Assembly: GCF_002067035.1 (NCBI RefSeq)
Contig: NZ_MVQB01000046.1
Coordinates: 124,001-188,000, forward strand
Length of the DNA stretch: 64,000 nucleotides
Source of the DNA: Methanoregula sp. PtaB.Bin085
GTDB lineage: Archaea; Halobacteriota; Methanomicrobia; Methanomicrobiales; Methanospirillaceae
Reading direction: 5' to 3'
Shown piece by piece: positions 1 through 64,000 of the stretch. Below the pieces are notes generated by a model. The model worked only from the letters and a program-made list of their open reading frames with translations. It did not search any database and was not told the DNA's origin. Position 1 is the stretch's first letter, and each line of letters begins with the position of its first letter. The position numbers and the translations under genes were made by a program.

Positions 1-1156
1 CACTCTTGTCGGTGATGGTCCCTGCCTTCAGGAGCCGGACAAGGCCGGTCATGGCTGCCGGATCGACTCTGTCGAGGCTCATGTCCCGGTAGTTCAGTTC
101 GCCGATCAGCGTGTCGGCGATCCAGGTTGCCGCAAGCGGGGAGAGTCCATGGGGATCCTCCCTCACAACCTGCTCGAAAAAGTTAGCCAGCTTCAGCTCG
201 CCCGTCAGAGTCCGGGCATGGCTGAGCGAGCACCCGTACTGCTTCATGAACCGCTCGCGCCGGGCATCGGGAAGCTCGGGAAGGACGATGGAGTCAACCC
301 ACGACTTCACGCGGAGCGGGCGGAGGTCCGGTTCCGGGAAGTAGCGGTAATCGTGCTCCTGCTCCTTGGAGCGGGCCGACTGGGTGACTCCCCGCGCCTC
401 GAGGTAATGGCGGGTTTCGCGGTCGATCTTCTGGCCGCGGCGGATCAGGTTCTTCTGCCGGGTGACCTCGAAGGTAAGCGCCTTCTCCACGCCCTTGTAG
501 GAAGTGATGTTCTTGACCTCCACGCGCTCACTGCCTTTGATGGAGATGTTGGCATCGACACGGAGCGAACCTTCCTTCTCGGAATCGAAGACGCTGAGGT
601 ACTCCAGAGTGGCCCGGAGCTTGTTGAGGAACTTCCGCGCCTCCTTTGGTGAGCGCATGTCCGGTTCGGAGACAATCTCGATGAGCGGGATGCCCGCACG
701 GTTGTAATCCACGAGCGAGTACTTCCCCCGCTCGGCGTTGCCCATATGGACAAGCCTGCCCGGGTCCTCCTCGACATGGATCCGCGTGAGCCGGACCTTC
801 TTCTCGCCGCCCTCGTCGCTCTCGATCTCCAGGTAACCGCCTTCTGCGAGCGGCTTGTCGTACTGGGTGATCTGGTAGGCCTTGTCGAGATCAGGGTAGA
901 AGTAGTTCTTGCGCGAGAACTCTGCCTCGTTCACGATCTCGCAGTTCAGCGCCTTCGCCACCTTCATCGCGTACTCGATCGCCTTTTTGTTCAGGGCCGG
1001 CATAGCGCCGGGGAGTCCGAGGCAGATCGGGCAGACATGGGTGTTGGGGCCGTCGTTCCGGTAATCGGTCGAGCACCCGCAGAAGAGCTTGCTCTTCGTG
1101 TCCAGCTGGCAGTGGACCTCGAGACCGACAATGACCTGCCCGTCAGGATCTGTCAT
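1..1156 (-). CDS. gatB: Aspartyl/glutamyl-tRNA amidotransferase subunit B, C-terminus outside window
   Basis: The reverse strand is open from the ATG at 1156 to the window edge, about 385 codons of a protein family usually about 470-480 residues long. The start reads MTDPDGQVIVGLEVHCQL, the conserved GatB N-terminus, followed by Cys-rich CGCS and CPICLGLPG segments that carry the zinc site of the kinase/amidase core. GatB binds misacylated Asp-tRNA(Asn) or Glu-tRNA(Gln) and activates the acyl group for amidation by GatA. The ATG follows the gatA stop by one base, so the two are translated from one message. The C-terminal tRNA-binding (YqeY-like) region lies beyond the window. The family assignment is secure. 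Confidence 0.96.
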   Translation of the reverse strand, partial: MTDPDGQVIVGLEVHCQLDTKSKLFCGCSTDYRNDGPNTHVCPICLGLPGAMPALNKKAIEYAMKVAKALNCEIVNEAEFSRKNYFYPDLDKAYQITQYDKPLAEGGYLEIESDEGGEKKVRLTRIHVEEDPGRLVHMGNAERGKYSLVDYNRAGIPLIEIVSEPDMRSPKEARKFLNKLRATLEYLSVFDSEKEGSLRVDANISIKGSERVEVKNITSYKGVEKALTFEVTRQKNLIRRGQKIDRETRHYLEARGVTQSARSKEQEHDYRYFPEPDLRPLRVKSWVDSIVLPELPDARRERFMKQYGCSLSHARTLTGELKLANFFEQVVREDPHGLSPLAATWIADTLIGELNYRDMSLDRVDPAAMTGLVRLLKAGTITDKS

Positions 1157-1157
1157 A

Positions 1158-2456
1158 TCAGTTCACCGCCTGCTCGTATGCGTACGCGACATCGACCACG
1201 CGCTCGTCCTCGAACATCCGGCCCATGATCTGGAGGCCGACCGGCATGCCCTGTGAGGTGCCGCACGGAACGGAGATGGACGGGATCCCGGCAAGATTGG
1301 CCGGCACCGTGAGGATGTCTGCGAGATACATGGAGAGCGGGTCGCTCTTCTCCTTCAGTTTAAACGCGATCGTCGGCATGGTCGGGCCGGCAATAACGTC
1401 CACGTCCCGGAAGATACGGTTGAAGTCCTCCCGGACATTCCTGCGGGCAACCTGCGCCTTGGCATAGTACTTCCCGTAGTACCCGCTCGAGAGCGCGAAC
1501 GTGCCGAGCATGATCCGGCGCCGCACTTCGGCGCCGAACGCCGATCCCCGTACATCCTGGAAGGCATCGTGCCACGACTTTTTCCAGTCCGGTGCCGGGC
1601 CGTACCGTACGCCGTCAAAGCGGGCAAGGTTGGAGCTTGCCTCGCTCGTGCAGGTGACATAGTACGCGGCAAGGGCGTACTCCATGGAGGGGATGCTGCA
1701 CGGGACGGTCGTTGCCCCGAGTTCCTCGAGCCGGCCAATCGCTTTCTTCACGACCGCAGCAACGTCCGGGTCAACACCCTTCCCGAAGTATTCCGCCGGG
1801 ATGCCGATCTTCAGGCCTTTGATGTCGGCTTTGGGGGTGTGGTTGTACGGTTTGTTCTGGGAGGTGGAATCGTGGCGGTCGTAGCCCGCGATGACTCCCA
1901 TGAGGGTGGAGACGTCGCTCACGGTCCTACCCAGCGGACCGATCTGCTCAAGCGAATTGGAGTACGCGATGAGGCCGTACCGGGAGACCCGGCCGTAACT
2001 TGGCTTCAGGCCGACAATCCCGCAGAACGCGGCCGGGCAGCGGATGGAGCCGCCGGTATCGGTTCCGAGCGCCACCTTCACCATGCCCGCAGCGACCGCG
2101 GCAGCGCTGCCGCCGCTTGAACCGCCGGGCACACGGGAGGTGTCGCGGGGGTTGAGGGTGGGCCCGAATGCGGAGTTCTCGGTTGTGGTGCCCATCCCGA
2201 ACTCGTCAAGGTTGGTCTTGCCGGCAATGGTTGCACCGGCAGCCTTCAGGAGCCCGACAACGTGGGCATCGTAGGGGGGAACATAGCCTTTGAGGATCTT
2301 CGATGCGCAGGTCGTCTCGATCCCCCGGGTGGAGATATTGTCCTTCACGGCCACCATGACGCCGCTGAGTGTCCCGGATCCCTGTGGACCGGCGGTGGCG
2401 GTGGAGAGAAAGGCGTTGTAGCGGTCGTCCGGTTCGAATACGATCGTACCGGCCAT
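1158..2456 (-). CDS. gatA: Aspartyl/glutamyl-tRNA amidotransferase subunit A
   Basis: A 432-residue amidase-signature enzyme. The Ser-Ser-Lys triad is visible: Lys38 in VAVKDN, Ser113 in GGSSGGSAAA and Ser137 in GTDTGGSIRCP, with the usual spacing of 24 residues between the serines. It hydrolyses glutamine and passes ammonia to GatB. I chose the ATG at 2456 because its A is also the last base of the gatC TGA stop (TGATG); a GTG one codon upstream is possible. It is the middle gene of gatC-gatA-gatB. An archaeon with GatCAB generally uses it to make Asn-tRNA(Asn), since archaea make Gln-tRNA with GatDE; that substrate assignment is inference. Confidence 0.97.
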   Translation of the reverse strand: MAGTIVFEPDDRYNAFLSTATAGPQGSGTLSGVMVAVKDNISTRGIETTCASKILKGYVPPYDAHVVGLLKAAGATIAGKTNLDEFGMGTTTENSAFGPTLNPRDTSRVPGGSSGGSAAAVAAGMVKVALGTDTGGSIRCPAAFCGIVGLKPSYGRVSRYGLIAYSNSLEQIGPLGRTVSDVSTLMGVIAGYDRHDSTSQNKPYNHTPKADIKGLKIGIPAEYFGKGVDPDVAAVVKKAIGRLEELGATTVPCSIPSMEYALAAYYVTCTSEASSNLARFDGVRYGPAPDWKKSWHDAFQDVRGSAFGAEVRRRIMLGTFALSSGYYGKYYAKAQVARRNVREDFNRIFRDVDVIAGPTMPTIAFKLKEKSDPLSMYLADILTVPANLAGIPSISVPCGTSQGMPVGLQIMGRMFEDERVVDVAYAYEQAVN

Positions 2457-2725
2457 CACATCACCCGCGGGGCCTTGATGAACCCGTCTTCCGTGTGGGG
2501 AGCATTCCGGAGCACCTCGTCCTGCGGGAGCGAAGGCTCGACCACGTCTTCGCGCAGGACATTGTAGAGGTCGCGCTCCCCCTGTCCGCTGCCCTCGACC
2601 CGGTCGAGGATATCGAAGTACTCCAGGATTGCATTGAACTGGTGCGTGAAGGTGCCCAGTTCTTCTGTGCGGATGCCGACATCGGCCAGTTCCGCGATAT
2701 GCTGAACGTCTTTCTCAGTGACCAT
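2456..2725 (-). CDS. gatC: Aspartyl/glutamyl-tRNA amidotransferase subunit C
   Basis: An 89-residue protein with the GatC pattern: an N-terminal helical part (VQHIAELADVGI, then FTHQFNAILEYFDILDRV) and a C-terminal tail with LREDVVEPSLPQDEVL and NAPHTEDGFIKAPRVM. GatC wraps around GatA and GatB and stabilises the complex. Its ATG lies inside the last codons of the upstream asparagine synthetase-like gene (11-bp overlap), and its stop overlaps the gatA start. Tight coupling therefore runs through four genes. Length and order are normal for the family. Confidence 0.95.
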   Translation of the reverse strand: MVTEKDVQHIAELADVGIRTEELGTFTHQFNAILEYFDILDRVEGSGQGERDLYNVLREDVVEPSLPQDEVLRNAPHTEDGFIKAPRVM

Positions 2726-3719
2726 GTTCCACCCGTATGATCTGGTCTATGTAATCTTGCAGGGACGTTTTATAACCGTTTTTCCGGGCAAGCTTCCGGA
2801 GAACGCCCCATACCCCGCTCCCGTATTGCATGGCTTTCTTCTCCATCCACGCGAGATCCGGCGGAATGTGGCGCTCTGCGACCTTCCTTAACGGGATCTT
2901 CCGTCGGCCGCCCTGCACCTTCTCCTGCGCGGGGATGATCCGTGCAGCGCGCACAACGCGGAGGTCAAGGTACGGCATGGAGAGGTAGGTGCCATGCAGC
3001 GCTGCAACCGCCTGGTCGCGCCGGGCCTGCGCCTCGAGACCAAGGAAGTCCCGGGCGAGTTCCGCCTCAAGATCTTCCGATTCCTCATACCGTGCATAGC
3101 CGCCAAAGAGTTCATCCGCGCCCTGCCCGGTGAGGATCCTTGTGTACCCGTGTTCTCCCGCGAAGCGCGCAACGAAAAACTGGGTGAGGGCGATGCCGGT
3201 GTTAACCGGGTCCTTCTTCGGGATCGCTGCGACAACGCGGGGGAGCGCTGCTGCAACCTCCGCTTCCGTGATCGTGACACAGGTGCAGTCAAGGCCAAGG
3301 AGCCCGGCAGCATGACGCGCCTGCTTCAGGTCATGGGAGTTCTCCAGGCCAACGGCAACGCACTCCCGCCCGGCAAGCTTTGCCACGAGCGAGGAGTCCA
3401 CTCCCCCCGAGAGGGCGGTAATCCCCTCATCGCTTCGCAGTGCCACAGCCGTGACGATTGCTTCCTCCAGCGATAGATCCGTCACCTCCGGGGAAATTGT
3501 GCCCTTTGTCACCCCGTTGCAGGCAAGTGCCCCCTTCGGCCCTGCGCCATTCAGGATCCCGAGGTGGTCGCGGGCAGTGCAGGTATCCCATGAAAGGGCA
3601 AACTCGCCGCCAAAGCGGAGGATCTCCTCCGGCCGGTCCCTGCATATCATAGAGATCTCATCGAAGGAAAGCCTGCGGCCTCCCAGTTCCACCCATCCCG
3701 AAAGTACAGGTTTCTCCAT
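2715..3719 (-). CDS. Short asparagine synthetase-like protein (AsnB C-domain, PP-loop)
   Basis: From the ATG at 3719 the protein has 334 residues, far shorter than bacterial AsnB (about 550). The ATP-pyrophosphatase PP-loop SGGVDS is at residues 104-109, and the synthetase domain continues with TGQGADELFGGYARY. The N-terminal 80 residues resemble only a remnant of the glutaminase domain, and there is no catalytic Cys at position 2, so glutamine cannot be the direct amide donor through this domain. The start was chosen for the GGGGG run 3 bp upstream; an ATG at 3731 is the alternative. It overlaps gatC by 11 bp and heads the gat operon, so two aspartate-amidation activities are co-transcribed. 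Ammonia-dependent asparagine synthesis or another adenylating amidation are both possible. Confidence 0.8.
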   Translation of the reverse strand: MEKPVLSGWVELGGRRLSFDEISMICRDRPEEILRFGGEFALSWDTCTARDHLGILNGAGPKGALACNGVTKGTISPEVTDLSLEEAIVTAVALRSDEGITALSGGVDSSLVAKLAGRECVAVGLENSHDLKQARHAAGLLGLDCTCVTITEAEVAAALPRVVAAIPKKDPVNTGIALTQFFVARFAGEHGYTRILTGQGADELFGGYARYEESEDLEAELARDFLGLEAQARRDQAVAALHGTYLSMPYLDLRVVRAARIIPAQEKVQGGRRKIPLRKVAERHIPPDLAWMEKKAMQYGSGVWGVLRKLARKNGYKTSLQDYIDQIIRVEHGH

Positions 3720-3859
3720 TGTCCCCCGCATGTTCTGTTCGTCCACACTCAGTGCCCCCCGCGTGAAAAAAAGGTATCGCTCCGGTCTTTCGGCTTCACC
3801 GGGAAGGATCAAAAGGTTTATTGACGAACCATCCAATCCATCCGGTAAGGTGTCTTGGC

Positions 3860-4054
3860 ATGGATGACAATGTGCAGGTAATGCTGCTTGCAATGATCGC
3901 GGTGTGCATCGGCATACTCTTCTCCCAGCTGGGATCCGTGTCTGTCTTCATCGGTACAGTCGGTATCATGTTCATCATGGGGGCGTTCGTCATCGCGATC
4001 ACTGCGTTCCTGCTGTTCCTGCGGGAATGGATCTTTGCCGGAGGAACGACCTGA
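3860..4054 (+). CDS. Small membrane protein, first of a tandem pair
   Basis: A 64-residue protein with two hydrophobic helices, roughly residues 7-27 and 30-53, and a short polar tail. TAAGGTG lies 7 bp before the ATG and a TATA-like GGTTTATT lies about 45 bp upstream. The second helix ends in IMGAFVIAITAFLLFLREW, nearly repeated in the next gene (IMGAFIIAITSFLLFLKEQ), so the two are paralogues. It is divergent from the asparagine synthetase-like gene. I do not recognise a named family or function. Confidence 0.72.
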   Translation: MDDNVQVMLLAMIAVCIGILFSQLGSVSVFIGTVGIMFIMGAFVIAITAFLLFLREWIFAGGTT

Positions 4055-4140
4055 ACAGGGGAGTGTCTGAAAAGACTTCAGGGATTTCCGGACAATACGC
4101 TTAAGTACAATTCCGCCGTCCAATACAACAAGGATCATCC

Positions 4141-4341
4141 ATGCAGGCTTCACTCGTTGCACTGGTTGCTGCACTCCTCGGCATTGTTCTCGAACGGTTC
4201 GGACAGGGGACACCGTACATCTCCCTCACGGGCACCGCGCTGATCATGGGAGCGTTCATCATCGCGATCACGTCGTTCCTCCTCTTCCTCAAGGAGCAGT
4301 TTTTCGGCAGGCCCGACGAGATTGTATGGAATGCCCGGTAA
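4141..4341 (+). CDS. Small membrane protein, second of a tandem pair
   Basis: A 66-residue protein with two transmembrane helices (about residues 3-19 and 27-49) and a charged tail. It is a paralogue of the gene ending at 4054, sharing the second-helix pattern MGAF-IAIT-FLLFL-E. An AAGGAT ribosome-binding site precedes the ATG, and the 86-bp gap to the first copy holds an AT-rich TTAAGTAC box that could give it its own promoter. A strong hairpin with a T tract follows at 4387-4436. The function is unknown. Confidence 0.72.
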   Translation: MQASLVALVAALLGIVLERFGQGTPYISLTGTALIMGAFIIAITSFLLFLKEQFFGRPDEIVWNAR

Positions 4342-4386
4342 CCCCCGGTCCCCCCAACGAAAATTTTCAGGGTCTTACTAAAGACG

Positions 4387-4436
4387 CCGTCCGCTCATCG
4401 GTTTCCTGCCGGAACCGGCCGGACGGATTCTTTTTT
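4387..4436 (+). terminator. Hairpin plus T tract after the small membrane proteins
   Basis: CCGTCCG (4387-4393) pairs with CGGACGG (4420-4426), enclosing a nested CGGTT/AACCG helix, and is followed by TTCTTTTTT. It sits between the second membrane protein and tRNA-Leu. T-rich ends are the usual archaeal termination signal; the hairpin may add RNA stability. Confidence 0.6.
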
Positions 4437-4463
4437 GTGATACAAGGGATAATAGTTTAGAGC

Positions 4464-4548
4464 GCGAGGGTAGGAAAGCCCGGCCAACTCCGACGGACTT
4501 AAGATCCGTTCCTGCAGAGGTTCATGCGTTCGAATCGCATCCCTCGCA
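4464..4548 (+). tRNA. tRNA-Leu (anticodon UAA)
   Basis: The acceptor arms GCGAGGG (4464-4470) and CCCTCGC (4541-4547) pair perfectly, with discriminator A at 4548. The anticodon stem is ACGGA/TCCGT around loop CTTAAGA, giving anticodon TAA. A long variable arm (class II tRNA) and a T arm ATGCG-TTCGAAT-CGCAT are present. CCA is not encoded. No intron is seen. Confidence 0.95.
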
Positions 4549-4576
4549 TTTCCTGAGACACAGATCCGAAAGAGGA

Positions 4577-4598
4577 GAAGAACGCATCAGCGTTCTTC
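4577..4598 (+). other. Perfect 9-bp hairpin downstream of tRNA-Leu
   Basis: GAAGAACGC and GCGTTCTTC flank an ATCA tetraloop, starting 28 bases after the tRNA end. No T tract follows directly. It could be a processing or stability element for the tRNA transcript, or chance. The same GC-ATCA-GC loop closes hairpins in the repeat elements at 12.5 and 17.6 kb. Confidence 0.4.
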
Positions 4599-4695
4599 GA
4601 CCTGCGGAACTTCATCCGCTTCCGTTTACGTAAAAACCCCCTGCATCAGGCATCGCCTGTCATTTATAAAAAAGATAATTCTCCTGAAACTACCC

Positions 4696-4703
4696 TTTTA
4701 TAT
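4696..4703 (+). promoter_or_regulatory. TATA box of the TPR-Schlafen gene
   Basis: TTTTATAT lies 28-35 bases before the ATG at 4731 and there is no Shine-Dalgarno sequence, so transcription probably starts at or near the ATG (leaderless). A second TATA-like TTTATAAAA lies further upstream near 4663. Confidence 0.55.
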
Positions 4704-4730
4704 TCCCGGCAGAACAGACAGACTAGTATC

Positions 4731-6176
4731 ATGCCGGGAACCGCTCCCCCGTCCTTTGAGGAAGGCAAAACCCTGTTCGACAACCGGCAGTACGATGATG
4801 CAATCGAACGGTTCAGGAAGATCCTCAGGCAGGACCCGGCATGCTCCGGTGCCCATCACTATCTCGGCCGCTCGCTCCTGGAAAAACAGCTCGGGGATGA
4901 AGCAGTGGGAGAGTTCGTTGCCGCAATCCGGAGCAACCCTTCAGACGGGAATTCCCGCTACTGGCTTGCACAGATCCTCCTTGAACGGGGAAACGTTGCC
5001 GATGCCAGATCGCTGCTGTACGAAGCGATACGACTCGAGCCCGGCCTGCTGCACCACTTTACCGACACAATTACCTCATCCCTGATGAAGCAGTGCACCT
5101 TCGCCGAGACCGAAGATTTTTTGAAGAGCGCTGCCGCTATCCTTGCCGCAGTTCCTTCTGTCAAAGCAGGTTCGTCGGACCTGTCCCGTTCGCGTGCGCA
5201 GCTGATCGCAGCCCTTGGCGAGCTGTATTTCTCAAAAGGTCTGCTGAACGGGGCCATGCTCCAGTACCGGCAGGCAACGGAGATCTGCCCGGAAGAGCCC
5301 TCGTACCACGCGAAGCTTGCCGATATCTACTTCATCACGAACAATGACGAGGATTCGGTGACCGAGTACCGCACCGCGATTGCCCGGGACCCAAAGAATG
5401 CCGGCCTGCACAAGAGGCTTGGGGATGCACTGGTCAAGACCCGCCGGTTCATCGATGCCTTCAACGAGTACCGTGAGGCTGTCCGCCTCGAACCGGAGAA
5501 CGAGTTTCTTCGGAAGGTCTTTTCCCAGTTCCGTACGCTCTTCATCGACAGCAGCGACAGCAGTGCACAGCACGAACCGGAAAAACCGGCGACCCTTCCC
5601 GTGATGCCGTCGATCGCGGACGAAACATTCCAGAAGATCATCCGCGGGGGCGAGAACGAGTTCGTGGAGTTCAAGTCCAGCGCCCTGTGGAGCAAGGCAT
5701 TCTCAAAAGAGGATATCGGCGCAAGCGAATCGAGGGACGTCCATAAATACGGCCGGGACACATCGAAGATTGTCATTGCCAAGACCATCGCAGGATTCCT
5801 GAACACAGAGGGGGGGAACCTCGTTATCGGCATCCGGGAGAACAGGAGCGGTTCACCGAACGAGATCGTCGGCATTGAGAAGGACTATCCCCGGCTGAGA
5901 GACCCCTGCGCTGACGGGTACCGGCGCATGCTCATCGACGAGATCATCCGGAAATTCCTGCCGTCAGGTATATTCAACCATCTCGGAAGGTATATCCGGA
6001 TCCATTTCATGAAAGCGGAGGACCACACCCTCTGCTGGCTCGAGATCAGGAAAGCGGACGATGCAGTCTTTGTAAAGATCCAGGACGACGAGCTCTTCTT
6101 TATCCGGATCGATGCCGAAACCCGGCAGATCACCGACAAGGCGCTGGTCGATTACGTGAGGAAACGGTTCCCGTAG
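4731..6176 (+). CDS. TPR repeat protein with C-terminal Schlafen AlbA_2-like domain
   Basis: A 481-residue protein. Residues about 5-260 hold tandem TPR helices (for example FDNRQYDDAIERFRKIL, LGRSLLEKQLGDEAVGEF and LGDALVKTRRFIDAFNEY). After a linker with acidic and Pro residues, residues about 295-481 match the Schlafen AlbA_2 (AAA_4) fold: GENEFVEFKSS, then IAKTIAGFLNTEGGNLVIGI and EIVGIEKDYP. AlbA_2 domains occur in nucleic-acid-associated and defence proteins; TPRs bind partner proteins. No membrane segment or signal peptide is seen. It stands alone between tRNA-Leu and the convergent YwbE gene with its own promoter. The biological role is not known to me. Confidence 0.85.
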   Translation: MPGTAPPSFEEGKTLFDNRQYDDAIERFRKILRQDPACSGAHHYLGRSLLEKQLGDEAVGEFVAAIRSNPSDGNSRYWLAQILLERGNVADARSLLYEAIRLEPGLLHHFTDTITSSLMKQCTFAETEDFLKSAAAILAAVPSVKAGSSDLSRSRAQLIAALGELYFSKGLLNGAMLQYRQATEICPEEPSYHAKLADIYFITNNDEDSVTEYRTAIARDPKNAGLHKRLGDALVKTRRFIDAFNEYREAVRLEPENEFLRKVFSQFRTLFIDSSDSSAQHEPEKPATLPVMPSIADETFQKIIRGGENEFVEFKSSALWSKAFSKEDIGASESRDVHKYGRDTSKIVIAKTIAGFLNTEGGNLVIGIRENRSGSPNEIVGIEKDYPRLRDPCADGYRRMLIDEIIRKFLPSGIFNHLGRYIRIHFMKAEDHTLCWLEIRKADDAVFVKIQDDELFFIRIDAETRQITDKALVDYVRKRFP

Positions 6177-6199
6177 TACGTTTAAAAAAAACCGTCCGT

Positions 6200-6454
6200 T
6201 CAGTGCCTTTCCTCAGATTCTTTGCTCCAGCTGTCAACCACAATCGCCGCCACCCTCCCGACGCGACCGTCTTCCAGCCGGACCTTGATCCCATGGGGGT
6301 GGGTGGCAGAACCGGTCAGGATCTCCTTTACCCTGCCCCGGGTCAGTTTTCCGCTGCGCTGGTCGGATTTCTGGACAATATCAACCAGCAGACCGGGCCT
6401 GATCGCATCCCGGCGTTTCCCGCTCCGTCCATCCGCCATACCTGATCTCGCCAT
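6200..6454 (-). CDS. YwbE family protein (DUF2196)
   Basis: An 84-residue protein whose core reads GLLVDIVQKSDQRSGKLT, RGRVKEILT, then HPHGIKVRLEDGRVGRV, the compact beta-rich pattern of the YwbE family, seen in Bacillus as a protein of about 65 residues. The function of the family is not established. The start at 6454 follows AGGGGTTTTCAGG; an in-frame ATG at 6439 is nearly as good, and the added N-terminal residues are not conserved. It converges on the TPR-Schlafen gene and lies downstream of the exported protein at 6500. Confidence 0.85.
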   Translation of the reverse strand: MARSGMADGRSGKRRDAIRPGLLVDIVQKSDQRSGKLTRGRVKEILTGSATHPHGIKVRLEDGRVGRVAAIVVDSWSKESEERH

Positions 6455-6499
6455 CCTGAAAACCCCTACACCATAGTTGTTCAAAAAACAATCCGGGGT

Positions 6500-7225
6500 T
6501 CAGGAACGGATATAGGTCCCCGAGCCGCTCGTCAGCTCCCCGTCCATCGTTTCCCAGCCATGCTTTGTTCCCTTCATGCTGATGGTGACGTCCGCGTGGT
6601 ACTCGTTCGAGGCCGGCTCGAGAACCTTCCAGCTGTTCCTGCCGGTGATTGCGGAAGTGATGGTCACCGTGGTATCGGAAGCCGTGCTGTACTCTGCATA
6701 AACGGCAGTTGTGTAGGAGAAGGATCGGGCCCTGCTGCCAAATCCCCGGGACCATGATGGCTGTTCTTTCAGATCCCGGACCGGCCGGAACAGCACACTG
6801 TTATTTACCGGATCGACCGTATCGATCGCGCCTTGTGACAGCGTTTCCGATGACAGGGATATCGTGAACGGATTGGCAGGTTTTGTTCCCTGCGGGGGGA
6901 TGATGGCCGGGGCCGTGATCTTTACAAGAGTCGATTTCCCCGTGTCAAAGAGGGTTGTTTCCCAGCCGGACGGGATACCGGCAATCGTCCCGCTGCTGAA
7001 AGCGGCTGCCGTCGGTGAGTTCCCGGCCGTATCGACAGGCACAGGGACGAAGAGCGTGACGTTGTAAAGCGGAGCGTCTGTCGTCACCGTGCAGAGATAG
7101 GTATAGTTGCCCGAGAGGGTACTCCGGTACGCATAATCCGTAAAGGCGGAATAGCCCAGCATTGCTGTAACTGCCGCGAACACAATGATCAGGATTCCGA
7201 GGATGATTCCGAGCGTTCTGTCCAT
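6500..7225 (-). CDS. Hypothetical exported protein with N-terminal membrane anchor
   Basis: A 241-residue protein. Residues about 5-27 (LGIILGILIIVFAAVTAML) form one transmembrane helix or uncleaved signal anchor; the remainder is polar, rich in Thr and Ser and predicted to be outside the cell. No lipobox and no recognisable catalytic motif are present. I chose the ATG at 7225 because it puts the hydrophobic helix at the N-terminus; an upstream extension would add an unlikely Gly/Pro-rich stretch. It is divergent from dihydroorotase. I do not recognise the family. Confidence 0.75.
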   Translation of the reverse strand: MDRTLGIILGILIIVFAAVTAMLGYSAFTDYAYRSTLSGNYTYLCTVTTDAPLYNVTLFVPVPVDTAGNSPTAAAFSSGTIAGIPSGWETTLFDTGKSTLVKITAPAIIPPQGTKPANPFTISLSSETLSQGAIDTVDPVNNSVLFRPVRDLKEQPSWSRGFGSRARSFSYTTAVYAEYSTASDTTVTITSAITGRNSWKVLEPASNEYHADVTISMKGTKHGWETMDGELTSGSGTYIRS

Positions 7226-7395
7226 ACCATGACCCGGGTGAAGGACCGGAACCCGGCCTGTCCCGGCCGGCCCTGCACTCACTCATCTCATTGACATATC
7301 CGGATTGAATACCTGCTGGTTCCCGGTTCTGGTCTTTTGCCGCGTGATCCGGCGCTTCCCATGTCTTTATGCATGAACAGGAAAAAGCAGGTACT

Positions 7396-8661
7396 ATGGA
7401 AAAACCCCCATCCCTCGTGCTCCGGAATGTCAGCCTTCCGGACGGGCGTGTGGCCGATATCTCGACAGCTGGCGGGATCGTCACCCATGCCGGCGAAGGT
7501 GTCCCTTCTGACCGGGATATCGACTGCAACGGGATGTTCGTCCTGCCGGCAGCTGTCGACATGCATGTCCACATGAGGGGTGGTGCCCAGTCCGCAAAGG
7601 AGGACTGGGAGAGCGGGACAAAGAGCGCTCTTGCCGGCGGCGTGACCGTGGTTGTTGACCAGCCAAACACTGTTCCCCCGTTAACAACCCCTGAGGCGTT
7701 CCATGCGCGTGTCCTTGCCGCAAAGGAGTCAGCGTTCTGTACCTTCGCCGTCAACAGCGGGGTGACCCGCGACACGTCCCTTTCCGCCATGTGGAGCGCC
7801 GGGGCCATGGCGTTTGGCGAGATATTCTATGCCCCGTCCAGTTACGGCGAGGCAGTTACGCTGGAATACCTCTGTTCCGCGTTCGATCATATCCGGTCGC
7901 TTGGCGGACTGGCAACGATCCATGCGGAAGAGGTTGGGCCGGGCCCCGACACCACCCTCGAGTCCCATGCAGGATTACGGTCGCCCGAAGGGGAGCTGCG
8001 GGCAGTCCGGACGGTCCTGCAGGCCAATACGGCGGGGTGCCGTCTTCATTTCTGCCACATGAGTGCCGGGCCATCGGCCGGCGCAGCATCGCAGGGTGGG
8101 AGCGTGGAGGTAACGCCCCACCATCTCTTCCTGTCGCGTGAGATGTGTGATACCGCTGACACATTTGCAAAGGTGAACCCGCCGCTCAGGAGCGAACGGG
8201 AACGAAAGGAGCTCTTTGCACAATGGAACCGGATCGATGTCATCGCATCCGACCATGCACCCCACACCGTGGAGGAGAAACGGCAGCCGTTTGCTGACGC
8301 TCCTTCCGGTGTTCCCGGTGTCGAGACCATGGTCCCCCTTCTCCTTGCAGCGGTGCTTGAGAAGAAGATCAGCCTCCCGGACGTGATCGCGAAGACCAGC
8401 AGCAATCCTGCCGCGATCCTCAGGATCCCGCAGGCCGGTTTTGCACCGGGATCGCGTGCTGACTTTGCCCTGTACCCGAAGACAGCGGAGAAGATCGATG
8501 CCGGCAACCTGCACAGCAGGTGCGGGTGGACACCGTTCGAGGGCATGAAAGGGGTATTCCCCTCCCACGTCATCATGGACGGTACGGTCGTATTCGAGGA
8601 CGGGGAGTTCTTCCGCACCGGCCCCGCATGGATACCGGGGGACGGGTACTTCCCCCGGTAA
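7396..8661 (+). CDS. pyrC: Dihydroorotase
   Basis: A 421-residue amidohydrolase that closes carbamoyl-aspartate to dihydroorotate in pyrimidine synthesis. Metal ligands are visible: His57 and His59 in DMHVHMR, His176 in TIHAEE, His221 in HFCHMSAG, and catalytic Asp286 in IASDHAPH. At the place where many dihydroorotases carry the carboxylated lysine, this one reads AFGEIF, with Glu142 as the possible substitute ligand. I use the ATG at 7396; the ATG at 7369 lies inside the TATA-like CTTTATG box. carA, carB, pyrE and pyrH are also in this window but not linked to it. Confidence 0.92.
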   Translation: MEKPPSLVLRNVSLPDGRVADISTAGGIVTHAGEGVPSDRDIDCNGMFVLPAAVDMHVHMRGGAQSAKEDWESGTKSALAGGVTVVVDQPNTVPPLTTPEAFHARVLAAKESAFCTFAVNSGVTRDTSLSAMWSAGAMAFGEIFYAPSSYGEAVTLEYLCSAFDHIRSLGGLATIHAEEVGPGPDTTLESHAGLRSPEGELRAVRTVLQANTAGCRLHFCHMSAGPSAGAASQGGSVEVTPHHLFLSREMCDTADTFAKVNPPLRSERERKELFAQWNRIDVIASDHAPHTVEEKRQPFADAPSGVPGVETMVPLLLAAVLEKKISLPDVIAKTSSNPAAILRIPQAGFAPGSRADFALYPKTAEKIDAGNLHSRCGWTPFEGMKGVFPSHVIMDGTVVFEDGEFFRTGPAWIPGDGYFPR

Positions 8662-8964
8662 CCTGACGGTCCCGTACCGGTATCCTCCCGTCCCCCGTTT
8701 TCATAGTCTTTCATCCCGTCATCGCCTCATCCCCAACTGCTAAATAATCGGACAACCGACTGACTGAGTGCCGATACATGCGCATCCATAGGTCCCCGGG
8801 AGATCGATTGACAAGCGTCTGGATATGATCCATGGGACAACCCGGATGCGCGACAGGCAGCTGCCCGGCAAGGGTTTAAACACCGGTGAAGGACGGCATC
8901 ATGCCACTGGTGATCCGTGTGCGTTATTGCCGGGCAACATTCCTTTTCATCTACGGAGCGAACA
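8662..8964. other. Intergenic region, promoter of the DUF167 gene
   Basis: About 300 bp with no convincing gene. GGGTTTAAACACC near 8872-8884 is a good archaeal TATA box on the plus strand, placing a transcript start near 8900. A 23-codon reading frame at 8901-8972 overlaps the next start but is not supported beyond being open. Confidence 0.45.
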
Positions 8965-9279
8965 ATGCCTGACCTTTCCGCTGCAGTGACCGGGGAGCAG
9001 CAGGGCGTTGTCATCGCACTTGATGTATCAGCTGGTGCAAAAGCCGATCTTTTTCCCGCCGGATACAACGAATGGCGCCGGAGCATCGGGTGCCGGGTGT
9101 CCGCTCCCGCAGTTGAGGGCCGGGCGAACAAGGCAATCGTAAAACTCGTGGCCGCGACGCTGGGTGTCCCCGCATCCTCTGTCTCGATCCTGTCAGGCGC
9201 GACATCATCGCAGAAACGGGTGCTGGTTGCCGGGCTGAGCCGGGAACAGGTGCTTGGGCGGCTTTCACCCGAACACTAA
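8965..9279 (+). CDS. DUF167 (YggU-type) family protein
   Basis: A 104-residue protein with the DUF167 pattern: [15 protein letters not shown], then [20 protein letters not shown] and [16 protein letters not shown]. The fold is small alpha/beta and its biochemical role is unsettled. GGAGCG lies just before the ATG at 8965, which is preferred over an earlier in-frame ATG at 8917 that would add unrelated residues. It lies upstream of dnaG on the same strand, but a separate TATA box in front of dnaG suggests separate transcription. Confidence 0.88.
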
Positions 9280-9359
9280 GTTCCTGTCCCTGCGACCAGT
9301 CACTTCACCGCTTCTGCCCGACATGTATGGTATAAGGCACGGCTTTAAGTATACCGAGG

Positions 9360-9372
9360 AGATATATAATTT
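9360..9372 (+). promoter_or_regulatory. TATA box of dnaG
   Basis: GATATATAATTTT precedes the dnaG start codon by about 60 bp. With initiation about 25 bases downstream, the leader would be about 35 nt and contain a CATGC-TTT-GCATG hairpin and the GGGGGTG ribosome-binding site. Confidence 0.6.
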
Positions 9373-9427
9373 TTGTACCTATGATCACGCTTCACATGCT
9401 TTGCATGATACATGGGGGTGCGTTTAC

Positions 9428-10657
9428 GTGTATTCACCGGATACTACCAAGTACCTTATTCACATCAGCCTCACTGCAGAGGGGGTGGTCGAGAAACCTG
9501 ACGTAGTCGGGGCCATATTCGGCCAGACTGAAGGGTTGCTCGGCGAAGACCTCGACCTCCGGGATCTCCAGAGGACGGGGCGTGTCGGACGTATCGACGT
9601 CCAGATAACCAGCAGGAAAGGCGAAACAACGGGCGAGATCCTGATCTCATCGTCCCTTGACCGGGCGGAAACGGCGATCCTTGCGGCATCGCTCGAGACC
9701 ATCGACCGCGTGGGGCCCTGCGTTGCCCACGTCACGGTTGCCTCCATCGAGGACATTCGTGTCAGCAAGCGGAAAAAGATCGTCGAGCGGGCCAAGGAAA
9801 TCCTTATCGACCGGTTCGAGGACGGGGCCATCGATTCCGATGAGCTGCTTGACGACGTCCGCCAGAGCCTGCGGATTGAGAAGATCGGGTCGATCGGGGA
9901 GGAGAAGGCACCGGCGGGACCCAATGTCCTGGAGTCCGATGCGATAATCGTCGTCGAGGGGCGTGCCGATGTCCTGAACCTCCTGCGGTATGGCATCAAG
10001 AATGCGGTGGCGGTCGAGGGGACGAATATCCCGAAAACGGTTATCGACCTGTGCGAGAAGAAGACCGTGACGGCATTCTTCGACGGCGACCGTGGCGGGG
10101 AGCTGATCCTGCGGGAGCTCCTGCAGGTCGCGGATATCGATTTCGTTGCCTTCTCCCCCCGGGGGAAGAGTGTGGAGGACATGACCCGGAAAGAGGTCAT
10201 CAAGACGCTCCGCAACAAGGTGCCGGTCGAGTACGTGCGCGACCAGTATTTCGAGGACTCGGCAGAACTCCCTTTGGAGCTCAGGGCGGCCCGGGCTGCA
10301 GCGGATGAAGGGGACGGGACGGAGAAGAAGATCCGGCCAGCATCCCAGAAACGCCAGAGGGAGCCCGGGAAAGGGCCCGTGACCATCAGGGACCATGCCG
10401 ATGACATCAGGGGGCAGGGTCTTGCGCGGTTCCTTGCCGAGGATCTCACGGTGATAAAAGAGCTGCGTTCCGATGAGGTCGAGAAGGCCATCGATACCCT
10501 GGACACCGTACCGGGCGGCCTGGTGGTTGATCGCGCGGTTGACCAGAAACTGCTCGACCGCCTTGTCTGGAAAGGGCTCTCCTTTGTGGCGGCGCGCGAT
10601 TTCAAGGGTATCATCAAGCGCCCGCTCTCCATCCGGCTCATGAAGACGGGGTCGTGA
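9428..10657 (+). CDS. dnaG: DnaG-type primase, archaeal (exosome-associated)
   Basis: A 409-residue protein. The start is a GTG at 9428: it gives the conserved archaeal N-terminus (M)[14 protein letters not shown], and GGGGGTG sits six bases upstream; earlier in-frame ATGs would add an unrelated extension. The Toprim domain spans about residues 170-250, with Glu177 in VVEGRADV and Asp219/Asp221 in FFDGDRGG as catalytic acidic residues. In archaea this protein has primase activity in vitro and is also a stable subunit of the RNA exosome that favours poly(A) RNA. A basic, Lys/Arg-rich segment (about residues 295-320) precedes the C-terminal domain. Confidence 0.96.
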
Positions 10658-10764
10658 GAGGGCGGGATCTCTTTTCTTTTCCAGGGTTCTCCGACTTCCG
10701 GCTGGTTTATCAGAGCCGGATGGATGAGAAGGATTCAGCAGAGTTCTTTGACCCCCCGCACATC

Positions 10765-10787
10765 GAAGATTACCTGCGGTAATCTTC
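10765..10787. other. Perfect 10-bp hairpin downstream of dnaG
   Basis: GAAGATTACC and GGTAATCTTC flank a TGC loop in the 216-bp gap between dnaG and the UPF0058 gene. There is no T tract after it. A 3' stability element or a protein-binding palindrome are both possible. Confidence 0.45.
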
Positions 10788-10823
10788 TCATCCCTGAAGT
10801 TCTGAAGAACCTCCCGGATACAC

Positions 10824-10835
10824 AAATTTATTTAT
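10824..10835 (+). promoter_or_regulatory. TATA box of the UPF0058 gene
   Basis: AAATTTATTTAT lies about 40-50 bp before the ATG at 10874, with GGGAGTTTGATGT between them as a possible ribosome-binding region. Confidence 0.55.
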
Positions 10836-10873
10836 GCTGCTCAATTCCATTCCTCAGTCCGGGAGTTTGATGT

Positions 10874-11155
10874 ATGCATAAGGACGAACTAATCAACCTT
10901 CACCAGATGCTGTCCGAAGTGAAAGATTACTTCGAAGAGATCAATCCTGACCTCAAGTTCTCCCAGTATACCGCACTGAAGATCACACCTTCCCAGCAGC
11001 ACAAGAGCAAGATGGAGCATAAGTACGCGATCTTTGTGCTTGGCACCGAGATTGCCAATGCCATGAAGGACGTGGACTACACATCATCGAGCAGGATCTC
11101 GGCACGGATGAAGGAGCTTGCCGACAAGACATTGAAAGAGATGGACACCCAGTAA
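10874..11155 (+). CDS. UPF0058 family protein
   Basis: A 93-residue, mostly helical and charged protein beginning MHKDELINLHQMLSEVKDYF, the hallmark of the archaeal UPF0058 family. The family is widespread in euryarchaea and its function is unknown. It has no membrane segment or cysteine. It has its own TATA box and is a single-gene unit between dnaG and the alanine dehydrogenase-like gene. Confidence 0.9.
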   Translation: MHKDELINLHQMLSEVKDYFEEINPDLKFSQYTALKITPSQQHKSKMEHKYAIFVLGTEIANAMKDVDYTSSSRISARMKELADKTLKEMDTQ

Positions 11156-11289
11156 TCCGCCTTGCACCGAACCATGGCGTAGAGGACCCTTCCTGTTTTA
11201 TCGTACGTTCTGACATACGGTCTTTTCCCGTTTCACCCCGCTTCGCAGGGTTCGATACCTTCAAGACCGATGAGCATGGATCTTCGCTC

Positions 11290-12225
11290 ATGCAATATCT
11301 CACCGATACCGATATGGGTCTCGACCTGTCGGAGGTAAACATGAGCGTGGAATCGGCATTCGCTGACCACGGGAGGGGTCTTGTCCAGATGCCGCCGAAA
11401 GTCTACATCACCCTGCCGGAGGGGGATTTCCGCACGATGCCTGCGTACCTCCCTTCGCTCTCAATCGCGGGAGTCAAGATTGTCAATGTCCACCCGAACA
11501 ATCCACCCCGGGGTCTGCCGACGGTCATGGCCCTCACCATCATTCTCGATCTTGCAACCGGCCAGCCGGTAGCGGTGATAAACGCAACACGGCTTACGGA
11601 TATGAGGACCGGTGCGGCCGGTGCAGTTGCAGCAAAGTACCTGAGTGCAAAGAAGGAGATCGTGCTCGGTGTGATCGGGACCGGGCGGCAGGCGGAGGCG
11701 CAGGTGGCGGCCATCTCCCGGGAGCTGAAGATCACGGAGATACGGGTCCACGGACGGAACCCGGTGCATGTCAGGAAGTTCGCCGATCGCTTCATGGAGT
11801 TCCCGTGCCATGCAATGACCCCCGAGAAAGCCTGCGACTGCGATGTGCTGGTGACCACGACACCTTCGACGGCACCGGTTGTAAAGAGCGAGTGGATTCA
11901 TGAAGGTACCCATATCAATGCAATCGGTGCCGATGCGCCAGGCAAGGAGGAGCTCGACCCGGTCCTGCTCCGGCGGGCACAGGTTTTTGTTGACGATCCT
12001 GCACAGGCAATCCATTCGGGTGAGATTAACGTACCGATCAGCAAGGGGCTGTACCGGACAGAAGAGATTGCCGGGACGCTGGGCGAGGTCGTGATCGGGA
12101 AGAAGAAGCGGTTGTCCCCAAATGCGATTACCATCTTCGATTCCACGGGCCTTGCCATCCAGGATCTTGCCATTGCGAAGATCGCGATGCAGCACGGCCG
12201 GAAGTTCGAGCTGCCGTTCCCCTGA
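11290..12225 (+). CDS. Ornithine cyclodeaminase/alanine dehydrogenase family protein
   Basis: A 311-residue protein of the ornithine cyclodeaminase/mu-crystallin superfamily. Evidence: MPPKVYITLPEGDFRTMPAY at the substrate side, Lys in GVKIVNVHPNN, RTGAAGAVAAKYL, and the NAD(P)-binding Rossmann motif VIGTGRQAE. Archaeal members act as NAD-dependent alanine dehydrogenases or as amino acid cyclodeaminases; sequence alone does not decide, but the length and the GxGxQ motif fit the archaeal alanine dehydrogenase type. Three T-rich stretches follow the stop. Confidence 0.88.
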   Translation: MQYLTDTDMGLDLSEVNMSVESAFADHGRGLVQMPPKVYITLPEGDFRTMPAYLPSLSIAGVKIVNVHPNNPPRGLPTVMALTIILDLATGQPVAVINATRLTDMRTGAAGAVAAKYLSAKKEIVLGVIGTGRQAEAQVAAISRELKITEIRVHGRNPVHVRKFADRFMEFPCHAMTPEKACDCDVLVTTTPSTAPVVKSEWIHEGTHINAIGADAPGKEELDPVLLRRAQVFVDDPAQAIHSGEINVPISKGLYRTEEIAGTLGEVVIGKKKRLSPNAITIFDSTGLAIQDLAIAKIAMQHGRKFELPFP

Positions 12226-12275
12226 GTGTGTCAGGCAATGAGCAGGGAGGTCCGGCTGATACCCCCTACCCTGAA

Positions 12276-12354
12276 TTTTTTTCAAATCATCAAACCCCCC
12301 TCCATCCGGCTGAAAATTTTTCAATCGACCCCTCAGCCCCTGTCCGGATTTTTT
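12276..12354 (+). terminator. Three T-rich terminator-like stretches
   Basis: T7 (12276-12282), T5 (12317-12321) and T6 (12349-12354) follow the alanine dehydrogenase-like gene, each within a short CTGAA...TTCA or TCCGGA...TTCAG context. Serial oligo(T) runs fit archaeal intrinsic termination. Confidence 0.5.
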
Positions 12355-12406
12355 CAGTCGGGATCCGATTGAACGGCCGGAGCAGTCACGACGGAGAACC
12401 GGAAAA

Positions 12407-12469
12407 GTTGTAAAGTACGCTCTTAGTTAGTCAAGTACGTACCCGGCAATCAAGAGCGTACTTTACAAC
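12407..12469. other. 18-bp perfect inverted repeat with 27-nt loop
   Basis: The arm at 12407-12424 (starting GTTGTAAAGTACG) is the exact reverse complement of 12452-12469. The loop contains palindromic GTACGTAC. On the plus strand ATTTTTT follows, so it may act as a terminator. Perfect 18-bp arms are much longer than needed for that, so a non-coding RNA or a mobile-element remnant is also possible. Confidence 0.6.
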
Positions 12470-12558
12470 ATTTTTTCGCGATGAAATTTTTTTACAGCGT
12501 TGTTGTGTTCAAAATGTGATTGAGTAGTTCCCCGAAGCAAAAAATTGTTTACCAAAAC

Positions 12559-12633
12559 AATGATGGGGGCTGATGCCCCCAAACCCCCGGTTGCGATGAA
12601 CGGCCGCCGCCCCGAAGGGCGCCCCGCGGCGGC
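12559..12633 (+). repeat. Structured intergenic repeat, copy A
   Basis: This copy matches the reverse complement of copy B (17809-17883) over about 75 bp and is related to copy C (17656-17727). It has two helices: TGGGGGC/GCCCCCA closing a TGAT loop, and GCCGCC/GGCGGC enclosing GCCCC-GAA-GGGC with a UUCG-type tetraloop on the other strand. It lies between two convergent genes. Changes relative to copy B preserve pairing. Confidence 0.75.
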
Positions 12634-12749
12634 TTTAATATCGGTTTCCCGGGCCTGCACTTGCCCCGCCGTGCGGCCACAGACAAAGTATACGGTATAA
12701 ACAGGTGTTTTCACAAAAGAGTGATAGTGGAATTTTTTTAAAATAATTG

Positions 12750-14213
12750 TTACTTCGCCTTCGCGAACTTCTTCCACACCTGCTCGCGGTACACCGGCCC
12801 GCTGTTGTAGGTGCAGAATGGGATGAGTTTCCCGTCGGGCGTGGCATAGTGGATACAGCAGCGGCTGACCCGGTCGAGATCGTAGTTGTACCGGTCCATG
12901 AAATGCATGGTACCGATAAAGAGCGCATTCCAGTGGAACTCCCGCAGAGCCTCGAAGTTCTGGCCGATCAGGGTCTTGCCGATGATCTTCCAGAACTCGG
13001 TTGTTGCAGCCTGCTCCCCCTCCTTCACCGAGTCGTGCATGTTCTTGACACCCTCGAGAAGCGTCTTGTATTTGTTGATGGTGCCGCCCTGCCTGAGCTG
13101 GCCTGCCATCTGCTCAATCGTTTCGAAGAACTTCTCCACGTTCACCATCCGGTTGACGGGAACGATGCCGTCTTCCTGTACGAAGATATACGTTGCCGCC
13201 CCGCAGTGCTGGTGGGCGGTGAACCGCACCTGGGGCTTGCCGGTATACGCCTCGACAAGGTCGGAGAACGGCAGGACGCAGGGTACCGGATAGAAATCCT
13301 CCTTTTTCAGGATGCCGCCCATCTGTGCCTCAATCCTGTCCAGAACGTCAGGGATTGTGATCCGGGACTTTTTAAGGTCATCGTCGCTCGCAGCCCCTGT
13401 GAACGCCACCGGCTGGAAGTTCACGCCCCGGATAGTCCTCACGTTGCCTGCCGCAAACCGGATGATGTCACCGATCTCGTGGTCGTTTCGGCCCTTGATC
13501 ACGGTCGGGACGAGAACGGTACCGAGGCGGACTTTTTCCAGGTTCCCGATTGCCTGCAGGTGTTTTTTCAGAAACGGGTTGGTCTCCCGCGATACCCCGT
13601 CGAAATGGAGATAGACGGTATTCAGCCCCGTTGCCTTGAGTTCCTCGGTGTATGACTGGCTGGCTGCAATCCTGATACCGTTTGTGGCGATCTGGACCTG
13701 CTTGAATCCCAGCGCCTTCGCTTCCCTGATAATTTCGAAGAGATCGTCCCGCATTGTGGGTTCGCCACCGGAGAACTGAACGGCCGGGGCAGGCACGGGC
13801 TTTTCCGATCTCAGGAGTTTCAGCATACTGACGACTTCGTCAAAGTCCGGCTCGTATACAAACCCGCAGGCGCGGGCATTGGCAAAACAGAAGTCGCAGT
13901 CAAGGTTGCACCGGTTGGTGAGGTCAATATTTGCAAGGAGCGTCTGGGAATGGTGGTTGTTGCACAGGCCGCATGCAGCCGGACATGTGTCAGCCGTGAC
14001 GCGGGTAACCTGGGGGTTGGCGATCCCGTTCCCGACAACGTTATACCGGTCGAACCGGTGATAGAGTGCGGCATCCGACCAGTAAATATTCCGGAATGTT
14101 CCGTGCTCGGGGCAGTGCTGCGTCAGCCAGATCTTCCCCCCCTCTTCTTCAACTTCCGCATCGACAACGGTCTTGCATGCAGGACAAAGGCTGCGGGTCC
14201 GTTTTATCAGCAT
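12750..14213 (-). CDS. tes: MJ0619-type radical SAM enzyme, probable tetraether lipid synthase
   Basis: A 487-residue radical SAM protein with the [4Fe-4S]/SAM motif C102-x3-C106-x2-C109 (CNLDCDFC). Extra cysteines at 10, 13, 34, 77, 81 and 84 and in the C-terminal CCIHY and IPFCTYN segments match the multi-cluster architecture known for Tes, which joins two archaeol tails into a macrocyclic or tetraether lipid. The same family was earlier linked to pterin methylation, so the exact reaction is an inference. Support from context: carS, the enzyme making CDP-archaeol, is divergently transcribed 48 bp away. No membrane helix is seen. Confidence 0.82.
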   Translation of the reverse strand: MLIKRTRSLCPACKTVVDAEVEEEGGKIWLTQHCPEHGTFRNIYWSDAALYHRFDRYNVVGNGIANPQVTRVTADTCPAACGLCNNHHSQTLLANIDLTNRCNLDCDFCFANARACGFVYEPDFDEVVSMLKLLRSEKPVPAPAVQFSGGEPTMRDDLFEIIREAKALGFKQVQIATNGIRIAASQSYTEELKATGLNTVYLHFDGVSRETNPFLKKHLQAIGNLEKVRLGTVLVPTVIKGRNDHEIGDIIRFAAGNVRTIRGVNFQPVAFTGAASDDDLKKSRITIPDVLDRIEAQMGGILKKEDFYPVPCVLPFSDLVEAYTGKPQVRFTAHQHCGAATYIFVQEDGIVPVNRMVNVEKFFETIEQMAGQLRQGGTINKYKTLLEGVKNMHDSVKEGEQAATTEFWKIIGKTLIGQNFEALREFHWNALFIGTMHFMDRYNYDLDRVSRCCIHYATPDGKLIPFCTYNSGPVYREQVWKKFAKAK

Positions 14214-14261
14214 CGATGACCACCCACGGATGATACAAAATAACGATATTGAGTAACCTTA

Positions 14262-14855
14262 ATGTTTCTATCTGCTCTTTATTACAGGTATTGGGAGTGC
14301 TTTGTTATTAGCATTGAGTTCATCACAACTCCCCTGATATGGGCGTTCTGGATCATGCTGCCCGCGTACGTCCCGAATCCGGTGGCGGCCCTCTTTGGCG
14401 GGGGTACCCCGATCGATCTCGGGAAAACATATTCAGACGGCAGGAGAATCTTTGGCGACGGCAAGACATGGCGCGGGCTCGTGGCCGGGATCGCGTCCGG
14501 GATCATCACCGGGCTTGTCCTGATCTGGGCCGCCGGCCGGTTCCCAGCCGCCGGCCTTCCCCCCCATACGCTCCTCTCGGTCATCCTTCTTGCAACGGGG
14601 GCACTCCTGGGAGATCTCGTCAAGAGTTTCTTCAAACGCAGGTTCAACCGGGAGCGGGGATCGAAATGGCCGGTTGCGGACCAGTATGATCTCGTTGCGG
14701 GGGCATTCCTTCTCCTTCTCATCGGGGACCCGGGATGGCTCTTTGCTGTCGTTACGATCCCCGTGCTTATCGTTATCCTCATTATCACCCCGGTTCTGCA
14801 CCGGGCAACCAATATCATCGGGTATGTCTTCAAAGTCAAGGAGGTTCCATGGTGA
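14262..14855 (+). CDS. carS: CDP-archaeol synthase (CarS)
   Basis: An integral membrane enzyme that transfers CTP to digeranylgeranylglyceryl phosphate to give CDP-archaeol, the common precursor of archaeal phospholipids. Diagnostic segments are MLPAYVPNPVAALFGGGTPI, DGRRIFGDGKTWRG and KSFFKRR, with four to five hydrophobic helices. The start is uncertain: the ATG at 14262 gives 197 residues, longer than usual, while GGGAGTG at 14293-14299 sits seven bases before an ATT at 14307 that would give 182. No ATG, GTG or TTG occurs in frame between them. It overlaps pyrE by 7 bp. Confidence 0.88.
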   Translation: MFLSALYYRYWECFVISIEFITTPLIWAFWIMLPAYVPNPVAALFGGGTPIDLGKTYSDGRRIFGDGKTWRGLVAGIASGIITGLVLIWAAGRFPAAGLPPHTLLSVILLATGALLGDLVKSFFKRRFNRERGSKWPVADQYDLVAGAFLLLLIGDPGWLFAVVTIPVLIVILIITPVLHRATNIIGYVFKVKEVPW

Positions 14856-15373
14856 CACCAACCCTTCAGGAACTGCTCGTCAGGTACAAGGCCATCGAAT
14901 TCGGGGATTTTACCCTTGCGTCCGGTGCAAAGAGCACCTATTATATCGATGTGAAATCTGCGGTTACCCGCCCGGATCTCCTTGCTGTCGTTGCAAAAAA
15001 GGTTGTGCAGTCCTGCGACTTCGATGTGATTGCCGGCGTGGCGGTAGGCGGGGTACCTCTCGCCGTCGCCGTTTCGCTGGCATCGAAAAAACCCTACGCA
15101 ATCATCCGCTCGTCGGGAAAAGACCATGGCAAGAAAGACCTTGTCATCGGCGAAGTCCGGGGAAAGAACGTCCTCCTGATCGAGGATGTCACGACATCGG
15201 GCGGATCTGCGTTATACGGGATCGAGACACTCCGGGCCGCGGGGGCCCGGGCCGACCGGGTCGTCACGGTCGTTGACCGGGAACAGGGTGCCGCACAGCA
15301 CCTGCAGGAGCACGGCGTTTCGATCTTCCCGCTGGTCCGGGTCAGTGAGCTTGTACAAAGCAGAGGTTTTTAG
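14849..15373 (+). CDS. pyrE: Orotate phosphoribosyltransferase
   Basis: A 174-residue enzyme that joins orotate and PRPP to form OMP. The PRPP-binding loop VLLIEDVTTSGGSA and the N-terminal FGDFTLASGAKSTYYIDVK are characteristic. The ATG at 14849 overlaps the carS stop (ATGGTGA) and is preceded by GGAGG, which fixes the start. It forms an operon with carS upstream and is followed 21 bp later by purD. Confidence 0.95.
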   Translation: MVTPTLQELLVRYKAIEFGDFTLASGAKSTYYIDVKSAVTRPDLLAVVAKKVVQSCDFDVIAGVAVGGVPLAVAVSLASKKPYAIIRSSGKDHGKKDLVIGEVRGKNVLLIEDVTTSGGSALYGIETLRAAGARADRVVTVVDREQGAAQHLQEHGVSIFPLVRVSELVQSRGF

Positions 15374-15394
15374 GGCACACGTCCTATAGGTGGG

Positions 15395-16687
15395 ATGATG
15401 AAGATACTGGTTGTCGGCGGGGGCGGACGGGAGCACGCGATAGCTGCCGCCCTCAGCCGGAACACCTCGACTGCCATCTATTCGGTCATGGCAAAGCGGA
15501 ATCCCGGCATCGATGCCCTTGCAAAAAAAGTACTCCTCTGCAGGGAGACGGATGTCGGAACTGTCGTCGGTTTTGCACAGGGCAGCGGTGTGGAATATGC
15601 CTTCATCGGCCCGGAAGCCCCCCTCGAGGCCGGGATTGTCGATGCCCTCACGGCTGCCGGTATTCCGTGCATCGGCCCGACCCGGGCAGCAGCCCGGCTG
15701 GAGACCGACAAGGCGTTCTGCCGGGAGATGATGGATTCAAACCGGCTTGATGGCTGCCCGCTGTACCGGGTCTTCCACTCCGAAAGCGATGCTGTCCGGT
15801 TCATCGAAGGCTACGACGGTGATCTCGTGGTCAAGCCCATCGGCCTTACCGGGGGCAAAGGCGTCCGCATCATGGGCGAGCAGGTGGACCGCGCCGGTGC
15901 GATCGCGTATGCACGCTCGCTTGGCGGCAACGTCGTGCTGGAGGAACGCCTGCTGGGAGAGGAGTTCACGCTGCAGGCGTTTGTTGACGGGAAGCACCTC
16001 GTTCCGATGCCCCTTGTCCAGGACCACAAGCGGGCATTCGAGGGCGATACCGGCCCGAATACCGGGGGGATGGGATCGTACTCGATGCCGGACCACATGC
16101 TCCCGTTCGTTTCGAAGAAGGATTATTCCCGCGCGCTCGCAATCATGCAGTCGGTCGTGGCAGCGATGGATCGCATGGGAAGCCCTTACAGGGGCATCCT
16201 CTACGGTCAGTTCATGAACACCCTCCAGGGCCCCAGGGTGATTGAGTTCAATGCCCGGTTCGGCGATCCCGAGGCCATGAATGTCCTTTCCCTTCTCTCC
16301 TCTGACCTGACGGAGATCGTCTGCCGGATTGCCGAAGGAGCTCTCACACCATCATGCGCGACCTTCAAATCGCGGGCATCAGTCTGCAAGTACCTGGTGC
16401 CCAAAGGGTACCCGGATGCCCCGCACGCCGGCGATCCCATTACGATTCCGGAGAATCCCCGTGCCCTCCTGTATTACGCCAATGTCGAGAAGAACTCCGC
16501 GGGCAGCCTGAGCACCCTGACCTCACGGACGCTTGCCTACGTCGGGATCGGGGAGACGCTTGATGAAGCAGAGCACCATGCCGAGGAAGCCGCAGCCGGC
16601 GTGAAGGGCGAGGTGCGGTACCGGCGGGATATTGGCACACCCGCACTGCTTGAACGACGGATTACCCACATGAAGGAATTACGATGA
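15395..16687 (+). CDS. purD: Phosphoribosylamine-glycine ligase
   Basis: A 430-residue ATP-grasp ligase making glycinamide ribonucleotide in purine synthesis. Seen: N-terminal [12 protein letters not shown], the glycine loop [10 protein letters not shown], and [17 protein letters not shown] near the metal site. GTGGGATG precedes ATGATG; either ATG (15395 or 15398) is possible. Its last four bases overlap the argF start (ATGA), giving a carS-pyrE-purD-argF unit of mixed biosynthetic functions. Confidence 0.96.
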
Positions 16688-17595
16688 AAAAAGACTTTAT
16701 CTCTATCCTTGATATCAGCAAGGATGAACTCGAACGCATCATCACCGAAGCCGAGAAACTGAAACGGCAGAAAAAAGCCGGTGTTCCCCACGCGCTCCTG
16801 GCCGGAAAGACGCTCGCCATGATCTTTGAGAAGTCATCCACCCGCACCCATATCTCGTTCGAGGTCGGGATGAACGAACTGGGCGGCCACGCCCTCTTCC
16901 TCAATGCCCGGGACCTGCAGATCTGGCGGGGAGAGGAGATCCGGGACACTGCCCGTGCGGCCTCGCGGTACGTTTCGGCTATCATGATCCGGGCATACAA
17001 GCACAGCACGATCGAGGAATTCGCACAGTTTGCGACCATCCCGGTCATCAACGGGCTTTCGGATCTCGAACACCCATGCCAGCTGCTGGCTGACATCATG
17101 ACCATGAAAGAGCACTTCGGTTCCCTGGGGGACCTGAAGGTGGCATGGGTCGGGGACGGGAACAATGTATGCAACTCCCTGATCCTGTCCACGGTCCTGA
17201 CCGGCTCCAGCGTTACCGTTGCAACGCCGAAGGGTTATGAACCCGAGGACGCATTTGTCAGGAGGGCACGGGCCGAGGGGGGGAGCGTCACCCTTGTCAG
17301 GAAACCGGAAGATGCCGTGAAGGACGCTGACGTCATCGTCACCGATACATGGGTTTCCATGGGCGACGATGCCGAGAAAGACCAGCGGATGAAGGTATTC
17401 AAAAACTATACCGTGGACGGTCGGCTGATGCGCCTTGCATCCCCGGACGCACGGGTTTTGCACTGCCTCCCCGCCCACCGGGGCCAGGAGATCTCGGACG
17501 AGGTCATGGAAGGGGGTCAGAGCCTTGTCTGGGACGAGGCGGAGAACCGGCTCCATGCCCAGAAGGCACTGCTCGTGCGGCTGCTGAAGAAGTGA
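16684..17595 (+). CDS. argF: Ornithine carbamoyltransferase
   Basis: A 303-residue enzyme forming citrulline from ornithine and carbamoyl phosphate. The carbamoyl-phosphate site STRTHISFE (residues 52-60), HPCQLLADI, and the ornithine-site HCLPAHRG are all present. Carbamoyl phosphate would come from CarAB, also encoded in this window, and citrulline would be used by ArgG at 20.3 kb. It is the last gene of the run; a T-rich stretch follows the stop. Confidence 0.96.
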
Positions 17596-17655
17596 GAACA
17601 GATAATTGTTTTTCGTTTGTTCTGTCCTGTTAAAAAAAAACAGCCATTGAACCCA

Positions 17656-17727
17656 GATGGGGGCTGATGCCCCAATATCCCCTGAATGACAGGTGCCGCC
17701 GCCCCCGCGGTGGCGTTCCCGCGGCAG
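17656..17727 (+). repeat. Structured intergenic repeat, copy C (diverged)
   Basis: It has the same order of elements as copy A: AGATGGGGGCTGATGCCCCA hairpin, a short C-rich spacer, then a GC helix (TGCCGC with GCGGCA) and a T-rich tail. Identity is lower than between A and B. It lies 81 bp from copy B in opposite orientation, making an inverted pair downstream of argF. Confidence 0.6.
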
Positions 17728-17808
17728 GTTTCACATTCTTTTTTCGGAACCGGTTATCTGCCCGGAGGAACATGGGAGGAACTCATGTGCGTACAACCGG
17801 TTATTGAC

Positions 17809-17883
17809 GCCGTCGCGGGGCGCCTTTCGGGGCGGCGGCCGTTCATCGCAAGCGGGGGTATGGGGGTCTCAACCCCCATCATT
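17809..17883 (-). repeat. Structured intergenic repeat, copy B
   Basis: On the plus strand it reads TGGGGGT-CTCA-ACCCCCA where copy A (reverse strand) reads TGGGGGC-ATCA-GCCCCCA: the closing C-G pair became T-A, a compensatory change. The second helix keeps CGGGGCGGCGGC with one C-to-T change that still allows G-U pairing. It lies in a convergent intergenic region, as copy A does. Confidence 0.75.
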
Positions 17884-17953
17884 GATTTTTAAAAGATTAT
17901 ACCGAACAGAAAATCGATTCCCTCTTTTTTTTAAAAAGGTGAAGAACAGGAGG

Positions 17954-18202
17954 TTATTTCTCGATAAATTTCCGGAGCTCGTCCTTCATGTATTTCTCGA
18001 CTTCCTGAACGACCTCGAGTTTTCCCCTGAACGCGAGGAGGTTGCGTTCGTCACCTTCCATGTTGGCAAAGGAGAGTTTCTCCTTGCGCTCAACGACTTT
18101 CACCTTGAATTTTTTCGTGATATCGACAATGATCGTCTGCGGTACGCCTGGCGGGACGAGGACATCGTAGAGCTGCTCATCAGCGTTGTTTTTGTCGGTC
18201 AT
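17954..18202 (-). CDS. Conserved hypothetical protein downstream of methanogenesis marker 14
   Basis: An 82-residue soluble protein, acidic at the N-terminus (MTDKNNADEQLYDVLVPPGV), then a beta-strand-like TIIVDITKKFKVKVVERKE and a C-terminal helix KLEVVQEVEKYMKDELRKF. No cysteine or metal motif is present. It starts 12 bp after the marker 14 stop, so the two are very likely co-transcribed and may share a role specific to methanogens. I do not recognise a named family. Confidence 0.8.
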   Translation of the reverse strand: MTDKNNADEQLYDVLVPPGVPQTIIVDITKKFKVKVVERKEKLSFANMEGDERNLLAFRGKLEVVQEVEKYMKDELRKFIEK

Positions 18203-18214
18203 GATGCACCGGTA

Positions 18215-19714
18215 TTACTTTCCTATTTTGATGCGCCGGCTCATAATACATGGGCCCCCGCGGACGCCCCCGATGGGATTCTTCGGCTTGCCAAGCGAGT
18301 TCATGCACCGCCCCATGAGCGCAGCGCCCCGGGCGAGCCCGTCGTCGACAAAGACAACGTGATTGACCGGGTCATCGAAGAGCTTGCGCTCTATGATGCC
18401 GTCAAGGATGTACTCCGGTTTCCTCCCGGAGATTGCAGCCCTGCCGGTGAAACCGATGGATGAGTTTTTGAACACGAGGTTCTGTTCGACTGCCACATCG
18501 ATGAGGCGCAGCGCCATCCGGGCGCAGATCCGGTCCACGACCTCATTCAGCGTCGCAAGGTTGTAGCCCTTGTGGATCTCGGTCCCGATGGCAAGGAGAT
18601 CCTCAAGCCTGCTGCTGTTCACGCCCACATCGCAGCCGATCATGGCTATGCCGGATTCCATTGCCAGCTTTGCATTGACCGGCACCCGGCCGAAACGATC
18701 GCGATCCGGAGGAACGATCCGGATATCGATCAGTTCATGGGCCCGGTTGACGAAATCGTCGATTACCCTGCGGTTCCCCCCGGAGAAAATACCGCCGCTT
18801 ACGCTGTGCTCGCCAAAGATATCGAGTGCAGTCCCCGTTCGCGCCCTGACAAGGCCGGTCCCCCGCACGATCGCATCCGGGACTGCCCCGGCAAGCCCGC
18901 AGAAGTTCCCGACTGTCTTTGCAAACGGGTTGGGAGCGTCCTTGGCTACATCGCTTGTTATCCTTCCGTCAAGGGTTGTACCGAAGTCGATGGAGACACA
19001 GGGATTGCGGAAATCGACCGGTGTCCACTTGGCGCCTTCCTTGATCCCCGCCATGGCAAGCTCGCCTTCCATCTCGTTTGCCACCATCTCGACACCGGTC
19101 GATCCGACCGGCGGGATAACCCCCGCAACTGCTCCGACAAAGACGACCTTGTCGGCATAACTATACGGCTGGAGTTTCTCCGGCTGGTTCTCCTTGGACA
19201 TCGGAGGAGTCATCTTCCGCGGCGGGACGCCGGCGATGAGGCATCCGTTTGCAAGAGCGATGACAAAGTCCCCCACCTGGTCCGGCGAATCCATCTCGGC
19301 AACGACACCAGTACTCCGTACGACGAAATCAAGTTCCTTTATAACATCAAGGTGGGCGTCGCGGTGGGCTTTTAAGAGGGTATCGCGGACAAGGTCGGTA
19401 ACAGCCTCCCGGGTCAGCTCAGTTCCGTCCAGTGTTGCGCCAAAGACTGTTTCGCCGGGTTTCGGGGGCCGGATATCACGGCTCATGCTGACGGTCTTGT
19501 TGATGACATACGACATCCCGGTCTCGAGGTTGACGCCGGTGAGGATGCACTTCGTTGTCGTGTTCCCCATCTCGACGGATGCGACGATGAAATAGGGTTT
19601 GTTCTTGTACTCGGGGATATTCATACCGGGCCCGTGTATCAGGGATGGCGGCGGGGGACTTTCAACGATGTGGGGTTTGGGTTTGGTAAACCGTGAGAAA
19701 AAGCCCTGCAACAT
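18215..19714 (-). CDS. Methanogenesis marker protein 14
   Basis: A 499-residue protein of the methanogen-restricted marker 14 family. It contains ASKHA/activase-like nucleotide-binding signatures: an early VASVEMGNTTTKCILTG phosphate-1-like loop and a later VSIDFGTTLDGRI. This suggests an ATP-dependent activator or maturation role, possibly for a methanogenesis enzyme; that is inference, since the family is known by its distribution rather than by assay. The start at 19714 is the longest; an ATG at 19624 (MNIPEYKNKPYFIV) is a shorter alternative. Only one pair of neighbouring genes is linked: the small protein immediately downstream. Confidence 0.82.
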   Translation of the reverse strand: MLQGFFSRFTKPKPHIVESPPPPSLIHGPGMNIPEYKNKPYFIVASVEMGNTTTKCILTGVNLETGMSYVINKTVSMSRDIRPPKPGETVFGATLDGTELTREAVTDLVRDTLLKAHRDAHLDVIKELDFVVRSTGVVAEMDSPDQVGDFVIALANGCLIAGVPPRKMTPPMSKENQPEKLQPYSYADKVVFVGAVAGVIPPVGSTGVEMVANEMEGELAMAGIKEGAKWTPVDFRNPCVSIDFGTTLDGRITSDVAKDAPNPFAKTVGNFCGLAGAVPDAIVRGTGLVRARTGTALDIFGEHSVSGGIFSGGNRRVIDDFVNRAHELIDIRIVPPDRDRFGRVPVNAKLAMESGIAMIGCDVGVNSSRLEDLLAIGTEIHKGYNLATLNEVVDRICARMALRLIDVAVEQNLVFKNSSIGFTGRAAISGRKPEYILDGIIERKLFDDPVNHVVFVDDGLARGAALMGRCMNSLGKPKNPIGGVRGGPCIMSRRIKIGK

Positions 19715-19907
19715 TATACCCGGATTGTACGTCTTGCAATCCTTAACGCTTTCTATTCATTCCGCGACTCCTTCCGTGGTTTCCCGTGCAGTCGGCGATC
19801 CCTTCCGACATTATTTCCGCGGAGGAACGGTGGCCTGCCATAAATACTATTATGAGGGGCAAGCTATGCAATGCTGCGGCGCGATATGCCGCAATGAGGT
19901 GATGGTG

Positions 19908-20312
19908 ATGGTAACGCTGACCAGGGATATGAAAGACCTGTTTGCCAGAATAAAACTCTTTCCCGTTGCAACGGCGTCGAAAAAGGGGGTTCCCCATGTC
20001 ACCCCGATCGCGTTCGTCTCCCTTGTCAGGGACGATACGATCTGGCTTGCAGACAATTACATGTCCAAGACTCTTGCGAATATCCGTGAGAATCCGTTCC
20101 TTGCCCTCTACCTGTACGACGCAGACAGCAAAAAGTGCTGCCAGATCCATGGCAGGGTTGAGGTGAAAACCACCGGTACGGACTACGAGGCAATGAAAAA
20201 GATGGTCCTGGATAAAAAGCCCGGTCTCCCGGCAAAATCGCTGCTCGTTATGACGATTACTGATGTATATGACTGCATGCCCGGCCCCGGGGCCGGAAAA
20301 AAGGTACTTTAA
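19908..20312 (+). CDS. Pyridoxamine 5'-phosphate oxidase-like flavin-binding protein
   Basis: A 134-residue split-barrel protein: FPVATASKKGVPHVTPIAFV, IWLADNYMSKTLANIRENP and a C-terminal IHGRVEVKTTG match the PNPOx-like FMN-binding family. Such small members act as flavin reductases or in unknown redox steps; the substrate cannot be read from sequence. GAGGTG at 19896-19901 is six bases before the ATG at 19908, so this start is preferred over 19902. A TATA-like ATAAATACTATTATG lies near 19841-19855. Confidence 0.85.
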   Translation: MVTLTRDMKDLFARIKLFPVATASKKGVPHVTPIAFVSLVRDDTIWLADNYMSKTLANIRENPFLALYLYDADSKKCCQIHGRVEVKTTGTDYEAMKKMVLDKKPGLPAKSLLVMTITDVYDCMPGPGAGKKVL

Positions 20313-20316
20313 TTTT

Positions 20317-21513
20317 TTATTTCCGTTTCTTCTCCTGCAGCTTCCTGACCATGCGGGCCTGGATGCCGAAGTACTGGGAGACGCCGATTGCATGGCACTG
20401 GTCGATTGATGCACTGTCAAAGGAGACCATTTCGCTTGAATAGACCGCACACGGGGAACTCCTGCCAAGAACCCGTACGGTTCCTTTGTAGAGTTCGAGG
20501 TCGACCTTTCCGTTCACCCGCTTCTGGGTAGTATCGATGAATGCGTTGAGGTCAGCATACAGCGGTTCGTACACCAGCCCCTTGTATGCAAGTTCGGACC
20601 ACTTGTCATCAACCATCCTCTTGAAGACCAGCTCCTGCCGGGTGAGGACGAGGGCCTCGAGATCGCGGTGTGCGGCAAGGATGACGGTTGCGGCGGGGTG
20701 CTCGTAATTCTCCCGTGCCTTGAGTCCGAGGATGCGATCCTCGATCATGTCGTTGCGACCGATCCCGTGCTTTCCGGCAACCTGGTTCAGTTTCTGGATC
20801 AGTGCATACCCTTCCATCTTCTTCCCGTTGATCGCAACAGGGATTCCTGCCTTGAAGGTGAGTGACAGAATCTCTGGCTTTGCCGGGGCCTTCTCCGGTG
20901 AAACGGTCCAGAGGTAGATCTCCTCCGGGGGGTGGTATGCGGGATTCTCGAGTTCGCCTCCCTCGATGCTCCGGCTCCAGCAGTTCTCGTCCATGCTCCA
21001 CGGCTTGTCCTTCTTCACCGGGACCGGTATTTTATGCTTCTTTGCATAATCGATCTCCCAGTCACGGGTAAGGTTCAGTTCCCGGATTGGTGCAACGACC
21101 TCAAGACCTGCCCCCCGGATGATGAAGTCGAACCGGAGCTGGTCGTTTCCCTTCCCTGTGCAGCCGTGGCCTATCGCTTTTGCGCCCTCTTTTCTGGCAA
21201 TCTTCACGACCTCCTCAGCGATAAGGGGCCGGGCAAGGGATGTCCCCATCGGGTAGCCTTCGTACGACCCGTTGGCCTTAATCGCCGGGAAAATATGTTC
21301 CCTGACGAATTTCTCCCTGGCATCGATGGTATAATGGCGGTCAGCCAGTTTCTTTCCTTTCGCAGTCGCCACATCGATCTCTTCATCGCGCTGGCCGACA
21401 TGCACCGCAACGGTCACGACACGGTCGAACCCGTACCGTTCCTTCAGGAGCGGGATGCAGATGGAGGTATCGAGGCCCCCGGAATACGCAAGAACGATTG
21501 TACCTTTTCCCAT
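20317..21513 (-). CDS. argG: Argininosuccinate synthase
   Basis: A 398-residue enzyme that condenses citrulline and aspartate using ATP. The PP-loop is [10 protein letters not shown] at residues 6-15, followed by [16 protein letters not shown] and [23 protein letters not shown] before the ATG at 21513 supports this start over an upstream in-frame extension. It converges on the flavin-binding gene with only 4 bp between stops. With argF at 16.7 kb it supplies the last steps but one of arginine synthesis. Confidence 0.96.
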
Positions 21514-21697
21514 GATGGTTCTCCTCTTGGTTTTTCCTTTAGTACTAAGCGGTTGTGGCATATATGTTCAGGGTGAGAGAATGGCCCGCCAGATGCGGAA
21601 CCGTTTCACCGGGGTCCTGAATCAGAACTTCCCGATATTCAAAGAACAAAAAATAGTTGTTCAGGCAATGGATCCTGAACCACCGGATATTGCCTGT

Positions 21698-22204
21698 TTA
21701 CTTGGTGACGATAAGTTTACAGTCCATTTCCTGCTGGAAGACGGTCTTGTAGTCGTAGGCACCCTCTTTGTCGAAGATGACTTCCAGGGGTTTGCCGTAT
21801 TCGACAGTCACGGTGTCCATACCGCCGAAGTAGGCGCCGGTCTGCATGTTGATTGCCTGGACGCCATGGGGCTTGAACTCGTCAGCGTTGACCCAGATAA
21901 CCTTCGTTCCTTCCTTGACATAGACAATTGACGGATCGGGGGTGATCGTCAGGTCGTTGTTGAAGGTGAACGTGAATGTCGGCCGGGGTGTTGGGGTGGG
22001 GGTCGGCGTTGCATTCGGGGTTTCGTTAACGACAACCACGACAACTTCCGTGGTCGGGACTGTTGTCGGGGCAGCCGTCGTCACGACGGTTGTCGGAGCA
22101 GGCGTGGGAGTTGCTGTGGCCACGGGTGCTGCAGGCTGGGATGTGCATCCCGCGAGCAGGATCCCGACAAACAGGATTGCGAGAACAACAAAAAATTTCT
22201 TCAT
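21698..22204 (-). CDS. Lipoprotein with degenerate cupredoxin-like domain
   Basis: A 168-residue protein. Residues 1-19 form a signal peptide ending in a lipobox (LLAGC, Cys20). A Thr/Pro/Ala-rich linker (about 22-75) precedes a cupredoxin-like beta domain (about 76-168). One copper-ligand-like His113 (KPHGV) and Met160 remain, but the cysteine and second histidine of the usual Y-x-C-x2-H-x2-M loop are replaced (Thr154, Gln157). A type 1 copper site is therefore unlikely. The ATG at 22204 lies about 25 bases after a TATA box and has no ribosome-binding site, so the message is probably leaderless. Confidence 0.8.
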   Translation of the reverse strand: MKKFFVVLAILFVGILLAGCTSQPAAPVATATPTPAPTTVVTTAAPTTVPTTEVVVVVVNETPNATPTPTPTPRPTFTFTFNNDLTITPDPSIVYVKEGTKVIWVNADEFKPHGVQAINMQTGAYFGGMDTVTVEYGKPLEVIFDKEGAYDYKTVFQQEMDCKLIVTK

Positions 22205-22224
22205 GCATCTTTTTTTGTTATTTC

Positions 22225-22235
22225 GGTATATAAGC
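22225..22235 (-). promoter_or_regulatory. TATA box of the cupredoxin-like lipoprotein gene
   Basis: On the reverse strand GCTTATATACC lies 21-31 bases before the ATG, the spacing expected for a leaderless archaeal transcript. Confidence 0.65.
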
Positions 22236-22343
22236 ATATTCAATTTTTTTGGCCCGGAATCACTGGATAAACGGTCCTGCAATCCCGGCCCGCGGATGGT
22301 TCCATGCCGGGAAAAAGGGTATTAATCGGGTTTTCCGTCGTAA

Positions 22344-25300
22344 TTACTTCAGATAATGGCTGATTGGCTCAAGCGTCATCTTCTCGCGCTTCACTGCGTC
22401 AATGGCGAGCGCTGCTGCCCGCGCTGCCTGAAGGGTCGTAATATAGGGGATCTGGAAGTCCACTGCCGCACGCATGATCTGGTAGTGGTCCTCCCGCGAT
22501 TTTTTATCCTGCGGGGTGTTGATGATGAGCCGGATCTCGCCGTGCCGCATCATGTCCAGGACATTGGGGGAGCCTTCCTGCACCTTGCGGACAAGGTTTG
22601 CTTCGATTCCGGCCTCGTGCAGGTAGTCGACCGTACCTTCCGTGCCGTACAGGATGAGCCCCAGATCCCGCAGTTTCCGCGCGATGGGGATGACATCATT
22701 TTTCTGCTCCATGTTGACCGAGATGAAGATGTTGCCCTTGAGCGGGAGCTCGTTGTCTGCCGAGATGCAGGCCTTGTAGAACGCAAGCCCGAAATCGTAG
22801 TCGATGCCCATGACCTCCCCGGTGCTCTTCATCTCGGGGCCGAGCATGGTGTCGACACCGGCAAGCTTGTTGAACGGAAGCAGGACTTCCTTGACGGCAA
22901 CATGGTCTATCTCCCGTTCGCTGTACCCCAGATCTTTCAGCCTCCTGCCGATCATGACCTTTGCTGCAATCTTCGCTATGGGGATGCCGGTTGCTTTCGA
23001 GACAAAAGGCACTGTGCGGCTTGCCCGCGGGTTGGCCTCGAGGATGTAGACAATGTTGTCCTTGACTGCCATCTGGAGGTTGACGAGGCCGATGACTCCG
23101 AGTCCCAGTGCGAGTTTCCGGGTGTATTCCCTGACCGTATCGATGACCCCGGGCGGAAGGGACTGGGTGGGTATGACACAGGCCGAATCCCCCGAATGGA
23201 TGCCGGCCTGCTCGATGTGTTCCATGATGCCGCCGATCAGGACCTCTTTGCCATCGCAGACAGCGTCGACATCCAGTTCGATCGCATTCTGGAGGTATGA
23301 GTCGATCAGGACCGGGTGGTTCCTGCTGACGCGGACTGCCTCCTTCATGTAGGTCTCGAGCTCGCGTTCGTCATGGACGATCTCCATGGCACGCCCCCCG
23401 AGGACATATGACGGGCGGACCAGGACGGGGTACCCGATCTGCTCAGCCTTCTTCTTTGCCTCTGCTTCCGAGTATGCCGAGGTATTGGCCGGGCAGGGGA
23501 TCTTCAGTTTCTTTAAAAGGAGGCTGAACCGGTCGCGATCTTCGGCGATATCCATGGCATCAGGGCTCGTGCCGAGGATCCGGGTTTTCAGGCCGAGCCG
23601 TTGTATCTCCTGCTCGATGGGAACGGCAAGGTTGACGGCATTCTGGCCGCCGAACTGTACCATGACGCCGTAATAACCGTCTTTTTTCAGGATATTCACG
23701 ACATCCTCGAGCTGCATGGGCTCGAAGAAGAGCCGGTCGGAGGTGTCGAAGTCCGTGGAGACGGTCTCCGGGTTGTTGTTGACGATGTGGACCTCGATGC
23801 CCTCTTCTTCCCTCAGGGCCTGGACGGCGTGGACGGTGCAGTAATCGAACTCGATGCCCTGCCCGATCCGGATCGGCCCGGATCCGAGGATGAGCACCTT
23901 CTTTGTGTCTGTTGGCACAATCTCGCAGACGGGTTCGCAGGTGGAATAGAAGTACGGCGTATTTGCCGGGAACTCGGCTGCGCAGGTGTCGACCATCTTG
24001 TAGGCGGGAGCCGGGACGATCCTCTCGATCTCCTCCGGTTTCCTGCCGGTGATCTGTACGATCTCTGCTGTAGAGAACCCGTACCGCTTCGCGCAGAGGA
24101 TCTCGTCATCGCTGTCGGGGGCCGCTGCAAGGCGCTTCTCCATGTCCACGATATTTTTGATCTTTTCGAGGAAGAACGGGGTGATGGACGTGAGCTGGAC
24201 GATTTCGTCAACGGTCATCCCCAGCCGGATGGCGTCAAACAGGCAGTGGAACCGCTCGTCCGTGGGCCTTGACAGGATCATACGGATCTCGCTCGGGCTG
24301 GTGTGGGTCTGGACATCGGTATCGAGCGACCGCTTGGCCTTCATGAACGCCTCCTCGATCGTCCTCCCGATAGCCATGACCTCACCGGTGCTCTTCATCG
24401 CGGTGGAGAGCGTCCGGTCGGCCCCCTTGAATTTGTCGAACGGCCAGCGGGGGACCTTGACCACGATGTAGTCGATGGCCGGCTCAAAGGATGCCGGGGT
24501 GCAGCCGGTTACGGTATTGGTGATCTCGTCGAGGCGGAGGCCGATGGCGATCTTGGCTGCCACCCGGGCGATCGGGTAACCGGTGGCTTTCGAGGCAAGT
24601 GCTGACGAACGCGATACGCGGGGGTTGACCTCGATGACACGGTAATCACCGTTCCGGAATGCGAACTGGATGTTGCATCCTCCCTGCACATCGAGCGCCC
24701 GGATAATCTTGATGGCGGCGCTGCGCATGGTCTGGAACTCGTCGTCGCGGAGCGTGAGGATCGGGGCGACGACAACACTCTCGCCAGTATGGATGCCCAT
24801 CGGGTCAACGTTCTCCATACCGCAGATGATGATACAGGTGTCAGCGGAGTCACGCATGACCTCGAACTCGATCTCCTTCCAGCCGAGCACGCTCTCCTCG
24901 ATCAGGACCTGGTGGATGCGGGAGCGGGAGAGCCCCAGTTCCACGATACGAAGGAGTTCTTCGCGGGTCCTGGCGATACCGCCTCCGGCACCACCGAGCG
25001 TGTACGCCGGGCGGACAACCGCGGGGAGACCTACTGCGTTGATCGCCTCTTCAATCTGGGTCAGGCTCGTCAGGATAATGCTCTTTGGTACCGGCTCACC
25101 GATCTCCATCATGAGGCTGCGGAACTTCTCCCGGTCCTCGCCTTTGTAGATCGCCTCGAGCGGGGTGCCGAGGATCTCGACATCTTTTAACGCCCCCTTC
25201 TCGGCGAGTTCCGCGGTCATGTTCAGGCCGGTCTGGCCGCCCATGCCGGAGAGGATGCCGTCGGGCTTCTCCTTCTCAATGATCTTTGCGATGATGTCTG

Positions 25301-25511
25301 ACCGGAGGGGTTCGATATAGATTGTCTCCGCCATCCCGGGATCGGTCTGGATGGTAGCCGGATTCGAGTTGACCAGGACGACCTCGACGCCCTCCTCCCG
25401 CATTGCGCGGCATGCCTGAGACCCGGAAAAGTCGAACTCTGCAGCCTGCCCGATCTGGATCGGTCCTGACCCGATGATCAGGACTTTTCTGATGTGCGCC
25501 TTCTTGGGCAT
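22344..25511 (-). CDS. carB: Carbamoyl-phosphate synthase large subunit
   Basis: A 1055-residue single-chain large subunit with two homologous ATP-grasp halves (GSGPIQIGQAAEFDFSGSQ near the start and GSGPIRIGQGIEFDYCTVHA near residue 550) and a C-terminal regulatory MGS-like domain (ILYGTEGTVDYLHEAGI). Some archaea split this protein into two genes; here it is intact. It makes carbamoyl phosphate for both pyrimidines (pyrC, pyrE here) and arginine (argF here). Its ATG overlaps the carA stop (TAATG). Confidence 0.97.
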   Translation of the reverse strand: MPKKAHIRKVLIIGSGPIQIGQAAEFDFSGSQACRAMREEGVEVVLVNSNPATIQTDPGMAETIYIEPLRSDIIAKIIEKEKPDGILSGMGGQTGLNMTAELAEKGALKDVEILGTPLEAIYKGEDREKFRSLMMEIGEPVPKSIILTSLTQIEEAINAVGLPAVVRPAYTLGGAGGGIARTREELLRIVELGLSRSRIHQVLIEESVLGWKEIEFEVMRDSADTCIIICGMENVDPMGIHTGESVVVAPILTLRDDEFQTMRSAAIKIIRALDVQGGCNIQFAFRNGDYRVIEVNPRVSRSSALASKATGYPIARVAAKIAIGLRLDEITNTVTGCTPASFEPAIDYIVVKVPRWPFDKFKGADRTLSTAMKSTGEVMAIGRTIEEAFMKAKRSLDTDVQTHTSPSEIRMILSRPTDERFHCLFDAIRLGMTVDEIVQLTSITPFFLEKIKNIVDMEKRLAAAPDSDDEILCAKRYGFSTAEIVQITGRKPEEIERIVPAPAYKMVDTCAAEFPANTPYFYSTCEPVCEIVPTDTKKVLILGSGPIRIGQGIEFDYCTVHAVQALREEEGIEVHIVNNNPETVSTDFDTSDRLFFEPMQLEDVVNILKKDGYYGVMVQFGGQNAVNLAVPIEQEIQRLGLKTRILGTSPDAMDIAEDRDRFSLLLKKLKIPCPANTSAYSEAEAKKKAEQIGYPVLVRPSYVLGGRAMEIVHDERELETYMKEAVRVSRNHPVLIDSYLQNAIELDVDAVCDGKEVLIGGIMEHIEQAGIHSGDSACVIPTQSLPPGVIDTVREYTRKLALGLGVIGLVNLQMAVKDNIVYILEANPRASRTVPFVSKATGIPIAKIAAKVMIGRRLKDLGYSEREIDHVAVKEVLLPFNKLAGVDTMLGPEMKSTGEVMGIDYDFGLAFYKACISADNELPLKGNIFISVNMEQKNDVIPIARKLRDLGLILYGTEGTVDYLHEAGIEANLVRKVQEGSPNVLDMMRHGEIRLIINTPQDKKSREDHYQIMRAAVDFQIPYITTLQAARAAALAIDAVKREKMTLEPISHYLK

Positions 25512-26566
25512 TATCCGATCCTCCTGAAGAGGCCGTCAAAATAGTGACATTCGGTATCCATTGGTCCGGCATGCGCTTCCGGATGGAACTGGACGCAGTT
25601 GATTCTCAAATCCTCGTTCTCGAATCCTTCAACAGTCCCGTCGTTTGCGTTCACGAACGTTACCTCGCAGCCTTCCGGCAGGGACTCGGCATCGACACAG
25701 AAGCCGTGGTTCTGGGTGGTGATGAAGATCCTCCCGTCCACGTACTTCACGGGCTGGTTGGCGCCCCGGTGCCCGAACTTGAGCTTGTAGGTGTCGCCTC
25801 CAAGGGCGAGGGCAGCGAGCTGGTTGCCCATGCAGATCCCGAAGATGGGCAGCTCCCCGATGCATTTCTTCAGGGTCGCGATGGCATCCTTTGCCTGTTT
25901 GGGATCCCCGGGACCGTTCGTGATGAAGAGGCAGTCGGGCTCGCACCCGAAGATTTCCTCATGGGTGACATTGTGGGGGAAGATATAGAGATCGCCTTTT
26001 CTCCGGGTCAGGCTGGTAATGATATTGGTCTTGAGGCCGAGGTCGATGATGGCAACCCGTTTTCCCTTGCCGGGGATGCGGTACGGTGCCTTGCACGACA
26101 CGGACGGGATCAGGTCGCAGTCAGAGATGGAGGGAGCCTTCTTTGCAAGACGCACGGCATAGTCCCCATCATCGCTCCCGACTACGAGCGCCGCACGCAT
26201 TGTACCGTGGACCCGGGTCTTGATGGTGAGGCTGCGGGTGTCCACGCCGGACATCCCGAGCAGTCTCTTCTGCTCAAAATAGTCCCGGACCGTCTGTTTC
26301 ATATCGGGAACTTCGCAGATCTCGCGACAGACAGCCCCGAGGACCTTCACCCCCTGGCTCTGCATGTTCTGTACATCGGCACCGTAGTTCCCGATTGTCG
26401 GGAACGTGAACATCAGAATCTGGCCGGCATAACTGGGATCGGAGAGCGCCTCCATGTATCCCGTCATCAGGGTGTTGAAGACGAGTTCTCCAGAACATTC
26501 TCCCTCAACACCGAATCCGTCCCCCGTGACAAAAGAACCATCCTCAAGACCCAGAACCGCTTTCAT
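25511..26566 (-). CDS. carA: Carbamoyl-phosphate synthase small subunit
   Basis: A 351-residue glutamine amidotransferase subunit. The N-terminal interaction domain is followed by a class I GATase with nucleophile Cys in FGICMGNQLAALALGG and the His-Glu pair in QFHPEAHAGP. It delivers ammonia to CarB through a tunnel. It is first in the carAB operon and divergent from the ferritin-like gene, with about 180 bp between the two starts for both promoters. Confidence 0.97.
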   Translation of the reverse strand: MKAVLGLEDGSFVTGDGFGVEGECSGELVFNTLMTGYMEALSDPSYAGQILMFTFPTIGNYGADVQNMQSQGVKVLGAVCREICEVPDMKQTVRDYFEQKRLLGMSGVDTRSLTIKTRVHGTMRAALVVGSDDGDYAVRLAKKAPSISDCDLIPSVSCKAPYRIPGKGKRVAIIDLGLKTNIITSLTRRKGDLYIFPHNVTHEEIFGCEPDCLFITNGPGDPKQAKDAIATLKKCIGELPIFGICMGNQLAALALGGDTYKLKFGHRGANQPVKYVDGRIFITTQNHGFCVDAESLPEGCEVTFVNANDGTVEGFENEDLRINCVQFHPEAHAGPMDTECHYFDGLFRRIG

Positions 26567-26679
26567 GTTTCCATAGTAGATATGCCGGGTTGGTTATTAA
26601 CGATAGTGCAGGAGGGCGATCCCGCACCATGTATCCGGCATTGCCCGCAGTCGCCGAAGGGGGTGCCTTTACGGATATG

Positions 26680-26689
26680 CATTTAAATG
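26680..26689 (+). promoter_or_regulatory. TATA box of the ferritin-like gene
   Basis: CATTTAAATG is about 55-60 bp before the ATG at 26743; with a start about 25 bases downstream, the leader of about 30 nt would carry the GAGGTGA ribosome-binding site at 26731-26737. Confidence 0.55.
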
Positions 26690-26742
26690 ATCACCTCCAT
26701 TACTGGATAGTAAGCAACCCGTATGGTACAGAGGTGAAAATC

Positions 26743-27240
26743 ATGGGAACTCTAGGACGAAAGATTGTCGGAACTGACGTGAAAGATCTCCTGACCCAGC
26801 TCAACAAGGCCTTCTCCGATGAATGGCTTGCGTACTACCAGTACTGGATCGGCTCCAAGGTTGTCAAGGGCCCGAACAAGGAGGCAGTCATCGCGGAGCT
26901 GACGCTCCATGCAACGGAAGAACTGAACCATGCGACCCTCCTGACGACCCGTATCATCCAGCTCGGGGGGACTCCGGTAACAAAACCCCAGGACTGGTAC
27001 AAGCTCACCAACTGCGGATACGATGCGCCGACCGACCCGTTCATCGTCAGGATCCTCGAACAGAACATCAAGGGTGAGCAGTGCGCTATCAAGACCTATA
27101 ATGCCCTCCTGAAGAAGACCAGGGATAAGGATCCTGTCACCTATAACATGCTCCTCACCATCCTGTCGCAGGAAGTTGAGCACGAAGAAGACCTGCAGGC
27201 GCTCCTTGAGGATGTCAAGGTCATCATGATGAACAAGTGA
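26743..27240 (+). CDS. Ferritin-like protein, possibly Dps-like thioferritin
   Basis: A 165-residue four-helix-bundle protein. Carboxylate and histidine ligands for a di-iron site appear in FSDEWLAYYQYW, HATEELNHATLL, NIKGEQCAIKTY and LSQEVEHEEDL, the order found in ferritin/Dps-like proteins. Two cysteines (NCGYD and GEQCA) could be the pair typical of Dps-like archaeal thioferritins, which remove peroxide while storing iron; that subgroup call is tentative. GAGGTGA six bases before the ATG fixes the start. Redox genes follow on the same strand. Confidence 0.82.
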   Translation: MGTLGRKIVGTDVKDLLTQLNKAFSDEWLAYYQYWIGSKVVKGPNKEAVIAELTLHATEELNHATLLTTRIIQLGGTPVTKPQDWYKLTNCGYDAPTDPFIVRILEQNIKGEQCAIKTYNALLKKTRDKDPVTYNMLLTILSQEVEHEEDLQALLEDVKVIMMNK

Positions 27241-27304
27241 TGATCGGTCCGACGGATCGCGAATTCCTGTTTCTTTTTTCATCTGGTTTCCGGCCATTAT
27301 CCCC

Positions 27305-27316
27305 GGATATAAATAC
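27305..27316 (+). promoter_or_regulatory. TATA box of the glutaredoxin-FTR operon
   Basis: GGATATAAATAC lies about 45 bp before the ATG at 27359; a GAGGAACGGG stretch between them can serve as ribosome-binding site. Confidence 0.6.
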
Positions 27317-27358
27317 TATCTGCCGCAATCACCTTTCATAGCAGAGGAACGGGTATTC

Positions 27359-27640
27359 ATGGTACTGGAACATGTTGACGGGAAGAACAGGGGAACGGTT
27401 ATGCTCTATGCACTCTCCACCTGCGGCTGGTGTGCAAAGACCAAGGATCTCCTGCGGGAGCTCGGGATAGCCTTTGATTATACCTATGTTGACCTTCTTG
27501 ATGGCGAGGAACAAAACAAAGCAATGGACCAGGTCGAGAAGTTCAACCCGAGCGGATCTTTCCCCACGCTCGTCATCGACAACCGGAAGTCCATTGTCGG
27601 TTTCAGGGAAAGGGAGATCCGGGAGGCCTTCGGTACATGA
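27359..27640 (+). CDS. Glutaredoxin-like protein (CGWC)
   Basis: A 93-residue thioredoxin-fold protein with active site Cys22-Gly-Trp-Cys25 (STCGWCAKTK), cis-proline segment SFPTLVID and C-terminal IVGFREREIREAF, close to NrdH-like redoxins and methanoredoxin. Its stop overlaps the next start (ATGA), so it is translationally coupled to the FTR-rubredoxin protein, which is the natural electron donor candidate. Together they would form a ferredoxin-linked disulfide-reducing pair; that wiring is inference from the operon. Confidence 0.9.
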   Translation: MVLEHVDGKNRGTVMLYALSTCGWCAKTKDLLRELGIAFDYTYVDLLDGEEQNKAMDQVEKFNPSGSFPTLVIDNRKSIVGFREREIREAFGT

Positions 27641-28164
27641 GCCCCGTTGAAATCAGCGAAGGGGATATCGACCGGGCTTACGCCTCCCTGAAGAAGGATG
27701 CCGCAGAAGGCGGATACCGTATCACGCCCGATACGGAATTTGCCAGGAACCTGATCCGGGGCCTCCTGAAGAATGAGGTGCGGTACGGGTACCGCGCCTG
27801 CCCCTGCCGCCTTGCATCGGGGAAGAAAGACGAGGATCTCGATATTGTCTGCCCCTGCGATTACCGGGATGCGGATATCGAGGACCACGGTGCCTGCTAC
27901 TGCGCCCTGTACGTGAACGAGGAGATCGCAGAAGGCCGACGGAAGGTATCACCCGTCCCGGAGAGGCGGCCTCCCCGTTCGCAGCGCGGTACGCCGGGGG
28001 CGCGGGCGGTACAGACTGTTTCAGCAGGCGCAACAGTCCTTGGAGGCCTTCCCCTCCCGGTCTGGCGCTGCAGGGTCTGCGGGTACCTCTGCGCACGCGA
28101 GCAGCCCCCGGGGATCTGCCCGGTCTGCAAGGCAAAGAAAGACCGGTTCGAGCGGTTCATCTGA
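27637..28164 (+). CDS. Ferredoxin:disulfide reductase, FTR catalytic domain fused to rubredoxin
   Basis: A 175-residue protein. Residues 1-95 match the catalytic subunit of ferredoxin:thioredoxin reductase: C55-P-C57, C72-P-C74 and C87-Y-C89 ligate the [4Fe-4S] cluster and form the redox disulfide. The last motif is CYC, where plant FTR has CHC. Residues about 143-168 are a rubredoxin-type iron site (C145-x2-C148, C161-x2-C164). Methanogens are known to have such FTR-rubredoxin fusions. It reduces protein disulfides with electrons from ferredoxin, probably via the overlapping glutaredoxin-like gene. Confidence 0.9.
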   Translation: MSPVEISEGDIDRAYASLKKDAAEGGYRITPDTEFARNLIRGLLKNEVRYGYRACPCRLASGKKDEDLDIVCPCDYRDADIEDHGACYCALYVNEEIAEGRRKVSPVPERRPPRSQRGTPGARAVQTVSAGATVLGGLPLPVWRCRVCGYLCAREQPPGICPVCKAKKDRFERFI

Positions 28165-28520
28165 TTGTATCTCTCTCTAATTTCTCTCTTGAAAATTCGA
28201 AAAACGAGGGATCCTGGTCGAAGAACCCCCGTGAAAGAATATTATTGAAAAATATGAACATGCCCACCCCCTTCGCGAGTCGGTGCGATGCCTCGTCGGG
28301 TCGCGCCTGGGCAGGTTACCGGGTCCGGGAAACCGGTTAGGTATTCCTGACAGGTGATTCCGAGGTATCGCAAGCGCCCCCGCCCCCAACGGGGGCAGGG
28401 CTGGCGCAAGGGGGGGGAAATTATGTCTGGAAATGAAAAACCAGAGCGGCGTATTTCTCTCCACATAGTGTTCCCCCACCCCTCCATCCGATCCCTAAAA
28501 ATACCCCTGTACCCAAGATC
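28165..28520. other. 356-bp intergenic region with structured GC-rich element
   Basis: There is no convincing protein gene. AT-rich sequence at 28230-28255 precedes a GC-rich, highly foldable stretch (28284-28407, listed separately), then a G9-like run at about 28410 and a TATA-like CCTAAAAATACC near 28493-28504 in front of the next gene. Confidence 0.55.
28284..28407. ncRNA. Candidate structured RNA or repeat
   Basis: TGCGATGCCTCG (28284-28295) pairs with CGAGGTATCGCA (28361-28372) over 12 bp with one G-U pair, enclosing smaller hairpins (ACCGG/CCGGT, CCT-GAC-AGG). Immediately after it a second hairpin pairs GCGCC (28374) with GGCGC (to 28407) around GCCCCC-AAC-GGGGGC. An AT-rich TATTATTG-type box lies about 45 bp upstream on the plus strand. 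It does not carry recognisable SRP or RNase P RNA signatures. Strand is undecided. Confidence 0.35.
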
Positions 28521-28865
28521 ATGGGTATGACCGGTACCGTGACTGTCGAGATTGTCGGCCTGAAGACCTCGGAATGCTCCCCGTTTCCCTGCGACGAGAA
28601 CCGCACCTGCGGCCTGACCGGCTGCTACCTGTCGGGGAAACTCGAGAACGCCGTTGCCGAGCTGAAGCAGGTGTTCGGCAGAGTGTATGGCAACCAGGTC
28701 GACGTACAGCTCACTCTTATCGACAACGGTGTGCCTGACCATATCCGGAAGATCATCGAGAAGGAATACCCCCCCCTGCCCATGGTACTCGTCAACGGGC
28801 GGCTGACCCGGATCGGTCGTATCTCTCTTGACCGGATAAAAAACGAGATTGAAAAGGAACTCTGA
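28521..28865 (+). CDS. Small cysteine-rich protein, possibly thioredoxin-fold
   Basis: A 114-residue protein. The N-terminal strand VTVEIVGLKTSE is followed by a cysteine cluster (ECSPFPCDENRTCGLTGCY, four Cys in 18 residues), a helix KLENAVAELKQVF, and a cis-proline-like segment PPLPMVLVNGRL, an order reminiscent of thioredoxin-like folds. The Cys cluster could bind a metal or an Fe-S cluster. TATA-like sequence at 28493-28504 is about 25 bp upstream, and an ATG at 28527 is an alternative start. The exact family is not recognised; nearby genes are redox proteins. Confidence 0.72.
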   Translation: MGMTGTVTVEIVGLKTSECSPFPCDENRTCGLTGCYLSGKLENAVAELKQVFGRVYGNQVDVQLTLIDNGVPDHIRKIIEKEYPPLPMVLVNGRLTRIGRISLDRIKNEIEKEL

Positions 28866-28874
28866 TTGCCCTCT

Positions 28875-29456
28875 TCAGGCGATCTTCTTCAGTTCCCCGG
28901 TTGCAAGATCGTAATACAGGCCGTGGACCTCGACCCGTTTCTCATCCACGGCTTTTTTCAGGAGCGGGTACGTGAAGAGGTGTTCGATCTGGAGCCTCAC
29001 ATTCTCCTGTTCGATCATCCGGTAGCGCTCGTCGGCTTCCAGAACGGTTTTCGGCGGGCTGATCCTGCTGTCAACGCGTGTTTTTGCCTCGCGGGCATTG
29101 TTCAGCCAGAGCGGGATGTAGGAGTCCGTGCTCTCCTTGTCGAGGGCACGGATTGCACCGCAGTTGGAATGGCCGCAGATGACCACGTCTTTTACTTTCA
29201 GGTGGACCACGGCATATTCAAGGACCGTGGCGAAGTTCCAGTCGTGGACCGGCACGATGTTGCCGATATTGCGCTGGATGAAGAGTTCCCCGGCCTTTGC
29301 CTGGGTGATGTGCCCGGTCTGGAGGCGGGAGTCTGAGCATCCGATCCAGAGGGTTGTTGGGTGCTGGCTTGATGCCAGTTCCCGGTAATAGTCGATATTC
29401 GGGGTAAAATCCGTCTGCCTGAACTGATAGTTACCGAGCAACAGCTTGTCGATCAC
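28875..29456 (-). CDS. Beta-class carbonic anhydrase
   Basis: A 193-residue enzyme interconverting CO2 and bicarbonate. Zinc ligands Cys40, His96 and Cys99 (GCSDSR and CGHSNCGA) and the Asp42-Arg44 dyad are present. I chose the GTG at 29456, which reads (V)IDKLLLGNYQF and has AGAGGTG about seven bases upstream; starting earlier would add about 60 unrelated residues. It converges on the small cysteine-rich gene with 9 bp between stops. Methanogens use such enzymes to supply CO2 or bicarbonate to carboxylation and methanogenesis. Confidence 0.92.
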   Translation of the reverse strand: MIDKLLLGNYQFRQTDFTPNIDYYRELASSQHPTTLWIGCSDSRLQTGHITQAKAGELFIQRNIGNIVPVHDWNFATVLEYAVVHLKVKDVVICGHSNCGAIRALDKESTDSYIPLWLNNAREAKTRVDSRISPPKTVLEADERYRMIEQENVRLQIEHLFTYPLLKKAVDEKRVEVHGLYYDLATGELKKIA

Positions 29457-29897
29457 GAAAAACACACCTCTTACCTTGTGTTTGTGCGGGGATACACGAC
29501 CGCACCCTGTATTCATCCTTGGATTCCGGTTCAAAAAACCTTTCGAAACGGTACCGGCAGCTGCGCCGTAAAGCCGGTATATGCCGGGCAGGATGCCGGG
29601 CCGGTCATCGGACGGGTATGCGCGCATAATTGAAAATGAGGCCATTTATGCTTTTTTTCATTGAATAGCGCCATTTTCAGCGGATTTTAAGATAATGGTT
29701 GCCAGAGATCTGGCGACAAACTCACGAATATTAATCGTAAGATGATTCCAGACACCTGCGATCACCAGTTTACTATATATGGATGAAGCAATAATCGTTG
29801 TAGATTGTCTTACAGACGAAGTATCATGCGATGATCTTCATGTGCTATGCAATCAGCCCTTTTCTGCTAATCCCGCGATGCCGGGCGGAGGTGCAGG
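29457..29897. other. Divergent promoter region, carbonic anhydrase and GNAT genes
   Basis: About 440 bp without a supported gene. On the plus strand TACTATATATGG (29771-29782) is a strong TATA box for the GNAT gene, leaving a leader of about 90 nt. On the minus strand GCATAAATGG near 29640-29650 could serve carbonic anhydrase, with a leader of over 150 nt. Confidence 0.5.
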
Positions 29898-30542
29898 ATG
29901 CCGACCCTGTTCATCAATGCTGATGCCGAATCGGTAAACGAGGACCAGACACTCCTGACCCTCTATGCTCTGGCAGGTGAGGAGAGCGGGGGTTTTGTCA
30001 CCTTCCGGCCGCATTTCATCCACGAGATCGGCAGGGCTTTCTTCCCTGACGGCACTGCCACAACTCCGGTTACAATAACCGGGGATGTTACCGTCCGGGA
30101 ACTCACTCCCGCCGAGATGGTGCGGGCCGAACGCGAGCTCTGGATACATTACCACCAGCAGAAGGCGGACAGGGAACACGACCGGCTCTTTGCGGTCTTC
30201 ACCGGCCCCAAGATCATCGGTGTTGCCCGGTGTGCACGGCATACCGACGGCCTCGAGGTTGACAGCGTCTACGTCCTCGAGGAGTACCGGCTTCATGGAT
30301 ATGCCCGCTCCGTCATGCGGCTCCTGATCGAGGAGTGCGGCCGGAACGAGACACTGTACATGCATTCAAAGACCGAACTGGTGGACTTCTACGGCAGTCT
30401 TGGCTTCTATGCAATCCGCGAGGCGGAGCTGCCAAAGACAATCCGCGACCGGTTCGATTTCTGCCTCGGGGAGCTCAAGGGCATTGACGTGTGTCCGATG
30501 AAGCGCGATCCCGGGTTCATCCCCAAACAGGAAAACACCTGA
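29898..30542 (+). CDS. GNAT family acetyltransferase
   Basis: A 214-residue protein. The N-terminal 60 residues are a separate small domain; residues about 65-200 are a GNAT fold: RLFAVFTGPKIIGVARC, VDSVYVLEEYRLHGYARSVMR (the acetyl-CoA loop region) and YMHSKTELVDFYGSLGFY. GGAGGTGCAGG precedes the ATG. Its closest relative in this window is the C-terminal domain of the histidine kinase at 46.5-48.5 kb: RHTDGLEVD versus RHTDGMEVD, TIRDRF versus TIRERY, and DVCPMKR versus DVQPMRR. The substrate is unknown. Confidence 0.85.
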   Translation: MPTLFINADAESVNEDQTLLTLYALAGEESGGFVTFRPHFIHEIGRAFFPDGTATTPVTITGDVTVRELTPAEMVRAERELWIHYHQQKADREHDRLFAVFTGPKIIGVARCARHTDGLEVDSVYVLEEYRLHGYARSVMRLLIEECGRNETLYMHSKTELVDFYGSLGFYAIREAELPKTIRDRFDFCLGELKGIDVCPMKRDPGFIPKQENT

Positions 30543-30658
30543 AACGACTATCATGGAACAATCCGAACTGACTGAATCTCATTACCGGTTCTCAACACCG
30601 GCTGGAAACCGCCGGCTGTTTCACGTTCCGGCATATTGCATGACCTGGACCTGATCGT

Positions 30659-32599
30659 ATGTACACGGAAACGTTCCTTATTGCAGCGGCACTCTATGCA
30701 GCAGGATTTTCCATCCCGCTCATCTGGTGGTCCCGCGATCTGCGTGCGGTGAGGACACTCTCCCTGTCCTGCACCATCCTTGCATCGCTCCTCCTCGGTC
30801 TGGTTTCGGTCGCCGTTCTCGTCAGCGGGAATGTCATCACATTCATGATATACCGGCCGCTTGCTGAGATCTCCTTTGGTTTCTCCATCGACAGGCTCTC
30901 TGGATTCTTCCTCCTCGTCATTGCCGCGGTATCCGCACCGGTTGCCCTGTACGCGTCAGAATATTACGAACACCTTGAAGGAGGATCCAGGCGGAACCTT
31001 CTGGCAGGGTGCACGAACCTGTTCATCCTCGCGATGGTCCTCGTCGTGGCCTCGGCCGATATGCTTGGGTTTTTCTTCTTCTGGGAACTGATGGCGGCAG
31101 CATCGTTCCTGCTCGTCATGTACGAGTACGACAATCCCGGAACACGGAAGGCCGGTCTCTTCTATTTCATCATGACCCAGCTCTCGACCATGTTCGTTCT
31201 TTTCGGGATCATCGCTCTCTCATTCAGGGCAGGTTCGTTCAGATTTTCCGGTGTCGCTGTCCCCGCGGACCCGGTGGTCCTCGCAGCTTTCCTCTCCCTC
31301 TTTTTGGGATTCTCCATCAAGGCCGGCATCATACCGTTCCACAAGTGGCTCCCGTACGCCCACCCCGCGAGCCCGACACCGGTCTCGGCCCTCATGTCCG
31401 GCCTCATGCTCAAGATCGCCGTGTACGGGCTCGTGCGGTTCCTCCTAGATGTCTTCGCCCCGGATCTCTGGTGGGGCATCCTCATCCTGCTGGCAGGCGT
31501 GATCTCTGCAGTCCTCGGAGTCATCTATGCGCTCAAGGAGCACGATATCAAGGGCATGCTCGCGTACTCGAGCATCGAGAATATCGGTATCATCTTCATG
31601 GGGATCGGTCTCTTTGTCATCTTCTCGGCCGAGAGCCTCCCGCTCCTTGCCGGCATCAGCCTGCTTGCTGCGCTCTTCCACTCCCTGAACCATGCACTGT
31701 TCAAGAGCCTCCTTTTCCTGACGGCGGGTTCCGTGGTACATGCAACACATACCCGCGATATCGAACATATGGGCGGGCTTGCGTGCCATATGCCCGTGAC
31801 CTCGGCCCTCTTCTTTACCGGCTCAGTTGCCATCGCTGCCCTCCCGCCCCTGAACGGGTTTGCCAGTGAACTGCTCCTCTTCATCGCCATCTTCACGTCC
31901 ATCACCGTGGTTGATCCGCTCCTCAAGGTCCTCTTCCTTGTCTGCCTTGCCCTCTTTGCCCTGACAAGCGCCCTTGCCGCGGCCTGTTTTGTCAAGGCGT
32001 TCGGATCGGTTTTCCTTGCACTTCCCCGCTCCCCTGAAAGCGCCGGAGCTAAGGAAGTCCCGCGAATGATGCTTGCCGGCCCTGTGCTTCTCGCGCTTGC
32101 CTGCATCGTCCTCGGGCTGGGGGCGTACCAGCTCTTTGTCCTTGCCGGAATCTCCGTCCCGCTCCCCGACATGATGCTCGTCGGGCTCCTGCTTGCTGTC
32201 ATGGCAGCTCTTACGTGGACAGCCCTGTATTTCACGGCATCCCGTGCCGAACGGATCAGCGAAACATGGGGCTGCGGAGTTCACCTCCAGGAACCTTCAG
32301 CCGAGTATACCGGGCACGGTTTCTCCGAGCCCCTCGACATCATCTTCTCGTCTATCTACCGGACCCGGATCAGGAACGAGCGCGTGTTCTTCGACCAGAA
32401 GAACAGCATCTTCCGCGAGGGGACAGCCGAGATTCGTCTCATGAAGGTCTTCGAGGAGTACCTGTACCTCCCGGCCGCCCGCTTCTCGCTCGCATCCGCT
32501 ACCCGCATTGCCCGTTTCCAGAACGGCTGTCTCGACACGTACCTCCTGTATGTTTTTATCACCGTGATAGCGGTCATGGTTTTCCTGGGGTGGTCCTGA
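30659..32599 (+). CDS. HyfB-like antiporter subunit of Ehr-like membrane complex
   Basis: A 646-residue protein with about 14-16 transmembrane helices of the NuoL/Mrp antiporter family, longest in the cluster. Proton-path residues are retained: Glu in FFFWELMAAASF, Lys in SGLMLKIAVYG, and His/Lys in HSLNHALFKSLLF. The KWLPYAHPASPTPVSALMSG signature is typical of HyfB/HycC. It is the first gene of a six-gene run (30659-37832) with 1-4 bp overlaps or gaps. It should pump protons or sodium if driven by the peripheral subunits; those subunits here lack the usual metal sites (see 35709 and 37293). Confidence 0.88.
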   Translation: MYTETFLIAAALYAAGFSIPLIWWSRDLRAVRTLSLSCTILASLLLGLVSVAVLVSGNVITFMIYRPLAEISFGFSIDRLSGFFLLVIAAVSAPVALYASEYYEHLEGGSRRNLLAGCTNLFILAMVLVVASADMLGFFFFWELMAAASFLLVMYEYDNPGTRKAGLFYFIMTQLSTMFVLFGIIALSFRAGSFRFSGVAVPADPVVLAAFLSLFLGFSIKAGIIPFHKWLPYAHPASPTPVSALMSGLMLKIAVYGLVRFLLDVFAPDLWWGILILLAGVISAVLGVIYALKEHDIKGMLAYSSIENIGIIFMGIGLFVIFSAESLPLLAGISLLAALFHSLNHALFKSLLFLTAGSVVHATHTRDIEHMGGLACHMPVTSALFFTGSVAIAALPPLNGFASELLLFIAIFTSITVVDPLLKVLFLVCLALFALTSALAAACFVKAFGSVFLALPRSPESAGAKEVPRMMLAGPVLLALACIVLGLGAYQLFVLAGISVPLPDMMLVGLLLAVMAALTWTALYFTASRAERISETWGCGVHLQEPSAEYTGHGFSEPLDIIFSSIYRTRIRNERVFFDQKNSIFREGTAEIRLMKVFEEYLYLPAARFSLASATRIARFQNGCLDTYLLYVFITVIAVMVFLGWS

Positions 32600-32600
32600 A

Positions 32601-33542
32601 ATGGCACCGGATTTCGTCCTGTATATCATTTTCAATACCCTGTTTGTCCTTGCAGCAGCTCCCCTCTGGATCAGCGTGATAAAGAAGGTGAAGGCATGGA
32701 CGCAGGGGCGGCAGGGACCGTCGGTCTTCCAGACCTATTATATGGTTGCCAAACTGCTCAGAAAGGAGGTGGTGTACTCCTCCACCTCATCGCGGATCAC
32801 CCGCTTCACGCCCCTCGTGACGATGGCAGCGATACTCACGGCCGCCCTGTTCGTGCCCCTCATCTTCGTACCGGAGCCGGCAGGAGGGATCGGAAATATC
32901 ATCCTTTTCCTCTACCTGCTCGCCCTTGCCCGCTTCTTCATGGCCCTTGCCGGCCTCGATGCCGGCAGCACCTTCGGTGGTATGGGCAGTTCACGGGAGA
33001 TGAGCATCTCCGCCATTATCGAACCGACAACCATTATTGTCTTTGCCGCGCTGGCATTCGTGTTCAGGACCACAAACATCTTCGACATGTTCGCCCGTTC
33101 AGCGGCAACAGGGACCATCACGACTCCCATCCTCATCCTGATCGGGATCTCGCTCTTCATCATCCTTATCGTCGAGACATCGCGGATACCGGTCGATAAC
33201 CCGGAGACGCACCTCGAGCTGACGATGATCCACGAGGGGATGATCCTCGAGCAGTCCGGCCGGAACCTCGCGCTCATGGAACTTGCAGCCGCCGTCAAGC
33301 TGACCGTTCTCATGGCGCTCCTCATCAATCTCATCGTCCCGTTCGGTCTCGCAACGACCCTGACTGCAACCGGCCTCCTCATTGCAGCCGTCCTCTTTGT
33401 CGTCAAAGGCACGATCCTTGCCGGCATAATCGGGCTCTTTGAGTCTTCCATGGCGAAGATGCGGTTCTTCCAGCTCCCAAGCCTGTTTGCCATGGCCTTC
33501 TTCTTCTCGGCCCTCATCATCATCATCGAGGTGTTTGCATGA
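32601..33542 (+). CDS. HyfC/NuoH-like membrane anchor subunit
   Basis: A 313-residue membrane protein, about eight helices, homologous to NuoH and HycD/HyfC. The loop DNPETHLELTMIHEGMILEQS, the conserved acidic loop that faces the small subunit, is intact. This subunit normally links the peripheral arm to the antiporter modules. One base separates it from the HyfB-like stop, and its end overlaps the HyfE-like start (ATGA). Confidence 0.9.
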   Translation: MAPDFVLYIIFNTLFVLAAAPLWISVIKKVKAWTQGRQGPSVFQTYYMVAKLLRKEVVYSSTSSRITRFTPLVTMAAILTAALFVPLIFVPEPAGGIGNIILFLYLLALARFFMALAGLDAGSTFGGMGSSREMSISAIIEPTTIIVFAALAFVFRTTNIFDMFARSAATGTITTPILILIGISLFIILIVETSRIPVDNPETHLELTMIHEGMILEQSGRNLALMELAAAVKLTVLMALLINLIVPFGLATTLTATGLLIAAVLFVVKGTILAGIIGLFESSMAKMRFFQLPSLFAMAFFFSALIIIIEVFA

Positions 33543-34231
33543 TCGATACAGCCCTCGTTCAGGGAATTATCCGGATCCTGCTGGTCTGCATCATCATCAC
33601 GGCTGCGTACATCATCTCGACACGGAACCTTCTCTCGCTCGTCTCCATGTATTCGCTCCAGTCCGTGACGCTGGTCTGTCTTGCCCTGGCGCTCTGGGTC
33701 CTTGAATCTTCGCCGGTCCTTCTTGCGATCGCTGCTGTTTCACTGGTTTCAAAAGCAATTGTCATCCCCTACTTTATTGCGACGATTCAGGAGAAGATAC
33801 GGATCAGGCGCGATATCGAGTTCCATTTCCTGAGCCCGACAACGTCCCTCCTCTTCTCCATGGCGCTCATGCTCGTAGTCTATACAGTGCTCTCACACAT
33901 CCTGCGGGATATACCAGCCCGGGACAACCTCTTCTTCTTCGGGGCAGTCATCGGGATCTCGCTGATGCTGATGGGCATGATGGTGATGCTCTCCCGGAAG
34001 CGGGCGATCACCAAGGTACTGGGGTTCCTCTCGATGGAGAACGGCGTTCTGCTCTTCGGCATGTTCGTGACGGAGCTCCCGTTCATCATCGAATTTCTGA
34101 TCATCATCGACCTGATCATCCTTGTGCTCCTGACCACGATCCTGACGGTCGGGATCGATTCGACCCTCGAGGACTACCATAAGCGTCTCCACAGATTCCG
34201 CCTCGTCGGTGGGACGGAGGAACGGCCATGA
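33539..34231 (+). CDS. HyfE-like membrane subunit (NuoK-related C-terminal half)
   Basis: A 230-residue all-helical protein, about seven transmembrane helices, matching HyfE, whose C-terminal part resembles NuoK/MrpC. The charged loop RKRAITKVLGFLSMENGVLLFG contains the usual Lys/Glu pair. It overlaps genes on both sides by four bases (ATGA), which implies fixed subunit stoichiometry in one transcript. Confidence 0.88.
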   Translation: MIDTALVQGIIRILLVCIIITAAYIISTRNLLSLVSMYSLQSVTLVCLALALWVLESSPVLLAIAAVSLVSKAIVIPYFIATIQEKIRIRRDIEFHFLSPTTSLLFSMALMLVVYTVLSHILRDIPARDNLFFFGAVIGISLMLMGMMVMLSRKRAITKVLGFLSMENGVLLFGMFVTELPFIIEFLIIIDLIILVLLTTILTVGIDSTLEDYHKRLHRFRLVGGTEERP

Positions 34232-35709
34232 TCCTGCTGGGCTATATCATGGCCGCGCTGGCGGCACTTGCTGCCATCGTCCTCTCGTCCACCCACCGCC
34301 GCATGAATGCAGCCTGCATTCTCCACGCGGCCCTGACCGTGGTCCTGACCGTGTATGTCCTGCTGTTCCAGCAGGTTCCGGTTGCATCGTTCCTCATCGG
34401 CAGCCATTTCTTCTTCATGGACCGCCTGGGCCTGTATGAAGTCCTTATAGCGTCGGTGATCTTCACCTGCGCGGCAGTCTATGCCGGGGGGTACGTGGAG
34501 AGCCTGCTCTCCAGCAAGGAGCTTGACCAGGGCAGCCTGAAACTGTTCTATTCTTCGTGGACCATGCTCCTGCTTGTCCTGGTGCTGGCATTCTTCTGCG
34601 ACAACCTCGCCCTCTTCTGGATCTGCGCCGAGCTGACCACCATCCTGTCAGCCCTGCTTGTCGCGATCCTCTCGGCACGGGAGAACATCGATGCGGCGAT
34701 CAAGTATATCTTCATCGCGTCGGCCTCCATGCTCTTCTCGTTTGTCGGGCTCATCTTCCTCTTCGAGACCTCCCGGACCGTGCTCGGGACCGGTACCCTG
34801 AACTGGACGGCACTCATGCAGCACGCGTCTGCTTTCCCGGCAGGTATGGCACTTGCCGCCTTTGCTCTGGTCTTCATGGGCTTTGCCGCAAAGTCCGGCA
34901 TCTTCCCGTTCCATACCTGGCTTCCGGAGGCCCATGCAAAGGCCCCCTCGGCAGTGAGCGCTGTCCTCTCGGCGGTCCTGCTGAATGTTGGTATCTATGG
35001 CATCCTGCGGGTCTACGCCATCGTCCACCAGACAACGGCAGCGGCGACGATCGCCCCGCTCCTCGCCGTGTTCGGTTTTTTCACCGTCGGAATCGCCGCG
35101 TTCTCCATGCTGCCCCAGAAGAACCTCAAGAAACTGGTTGCATTCTCGAGTGTCGAGAACATGGGGCTCATCCTCATCGGGATCGCGGTCTCGACGCCCC
35201 TTGCCATCTTCTGGGTGCTGTTCCATATCATGGCGCATTCCCTGACCAAGGCATCGCTCTTCTTCTCGGCCGGCATCCTGCACCGGCAGTACCGGAGCAG
35301 GCTCTCGACCGATGCTGACGATGAGATCCGGGACGTGTTCCGGCTCCAGCCCCTTGCGGCGTGGGGTATTATCATCGGAGGGCTTGCCATCACCGGAATG
35401 CCCCTGTTTCCGGTCTTCTTCTCGAAACTCTTCATCCTGCGTGAGCTCGGGCAGGCATCGATGCCGGCGCTCTTCCTCCTGCTCGTTCTCCTGTTCGTCA
35501 TCGCTTCGGCTCTCGGATACTTCGTCATTGCGGCCTTCTGCCGGGTCACCGAGGCAGGTGCCTCATCCGACATCGTGCCCTACGTAACCCCGCTGACCAT
35601 GAAGATCCCGCTCGTCCTGCTCATCGGTCTCATCATCATCACCGGCGTTGTTTTCACCCGGGGAGAAACCGCGTTCTTTGAAGGGATCGTCCAGGAGCTG
35701 CGATTCTGA
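34228..35709 (+). CDS. HyfF-like antiporter subunit
   Basis: A 493-residue antiporter-type subunit with about 13-14 helices. It keeps the helix-5 Glu (LFWICAELTTILSALL) and FHTWLPEAHAKAPSAVSAV. At the helix-7 position where HyfB has Lys it reads LLNVGIYGILR, with Asn. The His/Lys helix is HIMAHSLTKASLFFSAG. With the HyfB-like protein this gives two antiporter modules. The stop overlaps the next start (TGATG). Confidence 0.88.
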   Translation: MILLGYIMAALAALAAIVLSSTHRRMNAACILHAALTVVLTVYVLLFQQVPVASFLIGSHFFFMDRLGLYEVLIASVIFTCAAVYAGGYVESLLSSKELDQGSLKLFYSSWTMLLLVLVLAFFCDNLALFWICAELTTILSALLVAILSARENIDAAIKYIFIASASMLFSFVGLIFLFETSRTVLGTGTLNWTALMQHASAFPAGMALAAFALVFMGFAAKSGIFPFHTWLPEAHAKAPSAVSAVLSAVLLNVGIYGILRVYAIVHQTTAAATIAPLLAVFGFFTVGIAAFSMLPQKNLKKLVAFSSVENMGLILIGIAVSTPLAIFWVLFHIMAHSLTKASLFFSAGILHRQYRSRLSTDADDEIRDVFRLQPLAAWGIIIGGLAITGMPLFPVFFSKLFILRELGQASMPALFLLLVLLFVIASALGYFVIAAFCRVTEAGASSDIVPYVTPLTMKIPLVLLIGLIIITGVVFTRGETAFFEGIVQELRF

Positions 35710-37289
35710 TGACACAGACACCGTATGACGGAACCTGCGGGATCCGCGAACTGCTCGGTTTTACGATTACCGATGACCGGATAACCCGTGGCCCTGCCCA
35801 TGAATATTCTGTCCGGGTGGATGAACAGGAGTACGTGCAGGCTGCAGAGAACCTTGCCCTCCACGACTTCGCTCTTGCCGCCCTTTTTGCCTGCGAAGAA
35901 TTTTCAGGTCGGGGCCGGTATTCGATCTTCTCAGTTTTCGAGAGAAAACAGGACATCCTCATCCTTGTCCGGGATGTGGACGGACATGCCGTATCGATCG
36001 CCGGCCTGTTCCCGTCAGCATGCTGGTACGAACGGGAATGCCGGGACGGTTTCGGCATCACCTTCGACGGCGCATTCGACACGCGGCGGCTGCTCCTCCA
36101 CGAGTGTTACCCCGACGGGTATCACCCGCTGAAAAAGGAGGTCCCCAACAGATCTCCGGAAATTGCAGGGGACTGGGGTCCGGAGCGCGAGTACCCCTTC
36201 AGGGTTGTCAATGGCGAGGGGGTGTACCAGGTCCCTGTCGGGCCCGTCCATGCCGGCATCATCGAGCCCGGGCATTTCCGGTTCAGCGTTATCGGCGAGA
36301 CGATCTTCAATCTCGAGGTTCGTATGTTCTACAAGCACCGCGGGATCGAGAAACTGGCGGAGGGGCGGCTGCCTGCGGACTGCCTGCCCGTTGCTGAGGC
36401 TGTCAGCGGCGACGAATCCGTAGCGAACGCAACAGCCTTCTGCATGGCAGTGGAACAGGCATCGCAGATCGCGGTTCCCGGTCGTGCATGGTACCTGCGG
36501 ACGATTCTGCTTGAACTGGAACGGATCGTCTCCCACCTCAGCGACCAGGCCGGGATGCTGGTGGATGTCGCGTTCCCGCTCGGGGCAAACCAGTTCTCGG
36601 TACTCCGGGAGGAAATCGTCCGGACCAGTGCCCGCCTGACCGGATCGCGGTTCATGCGGGGCAGGATCCGGATCGGCGGCGTATCGGAAGACATCAGCAG
36701 CGATACCCTCTCGGGGCTCGTTGTCTTCCTCACAGAGTTCAGGAAACGGTACCGGGTCGGGCTCAAGATCGTACTCTCGACCCCATCAGTCATTGATCGT
36801 TTCGCAACAACCGGTATCGTCAGGAAATCCCTGCTGCGGCCGCTGAATATCACCGGCCCGGTTGCCCGTGCTTCCGGCGGGAATAGCGATGTCCGGGTGA
36901 ACCGCCCCTACGGCATCTATGACCAGTACACCCCCCGGATCCAGCCGCTCAGCGACGGGGATGTTCTTGCGCGGTTCACGGTCAAGGCATCGGAGATCAT
37001 GGATTCGCTCGATCTCATCGAGCGGCTTGTCGCAGACATCCCCGGCGGAGAGACCTGCAGCAGCGATGCGGTCCGGGACGGGCACGCGCTCGCGGTCATA
37101 GAATCCCCCCGTGGCCAGAACCTCTGCTGGGTGAGGATCAGGGACGGCAGGATCGACCGGTACAAGGTCCGGACGGCATCGTTCTGCAACTGGCTTGCCA
37201 TCGAGCACGCGGTGCAGGGAAATATCCTCGCGGATTTCCCGGTGATCAACAAGAGCATGAACCTGTCCTATGCAGGGACGGACCTGTGA
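35709..37289 (+). CDS. HyfG-like large subunit (NuoC-NuoD fusion) without nickel-site cysteines
   Basis: A 526-residue protein: residues 1-150 resemble NuoC (the short chain fused at the N-terminus of HycE/HyfG), residues about 160-526 resemble NuoD/[NiFe] large subunits (RMFYKHRGIEKLAEGR, LLELERIVSHLSDQAG, NQFSVLREEIVRTSARLTGSR). The nickel-binding C-x2-C near the N-terminus is replaced by Ser233-Gly-Asp-Glu236 in AEAVSGDESVANAT. The C-terminal region reads FPVINKSMNLSYAGTDL with no CxxC. It therefore cannot be a conventional hydrogenase and fits the Ehr group of group 4 hydrogenase relatives. Confidence 0.87.
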   Translation: MTQTPYDGTCGIRELLGFTITDDRITRGPAHEYSVRVDEQEYVQAAENLALHDFALAALFACEEFSGRGRYSIFSVFERKQDILILVRDVDGHAVSIAGLFPSACWYERECRDGFGITFDGAFDTRRLLLHECYPDGYHPLKKEVPNRSPEIAGDWGPEREYPFRVVNGEGVYQVPVGPVHAGIIEPGHFRFSVIGETIFNLEVRMFYKHRGIEKLAEGRLPADCLPVAEAVSGDESVANATAFCMAVEQASQIAVPGRAWYLRTILLELERIVSHLSDQAGMLVDVAFPLGANQFSVLREEIVRTSARLTGSRFMRGRIRIGGVSEDISSDTLSGLVVFLTEFRKRYRVGLKIVLSTPSVIDRFATTGIVRKSLLRPLNITGPVARASGGNSDVRVNRPYGIYDQYTPRIQPLSDGDVLARFTVKASEIMDSLDLIERLVADIPGGETCSSDAVRDGHALAVIESPRGQNLCWVRIRDGRIDRYKVRTASFCNWLAIEHAVQGNILADFPVINKSMNLSYAGTDL

Positions 37290-37292
37290 GGG

Positions 37293-37832
37293 ATGACGAT
37301 GGTGAACGCACTGACCTGTCTTATCCGGAAAAAAGTGACCGGCGACTCCCCGGTGACCGATGAAGAAGTTGAAGCCATCGGCCGCGAACTCCGGTGCAGC
37401 ATCGACAAGGTGTTCGGCCACAGCCTTGCGATCCGCGAGCTCGACACCGGCAGTGACAACGCGACCGAGATCGAGATCAATGCCCTGAACAACCCGTTCT
37501 ACGACGTGGAACGGTTCGGCATCTCCTTTGTTGCATCCCCCCGCCACGCGGACGTGCTCCTGGTCACCGGTGCGGTCACCCATAACATGGCCCTTGCAGC
37601 CCGGAAAACATACGAAGCGATGCCAGCCCCACGGTTTGTTATTGCAGTCGGGGACGATGCCTGCACGGGCGGGATATATGCGGGGACATACGCTGTTCTC
37701 GGAGGTGCGGACAAACTCTTTCCCGTGGACCTGAAGATCCCCGGGAACCCCCCGTCCCCCAAAGAGATCCTTGCCGGCCTGCTCGCCCTGATGAAACGGG
37801 CGGAGGCAGACCGCAACCGGCGGTTTTTCTGA
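37293..37832 (+). CDS. HyfI/NuoB-like small subunit lacking all Fe-S cluster ligands
   Basis: A 179-residue protein clearly homologous to HycG/HyfI/NuoB: TEIEINALNNPFYDVERFGI, SPRHADVLLVTGAVTHNM, and PVDLKIPGNPPSP. Every cysteine expected to hold the proximal [4Fe-4S] cluster is replaced: Thr52, Asp55 and Thr58 in the first motif (DTGSDNATEIEI), Asp122 at the third site, and Asn152 in the last (GNPP where GCPP is normal). An unaligned Cys124 remains two residues away. The fold and the docking surface appear kept, the electron-transfer centre does not. It is the last gene of the six-gene cluster and there is no ferredoxin-like subunit gene beside it. Confidence 0.88.
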   Translation: MTMVNALTCLIRKKVTGDSPVTDEEVEAIGRELRCSIDKVFGHSLAIRELDTGSDNATEIEINALNNPFYDVERFGISFVASPRHADVLLVTGAVTHNMALAARKTYEAMPAPRFVIAVGDDACTGGIYAGTYAVLGGADKLFPVDLKIPGNPPSPKEILAGLLALMKRAEADRNRRFF

Positions 37833-37857
37833 TTCACCGGCGTTCCGCACGGGGCAC

Positions 37858-37866
37858 CTTTATACC
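37858..37866 (+). promoter_or_regulatory. TATA box of the alpha/beta hydrolase gene
   Basis: CTTTATACC lies 24-32 bases before the ATG at 37890, with no ribosome-binding site between them: a leaderless promoter that also separates this gene from the Ehr-like cluster. Confidence 0.6.
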
Positions 37867-37889
37867 CCCGGAAAATAACCGGTTACCCT

Positions 37890-38675
37890 ATGAGAACGGT
37901 CCGGAAATGGGGGCATGGACCCTATACCGTTGCAGTCATCCACGGCGGCCCGGGAGCGCCGGGCGAGATGGCGCCGGTTGCACGCGAACTCTCGGCCTTC
38001 ACCGGTGTGATCGAGCCGTTCCAGACAGAGGTGACCCTTGACGGCCAGGTACAGGAGCTCCGCCAGGATCTTGAGCAGGATGCACAGGTACCGGCAGTTC
38101 TTGTCGGGTTCTCGTGGGGTGCTTTCCTGTCGTGGCTGACTGCCGCACGGTACCCTCACCTTGTGCGAAAACTGATTCTCGTCTCCAGCGCACCGTTCGA
38201 GGAATCCTATGCAGCGACCATAACGCGGACCCGGCTCGACCGCATGAATGCCGCAGAACGTATGGAAACAAAAAGCCTGATGGCGCAGATTGACGACCCG
38301 GACGTATCGGACAAGGATACGATCCTTGCACGGCTGTCCCTCCTCCTCGCCAAGGCAGATGCCTGTGACCCGATATCCTATGTTGACGAGACCTTCCACA
38401 CTCAATCCGGTGTCTTCCGCGGTGTCTGGGACCAGGCGGGAGATCTGCGAAAGAAGGGTGTTTTACTCCAGATGGCGCATGCCATCCGGTGCCCGGTTGT
38501 TGCGATCCACGGGGATTATGACCCTCACCCGGCGAAGGGTGTGGAAGAGCCGCTCTCCCGTGCATGTCCGGATTTCCGGTTCTGCCTTCTGGAAAAGTGC
38601 GGCCACCGGCCCTGGATAGAACGGGAGGCATCGGACACCTTTTATGAGATCCTGATCCGGGAGATCAAGGAATGA
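37890..38675 (+). CDS. Alpha/beta hydrolase, proline iminopeptidase-like
   Basis: A 261-residue hydrolase. Oxyanion-hole HGGPG (residues 18-22), nucleophile elbow GFSWG with Ser75, Asp in HGDYDPHP and His in KCGHRPW complete a catalytic triad. The HGGPG motif is common in proline iminopeptidases and related esterases, but a specific substrate cannot be assigned. It has its own leaderless promoter and converges on the Mut7-C gene. Confidence 0.88.
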   Translation: MRTVRKWGHGPYTVAVIHGGPGAPGEMAPVARELSAFTGVIEPFQTEVTLDGQVQELRQDLEQDAQVPAVLVGFSWGAFLSWLTAARYPHLVRKLILVSSAPFEESYAATITRTRLDRMNAAERMETKSLMAQIDDPDVSDKDTILARLSLLLAKADACDPISYVDETFHTQSGVFRGVWDQAGDLRKKGVLLQMAHAIRCPVVAIHGDYDPHPAKGVEEPLSRACPDFRFCLLEKCGHRPWIEREASDTFYEILIREIKE

Positions 38676-38728
38676 ATGGCAGCCCTGCAGTCTCCGATCC
38701 CTGCTGCCGTTTGATCTGACAGAGGATC

Positions 38729-39217
38729 TTATTCCCTGAGTTCCCGCTCCACCCGCTGCTCCAGCTGCCTCCCATGCGAGCCGTTCCAGTAGAGCCTTTT
38801 GCAGTGACGGCACCAGTAAAACGTGAGGTTCCGCCAGTCTTTCGGTGCATATTCGCATCTTTCGATCTCGCAGGTGTTGGCTTCCCGCAGCTCCGAATTG
38901 CACAGGGAGCACCTGCTCATCGTAATCCTCCGGACAACGAGGTGCTGGTCGATGAGCTGCTGCACCTGTTCCATCACGTTGTCCGATCTGATCAGGAGGG
39001 CCGATGCATCCCCGCGCCGGGCAAGTTCCGCATCCTTTGTCAGCAGCAGCCGGTGCTGCTCCTTTGCAAGGGCAAGGAGCCGTGTGTCTTCCCGGGGGTC
39101 CCCTTCGGCAAGGCCGTTCGCGCTTGTGGTGTCGTATCCCATGAACCGGAGGTACCGGGTCAGTGTCCCGAGCATACGGTCGGTGATGAACTTCTGTTCC
39201 GTGGGCTTATGGGACAT
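38729..39217 (-). CDS. Mut7-C RNase domain protein with zinc ribbon
   Basis: A 162-residue protein. The N-terminal part is a PIN-like Mut7-C fold: FITDRMLGTLTRYLRFMGYD with an early Asp, then LLALAKEQHRLLLTKDAEL with further acidic residues. The C-terminal part is a four-Cys zinc ribbon (CSLCN at the start and WCRHC after). Such proteins are predicted RNases or RNA-binding proteins. The ATG at 39217 lies 11 bp inside the end of the AmrS gene, so the two are translationally coupled although their known themes differ. Confidence 0.85.
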   Translation of the reverse strand: MSHKPTEQKFITDRMLGTLTRYLRFMGYDTTSANGLAEGDPREDTRLLALAKEQHRLLLTKDAELARRGDASALLIRSDNVMEQVQQLIDQHLVVRRITMSRCSLCNSELREANTCEIERCEYAPKDWRNLTFYWCRHCKRLYWNGSHGRQLEQRVERELRE

Positions 39218-40220
39218 GACGCACGACCTCGATCGTCTCACCGCATTTCCTGCACTGCTGCCCGTCAAGATCCACGAACCGGCTGGCAAACCCCCGGCGT
39301 TCGATGAGTGTTGAGCCGCAGGAAGGACAATAGGTATTCTCGTACTGCGGGATCCAGACATTACCGGTATAGGGATATCTGAGGCCGAGCTCCTTTGCCC
39401 GCTTGTAGATCTTTTCCAGGACCGCAGGCGGTGTTGCCGGGCGGTCCGTCATCTTGTAGTCGGGATGGAATGCCGAGAAATGCATCGGCGTTGCCGGGCC
39501 GAGGTACTCGATCACCCAGCGGATCAATGCGGAGATCTCGTCCATGCTGTCGTTCAGGCCCGGTATGACCAGCGTGACCGTCTCAATATGCATCCCCAGC
39601 TCGCGGGCAAGGACAGCAGAGTCCAGCACCGGCTGGAGCCGGGCCCTGCAGACCTTTTTGTAAAAATCGTCGGAGAATGACTTGATGTCCACCCGGAACG
39701 CGCCAAGCATGGGGGCAAGCTCCTTCAGGGCTTCATCGGTGATGTACCCGTTGGTCACGTAGATAGTACCGAGACCGCGCTTTTTTGCCAGAGTTCCCAT
39801 GTCGAGCGCATACTCGTGCCAGATCGTCGGTTCGTTGTACGTCCACGAGATGCTTGCACACCCCCCGGCAACAGCCCGCCGGACCCCCTCTTCCGGCGGG
39901 AGATCCCGCAGTCGTGCCCCCGCCAGGGTTGCCCGGGAGATATGCCAGTTCTGGCAGTGCTCGCAGTGGAAGTTGCACCCGATCCCCCCGAGGGAATAGG
40001 AGAGGGTGCCGGGAAGGTAGTGAAAGAGAGGTTTCTTCTCGATCGGATCGATTGCCTCTGCGCTGATCCTGCCGTACGTTTCAGCAAACAGGGTGCCATG
40101 ACTGTTGCCGCGGACCCCGCAGATCCCGTGCTTTCCGTCCTTTATCGTGCAGCGGTGATTGCAGAGCGAGCAGGTCACTGAGCCGTCGTCATTCTTCCGG
40201 TACTGGCGTGCCTCGTGCAT
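39207..40220 (-). CDS. amrS: AmmeMemoRadiSam system radical SAM enzyme (AmrS)
   Basis: A 337-residue radical SAM protein related to pyruvate formate-lyase activating enzymes. The cluster motif is GCNFHCEHCQNW (C-x3-C-x2-C); an N-terminal CSLCNHRC segment and a C-terminal CPSCGSTL...CRKCG zinc ribbon add further cysteines. AmrS belongs to the AmmeMemoRadiSam triad whose function is unsettled; the AMMECR1 and Memo partners are not in this window. It starts just after the zinc-ribbon gene stop and overlaps Mut7-C downstream. Confidence 0.9.
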   Translation of the reverse strand: MHEARQYRKNDDGSVTCSLCNHRCTIKDGKHGICGVRGNSHGTLFAETYGRISAEAIDPIEKKPLFHYLPGTLSYSLGGIGCNFHCEHCQNWHISRATLAGARLRDLPPEEGVRRAVAGGCASISWTYNEPTIWHEYALDMGTLAKKRGLGTIYVTNGYITDEALKELAPMLGAFRVDIKSFSDDFYKKVCRARLQPVLDSAVLARELGMHIETVTLVIPGLNDSMDEISALIRWVIEYLGPATPMHFSAFHPDYKMTDRPATPPAVLEKIYKRAKELGLRYPYTGNVWIPQYENTYCPSCGSTLIERRGFASRFVDLDGQQCRKCGETIEVVRHVP

Positions 40221-40225
40221 ATATG

Positions 40226-40426
40226 TTATCGTTCCTTTGTATGGGAACGGACAGGCCGTTTGTGCAGCCGTTCATCGCGTTCCACGTTCTTCATCCCTTC
40301 TGGTGAATCGACCTCGAGAACGAACGATCCCCGGTACCCGCAGTCCTTGCAGACATAGATGGAACCGACATATCCGCCAGCTTCAGGAAAGATTTCCTGG
40401 CTCTTGCATTTCGGGCAGTAGAACAT
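40226..40426 (-). CDS. Small zinc-ribbon protein
   Basis: A 66-residue protein with two knuckles, CPKC near the N-terminus and CKDCGYRG, joined by GGYVGSIYV: a small zinc ribbon. A basic, Arg/His-rich tail follows (ERLHKRPVRSHTKER). An in-frame ATG at 40450 would add eight residues. It precedes amrS by five bp. Nucleic-acid or protein binding is plausible; no specific role is known. Confidence 0.78.
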   Translation of the reverse strand: MFYCPKCKSQEIFPEAGGYVGSIYVCKDCGYRGSFVLEVDSPEGMKNVERDERLHKRPVRSHTKER

Positions 40427-40470
40427 ACCAAAGAACTCTTTATGGTGCATCCACTACAAAAACTAGTGCA

Positions 40471-41175
40471 ATGAAGAAGGTTGTTATCTCGCTTGGCGGT
40501 TCGATCCTCATCCCGACCCTTGAGAAGCATACGGTGAAGGAGTATGTGCCGGTCCTGCGGAAGATTGCAAAACAGCACCGCCTCTTTGTCGTTGTCGGCG
40601 GTGGCGGCGAAGCCCGGCGGTATATCAGCATCATGCGCGACCTTGGAATCGATGAAGGTACTTCTGACGAGATCGGTATCCTGATCACGCGCCTCAACGC
40701 AACCATGCTGATCGCGGCCCTCGGCGAGGATGCATACCCGAAGGTTGCCGAGTCCCATGCCGAGGCGAAGAAGTTTGCCGAGACGGGCAAGATCGTCGTG
40801 ATGGGCGGGATCACCCCCGGGCAGACGACCGATGCGGTGGCAGCAGTGCTCGCGGAACGGGTCGGGGCATCGGTCTTCATCAACGCGACATCGGTCGACG
40901 GTATTTATTCGGCAGACCCGAAGAAGGACCCGGGTGCGAAGCGGTTCGATGCAATGACCCCGAAGAAACTGCTCGAGATCGTGGGTGGGACCGCGCTTGG
41001 CGCCGGTTCCAACAACGTGCTCGACATTGTTGCTGCCCGGGTTGTGGAGCGGAGCGGAATCCCGCTGGTAGTGCTGGATGGGCGCAACCCGAAGAACCTT
41101 GAGGATGCAATCCTGAAGGGGAAGTACCGGGGCACCGTTGTCTCGGACGTAAAGAAGAAACCGCTGCCGGTGTAA
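40471..41175 (+). CDS. pyrH: UMP kinase
   Basis: A 234-residue amino acid kinase family enzyme that phosphorylates UMP to UDP. Features: VVISLGGSIL, the VVVGGGGEARRY loop, GITPGQTTDAVAA and NATSVDGIYSADPKKDPGAKRF, the pattern of archaeal PyrH. The ATG at 40471 gives the normal N-terminus. It is divergent from the zinc-ribbon gene with about 45 bp between starts. It follows OMP formation by PyrE in the same pathway. Confidence 0.93.
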   Translation: MKKVVISLGGSILIPTLEKHTVKEYVPVLRKIAKQHRLFVVVGGGGEARRYISIMRDLGIDEGTSDEIGILITRLNATMLIAALGEDAYPKVAESHAEAKKFAETGKIVVMGGITPGQTTDAVAAVLAERVGASVFINATSVDGIYSADPKKDPGAKRFDAMTPKKLLEIVGGTALGAGSNNVLDIVAARVVERSGIPLVVLDGRNPKNLEDAILKGKYRGTVVSDVKKKPLPV

Positions 41176-41304
41176 TATTTCTTACAGGGAGGGGTCCCTC
41201 ATACGTACACCGATACGTTATCTCCCAATGTCCCCAATAACACGCGGCTGCAGCCGGTCAACACCATCACCTATTTTTAGATTCCGCCCCAACTATCATG
41301 GCAC

Positions 41305-41379
41305 GGGGCAGTAGGGTAGCCTGGTCCATCCTAGAGCGTTTGGGACGCTTTGACGGCGGTTCGAATCCGCCCTGCCCCA
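41305..41379 (+). tRNA. tRNA-Pro (anticodon UGG)
   Basis: Acceptor GGGGCAG (41305-41311) pairs with CTGCCCC (41372-41378), discriminator A at 41379. The anticodon loop TTTGGGA gives TGG; the T arm is GGCGG-TTCGAAT-CCGCC. CCA is not encoded. The nth start codon begins eight bases after the tRNA ends, so the two are likely on one primary transcript. Confidence 0.94.
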
Positions 41380-41387
41380 TTGGAACC

Positions 41388-42047
41388 ATGAGAAAACAGG
41401 ACGCTGCACGGATCTATGCCGCCCTGCTGAAACGGTATCCCAATGCCCGTGAACCGCCGGAAGCGGTCTGCCGGGGAACTCCGTTCGAGGTGCTCATCCT
41501 CACCATTCTCTCTGCCCAGACAACGGACAAAGCTGTTCTGAAGGTGAAAAAACCGCTCTTTTCACGATACCCGACACCGGAGACACTCTCGAAAGCGCAA
41601 CAGTCCGACGTCGAGAAGATCATCCACAGCCTCGGCTACTATCATGCAAAAGCAAAAAACATCATCGCTGCATCGCAGGCCCTGCTCGATGAGTTTGGCG
41701 GCAGGGTACCGGGAACGATGGAGGACCTCCTCACGATACCGGGCGTCGGGAGGAAAACGGCAAATATCGTCCTCTACCACGCGCTCGGGAAGAACGAGGG
41801 GATCGCGGTCGATACCCATGTCCGCAGGCTTGCGCAGCGGATCGGCTTCTCCGATACCGATACCGTGGAGATCATCGAGCGGGACCTCATGGCACTGTTC
41901 CCGAAGAAGGACTGGGGCGACCTGACCGACGTCCTGATCGCCCACGGGAGGACGACCTGCGATGCGAAGAAACCGCTCTGCTCTGCATGTGTCATTTCCC
42001 GGGACTGCCGGTGGTTCCGTGAGAAAGTCTCCGACCAGATCTCCTGA
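41388..42047 (+). CDS. nth: Endonuclease III (DNA glycosylase/AP lyase)
   Basis: A 219-residue helix-hairpin-helix repair enzyme that excises oxidised pyrimidines. The HhH motif is LLTIPGVGRKTANIVLYHAL with the catalytic Lys in GRKTA; the catalytic Asp is in AVDTHVRRLAQR. The C-terminal [4Fe-4S] loop C-x6-C-x2-C-x5-C is present (CDAKKPLCSACVISRDC). The ATG at 41388 is immediately after tRNA-Pro; an upstream in-frame start would lie inside the tRNA and is rejected. Confidence 0.94.
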   Translation: MRKQDAARIYAALLKRYPNAREPPEAVCRGTPFEVLILTILSAQTTDKAVLKVKKPLFSRYPTPETLSKAQQSDVEKIIHSLGYYHAKAKNIIAASQALLDEFGGRVPGTMEDLLTIPGVGRKTANIVLYHALGKNEGIAVDTHVRRLAQRIGFSDTDTVEIIERDLMALFPKKDWGDLTDVLIAHGRTTCDAKKPLCSACVISRDCRWFREKVSDQIS

Positions 42048-42227
42048 TCGAAACATCTCACTGCTGTGTGATTCACGCACGTCCCTTTGTATACTGAACA
42101 GGGAGGCAGCATTCATGAATTGTACCCCTCTGTCGAACCGGGCAGGAACATCCGACGCAACCGCTCGCACGAATTGCCTGACCTGGTAGTATTGCGGGGA
42201 CCGGAGGGTTGGGACAGACTGCAAAAA

Positions 42228-42255
42228 GGGGGGAGGGGATACCCCCTCCCCCCCC
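42228..42255. repeat. G/C-run hairpin
   Basis: GGGGGGAGGGG (42228-42238) can pair with the following CCCCTCCCCCC, separated by ATAC. It resembles the arms of the two larger units downstream. Confidence 0.5.
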
Positions 42256-42323
42256 TCTATGACCCTGCCCATGGCTGCACAGGAGTTATCGTCGTCAACT
42301 CTGCATCCGGCTGTTGTCAGACA

Positions 42324-42416
42324 GGGGGGATACCCCCCACCCCCTCACCCCCCATGCCGGGGGGTCACCCCCTTCAGAAAAAAAACTGGCCGGGGGGCAG
42401 GGGGTACCTCCCCCCC
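42324..42416. repeat. G/C-run repeat unit, copy 1
   Basis: The order is GGGGGGATACCCCCC, then C-rich sequence, GGGGGGTCACCCCC, an A8 stretch, GGGGGGCAGGGGG, and GTACCTCCCCC. Copy 2 at 42534-42626 has the same order and nearly the same length. Each half can form hairpins and, on the G strand, quadruplexes. Confidence 0.65.
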
Positions 42417-42533
42417 TCCCAAAAACGGCAGATTCCTGCATCCGGCCTGTAACCTGCATGGCGGTTCCGACGGAGGTTCTTGACGTGTCGGACGCACGGA
42501 TTCGGTAACGGTATTCTTTTGGGAAGGATGGCA

Positions 42534-42626
42534 GGGGGGTACCCCCCTGCCCCCTCTCCCGGGGGAGTGGGGGGGTCACCCCCCTCCCGGAGAAAAATCA
42601 GAGGGGGGGATGGGGGTACCTCCCCC
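42534..42626. repeat. G/C-run repeat unit, copy 2
   Basis: The order is GGGGGGTACCCCCC, then C-rich sequence, GGGGGGGTCACCCCCC, an A5 stretch, GGGGGGATGGGGG, and GTACCTCCCCC, 210 bp downstream of copy 1 in the same orientation. It includes the palindrome GGCAGGGGGGTA with its mirror CCCCCCTGCC starting at 42530. Confidence 0.65.
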
Positions 42627-42819
42627 GCTCTTGCAGTTTTGTCGGTATTCCGATAATGCTCCCGATGGACCGGAATTGCTTTGTACGATCAATTCTGGAA
42701 CGCAAAGTGAATTTGGATCATCCCCGGTATAAGGGAATCCCTTGTTGAAGCGCCGGATACTAAACGCGATTCTTCAGGAATACCGGTTTTTTGATGAAAA
42801 CAGTCATTCACAGATACCG

Positions 42820-43851
42820 TCAGTACCCGACGATTACGCGCACAACGGCAAACGAGGCATAGCCGATTGCGGCGCTGATCGGGATCGTAAGGATCCATGC
42901 CCACATGATGTTCCGGGCAACGCCCCACTTCACCGTGCTCGAACCCATGGTTGTGCCGACTCCCATGATGGATGTGCAGATGATGTGGGTCGTGCTCACA
43001 GGTATCCCCGCGATCGATGCCCCGAGAATTGTCGTTGCACCCGCGGTCTCTGCTGCAAACCCGTGGACCGGGCGCAGCCTGGTGATCTTGTATCCCATGG
43101 TCTTCACGATCCTCCAGCCGCCCGACAGCGTGCCGAGTGCGATTGCCGTATAGGAAACAAGCACCACCCACATGGGGACCGGAAGGTGGTTGGGATCCAC
43201 CGATGCCCCGAAATACCCGATGGAAAAAAGGAGCGGGAGAATGATCCCCATCGTCTTCTGTGCATCGTTTGTGCCGTGACTGAAGCTGTACGCTGCCGCT
43301 GAACAGAGCTGAAGTCTTTTGAAGTAAATCTCCGCAGACTGCTTGTTCGCCATCCGCGTCAGCCAGAGAACCGCTGCCATGAAGAGGAATCCGCAGATGA
43401 GCCCGATGACCGGTGAAACGAACATGAACGTCACGACAAGGATTATCGTCTCCATCTTGATGGCTGCAAGTCCGGCAGCGGAGATGCCGGCGCCTGCAAG
43501 ACCGCCGATCAGTGCGTGGGAGGAAGATGTTGGCAGGCCGAAGAACCAGGTTATCAGGTTCCAAAGAATCGCACCCAGGAGTGCACTGAGGATGATATAA
43601 GGGACAACGGCAGTCTGGACAACGTCAAGGTGTATGATCTTGCTCACCGTGCTTGCTACAGCAACACCGAATCCGAAGGCGGCGATGAAGTTGAAGAATG
43701 CCGCGAAGAAGACCGCATTCCGTGGCGAGAGAACCTTGGTCGAAACAACGGTCGAGATGGAATTGGCCGAATCGTGGAATCCGTTCGTGAAGTCAAAGAC
43801 AAGCGCTATTCCGATGATGACGATAATGAGTTCCCATGTCGCTTCGATCAT
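42820..43851 (-). CDS. pit: Inorganic phosphate transporter, PiT family (first copy)
   Basis: A 343-residue membrane protein with about ten helices and the duplicated PiT signatures: FDFTNGFHDSANSISTVVST in the first half and YSFSHGTNDAQKTMGI in the second. LPTSSSHALIGGLAG and PVSTTHIICTS are the re-entrant loop motifs. PiT proteins import phosphate with protons or sodium. It is downstream of a DUF47 gene, a common archaeal and bacterial pairing, and a second DUF47-PiT pair lies directly upstream. Confidence 0.93.
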   Translation of the reverse strand: MIEATWELIIVIIGIALVFDFTNGFHDSANSISTVVSTKVLSPRNAVFFAAFFNFIAAFGFGVAVASTVSKIIHLDVVQTAVVPYIILSALLGAILWNLITWFFGLPTSSSHALIGGLAGAGISAAGLAAIKMETIILVVTFMFVSPVIGLICGFLFMAAVLWLTRMANKQSAEIYFKRLQLCSAAAYSFSHGTNDAQKTMGIILPLLFSIGYFGASVDPNHLPVPMWVVLVSYTAIALGTLSGGWRIVKTMGYKITRLRPVHGFAAETAGATTILGASIAGIPVSTTHIICTSIMGVGTTMGSSTVKWGVARNIMWAWILTIPISAAIGYASFAVVRVIVGY

Positions 43852-43882
43852 GCTGTCATCTCACCGGATCCCAGGAAGACCG

Positions 43883-44512
43883 TCACGAGTGCCGGATCGC
43901 AATATCGGACAGCACGTTTGCCACGTCCTCGCAATAGTCCGTTGCGCTCTCAAGATGTTCGTAAATATCCTTGTATTTGATAATAGCAATAGCGTCGGTT
44001 GTCCTGAACAGGTCGGTGACTGCATGGGCGAGGACGTCGTCGGCAAGGTTCTCGAGCCGGTTCACCTCGATACAACGCTCTTCCACGTAGCGCGGGTCCT
44101 TGATCGATCGGATGCCTTTGACCGCGCTCTCGATCTCCACGGTGGACATGTGGATGAGTTTTGCCAGTTCGATCATGTGCGAATCGGTGCTGCTGATGCC
44201 GTAATAGAACATCTTCTCGGTTGCTCCGTCGATATAGTCCAGCACCTCGTCCATTGCTGAAGCGAGGCGGGAGATCTCCTCGGGATCGAGCGGCGTGATG
44301 AACGTGCTGTTCAGCTGTTCGTAGATGTCATGGGTGATCTGGTCTCCCTTATGCTCGAGCTTCTCAATCTCGTGGCGCTTCTCCTTGACATTGGTGAAAT
44401 CCTCGGTCAGCGCCACGAGCTGCCATGCCGCCTCCTTCACAATGCCGGCCTGCTTCTCGAACATGTCGAAAAAAACCTTGTCCTGCGGTATCAGCAATTC
44501 CCGGAGACCCAT
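43883..44512 (-). CDS. DUF47 (PhoU-like) phosphate transport accessory protein, first copy
   Basis: A 209-residue all-helical protein of the DUF47/PhoU-like family: MGLRELLIPQDKVFFDMFE, then EKLEHKGDQITHDIYEQL and TPLDPEEISRLASAMDEVLD, metal-binding E/D-rich helices. Such proteins sit beside PiT genes and are thought to regulate phosphate uptake. It has the same length as its paralogue at 45757-46386, about half the residues being related by eye, so the pair arose by duplication. Confidence 0.9.
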   Translation of the reverse strand: MGLRELLIPQDKVFFDMFEKQAGIVKEAAWQLVALTEDFTNVKEKRHEIEKLEHKGDQITHDIYEQLNSTFITPLDPEEISRLASAMDEVLDYIDGATEKMFYYGISSTDSHMIELAKLIHMSTVEIESAVKGIRSIKDPRYVEERCIEVNRLENLADDVLAHAVTDLFRTTDAIAIIKYKDIYEHLESATDYCEDVANVLSDIAIRHS

Positions 44513-44569
44513 AACAAACCCACCGGTAATCAGCAGCAGGTCATAAAAACATAGCGAAATTGCGTCCGG

Positions 44570-45760
44570 CTACAGGAGCACGAGAAATAAATCCACGGTG
44601 TAATACATGACAAATGCAACGACAACCGCAAGAGGGATGGTGATGATCCATGCCGTCACCATCTCCTGCACGACCCTCCACTGGACGGCGCTCTTCCCCC
44701 GTGTCGCTCCTACGCCGACAATCGCGCCGTTGATGGAATGCGTTGAAGAGACCGGTATCCCCCAGTGCGTCACTGCGGCGAGGATCGCGCTGCTTGCCGT
44801 TGCTGCGCAGAATCCCTGGTACGGGCGGATCTTCGTGATCTCCCGTGCCATCTTGTCCACGACCCGCCACCCCCCGAAACAGGTGCCAAGGCCGATGGCA
44901 ATCGCCGATGAGAGGAGAACCCAGTCGGGCACGGCAAACGTGAGGAGGAACCCGGATGAGACCAGCAGTGCCGTGATCACCCCGACCGCATGCTGGCCGT
45001 CGTTGGCACCATGGGCTGTCGCCTGGATGAGGCACGCGAGCACGTGCAGGGGCTGGAAGATCCTCCGCATCCGGTTCCTCCGGGAATGGCGGAAGAGGTG
45101 GGAGACGATGACATCGAAGACGAAAGCGCCCACCATGCCGATAACAGGCGAAATGAAGATGAAGAGGACGATGGCCAGAAGCCCGCTCAGCTGCACAAGG
45201 CCAAGGAGCATCATTATGGGGATGACCAGCGATGCCCCGCAGAGGGCGCCGAGCATCGCCCCGAATCGTGCGTCCTCGTGGAACGATGCCGTGAAAAGGC
45301 CGAGGGCGATTGCCCCGATCACCGCGCCGGCGATACCGTACACCACGACTTCAGTGACGCTCCCCCACGAGGGCATGATGATGACGGAGAGGCCGGCGAC
45401 TGCCATCCCGGCACCGAGCAGGCCGCCCACCATCGCGTGGCTGCTCGAGATCGGGATGCCGGAACGGGTGGCGACAAAGACGAGCATGATTGCTGTACCC
45501 ATGGCAACGGTGATGGAAAGGGGAGTCAGGCCGGCATGACCGATGACGGCGGTCCCGATGGTGGCGGCAACTGCCGTGGTGAAAAGGTACGGACCGGCAA
45601 GGTTGCAGAGCGCGGTCAGGAGCACAGCCTTTGCAGGGGAGAGCGCCTTCGTTGCGACAACGGTGGCAATCGAATGCGATGCATCGTTGAGGCCGTTGAC
45701 GAAGTTCAGGGCAAGAGCGAGGATGATACCGAAAAGGATGATTGGTTCAATGCCGGTCAT
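44570..45760 (-). CDS. pit: Inorganic phosphate transporter, PiT family (second copy)
   Basis: A 396-residue PiT transporter, longer than the first copy. Motifs: FVNGLNDASHSIATVVATK, IPISSSHAMVGGLLG, ATAHGANDGQHAVGV and IPVSSTHSINGAIVG. It overlaps the upstream DUF47 stop by four bases (ATGA in the reverse strand), whereas the first PiT/DUF47 pair has a gap of 31 bp. Divergence suggests an old duplication with possible specialisation. Confidence 0.92.
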   Translation of the reverse strand: MTGIEPIILFGIILALALNFVNGLNDASHSIATVVATKALSPAKAVLLTALCNLAGPYLFTTAVAATIGTAVIGHAGLTPLSITVAMGTAIMLVFVATRSGIPISSSHAMVGGLLGAGMAVAGLSVIIMPSWGSVTEVVVYGIAGAVIGAIALGLFTASFHEDARFGAMLGALCGASLVIPIMMLLGLVQLSGLLAIVLFIFISPVIGMVGAFVFDVIVSHLFRHSRRNRMRRIFQPLHVLACLIQATAHGANDGQHAVGVITALLVSSGFLLTFAVPDWVLLSSAIAIGLGTCFGGWRVVDKMAREITKIRPYQGFCAATASSAILAAVTHWGIPVSSTHSINGAIVGVGATRGKSAVQWRVVQEMVTAWIITIPLAVVVAFVMYYTVDLFLVLL

Positions 45761-46386
45761 GCATGTGCCTTGGCAATGTCACCGAGTGCATGACCGACGT
45801 CATTGCATTTCTCCATGACCTTTGCCATTCCCTCGTAGATATCCTTGAGCTTGATGATCATGAGCAGGTCTTTTGTCTTGAAGAGTTCGAGGATCGCCCG
45901 CGACAGGAGCTCGGTCGAGAGGTTGTACAGCCGGCTGATCTCGGTGACATGGGATCTGACCTCTTCCGGTTGTGTCAGGGCGGCGAGGTTCTTGGTAGCC
46001 AGGGAAATCTCGGCGGATGCCAGGAGGATGAGGTAGGAGTATTCCTTGAGCACGTCGTTTGTCTCGGGGATCCCGTAGTTGCAGAGCTGGTGGGTGACCC
46101 AGTCAAGCCTGTCCAAAACATCGTCGAGCACGGGGGCGAGCCGTGCGATCTCCTCAGGTTCGAGCGGCGTGATGAGTGACTCATCGAGATGTTCGAAGAC
46201 CTTCCGCGTAATCTCGTCGCCATGGTGCTCGATCTGGCGGACTCTGTGGGCTTTCTCCGTGCCTCCGGGAAGTTCGTGGGTGATCTCGTTCAGCGTCGTG
46301 GCCGCTTCTGAAATGTTATCAGCCATCTCCACGAACAGGGTGAAAAAAACCCGGTCTTCCGGCAGGATAAGGTCGCGGATGCGCAT
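45757..46386 (-). CDS. DUF47 (PhoU-like) phosphate transport accessory protein, second copy
   Basis: A 209-residue protein starting MRIRDLILPEDRVFFTLFVE, parallel to the first copy, with IEHHGDEITRKVFEHL and TPLEPEEIARLAPVLDDVLD. The start at 46386 is chosen because it gives the same length and N-terminus as the paralogue; an in-frame upstream extension has no family match. It heads the four-gene run DUF47-pit-DUF47-pit. Confidence 0.9.
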   Translation of the reverse strand: MRIRDLILPEDRVFFTLFVEMADNISEAATTLNEITHELPGGTEKAHRVRQIEHHGDEITRKVFEHLDESLITPLEPEEIARLAPVLDDVLDRLDWVTHQLCNYGIPETNDVLKEYSYLILLASAEISLATKNLAALTQPEEVRSHVTEISRLYNLSTELLSRAILELFKTKDLLMIIKLKDIYEGMAKVMEKCNDVGHALGDIAKAHA

Positions 46387-46548
46387 GGTATGTGAGTGAT
46401 CTCTGTGGGATGGTAATAAAGAATACGTTGCAGGTATTTCGTATCCTCTTTCCTGACAATAATTTTCTGAATCCTGACAATCAGAACGATTGGTTTTTAC
46501 TCGCGGGAACACATGGCGGAAGGGCGATTCGTCGTCTGAAACAGCCGG

Positions 46549-48474
46549 TTAGATCCCCGCCTTCCTTCTCATCGGCTGGACGTCAGCCCCCTCGAGGTTG
46601 CCGGCAGCCCATACGTACCGTTCCCGTATCGTGGGGGGAAGGTCGCGTTCTGGTATGATCTCAAACCCGTAGGTCTGGTAGAACGGGATGAGACTCCTGA
46701 TGGCGTGCATGTACAGATCATCGTTATGGCAGGCCTCGACGAGGGCACTTACTGCGATATGGGAATATCCCTTTTTCCGGTACAGGGCCGGTGTGAAAAT
46801 TCCGTCCACTTCCATCCCGTCGGTATGGCGCCGGCACCGTGCAACGGAGACCGCCCGGTCATCCAGGAAAACAGCAAAGATCCGATCTGTTGCCGGGTCG
46901 CCCGTGGTGTCGTGGTACTCCTTCCAGACCTCGTCCGCGACTGAAAATTCCTCTGCCTCCAGCTCACGGACAACCGGAACGATTGCATCCGGTTCTGACG
47001 GCAGCCCTTTTCCCATCACATACCCGGGAGACAGGAGGGGATTCCCTGCGACGCCGGAAGGGATCCCGCCGACGCCCCTGATGCGGTAACCCTCCGGCGG
47101 CACGAGGATCTCGAACCGTATCCCTTTCCCGGGGATGCCGGTCTCCCGGATCCCGACCCCTGTCAGGATCAGGATCTCGTGGGCGAGAAAGAGGCCGCAC
47201 CCGTAGGTCTCGCTCCGCTGGGTGAAAAGGGAGCTCTTGGCTGCTTCTGGGATGCCTTTCCCGTTATCCTCAACGATGATCGTACAGCCCCTGGTATTGA
47301 TATGGTAGGTCACGACCACCCGGTCTGCACCTTTCCCGTCCTTCCGGGAATTCTCGAAGATGTGGTAAAAGACTGTCGGAATATGCGGATCGGTGAAGAT
47401 CTCGAGACGGGCAGTCCATGATCGGAACGTGATATTCTTCAGTTCGCTGCGTTCTGCAGCAGCAGTGCTCGCCTGCAGGACCGGGATCCAGACCGGCGGG
47501 GTTGTCCCGATATCCCTGAATTCCCGCGAGATCTCGACCTGGCGCTGGATGGCATTGGCCGAATCCTGGATATTGGCTATAAAGGTCAGGACATCCGGGT
47601 CATTGAACTTCATGACCCCGATCGAGAGGTGGCCGTATAAGACTGCCAGTTTCTTGGCGATATCGTTGCGGACAATCCCGGCAAGGATATTCAGCCGGCT
47701 GCCGGTTGTCTGCAGTGCCGACTGCAGCATGACCTCCGGGGTGATATCCCGTATGACCTCGATTCCCCCCGTGATCTTTCCGTCCGCATCGGTGAGCACG
47801 GTAGCCGAGATGCGGAGGTGCGCCCCTTTCCCTTCATGAAAGTGGGGGATAAAGACCTCGCTGCTGTACGCCTTGGCCTCTTTCCTGACGCCGGGGTAAA
47901 TTTCTTCGGGATTTTTCTCCGGATCAAGGATCATATCGACAAGGATTGGCCTGCGGTTTCCATAGAACGGGATCGCATACGCGTGATCCCCCCTGCCGAG
48001 CATATCCTCCTTCCCCGTCCCGGTCAGATCCTCAATTGCCCGGTTCCATGCAATCACCCGCCCGTCCCTGTCGATGGCAAAGGTCGGGTCCGGCAGGAAC
48101 TCGATGATCTCGTGGAGCTGCTGCTCCGAGATCCGGAGGCTTGATGAAAGGTACGACACGACGGCGCCGACCATGATGAAGATGATGCAGCGTGCCATGA
48201 CTGTGAAACCGAGGAGAGTCTCCTGCGGACCTGCAGCAAGAGCTATTGCAGCATATACGATGGCAATGCAGGCAGAAAAGACAACGCCCCGTCGTGGATA
48301 CCAGTATCCCGTCAGGATGATAGGGAGGTAGAAGAACTGGGAGAAGACAACCGAGATGCCCTGGCTGAGGGCGATATAGTTTACTGCCGTAACAAGGACG
48401 GTAAGGCCGGTCAGAATCCAGAAACGGTTCCGGCGGGGCGGCTGCGTGTTGTCGAAAAGGTAATGCGGAATCAT
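46549..48474 (-). CDS. Membrane histidine kinase-like protein fused to a GNAT acetyltransferase
   Basis: A 641-residue protein: about four transmembrane helices (20-110), a PAS domain (about 118-245), a dimerisation helix pair, an HATPase_c domain (N-box HIFENSRKDG, G1 VEDNGKGIP, G2 YGCGLFLAHEI), and from about residue 480 a GNAT domain. Where kinases of this type read ITRHDLRNQL, this one reads IVRNDIAKKL: the phospho-acceptor His is Asn. It may signal without autophosphorylation or depend on another kinase. The GNAT domain closely resembles the stand-alone protein at 29898. It is the last gene of the chemosensory run. Confidence 0.87.
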   Translation of the reverse strand: MIPHYLFDNTQPPRRNRFWILTGLTVLVTAVNYIALSQGISVVFSQFFYLPIILTGYWYPRRGVVFSACIAIVYAAIALAAGPQETLLGFTVMARCIIFIMVGAVVSYLSSSLRISEQQLHEIIEFLPDPTFAIDRDGRVIAWNRAIEDLTGTGKEDMLGRGDHAYAIPFYGNRRPILVDMILDPEKNPEEIYPGVRKEAKAYSSEVFIPHFHEGKGAHLRISATVLTDADGKITGGIEVIRDITPEVMLQSALQTTGSRLNILAGIVRNDIAKKLAVLYGHLSIGVMKFNDPDVLTFIANIQDSANAIQRQVEISREFRDIGTTPPVWIPVLQASTAAAERSELKNITFRSWTARLEIFTDPHIPTVFYHIFENSRKDGKGADRVVVTYHINTRGCTIIVEDNGKGIPEAAKSSLFTQRSETYGCGLFLAHEILILTGVGIRETGIPGKGIRFEILVPPEGYRIRGVGGIPSGVAGNPLLSPGYVMGKGLPSEPDAIVPVVRELEAEEFSVADEVWKEYHDTTGDPATDRIFAVFLDDRAVSVARCRRHTDGMEVDGIFTPALYRKKGYSHIAVSALVEACHNDDLYMHAIRSLIPFYQTYGFEIIPERDLPPTIRERYVWAAGNLEGADVQPMRRKAGI

Positions 48475-48625
48475 CGGAGGATCCGGTCCGTACTTCTTCC
48501 TGTGGTAACGTTCTGGCAGTCATCCGGTCTGGTCCGGGATATCACGAAAGGCTTTGCACAGGGTCTCATACAGCTGACCTCATTGTGGTCATGGCATCAC
48601 GGGAAATCCGGGAGCATATGATGGT

Positions 48626-49906
48626 TCATGGTTTGATCCGGATCGCTCCTTTCGGGCACTTCATCTCGAACTTTGCCCCTTTCCCGGGAATACCTGTCTC
48701 CCGGATGACAATACCGGTTATGGTCAGGACCTCCCGTGTCAGGAAGAGCCCGAGACCGGTATTCATGCCGTACTCGTAAGCGAAGATCTTCTCCTTCTCT
48801 TCATCCGCAATCCCGATCCCGTCATCCTCGCAGATGATCGTGCCGCCCGACTCGTTCTCCTCGTACCGGAAGCGGATGGTTGTGGTCTTCTTTCCGTACC
48901 GCACGGCATTATCGATAAGGTTGAAAAAGACCTTCTCAATGAGGGGATCTGCATAGATCTCAACTGCGGAAGGAATAGCATTCTCCAGCCGGATCCGGCC
49001 AAGGGTAATATATTTGCCGGTATCATCCACCAGGTGCCGTGCGTTCTTCCAGACCGGCGATTTGACACCGATCTTCTGATATTCACCGGTAAATTCCACG
49101 GTATTGATGGTCTGGTTGACGATATCCATCGCGTTCGAAACGTCTGTCCAGGCACTCGCGGGATCCTTCTCCCGCCGTGCAAGGGAGAGTTCGAGGTATT
49201 CGCGCATTGCTGTCAGCTGGTTGCGGAGATCGTGACGGGTGATGCTTGCCATCAGCTGGAGTTTCTTGTTGGCTTCTGCCAGTGCTTTCTCCGCTTTCAC
49301 CCGTTCAGCATTCTCGGCCTGCAGATCACGGTTTGCTTTCTTCTGGTCGGCAACTGCCTGCTGCAGCTGGTCGCTTTGCAGGTTGAGCCGTTCATGTGCT
49401 TCCTGCAGTTCCGCATTCTTCCGTACAGTGATCTCGTAGGTCGATAACAGGATATTGAGGATCTGCCGGCGGCCTGCCGTCAGGGTGTGGGATCCGTCCG
49501 CCAGCCTCACCTCCAGCGGGTAGCATGTCACGTCATCCCCGGTCTGCGTTGCCATGACCTCCTGGATCCGCGCCTCAATATCCTTCTGCTCGAACGGCTT
49601 GATGATGAAATTGTCCGCCCCCGCCTCGAGCCCGCGGACCACATCCACGGGGTCGAAGAGCTGGGTTACGATGATGACCGGTATGGATTTCAGGGCATCA
49701 TCGGTTTTGATCCGCCGGCAGAGCTCGTACCCGTCCATCTCCGGCATCATGATATCCGTCAGAACGATATCCGGGCGGCCTGCCGCGATCTGCCCGAGGG
49801 CATCCCTGCCGTTCGCGGCAACGGTGACAGTGTGACCCTTCTTTTCGAGGATATACCGCAGCGATTCGGCCTGGGTCCTGCTGTCTTCAACAACGAGTAT
49901 CTTCAT
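48626..49906 (-). CDS. Hybrid protein: receiver domain, coiled coil and histidine kinase
   Basis: A 426-residue soluble protein. The receiver domain occupies residues 1-120 (DIVLTDIMMPEMDGYE holds the phospho-acceptor Asp, with Asp9 in VVEDS and Lys in FIIKPF). A coiled coil (about 165-220) leads to a histidine kinase whose H-box is intact (SITRHDLRNQLTAM), then N- and G-boxes (NLIDNAVRYG, CEDDGIGIADE, TGLGLFLTREV). It starts four bases before the CheA stop, so it is a coupled output or intermediate of the CheA pathway. No membrane helix. Confidence 0.9.
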   Translation of the reverse strand: MKILVVEDSRTQAESLRYILEKKGHTVTVAANGRDALGQIAAGRPDIVLTDIMMPEMDGYELCRRIKTDDALKSIPVIIVTQLFDPVDVVRGLEAGADNFIIKPFEQKDIEARIQEVMATQTGDDVTCYPLEVRLADGSHTLTAGRRQILNILLSTYEITVRKNAELQEAHERLNLQSDQLQQAVADQKKANRDLQAENAERVKAEKALAEANKKLQLMASITRHDLRNQLTAMREYLELSLARREKDPASAWTDVSNAMDIVNQTINTVEFTGEYQKIGVKSPVWKNARHLVDDTGKYITLGRIRLENAIPSAVEIYADPLIEKVFFNLIDNAVRYGKKTTTIRFRYEENESGGTIICEDDGIGIADEEKEKIFAYEYGMNTGLGLFLTREVLTITGIVIRETGIPGKGAKFEMKCPKGAIRIKP

Positions 49907-52293
49907 CGTTTCCTCTCCAGAAGGTTCCGGATCACACTGAGAAGCTGGCTTTTTTCAAAGCTGGTCTTCCGAATATAGGCATCCGCGCCGACAGTGATTC
50001 CGTGTTTCTGGTCCTCAGCTGAATCAAGCGAGGTTACAAGGACGACCGGGAGCGCAGACATCCGGGCGTCCGCCCGGATCTTCTCTGTCAGTGTGAATCC
50101 GCTCATGCGGGGCATATCAACATCCGACACGACCATATCAAACTCATGCTCCTTAAGCATTGCGAGTGCTTCCATCCCGTCAACGGCCGTCCGGACAAAG
50201 TACCCGGCCCGTTCGAGAATGGTCTGGAGGAGAGCGCGCGAGGTGACCGAATCCTCGACAACAAGGATTGTCCTGAGATCCTCACCGCTGGCCGTGCCTG
50301 CGGGAACGAGTGGTGAACCTTTGATGGATTCCTGGATGAGCTCGAGAGCGTCCAGCACCAGCGCTACCTTCCCGTCTCCGAGGATGACGGCACCCGTTAT
50401 CCGCTTAACCCGGCGAAGCTGGCTGCCGAGCGATCGGACAACGATCTCTTGGACCCGTATTACTTCGTCAACAATGCATGCGATCTGGCCGGCACCGTAC
50501 GCCATGATCACGATTGGCACGTGTGCAGTTCCTGCCGGGAGGGAATGGTATTCCGTGATCCCGAGTGCTTCGGTAAGCCGGATCACCACAATTTTCTCAC
50601 CCTGGAACTCGATGATCGGCCGGTCACCGGTCCGGAGGATCTCTTCCTGCTGGACACGGATAACCTGCCTTACCTGCTGCATGGGGAGTACGTATACCTG
50701 GCTTCCAGCCCTGACAACAACACCCCGGAGGGTGGCAAGACGGATCGGGACCTGCAGCTTGATGGTTGTTCCCTTCCCCTTCTCGGATGAAACAGAAACC
50801 GATCCGCCAAGCCGTGTCACGGTGTCTTCGACAATTGCCAGGCCAAGGCCACGCCCCGAGATATCGGTGACGATGGGACTTGTCGACAGACCAGAACGGA
50901 AGATCAGCCAGATGACCTCGTCATCGGACAACGCTGTGGCCGCATCGGGGGATACGATACCCTTCTCAACGGCCGCTTTTCGGATTACATCCCGGTCAAT
51001 TCCGCCCCCGTCATCCGATACCTCGATTCCTACCTTGCTCCCCGAGAGAGGGATGATTCGGATCCGGACAATTCCCCGCACCTTCTTGTGACGTTCGGCC
51101 CGGATATCCGGGTACTCGATCCCATGGTCGATGCTGTTGTGAAGGAGGTGCATCAGGGAATCCTTCAGAGCCTCGAGTATCCGCCGGTCCATCTCAAGGT
51201 CGCTGCCTTCGATGACCAGGTCGACCTGCTTTCCGGTGTGCCGGGAATACTCCCGGACAAGTCCGCCAAATGGCTGGAGGACGTTTGCGACCGGCAGGAG
51301 GACTGCATCATGGATGAGATCGGAGATGGCAGAAGTGTTGGTCTCGAGTGTCGATCGATCGATCTCCGCGGCACGGACATGGACGCTCAGATCGTGCTGG
51401 AGGTAGGTAACGAACTCACGGTTATACTCGAGGAACTCAACCATCCGCTGAAGCGGCAGGACAAGATCCGGAGGGAGTTTTGTCTTCCTGATCCCAAAGG
51501 AAGCCTCCCGGAACCGGTGAAGGTCGTTCGATACCAGGGCCAGGTTCCAACGCCAGATGGCAAACCGGGTCATGATCTCCTCCAGTTCCTGCATCCGGTG
51601 CGTGATGAACAGCCGTGTTGTGAGAAGATCGTCAGCACCCGCAATGAGCCGGTCGAGCTTGTTGGCAGCGATCCTGACGGTTTTCCCGTCCCAGGTATCA
51701 TGGGCTGCCATGCTGCGGAGATGTTCCATCCCGGTATCCGCATTCGGTTTCCCGGTATCAAAAATAGATTCACCGTCTCTGGGGGAGGGCGCATTACCCG
51801 CAGACATATTTTCATCGTTCATCCCGTTTCGGATACGCCTTTCAGCCGGGGGAGTTTCCGGTACCGCGCCATCCTGATGAGCGGCGGGAAGATCGCGTGT
51901 CATGGAGATGAGTGCCCTGAGTGACCGGGCAATTTCTGCAGGCGAGATACTCTCCACCCGCTCCCCACTCAGGAGCCCGCGGGTGATCTTGATGGCATCA
52001 TGGAAAAGGTCGTACGCTCCTTCATCGGGGACGAACTCCCCCTTTTTCATCAGCGCAAAGACCGATTCGAGGTTCTGGCAGACCGACTCGATATCCCGGA
52101 GGTTGACTGCCCGGGCACTCCCCTTGAGGCTGTGGATCGTGCGGTATACCCGCTCCACCAGGGGAGAGCCGGGCGTGATACCGGATTTCTCGAGGGCGAT
52201 GAGATCCCCGGTGATCTCGCTCAGGTGCTCATCCGCCTCCTCCCTGAATGTTGCAAGGAGCTGCTTGTGGAATTCCTCGTCCGGATCGATCAT
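49903..52293 (-). CDS. cheA: CheA-type chemosensory kinase with C-terminal receiver domain
   Basis: A 796-residue hybrid CheA. Hpt (P1) with phospho-acceptor His54 (RTIHSLKGSA), a long variable region instead of a clear CheY-binding P2, dimerisation helices, the HATPase (LLHNSIDHGIE, SDDGGGID, SGRGLGLAIV), a CheW-like P5, and a receiver domain from about residue 670 (VVSDVDMPRMSGF). The built-in receiver may replace a separate CheY. It lies 13 bp downstream of the chemoreceptor and overlaps the hybrid kinase after it. Confidence 0.93.
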   Translation of the reverse strand: MIDPDEEFHKQLLATFREEADEHLSEITGDLIALEKSGITPGSPLVERVYRTIHSLKGSARAVNLRDIESVCQNLESVFALMKKGEFVPDEGAYDLFHDAIKITRGLLSGERVESISPAEIARSLRALISMTRDLPAAHQDGAVPETPPAERRIRNGMNDENMSAGNAPSPRDGESIFDTGKPNADTGMEHLRSMAAHDTWDGKTVRIAANKLDRLIAGADDLLTTRLFITHRMQELEEIMTRFAIWRWNLALVSNDLHRFREASFGIRKTKLPPDLVLPLQRMVEFLEYNREFVTYLQHDLSVHVRAAEIDRSTLETNTSAISDLIHDAVLLPVANVLQPFGGLVREYSRHTGKQVDLVIEGSDLEMDRRILEALKDSLMHLLHNSIDHGIEYPDIRAERHKKVRGIVRIRIIPLSGSKVGIEVSDDGGGIDRDVIRKAAVEKGIVSPDAATALSDDEVIWLIFRSGLSTSPIVTDISGRGLGLAIVEDTVTRLGGSVSVSSEKGKGTTIKLQVPIRLATLRGVVVRAGSQVYVLPMQQVRQVIRVQQEEILRTGDRPIIEFQGEKIVVIRLTEALGITEYHSLPAGTAHVPIVIMAYGAGQIACIVDEVIRVQEIVVRSLGSQLRRVKRITGAVILGDGKVALVLDALELIQESIKGSPLVPAGTASGEDLRTILVVEDSVTSRALLQTILERAGYFVRTAVDGMEALAMLKEHEFDMVVSDVDMPRMSGFTLTEKIRADARMSALPVVLVTSLDSAEDQKHGITVGADAYIRKTSFEKSQLLSVIRNLLERKR

Positions 52294-52306
52294 GTCGGCA
52301 GCGTCA

Positions 52307-54694
52307 TCAGACGTGGTACTGGACCGTGATCTTCTTCAACCGCACGCCGAGCTCGTGCAGGTCCTCGGCAGTCTTCTCGGCTTTCCGGGTAATCTCGAGG
52401 TTCTTCTGGGCTGCATCGCGGATGTTCTCCATCGCAGCAGAGATCTGGTCCATTCCTGCTGCCTGCTCCTGGATCGACCTTGCGATCTCGATGGCTTCGC
52501 GTGACGAATCGGCAATCGATCGGGCAAGTACCTCGATGGCCTCCTTTGCATCGGCTGTCAGGCGGGCAGCCTCAGCTACCGAACTGGTTCCCTTCTCAGT
52601 TGAAATCACCGTGGATGAGACGCCACGCTGGATATCCGTCAGAATGGTACGGATGTTGCCGGTACCCTGTTTCGACTGTTCTGCAAGGTTATGAATTTCG
52701 TGCGCAACCACCGCAAAACCTTTGCCGAATTCACCGGCTTTCGCCGCTTCAATCGAAGCGTTGACGGCAAGCAGGTTGGACTGCTCCGAGATGTCGGTTA
52801 CCGTCGCGATGATCTCCCCGATGGCCTGACTCTGTTCCGAGAGCTTGATGACATTCATTCCGATGACATCCATCTGGCGCTGGATATTGGTCATACCGTC
52901 AAGGATCTCCTGGACTGACTTCTGGCCTTCACCGGAGACCTGGAGGGCTTTCATTGCCTTCTCGGACATCTCCTTGGTCTTGACATTCACGAGATCCGTC
53001 TTTTTCCTCGCACTTTCGACCGTGTCTGAGGTCTGGTTGACCGTCGCTGCTGTCTGGGAACTGGCGGTTGAGAGCTGGGTGGTGATGGTCAGGATTTCGC
53101 TCGATGCCGAAGACAGGACAGAGATACCATCGTACAGTTCCTCGTTGATCAGCTTCATCAGCCGCTGCAGCTCGATACCGATGGTGTTGAGAGCGTCCCG
53201 GTATGCCACGAACTCGCCGGCAACCGGGATCTTCTCGTCGAACCGGGCCGTGAAGTCACCGGATGCGTAGAACCGTGAGAGGCGCATAGCCTCGTTAACC
53301 GGTTCCGTGATGGTCTCGAGCGTCTTGTTGAACCCGGCAATGATCATACGGTACCCGCCCCGGAACGCTTTCTCGTTCCCGCGAACCGAGAGGTCCCCGG
53401 CCCTGGCTGCATCCGTCAGCTTGATGGTCTCCTTGTGGAGGTGGTCAAGTGAGTCAACCATCATGCGGAGTGCAGGCCGGATCTCGTCACGTTCGTCAAC
53501 CGGTTTGGCAAATTCCTCGATGTACTCACCGTTGGCGATCTTTTTTATATCTCCCACCACGTTGGTCTGGAGATCGTCGGCGAACTCATCCATGGTCGCG
53601 GCCATGACTCCAATCTCGTCCTCCCTGCGGATATTCAGACGGGCGGAGAGGTGGCCGTTCCTCAGTTCCTTAATCATTACCACGACCTGTTGCAGGGGCC
53701 CTGAAATGGACCTGCCAAAGAGAATAGCAATCGTGGCACCGATTGCCATCGATGCGATCATGAGGGCAAAGATGGTGTTCCGGATCGTGTCGATCGGGCC
53801 GGTATAATCCGACAGCTCCGCCCTCGAAACGATGTACCAGTCAAGGGGCTCGTAATAGGTGTAGGCATCGAGTACCTGCGTCCCGTCTACCTCGTGGGGA
53901 ACTGCCCCGTCCTTTTTTGTGAACATCTCCTGGACAAAAACCATCCGGGACCAGTTCTGCCCCTCCAATGACGGGTGCACGAGAACGGTACCCTTGCTGT
54001 CGAGAACATACATATACCCATGCTGGCCTACAACCGTGTCGCGGATACTTGTCTTGACTACATCAAGGGTCTGCCCTTCAAGTGTTCCGACAAACAGGAC
54101 TCCGATGATCTTGCCGCTGGGATCCTTGATGGGCTCGTACGCAGTAACATAGTTCTTGCCGAACAGGTCCCGCCTGCCATAATAGGTCTGGCCCTTGTTG
54201 ACCGTGTAATCGTAGACATCATCGGTCAGGTGCGTACCGGTAGCACGGGAGCCGTTATAATCCAGGACGTTGGTCGAGATGCGGGCTGCATATCCCTCCG
54301 GGTATACCTGGAATACTGTTGCAGCACCTCCGACAAGGGACTGGACCTTGTCAACAATCTCGAAGTTGTCGTTCACGACGTAATGGGTCCCCTGATTGTC
54401 GACCAGGGTCATCTTCCCGTCGAGAATCTGCGGCGTACCCTTGCCGTAGAAATTCTGCCGGGCGACATTAAGGTCGGAGTTGACCTTGTTCCGCGTCAGC
54501 TTGTAGACATCGTTTGTCCACCCCTTCATGTCCTTGACCTGTGTCTCAAGGAGCGACTGCGTCTGTTCATTGATGACACTGCTCGAACTGGTATATGCCA
54601 CGACACCGAGCAGTAGTGTCGGGATGATTGCGAGGAACAGGCAGATGACCAGAATCTTTGTTCCCACTTTCAGATTCGTGAAAAATTCGAGCAT
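52307..54694 (-). CDS. Methyl-accepting chemotaxis protein with Cache-type sensor domain
   Basis: A 795-residue receptor: membrane helix 1 (about 13-34), an extracellular dCache-like domain (about 35-300), helix 2 (about 303-326), HAMP (about 327-380), then a long coiled coil. The signalling tip is intact ([40 protein letters not shown], residues about 635-675). There is no CheR-tethering pentapeptide at the C-terminus (ends QYHV). The ligand is not predictable. It has its own 140-bp upstream gap and feeds CheA just downstream. Confidence 0.93.
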
Positions 54695-54833
54695 TCCCAG
54701 CCCACTTCCGGTATTCTCAGCTATAGTATGTCAATAGACTGACTGCATATTGCTTTAATGTAATGATCTGTATTTTGGATGCAAGGAATACCAGAAAAGG
54801 GAAGACCGGCCTTGTAAAAAGGGTATACCCTCT

Positions 54834-55376
54834 TCATGCATCTTCAACAACCAGCGCCGGATCTGAAAGGAGGGAATCAGCATCGAGCACGACAAGGGAA
54901 TCGCTGACATACCCTTTGAGGTACCGTTTCCACGAAAGGTCGGTACCGGGAGTGGGCGGGACAATGAGGAAGGCAGGGATTGTCCCAAGCCCGGTGATGG
55001 TGTCTGCCAGGATCCCGAATGTGAGCCGCCCGTCGGTGATGACAATAACGCGGTTCAGATCGGTCAGCCCCTTCTCCGGCAGGGAGAACAGAATCCTGAG
55101 GTCTACGAGTGAGATGATCCGGCCACGTACTGCGCAGATACCGGAGATGAAGGGAGGCGCCCCGGGTACCGGTGTGATTTCACCGGTGAGGATCACCTCC
55201 TTCACGTATCTCGTCTCAAGAGCATATTCCTGGTACGCCAGCTGGAACCGGAGAACTTCCACAATCCCGGTCTCGACGGAGCCCGTTACCGGTTCTGCGA
55301 TTTTCTTTGCCCGTTCTTCAAGGACCTTCCGGATAGTTTCCTCGCTCAGTCTGCCGTCAGCCCGGCCCTCCGTCAT
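54834..55376 (-). CDS. cheW: CheW-like coupling protein
   Basis: A 180-residue protein. After a charged N-terminal helix (about 1-35) a CheW fold follows: LRFQLAYQEYALETRYVKEVI, ITPVPGAPPFISGICAVRGRI and ISLVDLRILF. CheW bridges receptors and CheA. Its first four bases overlap the end of the upstream CheW-like gene. The N-terminal helix is an addition to the basic CheW domain. Confidence 0.9.
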   Translation of the reverse strand: MTEGRADGRLSEETIRKVLEERAKKIAEPVTGSVETGIVEVLRFQLAYQEYALETRYVKEVILTGEITPVPGAPPFISGICAVRGRIISLVDLRILFSLPEKGLTDLNRVIVITDGRLTFGILADTITGLGTIPAFLIVPPTPGTDLSWKRYLKGYVSDSLVVLDADSLLSDPALVVEDA

Positions 55377-55849
55377 GGTGTTTTCTTCCTCCTCTGGTTC
55401 GACCCGGCCTGTTGCAGTTGTAAAATCCTGAAACTGCCCGGCTCAAGGAAACGTGCCAGATCGGTAAAGATGACCGTGCCGTCTGCTGTTATCCCTGCCC
55501 CGGGGGCGAGCGGTTCCTGTATCTCTGCTTTTTTATCCGGAACCGGCGGAACGGGGCGCTGATCGAGAACATGAGTCTCGTCCACCCAGAGAGCGGTGCA
55601 GGAGGCGCCTGTTTCTGCTACGATCAGCTGGTCTGTCAGTCGTGCGGCACGATCCGGGATTCCAAAGAAAGAACGGACTGAAAAGACCGGGACGATAAGT
55701 CCATGGAGGTTGACGGTTCCGGCCGGAACGGGCTGTCCGTTGCCGGAAGGTGCGGGGCCGAGCTGGACCATCTGGAGGACGATACGGACGGTCCTGATGG
55801 GCAGGGCACATTGCACGTCATCGACAGAGAACAGCAGATGGTTAATCAT
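55373..55849 (-). CDS. CheW-like protein, diverged
   Basis: A 158-residue CheW-fold protein: LLFSVDDVQCALPIRTVRIVL, then GTVNLHGLIVPVFSVRSFFG. It is less typical than the next CheW and has a Gln/Arg-rich tail. The start at 55849 follows GAGGGAT by eight bases; an ATG at 55864 would overlap that signal. Two CheW paralogues in tandem suggest two receptor or kinase contacts in one array. It is the first gene of the chemosensory run, followed by tRNA-Ala upstream in the same orientation. Confidence 0.84.
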   Translation of the reverse strand: MINHLLFSVDDVQCALPIRTVRIVLQMVQLGPAPSGNGQPVPAGTVNLHGLIVPVFSVRSFFGIPDRAARLTDQLIVAETGASCTALWVDETHVLDQRPVPPVPDKKAEIQEPLAPGAGITADGTVIFTDLARFLEPGSFRILQLQQAGSNQRRKKTP

Positions 55850-55943
55850 CAGATGATCCCTCATTGGTGCTGATGCAATAAAAAGGATTACGGGACGCTG
55901 GAGAAAGAATGAAGTCCTTACCGGAATATCGACTGAAAACAGA

Positions 55944-56015
55944 TGGACTGGGCGGGAATTGAACCCGCGGCCTCTTCCATGCCAAGGAAGCGATCTACCA
56001 CTGATCTACCAGCCC
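55944..56015 (-). tRNA. tRNA-Ala (anticodon GGC)
   Basis: On the reverse strand the acceptor GGGCTGG pairs with CCAGTCC and includes the G3-U70 pair that marks alanine tRNAs. The anticodon stem CTTCC/GGAAG closes loop TTGGCAT (anticodon GGC). The T arm GCGGG-TTCAATT-CCCGC is present, discriminator A at 55944. CCA is not encoded. Confidence 0.95.
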
Positions 56016-56070
56016 GCTCCTAACTAGTAGGACGGCATAGGTTAAAAGAATTGGGCTCCCGTGACCCGTG

Positions 56071-58326
56071 TCAGTACCTCATCGTTCCGGCCTGTACCAG
56101 GCTCCTGGTAAAGAGCCGGAGCATGACCTTGTGTTCCGACGGGGGGACTTTTTTTGAGAAGGTATGCCATGCTTCATCAAGCATCGCAACCGCTTCTCCC
56201 CTGCACACTTCCAGCGCCCCGGATTTCCTGACAAGGCGCACCCCTCCCTTCTGCGCATCCATGCGCTGTCGTTCAGCGGGAGAACAGAGGATCCGGATGA
56301 GTTCCTTGCGATCAACCGCATCCAGAAGAACGAGAGCCCGTGCAATGACATAGGTCACTTTCCCGGCAGCGATATCGTCGCACGGTGTTTCAGGGATATT
56401 CTGCATTGGTTCAAAACTCTGGATATCGTCTGCGATCTGGAAGGCGGTCCCGAGCGCACGGGCAAATGCCACGCAGGCGTCCCGTACCCGGGGTGCCGAT
56501 CCTGCAAGGATGCAGCCGGCTTCGGCCATGGCAACAGCTGCAGTCGCGGTCTTCATCTCGTACATCTGCAGGATCTTTCCGGTAAGATCCTGCCGGGTCC
56601 AGAGGTCGAGGTTCTCTTCGGTGAGATTCTTCGACCAGTAGATGTCCTGTGCCTGCCCGAAATGACCCCGGATGAAGGAGTCAAGAGTGACCCGGTAGAA
56701 CTCCAGCCGCTGCTGTGTGGTAAGATCCGGGTGGGTGCTGTACAGGATCGAGGGGAGGAAGTACAGCGTGTTGGCCGCGTTGATGGCGACATCGGTGCCG
56801 TACCGGCGGTGGATACACAGGTCGCCCCGCCTTGTTTCTGCATTGTCCTCGATGTCGTCGATGATGAGGGTGCCGGTATGGGTGAGCTCGGGAACAACCG
56901 AGAGAAGCTGCAGGTAATCCTCCGAGCGGACACCAAGCGATTCGAGGAGCAGGAGGGCAAAGACCGGCCGCCAGTACTTCTTCTCCCGGGTGAGCAGGTC
57001 CCGGCAGGGGCGTATGATCGTCTCGTTCAGGGCATCGGTCTCGCGGATCCCCCCCGGCATGTCGGCGAACCTGCCGAACTCACCGGCCCCGCTCTCCGGC
57101 GGGATGAACTCGTCAATGCTTGTACGGATGCGGCCGGTATGGTATGCGATATATTTCCGGAAATCGAAGATGTACCCGTATCCCTGCAGCTCCAGGCGGG
57201 CAGTACCGCTGAACGGTACTCCCCCCACCGATCCGGAACATCGTGCCGCACCTTCCCAGACGGCCCGCATGAACCCGAGGATCGGTATCTCCTGGTCGTC
57301 GGTCACGGGTTCCACGCTCAACCGTGCATCTGCTTCCGGCACGGTAATCTCCATGGCAACCGGGTACTGTATCCTGGTAACCGGGCTTGTCCAGAACCGG
57401 GACGGGGTGACGGTAAAATCCGTGTATGTCCTGACCTCCCCCCTGTTACCGAAGGCAAACGCGTTCCGCGCCAGAACCGTTCCTGACTCCGGATCATGGA
57501 AGATGAGGAAGATCCAGCTCGAGCCGTCGCGTCCGCTGATACCGGTCCAGTCCCATCCGTGCAGGTGTCCCTCACCGGGCTTTTCCAAAAACCAGCCGGA
57601 GTTCCCCCACTGGTGATCGAACCAGGCGGTTCCAAAAACCGGTTCATCTCCCGCAGTCCCGGAGAGTGCAAGCAAGGGACGGGTAACATAAGTCATGGCC
57701 CGGTATGGGGATGCCCCGATGTTCTCCATGTGATACCGGGGCGATTGCGGTACGAACCGGAACCGGCACGGGCCGGTGTCCCCGGTACTGCCGAATGAAA
57801 GGGATATCTCATCTCCGTATATTGTGAACCGGATATCGTCCCACGAGAACGAGAAGGGGTCCTGCACCACAACCGGCCGCTGCTGCACAAGCGTTACAGG
57901 TGCCGGCGGCCCGTACGACCGGATCTCATCGATATACGTGTTCACAAGGTCGCGGTCAAGGTTTGTCGACCGTGCTTCGTCCTGCCTGCAGAGAAGATCA
58001 TCGATGATCCTTCGTTCCCCCCTGCTGACAACAGACTGCGTACCGGTAGCGGGATCGAGGACCTGGAGGATGACATAATACCCGTCATCCGTTGCATTCT
58101 TGTCGCGGGTGAGGTCATACCGGAAGATACTGATCATGAAGTGCCGGAGCTGCACGTTCTGTCCTGCAAAGGATCCATGGACAAACCACCATTCAATGGA
58201 GCTTCCCGCGTGGATGCCGTCAGAGGCAGCTCCATCCATGCGATGAACGGCTATACTGATCGCACCGGAAGTGCCTTTGCCCTTCCATGCAACCGGGGGG
58301 GATTCGGCAGTATCACCGTTGACCAT
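56071..58326 (-). CDS. Fusion of AttH/CrtC-like lipocalin domain and trans-isoprenyl diphosphate synthase
   Basis: A 751-residue protein. Residues about 30-400 match the AttH/hydroxyneurosporene-synthase (CrtC-like) fold: SSIEWWFVHGSF, GTAWFDHQWGNSGW and HGWDWTGIS. Residues about 415-751 are an all-helical isoprenyl diphosphate synthase with aspartate motifs DDIEDNAETRRG (near 490) and DDIQS (near 633), and the helix FARALGTAFQIA. The second motif lacks one of the usual aspartates. The TTG seven codons upstream is rejected because AGGTGAG lies nine bases before the ATG at 58326. I know of no characterised protein with this domain pair; coupling of chain synthesis and hydration is inference. 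Confidence 0.85.
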   Translation of the reverse strand: MVNGDTAESPPVAWKGKGTSGAISIAVHRMDGAASDGIHAGSSIEWWFVHGSFAGQNVQLRHFMISIFRYDLTRDKNATDDGYYVILQVLDPATGTQSVVSRGERRIIDDLLCRQDEARSTNLDRDLVNTYIDEIRSYGPPAPVTLVQQRPVVVQDPFSFSWDDIRFTIYGDEISLSFGSTGDTGPCRFRFVPQSPRYHMENIGASPYRAMTYVTRPLLALSGTAGDEPVFGTAWFDHQWGNSGWFLEKPGEGHLHGWDWTGISGRDGSSWIFLIFHDPESGTVLARNAFAFGNRGEVRTYTDFTVTPSRFWTSPVTRIQYPVAMEITVPEADARLSVEPVTDDQEIPILGFMRAVWEGAARCSGSVGGVPFSGTARLELQGYGYIFDFRKYIAYHTGRIRTSIDEFIPPESGAGEFGRFADMPGGIRETDALNETIIRPCRDLLTREKKYWRPVFALLLLESLGVRSEDYLQLLSVVPELTHTGTLIIDDIEDNAETRRGDLCIHRRYGTDVAINAANTLYFLPSILYSTHPDLTTQQRLEFYRVTLDSFIRGHFGQAQDIYWSKNLTEENLDLWTRQDLTGKILQMYEMKTATAAVAMAEAGCILAGSAPRVRDACVAFARALGTAFQIADDIQSFEPMQNIPETPCDDIAAGKVTYVIARALVLLDAVDRKELIRILCSPAERQRMDAQKGGVRLVRKSGALEVCRGEAVAMLDEAWHTFSKKVPPSEHKVMLRLFTRSLVQAGTMRY

Positions 58327-58498
58327 GCAGTACTTCTCACCTGTCAATAGTTAATGTCTTTGAATTGCACCCGATGAACAGGTGGATATGAAGGGAAAAA
58401 CGCACACAAGAATCTGTGATGGAGGTCCGGAGATCAGGCAGCCGTTGTTTTATGCAGTTTACAAAAGATTTAATGTCCGTTTGAAAAATCTATCATAC

Positions 58499-59539
58499 AT
58501 GACTCCCTGTGCATTCGGATCCCTCCTTCTTGCGGTACTGATCGTGTCTGCGGTAGTACCGGCTGCCGCGATCCCGGACGATTCATCCAGTACTGTAGCA
58601 CCCGGCCTGCTGGGGCTGCCAGGCGTACCGGACCTCCTGCAGGAAAAGAGCAAACTCCAGTGGGACTGGGTAAAATTCAAGCAGGAGGGGGACAGGTTGT
58701 ACGAGAGCGGAAATTACGAGGAAGCGGTCAAGCACTACACCATGGCTGAGGGATTGTTGCTGGAAAAAGATCCTGACCGGCGTTCAACCACGGAAAGTTC
58801 CCTTGCCAATCTCGAGACCATGAAATCCAGCGCATACCAGAAATGGGGAGGTCACGATGCGGAAGCACAGAAATCAGCCCGGAAAGCGCAGGAGTTGCGG
58901 GCTTCGGCAGATGCCAAGGGGAGGGCAGAGGCAAGCGGATCCTATGGTTGTCTCATCGTGACTGCCACATATGGATCACCTCTTGCCAGTGAAGTGCAGC
59001 TGGTGAGGACCTTCCGTGACGAATCGATTGCAAAGAGTTACACGGGATCCCGCTTCATGCCGGGATTCAATGCATGGTATTACTCGTTCTCTCCGCAGGT
59101 TTCTGCGTATATCAATGAACACCCTGTGGTAAAACCAGTCATGCAGATCCTGATAATGCCTGTCCTTGAGATTGTCCTCCTTGCACAGGTGTGCTGGACC
59201 TTCCTGAGCTTTAACCCGGAACTTGCGACAATAACCGCTATCATTGTTGGAAGTGCCCTGTATGGTCTTGTCTATGTATTCCCGACCGTCATGGCGGGTA
59301 TCTGGATAGCCCGGCGGAGAGGATGGGAAGGAACCGGAATCCGGAATATCTGGCCTGCTGCAGCTGCCTGGGTTCTCACTCTGCTGTTGTTAATGACGGG
59401 AATTTTCCTCTCTCTTGACGATTTCACGACGATAGCATCCGGTCTTTTTGTCATCGTAACCATTATTCTTGTTGTAGCGGGAGTCTCACTTTCTCTCCTG
59501 CCGTATATCGGCAGAAGCAATACTTCAGCACAGAAATAG
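58499..59539 (+). CDS. Secreted/membrane protein with TPR-like helices and CFI-box domain
   Basis: A 346-residue protein: signal peptide (about 4-24), a helical TPR-like segment (55-135, GDRLYESGNYEEAVKHY), the CFI-box domain (Cys151 in GCLIVTATYGSPLASEV, with LVRTFRDE and FNAWYYSFSPQ), then three to four membrane helices (about 218-335). The CFI box is a conserved motif of unknown function. AGATTTAATG about 28 bp before the ATG fits a leaderless promoter. It is divergent from the lipocalin fusion gene. Confidence 0.83.
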   Translation: MTPCAFGSLLLAVLIVSAVVPAAAIPDDSSSTVAPGLLGLPGVPDLLQEKSKLQWDWVKFKQEGDRLYESGNYEEAVKHYTMAEGLLLEKDPDRRSTTESSLANLETMKSSAYQKWGGHDAEAQKSARKAQELRASADAKGRAEASGSYGCLIVTATYGSPLASEVQLVRTFRDESIAKSYTGSRFMPGFNAWYYSFSPQVSAYINEHPVVKPVMQILIMPVLEIVLLAQVCWTFLSFNPELATITAIIVGSALYGLVYVFPTVMAGIWIARRRGWEGTGIRNIWPAAAAWVLTLLLLMTGIFLSLDDFTTIASGLFVIVTIILVVAGVSLSLLPYIGRSNTSAQK

Positions 59540-59632
59540 CGAATCCATCCTTTTTATCCATATCTCTTTCACGCCACGGTAATCTGCTGATGGTTCGTCA
59601 AAAGCCCTGCTGCCGTTTCCACAAAAAGCGTT

Positions 59633-59648
59633 CCGGGCGCATGCCCGG
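59633..59648. other. Hairpin between convergent genes
   Basis: CCGGGC-GCAT-GCCCGG followed on the plus strand by ACAAAAAAAA; on the minus strand T8 precedes it. It may act as a bidirectional end for the CFI-box and zinc-ribbon genes. Confidence 0.45.
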
Positions 59649-59658
59649 ACAAAAAAAA

Positions 59659-60159
59659 TCAGAGATCCGGGGGTGCCGGTGACAGAATATCGATGTAAAA
59701 CACATCGAAGAGCATGGCTCCCAGCCCTATCAGTATCGCAAGGATGCCAATCACCATCACTGCGCCCCGCCGGTTCTCGGGCTTCGCGATGGCAACTCCT
59801 CCGAGAACAATCGCAAGGATCCCAAGGAGGTACGGGTACCGGAGGAACGAGGCAAGCCCGGCCAGGATCCCAAGGATGCCAACGACCAGCATCACCTTGT
59901 TCAGCGGCGGTCTGGCCGTTGCCGGTGCTGCTCCCGTGGGAACCGGTGGCTGCCCGAAAGCAGGCTGCTGTCCGTAGACCGGCTGCTGGGACGGGTAATA
60001 TGCAGGCTGTGCCGTGGCCGGTTGTGCAGCGGGAGGCTGGTACGGCACCGCAGCCGGCCGGGAGGCAGGTGCCTGCGGGGGTCTTTTTAACGGCTTACCG
60101 CAGTTCTTGCAGAACTGGTTGGTATCGGGATTCTGTGTACCGCACTCACCGCAGAACAT
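59659..60159 (-). CDS. Zinc-ribbon membrane protein
   Basis: A 166-residue protein: an N-terminal zinc ribbon (CGECGTQN...CKNCGKPL, four cysteines in the first 20 residues), a Pro/Gln/Ala-rich low-complexity linker (about 28-88) and three to four C-terminal hydrophobic helices with little exposed loop. Such zinc-ribbon-plus-membrane proteins are common in archaea, with unknown function. The linker is compositionally biased but not internally repetitive beyond PxxQ units. Confidence 0.82.
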   Translation of the reverse strand: MFCGECGTQNPDTNQFCKNCGKPLKRPPQAPASRPAAVPYQPPAAQPATAQPAYYPSQQPVYGQQPAFGQPPVPTGAAPATARPPLNKVMLVVGILGILAGLASFLRYPYLLGILAIVLGGVAIAKPENRRGAVMVIGILAILIGLGAMLFDVFYIDILSPAPPDL

Positions 60160-60307
60160 GAGATCACTCTACAGTCTGCTTGTGCCTGCGCCGATATGAA
60201 GATTATGTTTCCCCTCTGGGTTATTCTTGGACACGGTTCCGGGAAGTGTTCCGGTATCCTGCACTGGCAACGATGAAGAAAAATGATGATCCTGGACAAC
60301 AGAATCG

Positions 60308-61462
60308 TCAGCAGGGTAATCCCAGAGTCCTGCGGGCCTGCGCTACCCGCTTCCGTGCATCCTGCATGAAGGAGTCCTGGACAACCTTCCCTCCGGTGAT
60401 GAACCGCTCGATCAGGGGCTTTGTGCCTTTCGGTCCCTTCCGGGTGGCGGGAAGAACGAGATGCGTCCCGTCCTGTGCAGCATGAACCTGCTTGATGCCG
60501 CTTCTCTTTCCCCGCTTGGCCTTCGCCTTCCCGCCAATCTCCACGATGTCAAGGGCAAAATCAATCACCGGGGCATTCGCGATCGCCCCGCCGACACCAA
60601 AGGCATCCACGCAGTCCCGGTACTGGATCACATCCTCGCGGGTCACTCCGCCGGAGAGGAAGATCTTCACGTTCTCGTACCCGTGGGCATCGAGCTCCCA
60701 GCGGACCTCTTCGATGATTGCCCGCATGTTCCCGCGCCGGGATCTGGGCGTGTCCAGCCTGACAGCGGTCGCACCGCACTCCGCAGCCCGCAGGGACTCT
60801 GTTTTCTCGTCGCAGTACGTATCGCAGAGCATGATCCGCGGGACTGACTTCGGGGCGTTCCGGTCGAATGCCTTCCATGCATCCTCCGGTGTCTTGTAGC
60901 ACATCACGAAGGCGTGGGGCATCGTGCCGACCACCGGCATCCCTTCGGGGGCGCAGGTATTGGAGACGCCGTCGACACCGCCGATCCAGGCCGCACGCTC
61001 GATCATCGCGGCGATTGCTGGATGCTGCCGGCGGGAGCCGAATGAGTAGACCGGGCGGTCGCCGGCCGCGATCCGGATGTGGGCGGCTGCCGTTGCGATA
61101 CCGGATGCATGGCAGAGGAAACCGAGAATCGCGGTTTCATACCGGCAGAAGTCGCGGTATTTTCCGCTGATACGAAGCACCGGCTCGTTTTTGTAAAAGA
61201 CCGTGCCCTCGGGCATCGCGTCTACGGTCAGCGGCATACCGTCAAGCAAAGCGAGCACGTCAGCAAGCCCGCAGAAGACCGCCCACGAATCCGGCAGGGA
61301 TGATGCAGTAACTTCCATGACCACGTGCGGGTTGAGCCGGTCGTTCTTGAGCGTCTCCTCGGACCGGACAAAGTAGATATCCGTGCATTCGCCGTTCCTG
61401 ATTGCCTCATCGCTGACGGTGAGAAATGTGCCCATAGCAGGGAGTATGGGTTTTCCTCTCAT
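60308..61462 (-). CDS. pncB: Nicotinate phosphoribosyltransferase
   Basis: A 384-residue type II phosphoribosyltransferase of NAD salvage. YSFGSRRQHPAIAAMIERAA holds the phospho-acceptor-type His, followed by GVDGVSNTCA, VRLDTPRSRRGNM and FLSGGVTREDV, then GVGGAIANAP. The C-terminal Cys-rich cap of some family members is absent; a basic segment (GKAKAKRGKRSG) occurs instead. The start may be 61462, close to a TATA-like CGTATTTACC, or ATG 61435, which fits the family N-terminus better. Confidence 0.9.
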   Translation of the reverse strand: MRGKPILPAMGTFLTVSDEAIRNGECTDIYFVRSEETLKNDRLNPHVVMEVTASSLPDSWAVFCGLADVLALLDGMPLTVDAMPEGTVFYKNEPVLRISGKYRDFCRYETAILGFLCHASGIATAAAHIRIAAGDRPVYSFGSRRQHPAIAAMIERAAWIGGVDGVSNTCAPEGMPVVGTMPHAFVMCYKTPEDAWKAFDRNAPKSVPRIMLCDTYCDEKTESLRAAECGATAVRLDTPRSRRGNMRAIIEEVRWELDAHGYENVKIFLSGGVTREDVIQYRDCVDAFGVGGAIANAPVIDFALDIVEIGGKAKAKRGKRSGIKQVHAAQDGTHLVLPATRKGPKGTKPLIERFITGGKVVQDSFMQDARKRVAQARRTLGLPC

Positions 61463-61601
61463 TTACGCTTACTGAAAAACATCCCGGTAAATACGCTAAT
61501 TATTAGTGCTGCTTTCGCCAACCTTTCAGAGAGGACAGGGATTCCATGCAACAGGTCCGGAATACACCGGTTTTTTACCGGCAGGCTGCGGGAGGGCCGT
61601 G

Positions 61602-62276
61602 ATGCTCGGCATCATCGGCGGAACGAGCCTTATGTTCTCGGAGCTGCCGCACTTTGAGAAGAGGCAGATCGCTACCCCGTTCGGGAACGCGACCATCCTC
61701 GCCGGGGATAACGTCGCGCTCCTGATGCGCCACCAGAACGACCTGCCACCCCACCGGATCAATTTCCGGGCAAACCTTGCAGCCCTTGCCATTGCCGGTG
61801 TGGATCGCATTGTTGCGTTTGGCTCGTCCGGTTCCCTGAATCACGATATCGCGCCCGGATCGCTTGTCATCCCCACGGATTATGTGAGCATGACTGCCAT
61901 CCCGTCTATCCATGACCATGCCGTTGCCCACGTCATGCCGGAACTGTCGCCGGATCTCTCACAGGAGCTCCGCCGGCTCGTCCCGGCAGCACGGCTGGGG
62001 GGCACGTACCTGCAGACCTGGGGCCCGCGGTTCGAGACGGTTGCCGAGATTGCCGTCTTTTCCCGGTTCGCTGATCTCGTGGGAATGACCCTTGCGTCCG
62101 AGGCAACACTCGCACGCGAGCTCTCAATCCCGTTTGCCGCGATCTGCACGGTGGACAACTATGCCAACGGGCTGGCCGATGGCATCCTCACGTGGGACGA
62201 GGTGCTGGCGATCTCCCGGCAGTTCCGTGAACGGACAGCAAAAATTCTGGATACGATCATGCAGCAGATGGCTTGA
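61602..62276 (+). CDS. S-methyl-5'-thioinosine / deoxyinosine-type nucleoside phosphorylase
   Basis: A 224-residue purine nucleoside phosphorylase of the MTAP family: LGIIGGTSL at the N-terminus (phosphate site), VAFGSSGSL, GTYLQTWGPRFETVAEI, and GMTLASEATLARELSIP. Context narrows it to 6-oxopurine substrates such as methylthioinosine or 5'-deoxyinosine, since a deaminase that would make them is encoded 13 bp downstream. GGGAGGG before the ATG at 61602 fixes the start. Confidence 0.87.
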   Translation: MLGIIGGTSLMFSELPHFEKRQIATPFGNATILAGDNVALLMRHQNDLPPHRINFRANLAALAIAGVDRIVAFGSSGSLNHDIAPGSLVIPTDYVSMTAIPSIHDHAVAHVMPELSPDLSQELRRLVPAARLGGTYLQTWGPRFETVAEIAVFSRFADLVGMTLASEATLARELSIPFAAICTVDNYANGLADGILTWDEVLAISRQFRERTAKILDTIMQQMA

Positions 62277-62288
62277 GGGAGGAACAGC

Positions 62289-63599
62289 ATGGACGATATT
62301 TTTGGCAGGCAGCAGGCGATCCTGATTGCGGATGTGCAGGTGAACGGGAAAAACGCGGATATTTTTGTCCGAGACGACGGTACCATTGGTGCTATCGGGG
62401 AAGGTGTACGGAAACAGCACACGGGTGAGGCAGATATCATTATCGACGGGAACGGGGCGATCGCGCTTCCCGGTCTTGTCAACACCCACACTCATGCCGC
62501 CATGTCCCTCCTGCGCGGCTATGCCGACGACATGATCCTGCAGGACTGGCTCTCCCAGAAGATCTGGCCGCTCGAGGCCCACCTGACGCCTCCTGACGTG
62601 TACTGGGGGACAAAACTCGCCTGCCTCGAGATGATCCGGACAGGCACGACCGCATTCAACGACATGTACTTCATGATGGAGGAGGCAGCCCGGGCCGTCG
62701 GCGAGGCGGGGATCCGGGCAGTGCTTTCCTACGGGTTCATTGACCTCTTCGATGCTGGGAAGCGCGAGGCCGAGTGCAGGGCAACAGAGAACCTTGTCCG
62801 CCATATACGCTCGCTGGACAACCCGCGGATCACTGCCGCGGCAGGCCCCCATGCACCGTACACAGTCTCCCCCGACGGGCTGAAGTGGTGCGCGGAGTTT
62901 GCCCGCGAGGAGAAGATCGGCATCCACATCCACCTATCAGAGACCGAGAAGGAAGTGAACGACTGCATTGCCCAGCACGGGAAACGGCCTGCCGTCCTCC
63001 TCGACGAATGTGGGATCCTCACCCCCCGCACGGTCGCTGCCCACTGCTGCTGGCTTGACGAGGCAGAGTGCACGCTCCTCGGGAAGCGGGGTGTTTCCGC
63101 ATCGCACAACCCCACGAGCAACATGAAGCTTGCAACCAACCGGGCCATGCCATGGCACTGGCTGAAGGATGCCGGAGCGAATGTCTGCCTCGGGACGGAC
63201 GGGTGCGCATCCAACAACAACCTCGACATGTTCGAGGAGGCAAAGACCGCAGCCATCCTCCAGAAGTTCTTCTGGAACAATCCGACGCTCCTCCCGGCAC
63301 AGGAAGCGCTTGCCATGGCAACCGCAAACGGTGCCAGGGGACTCGGCCTTGCAACCGGGAGGCTTTTGCCAGGTACGCCGGCAGATATCATCCTTGTTGC
63401 TGTCCACGAAGCGTGCAACACGCCCCTCCACAATGCAATGTCCAACATCGTCTATTCCTGCAACGGCGGGGCAGTCGAGACAACCATCTGCGACGGCAGG
63501 GTGCTCATGCTCAACCGGGAGGTTCCTGGCGAAAAGGAGATCCTGGAAGGCGCATCGGCAGCAGCAGCCGACCTTGTCAGGCGGGCTCAGTCCTCGTAG
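62289..63599 (+). CDS. 5'-deoxyadenosine / methylthioadenosine / S-adenosylhomocysteine deaminase
   Basis: A 436-residue amidohydrolase (MtaD/DadD type). Metal ligands: HTHAAM (His in THTH), His in IHIHLSE, Asp in LGTDGCASNNN. It converts adenine nucleosides to inosine forms. In methanogens the family member DadD prefers 5'-deoxyadenosine, the radical SAM by-product, and this would suit an organism with the radical SAM enzymes seen at 12.7 and 39.2 kb; preference is not proven by sequence. It lies 13 bp from the phosphorylase, forming an operon. Confidence 0.9.
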   Translation: MDDIFGRQQAILIADVQVNGKNADIFVRDDGTIGAIGEGVRKQHTGEADIIIDGNGAIALPGLVNTHTHAAMSLLRGYADDMILQDWLSQKIWPLEAHLTPPDVYWGTKLACLEMIRTGTTAFNDMYFMMEEAARAVGEAGIRAVLSYGFIDLFDAGKREAECRATENLVRHIRSLDNPRITAAAGPHAPYTVSPDGLKWCAEFAREEKIGIHIHLSETEKEVNDCIAQHGKRPAVLLDECGILTPRTVAAHCCWLDEAECTLLGKRGVSASHNPTSNMKLATNRAMPWHWLKDAGANVCLGTDGCASNNNLDMFEEAKTAAILQKFFWNNPTLLPAQEALAMATANGARGLGLATGRLLPGTPADIILVAVHEACNTPLHNAMSNIVYSCNGGAVETTICDGRVLMLNREVPGEKEILEGASAAAADLVRRAQSS

Positions 63600-63607
63600 G
63601 TGATGCA

Positions 63608-64000
63608 ATGAGTCTGCAAAAAGCCGGGCGGGCACTCCTGCCCGTCATCCTTGTCATTCTCCTCATTGCAACCCCTCTCCTTGCCGGCTGCTCTGATATC
63701 CTCCCGCCGGATCCCGGCACATCCCTCCGGACCAACACTTCCGGTGATTTGCGGGTATATTTCCTCGATGTCGGGCAGGGGGATTCTTCAGTCATCCTCT
63801 TTCAGGACAAGGTCATCCTGATCGATGCGGGGGAGGTCGATTATGGCAACCGCGTTGTCAGCGATCTTGAGAACCTGGGTGTCACCCGTATCAATCTGCT
63901 GGTTGCAACGCACCCGCACTCGGATCATATCGGCGGAATGCAGAAGGTGCTCACCCGTTTCCCGGTCGGGAAGGTGCTCGACTCGGGTATCCCGTCATCG
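63608..64000 (+). CDS. Lipoprotein with ComEC/Rec2-like metallo-beta-lactamase domain, C-terminus outside window
   Basis: The reading frame from the ATG at 63608 is open to the window edge. A signal peptide ends in LLAGC (lipidated Cys near residue 28), then a metallo-beta-lactamase fold begins: LRVYFLDVGQGDSSVIL and ATHPHSDHIGGM, the HxHxDH zinc motif. This DVGQGDS version resembles the hydrolase domain of ComEC and related secreted nucleases. It starts nine bp after the deaminase stop and may join that operon, though its role there is not obvious. Confidence 0.85.
   Translation, partial: MSLQKAGRALLPVILVILLIATPLLAGCSDILPPDPGTSLRTNTSGDLRVYFLDVGQGDSSVILFQDKVILIDAGEVDYGNRVVSDLENLGVTRINLLVATHPHSDHIGGMQKVLTRFPVGKVLDSGIPSS

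Follow-up and report, generated by a model that had tools for sequence, protein, structure and literature searches.

The window analysed here, a stretch of 64,000 nucleotides from Methanoregula sp. PtaB.Bin085, contains six contiguous genes on the forward strand (30659-37832) whose open reading frames were all verified at the following places and on the following strand:

30659..32599, + strand: ehrA, HyfB/NuoL-like antiporter-type membrane subunit, 646 aa (PF00361, 9.5e-60; NF006418, 894 bits, above cut-off)
32601..33542, + strand: ehrB, HyfC/NuoH-like membrane subunit, 313 aa (PF00146, 3.8e-33)
33539..34231, + strand: ehrC, HyfE-like membrane subunit, 230 aa (NF008556, 5.8e-16, below cut-off)
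34228..35709, + strand: ehrD, HyfF/NuoM-like antiporter-type membrane subunit, 493 aa (PF00361, 7.5e-47; NF006427, 651 bits, above cut-off)
35709..37289, + strand: ehrL, HyfG/HycE/NuoCD-like large subunit without the Ni-Fe cysteines, 526 aa (PF00346 and PF00329; 7z0s_E, 1.2e-64)
37293..37832, + strand: ehrS, HyfI/HycG/NuoB-like small subunit without the proximal [4Fe-4S] ligands, 179 aa (PF01058, 4.2e-26; 7z0s_G, 1.2e-30)

Because neighboring genes of this set are separated by, or overlap by, only 1-4 bases, we treat them as a single operon. Pfam and NCBIfam searches matched Proton_antipo_M twice, NADHdh, a HyfE-like family, Complex1_30kDa with Complex1_49kDa, and Oxidored_q6, and the closest solved relatives of the large and small subunits are HycE and HycG of Escherichia coli formate hydrogenlyase (7z0s). 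Position, strand and family matches all agree with the first-pass annotation, made from the sequence alone, which had described HyfB-, HyfC-, HyfE-, HyfF-, HyfG- and HyfI-like proteins and no ferredoxin-like subunit; the ORF and domain searches identified no ferredoxin, flavin or F420 subunit within the operon.

The nickel motif position of ehrL reads S233-G234-D235-E236 (SGDE) and S520-Y-A-G523 (LSYAGTD, residues 519-525) stands where the C-terminal CxxC would be; neither member of the Ni-Fe-binding CxxC pair of group 4 [NiFe] hydrogenases is present in ehrL, both as first annotated. In ehrS, the four ligand positions of the proximal cluster align with D55, T58, D122 and N152. The first-pass annotation had counted residue 52 with these four as a lost ligand; we dropped that position, which holds an extra Cys in HyfI/HycG, because the Mbh and Ech paralogues keep their cluster with T or A there. 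The motifs of both subunits are fixed among orthologues, and a Cys at ehrS position 124 is invariant among those of methanogens. A ferredoxin motif (CX2CX2CX3C) was found in the small subunit of 9 of 19 full hydrogenase relatives versus 0 of 70 cluster-less ones. The motif alignments bear out the initial description of an Ehr-like complex with neither a nickel site nor Fe-S ligands.

The membrane arm, in contrast to these lost sites, retains the residues expected of an ion pump. Conserved with HyfB are E143, K221, H228, H235, K298, H345, K349, E404 and K446 of ehrA, and with HyfF are E135, K159, K222, H229, R261 and K341 of ehrD; E141, D199 and E206 of ehrB correspond to E157, D213 and E220 of NuoH, and K72 and E167 of ehrC are likewise conserved. 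By sequence conservation, the proton-path Lys/Glu/His residues of complex I-type pumps are present in this arm, in line with the first reading of complete ion-pumping subunits. Judged from the alignments, the complex has lost both metal sites, a loss fixed throughout the clade, and its ion-path residues are intact.

Several known systems resemble this complex in part. Both published marks of Ehr complexes, whose function was still termed unknown in 2025 (PMC12342949), are found here: group 4 hydrogenase-homologous subunits of the Hyf/Ech type and a large subunit lacking the Ni-Fe motifs. The same subunit set and the same missing Ni-Fe cysteines characterize the Pmh operon of Methanospirillum hungatei (Mhun_1817-1822), which has homologues in Methanosarcina (PMC2686161). 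Whereas classical Ehr keeps all four small-subunit cluster cysteines (C-C-C-C, a trait taken from our alignment and absent from the accessible part of the published definition), these proximal [4Fe-4S] ligands are not kept here (D-T-D-N). Loss of the nickel site is thus already known (Ehr; M. hungatei, 2009), but the additional loss of the cluster is apparently undescribed; our literature search found no published mention of it, nor any link of Ehr with a carbonic anhydrase or ATP synthase neighborhood. Formate hydrogenlyase and hydrogenase-4 of E. coli (Hyc, Hyf) share the subunit architecture and give the best sequence matches, but the present complex is without their nickel site, proximal cluster and HyfH-type ferredoxin subunit and cannot be a hydrogenase. 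To respiratory complex I (NDH-1) it is linked by the NuoH-type acids, the conserved antiporter Lys/Glu and a NuoB- and NuoCD-like soluble junction, but it has no N2 cluster and no NADH/F420H2 input module.

Two systems that work without redox were also compared. For DAB2 (DabA2B2) of Halothiobacillus, the solved structure (PMC13144422) shows a β-carbonic anhydrase (CA)-like subunit mounted on a proton channel of the NuoL type. The likeness is one of idea only, a NuoL-like channel paired with a β-CA-fold protein; DAB2 has two subunits and no NuoH, NuoB or NuoCD parts, whereas here an ordinary, separate CA gene lies nearby in some relatives only. No DabA (PF10070) protein is encoded in the operon, and the adjacent CA belongs to PF00484. 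The Mrp Na+/H+ antiporter shares the antiporter-type subunits and the absence of a redox module; the MrpA-G subunit set is not matched by the operon, which carries NuoH-, HyfE-, NuoCD- and NuoB-like subunits, and Mrp is not known to have NuoH-, NuoB- or NuoCD-type subunits.

The cysteine losses are common to 45 related copies, and because the replacements recur in every scorable orthologue, they go beyond chance. Retention of the cysteines in close relatives had been named beforehand as the refuting test; every close orthologue is without them. The large and small subunits are 67-82% identical among orthologues, with invariant motifs, and dN/dS is 0.03-0.28, well below 1, across all six genes; by this measure, selection is maintaining the entire set. 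The cluster is also lost in Micrarchaeota and in bacteria of the CPR, with other replacements: at the former ligand positions methanogens have D-T/A-D/E-N, Micrarchaeota have mostly S/P-V-G-N, and CPR bacteria have T/S-E-G-N/D or T/D-C/E-D-D/N. Since these residues vary between clades, the three groups have no replacement metal site in common, and no metal-binding residue set is conserved across them at these positions. The loss may have either one origin or up to three. A quick tree had given three independent losses, which was not upheld, the AU test slightly favoring a one-clade tree (p 0.7).

Three further genes flank the operon in the window:

28875..29645, - strand: β-carbonic anhydrase (PF00484, 2e-49), divergent from the GNAT-ehr genes; proposed functional partner
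29898..30542, + strand: GNAT-type acetyltransferase (PF00583, 4.5e-10), 116 bases upstream of ehrA; possible accessory gene
37890..38675, + strand: α/β-hydrolase (PF00561, 4.1e-11), locus neighbor in the genus

The listed CA start is a mechanical ORF start, and the conserved protein begins near 29459. CA adjoins ehr at 20 of 42 orthologous methanogen loci, in several arrangements (Methanomicrobiales), and is no neighbor at the other 22 or at the Methanosarcina loci. As CA is near-universal in the order, its class-wide co-occurrence with the complex was set aside as uninformative, and the adjacency in Methanoregula-type genomes is weakened as proof because relatives without ehr keep CA at the same site. 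The α/β-hydrolase, present at 19 orthologous loci, likewise keeps its place beside CA at ehr-less sites and probably lies outside the complex. The GNAT gene is present at 18 orthologous loci.

A β-CA gene adjoins the operon in the window and in several lineages, though not everywhere. At the loci of Micrarchaeota and CPR, genes of the CA family were recognized by Pfam, by fold (1ddz, Z 13.9) and by hhalign. Outside Methanomicrobiales, a CA neighbor occurs at 5 of 28 cluster-less loci but at none of the 59 cluster-bearing ones (p 0.003, not corrected for phylogeny, with scan profiles built partly from the cluster-less loci themselves). Across the Micrarchaeota phylum, 6 of 10 genomes that encode the complex have CA-like families, as against 9 of 186 genomes that do not encode it (again not corrected for phylogeny), and there too CA keeps its place in relatives from which the complex is absent. 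In the second CPR clade, a CA neighbor is missing at most loci. Comparison by hhalign of the CA-like proteins from L158, L207/L205 and L218 with true CA gave no signal; L205, L207 and L218 were excluded from all CA counts, L158 was counted through its Pfam match, and the small CxDxR protein of the CPR locus L207 was not used (AF2 model pLDDT 34). CPR copies lie directly 3' of ATP synthase genes at L153, L158 and L178 and near them at L174, L205 and L189. The β-CA and ATP synthase neighborhoods fall outside the interval that the first-pass annotation covered.

We tentatively favor, at somewhat less than even confidence, a redox-cofactor-free Ehr subfamily that translocates ions without electron transfer, probably coupled to CO2/bicarbonate chemistry as in DAB2. 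It is solely the gene neighborhood that suggests the coupling to CO2. A complete ion-translocating arm in the membrane (NuoL-, NuoM-, NuoH- and HyfE-like) would lie under a NuoCD/NuoB-like soluble cap that carries no electrons, and H+ or Na+ would be moved without redox chemistry. The likeliest coupled step would be CO2 hydration or bicarbonate handling by the β-CA partner, with the ion gradient driving that step or the reverse, and the former cluster and nickel sites, no longer redox centers, may instead relay conformational changes or protons to the NuoH-like subunit. That such a machine is widespread across methanogens, Micrarchaeota and CPR, with β-CA partners tying CO2 hydration or the use of bicarbonate to an ion gradient as in a multi-subunit counterpart of DAB2, is a rather doubtful extension. 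How electron transfer is coupled to ion pumping over a long distance in complex I is a central open question, and a natural relative in which the whole pump and the NuoB/NuoCD/NuoH junction persist while no electron carrier is visible would set coupling apart from redox and allow the coupling element to be studied alone. Ehr complexes would also gain a testable role, and methanogens and the small-genome CPR and DPANN microbes a candidate energy system based on CO2 or pH.

Of the three ideas put forward in the first-pass annotation, another energy input and an antiporter scaffold both keep some plausibility. Alternatively to the favored reading, the complex could be a redox-free Na+/H+ antiporter, Mrp-like in effect, with the large and small subunits only a structural cap or gate; it would serve pH and ion homeostasis or link H+/Na+ gradients to ATP synthase, and its CA neighbors would be just members of a common pH/CO2 gene island. 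This is a real possibility, given the antiporter-type subunits with their conserved Lys/Glu/His, the CPR copies behind or near ATP synthase genes and the persistence of CA where ehr is absent, although the strong conservation of the soluble subunits is unexpected for a mere cap and it leaves unexplained why several distant lineages have genes of the CA family at their loci. It is improbable that the pump is driven or gated by another non-redox reaction (for example GNAT or α/β-hydrolase chemistry) or by a regulatory ligand occupying the former active site: the GNAT gene overlaps or directly adjoins ehrA in several families (L070, L104-L106), but both genes are absent at Methanospirillum-like, g39, Micrarchaeota and CPR loci. 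Slightly more improbable still is that redox reactions continue with the help of a hidden cofactor or a mobile carrier (flavin, F420, thiol or metal) in the cavity of the large and small subunits, an idea of the first-pass annotation to which the conserved soluble module, the invariant Cys124 and the still obscure function of cluster-bearing classical Ehr (PMC12342949) lend some weight; it is weakened because the ex-ligands differ by clade, often to residues unable to bind metal (such as S-V-G-N), Cys124 and the polar ex-ligands are lost in Micrarchaeota and CPR, and the operon brings no redox subunit of its own. A decaying hydrogenase operon, which the lack of the operon in roughly one in three searched congeners might suggest, is refuted for practical purposes by the full-length frames, the recurrence of the replacements in dozens of species, the low dN/dS of all six genes and the intact ion-pathway residues.

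Six open reading frames on the plus strand (30659-37832), separated by gaps or overlaps of 1-4 bases, encode HyfB-, HyfC-, HyfE-, HyfF-, HyfG- and HyfI-like proteins, on which Pfam and NCBIfam agree; we refer to the genes as ehrA, ehrB, ehrC, ehrD, ehrL and ehrS. The closest solved structures to the large (L) and small (S) subunits are HycE and HycG, respectively, of E. coli formate hydrogenlyase. The genome (2.9 Mb, 98% complete) contains mcrA, so the host is a methanogen. In L, the RxCGxC position reads A-V-S233-G-D-E236-S, and S520-Y-A-G523 stands in place of the C-terminal CxxC, as the first-pass annotation had described (SGDE at 233-236, no CxxC). Its claim that the proximal-cluster ligands of S are replaced holds for D55, T58, D122 and N152 but not for residue 52: although HyfI has Cys at this position, Mbh and Ech paralogues from this genome or related ones carry T or A there and still bear the cluster, so it is not a ligand. 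The ferredoxin-like subunit reported missing is indeed found neither among the operon's proteins nor as a tail. The complex has no visible redox site.

Within the genus, 24 of 36 genomes (counting the window's own) encode an S orthologue at 70-82% identity, and 44 of the 232 genomes in the class have an L orthologue at E < 1e-130. The former ligand positions of S were scored in 41 other Methanomicrobiales loci (the last site unread in one) and four further loci, and read D55, T/A at 58, D/E at 122 and N152; where the earlier annotation had asked whether close relatives retain the cysteines, every Methanomicrobiales locus scored carries replacements instead. For the six genes, dN/dS between close pairs is 0.03-0.28. 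Both antiporter-like subunits retain their Lys/Glu/His residues and the NuoH-like subunit its acidic residues. The ion path is thus intact and the genes are under selection; these ratios, the retained residues and the common replacements rule out a decaying operon.

A named-genome scan with the L alignment sorted relatives into three grades: full hydrogenases (CCCC in both L and S), classical Ehr, and double-cysteine-less complexes. Nickel cysteines are lost in both classical Ehr and the window's complex, whereas the S CCCC is kept in the former and lost in the latter, which we rate as a redox-free Ehr. The third grade is represented in Methanosarcina (L125, L127), in MAGs with Altiarchaeales and Dehalococcoidales labels (L124, L126), in Micrarchaeota, where the former S ligands are mostly S/P-V-G-N, and in several CPR lineages, where they read T/S-E-G-N/D or T/D-C/E-D-D/N and the genes run S-A-B-C-D-L. 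Because replacements vary by clade and many are incapable of binding metal, a metal cofactor hidden at the old cluster site appears improbable. With HyfG as the root, a quick tree of L places the full hydrogenases on the first branch, indicating that nickel loss preceded cluster loss. Cluster-less rows fall into three clades; a one-clade tree had slightly higher likelihood (AU test, p 0.7), making a single origin of cluster loss equally possible. In the Altiarchaeales-labelled MAG, a single contig has, at 4940-20900, a pair of ehrABCD sets separated by about 4 kb, only the first followed by L and S within the stretch covered.

The absence of nickel cysteines was described in 2009 for operons of M. 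hungatei and Methanosarcina (PMC2686161) and in 2020 for CPR Ehr (PMC7304191), and Ehr function was still termed unknown in 2025 (PMC12342949). No mention of S cluster loss was found in the accessible parts of a literature whose subscription titles, the original Ehr papers included, are incompletely covered; nor was a publication on a carbonic anhydrase (CA) or ATP synthase neighbourhood of Ehr, an absence that such coverage leaves unproven.

The complex in the window is flanked as follows.

28875-29645, minus strand: beta-carbonic anhydrase (PF00484, 2e-49), just upstream of ehr
Just upstream of ehr: GNAT acetyltransferase gene
Downstream of ehr: alpha/beta-hydrolase gene

CA adjoins the complex at 20 of 42 orthologous loci in several arrangements: divergent with GNAT between CA and ehr (the window's genus and near genera), immediately upstream in either orientation (g25, a probably Methanospirillum-like group), or immediately downstream in convergent orientation (L108, L110). 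Nearly all genomes of the order Methanomicrobiales carry CA. In ehr-less genomes of the genus it occupies the same site beside the hydrolase, and where ehr has relocated it remains with GNAT. Upstream of CA lie ferritin-like, glutaredoxin-like and rubredoxin-tailed genes (26590-28164), an order kept at many related loci with ehr present or absent. On the minus strand at 42820-46512, two tandem pairs resemble, by eye, a Pit-type phosphate permease and a PhoU-like regulator.

Elsewhere, at least one CA or CA-like gene occurs at 7 of 10 Micrarchaeota-phylum loci. Pro_CA matches L213 above cut-off (7.5e-8) and L216 and L212 more weakly. A second family (L148, two copies, e.g. 3395-4615; L213, L214, L219) has no Pfam match to CA and is identified only by fold as a two-domain beta-CA-fold protein, its AF2 model (pLDDT 77) matching best the two-domain beta-CA 1ddz (Z 13.9, 266 residues), with CsoSCA a further top match (Z 11.9). 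A third (L212, L213, L215) aligns to beta-CA in hhalign (E 4.9e-5, probability 68%). Among CPR loci, L158 has a Pro_CA_2 gene (1.9e-12) directly 3' of L, the sole such gene found in its genome, and L153 and L206 give weak CsoSCA-type matches; Methanosarcina loci have no neighbouring CA.

Outside Methanomicrobiales, when all ORFs were scanned with profiles, 5 of 28 cluster-less loci had a beta-CA, against 0 of 59 cluster-bearing loci (p 0.003); the profiles were partly derived from cluster-less loci and so biased toward them. Of 196 Micrarchaeota-phylum genomes, 10 have the complex, and 6 of these carry members of the two larger CA-like families, every copy being located at the complex, compared with 9 of the 186 genomes that lack it (p 1e-5, uncorrected for phylogeny). 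In ehr-less Micrarchaeota, a true beta-CA and the third CA-like family lie at the corresponding site. As the CAs persist without ehr, here and in the window's genus, they do not require the complex, and the linkage is evidence of shared context, not of contact.

We infer that the complex would translocate ions free of electron transfer. As the coupled step we would guess first at CO2/HCO3- chemistry carried out by a beta-CA partner, by analogy with DAB2 (the two-subunit DabA2B2 of Halothiobacillus), in which a beta-CA-like subunit acts on a proton channel of the NuoL type (PMC13144422). The strongest competing explanation is a simple Na+/H+ antiporter that would serve pH balance and ATP synthase. 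In CPR loci L153, L158 and L178, S, first in the gene order, immediately follows F1Fo ATP synthase genes (atpG-atpD-atpC); one gene intervenes in L205 and an unread stretch in L174. Genes for CitMHS/ArsB-type permeases adjoin the cluster-less complex at L178:12046-13317 and L124:3512-4744, two loci from distant genomes.
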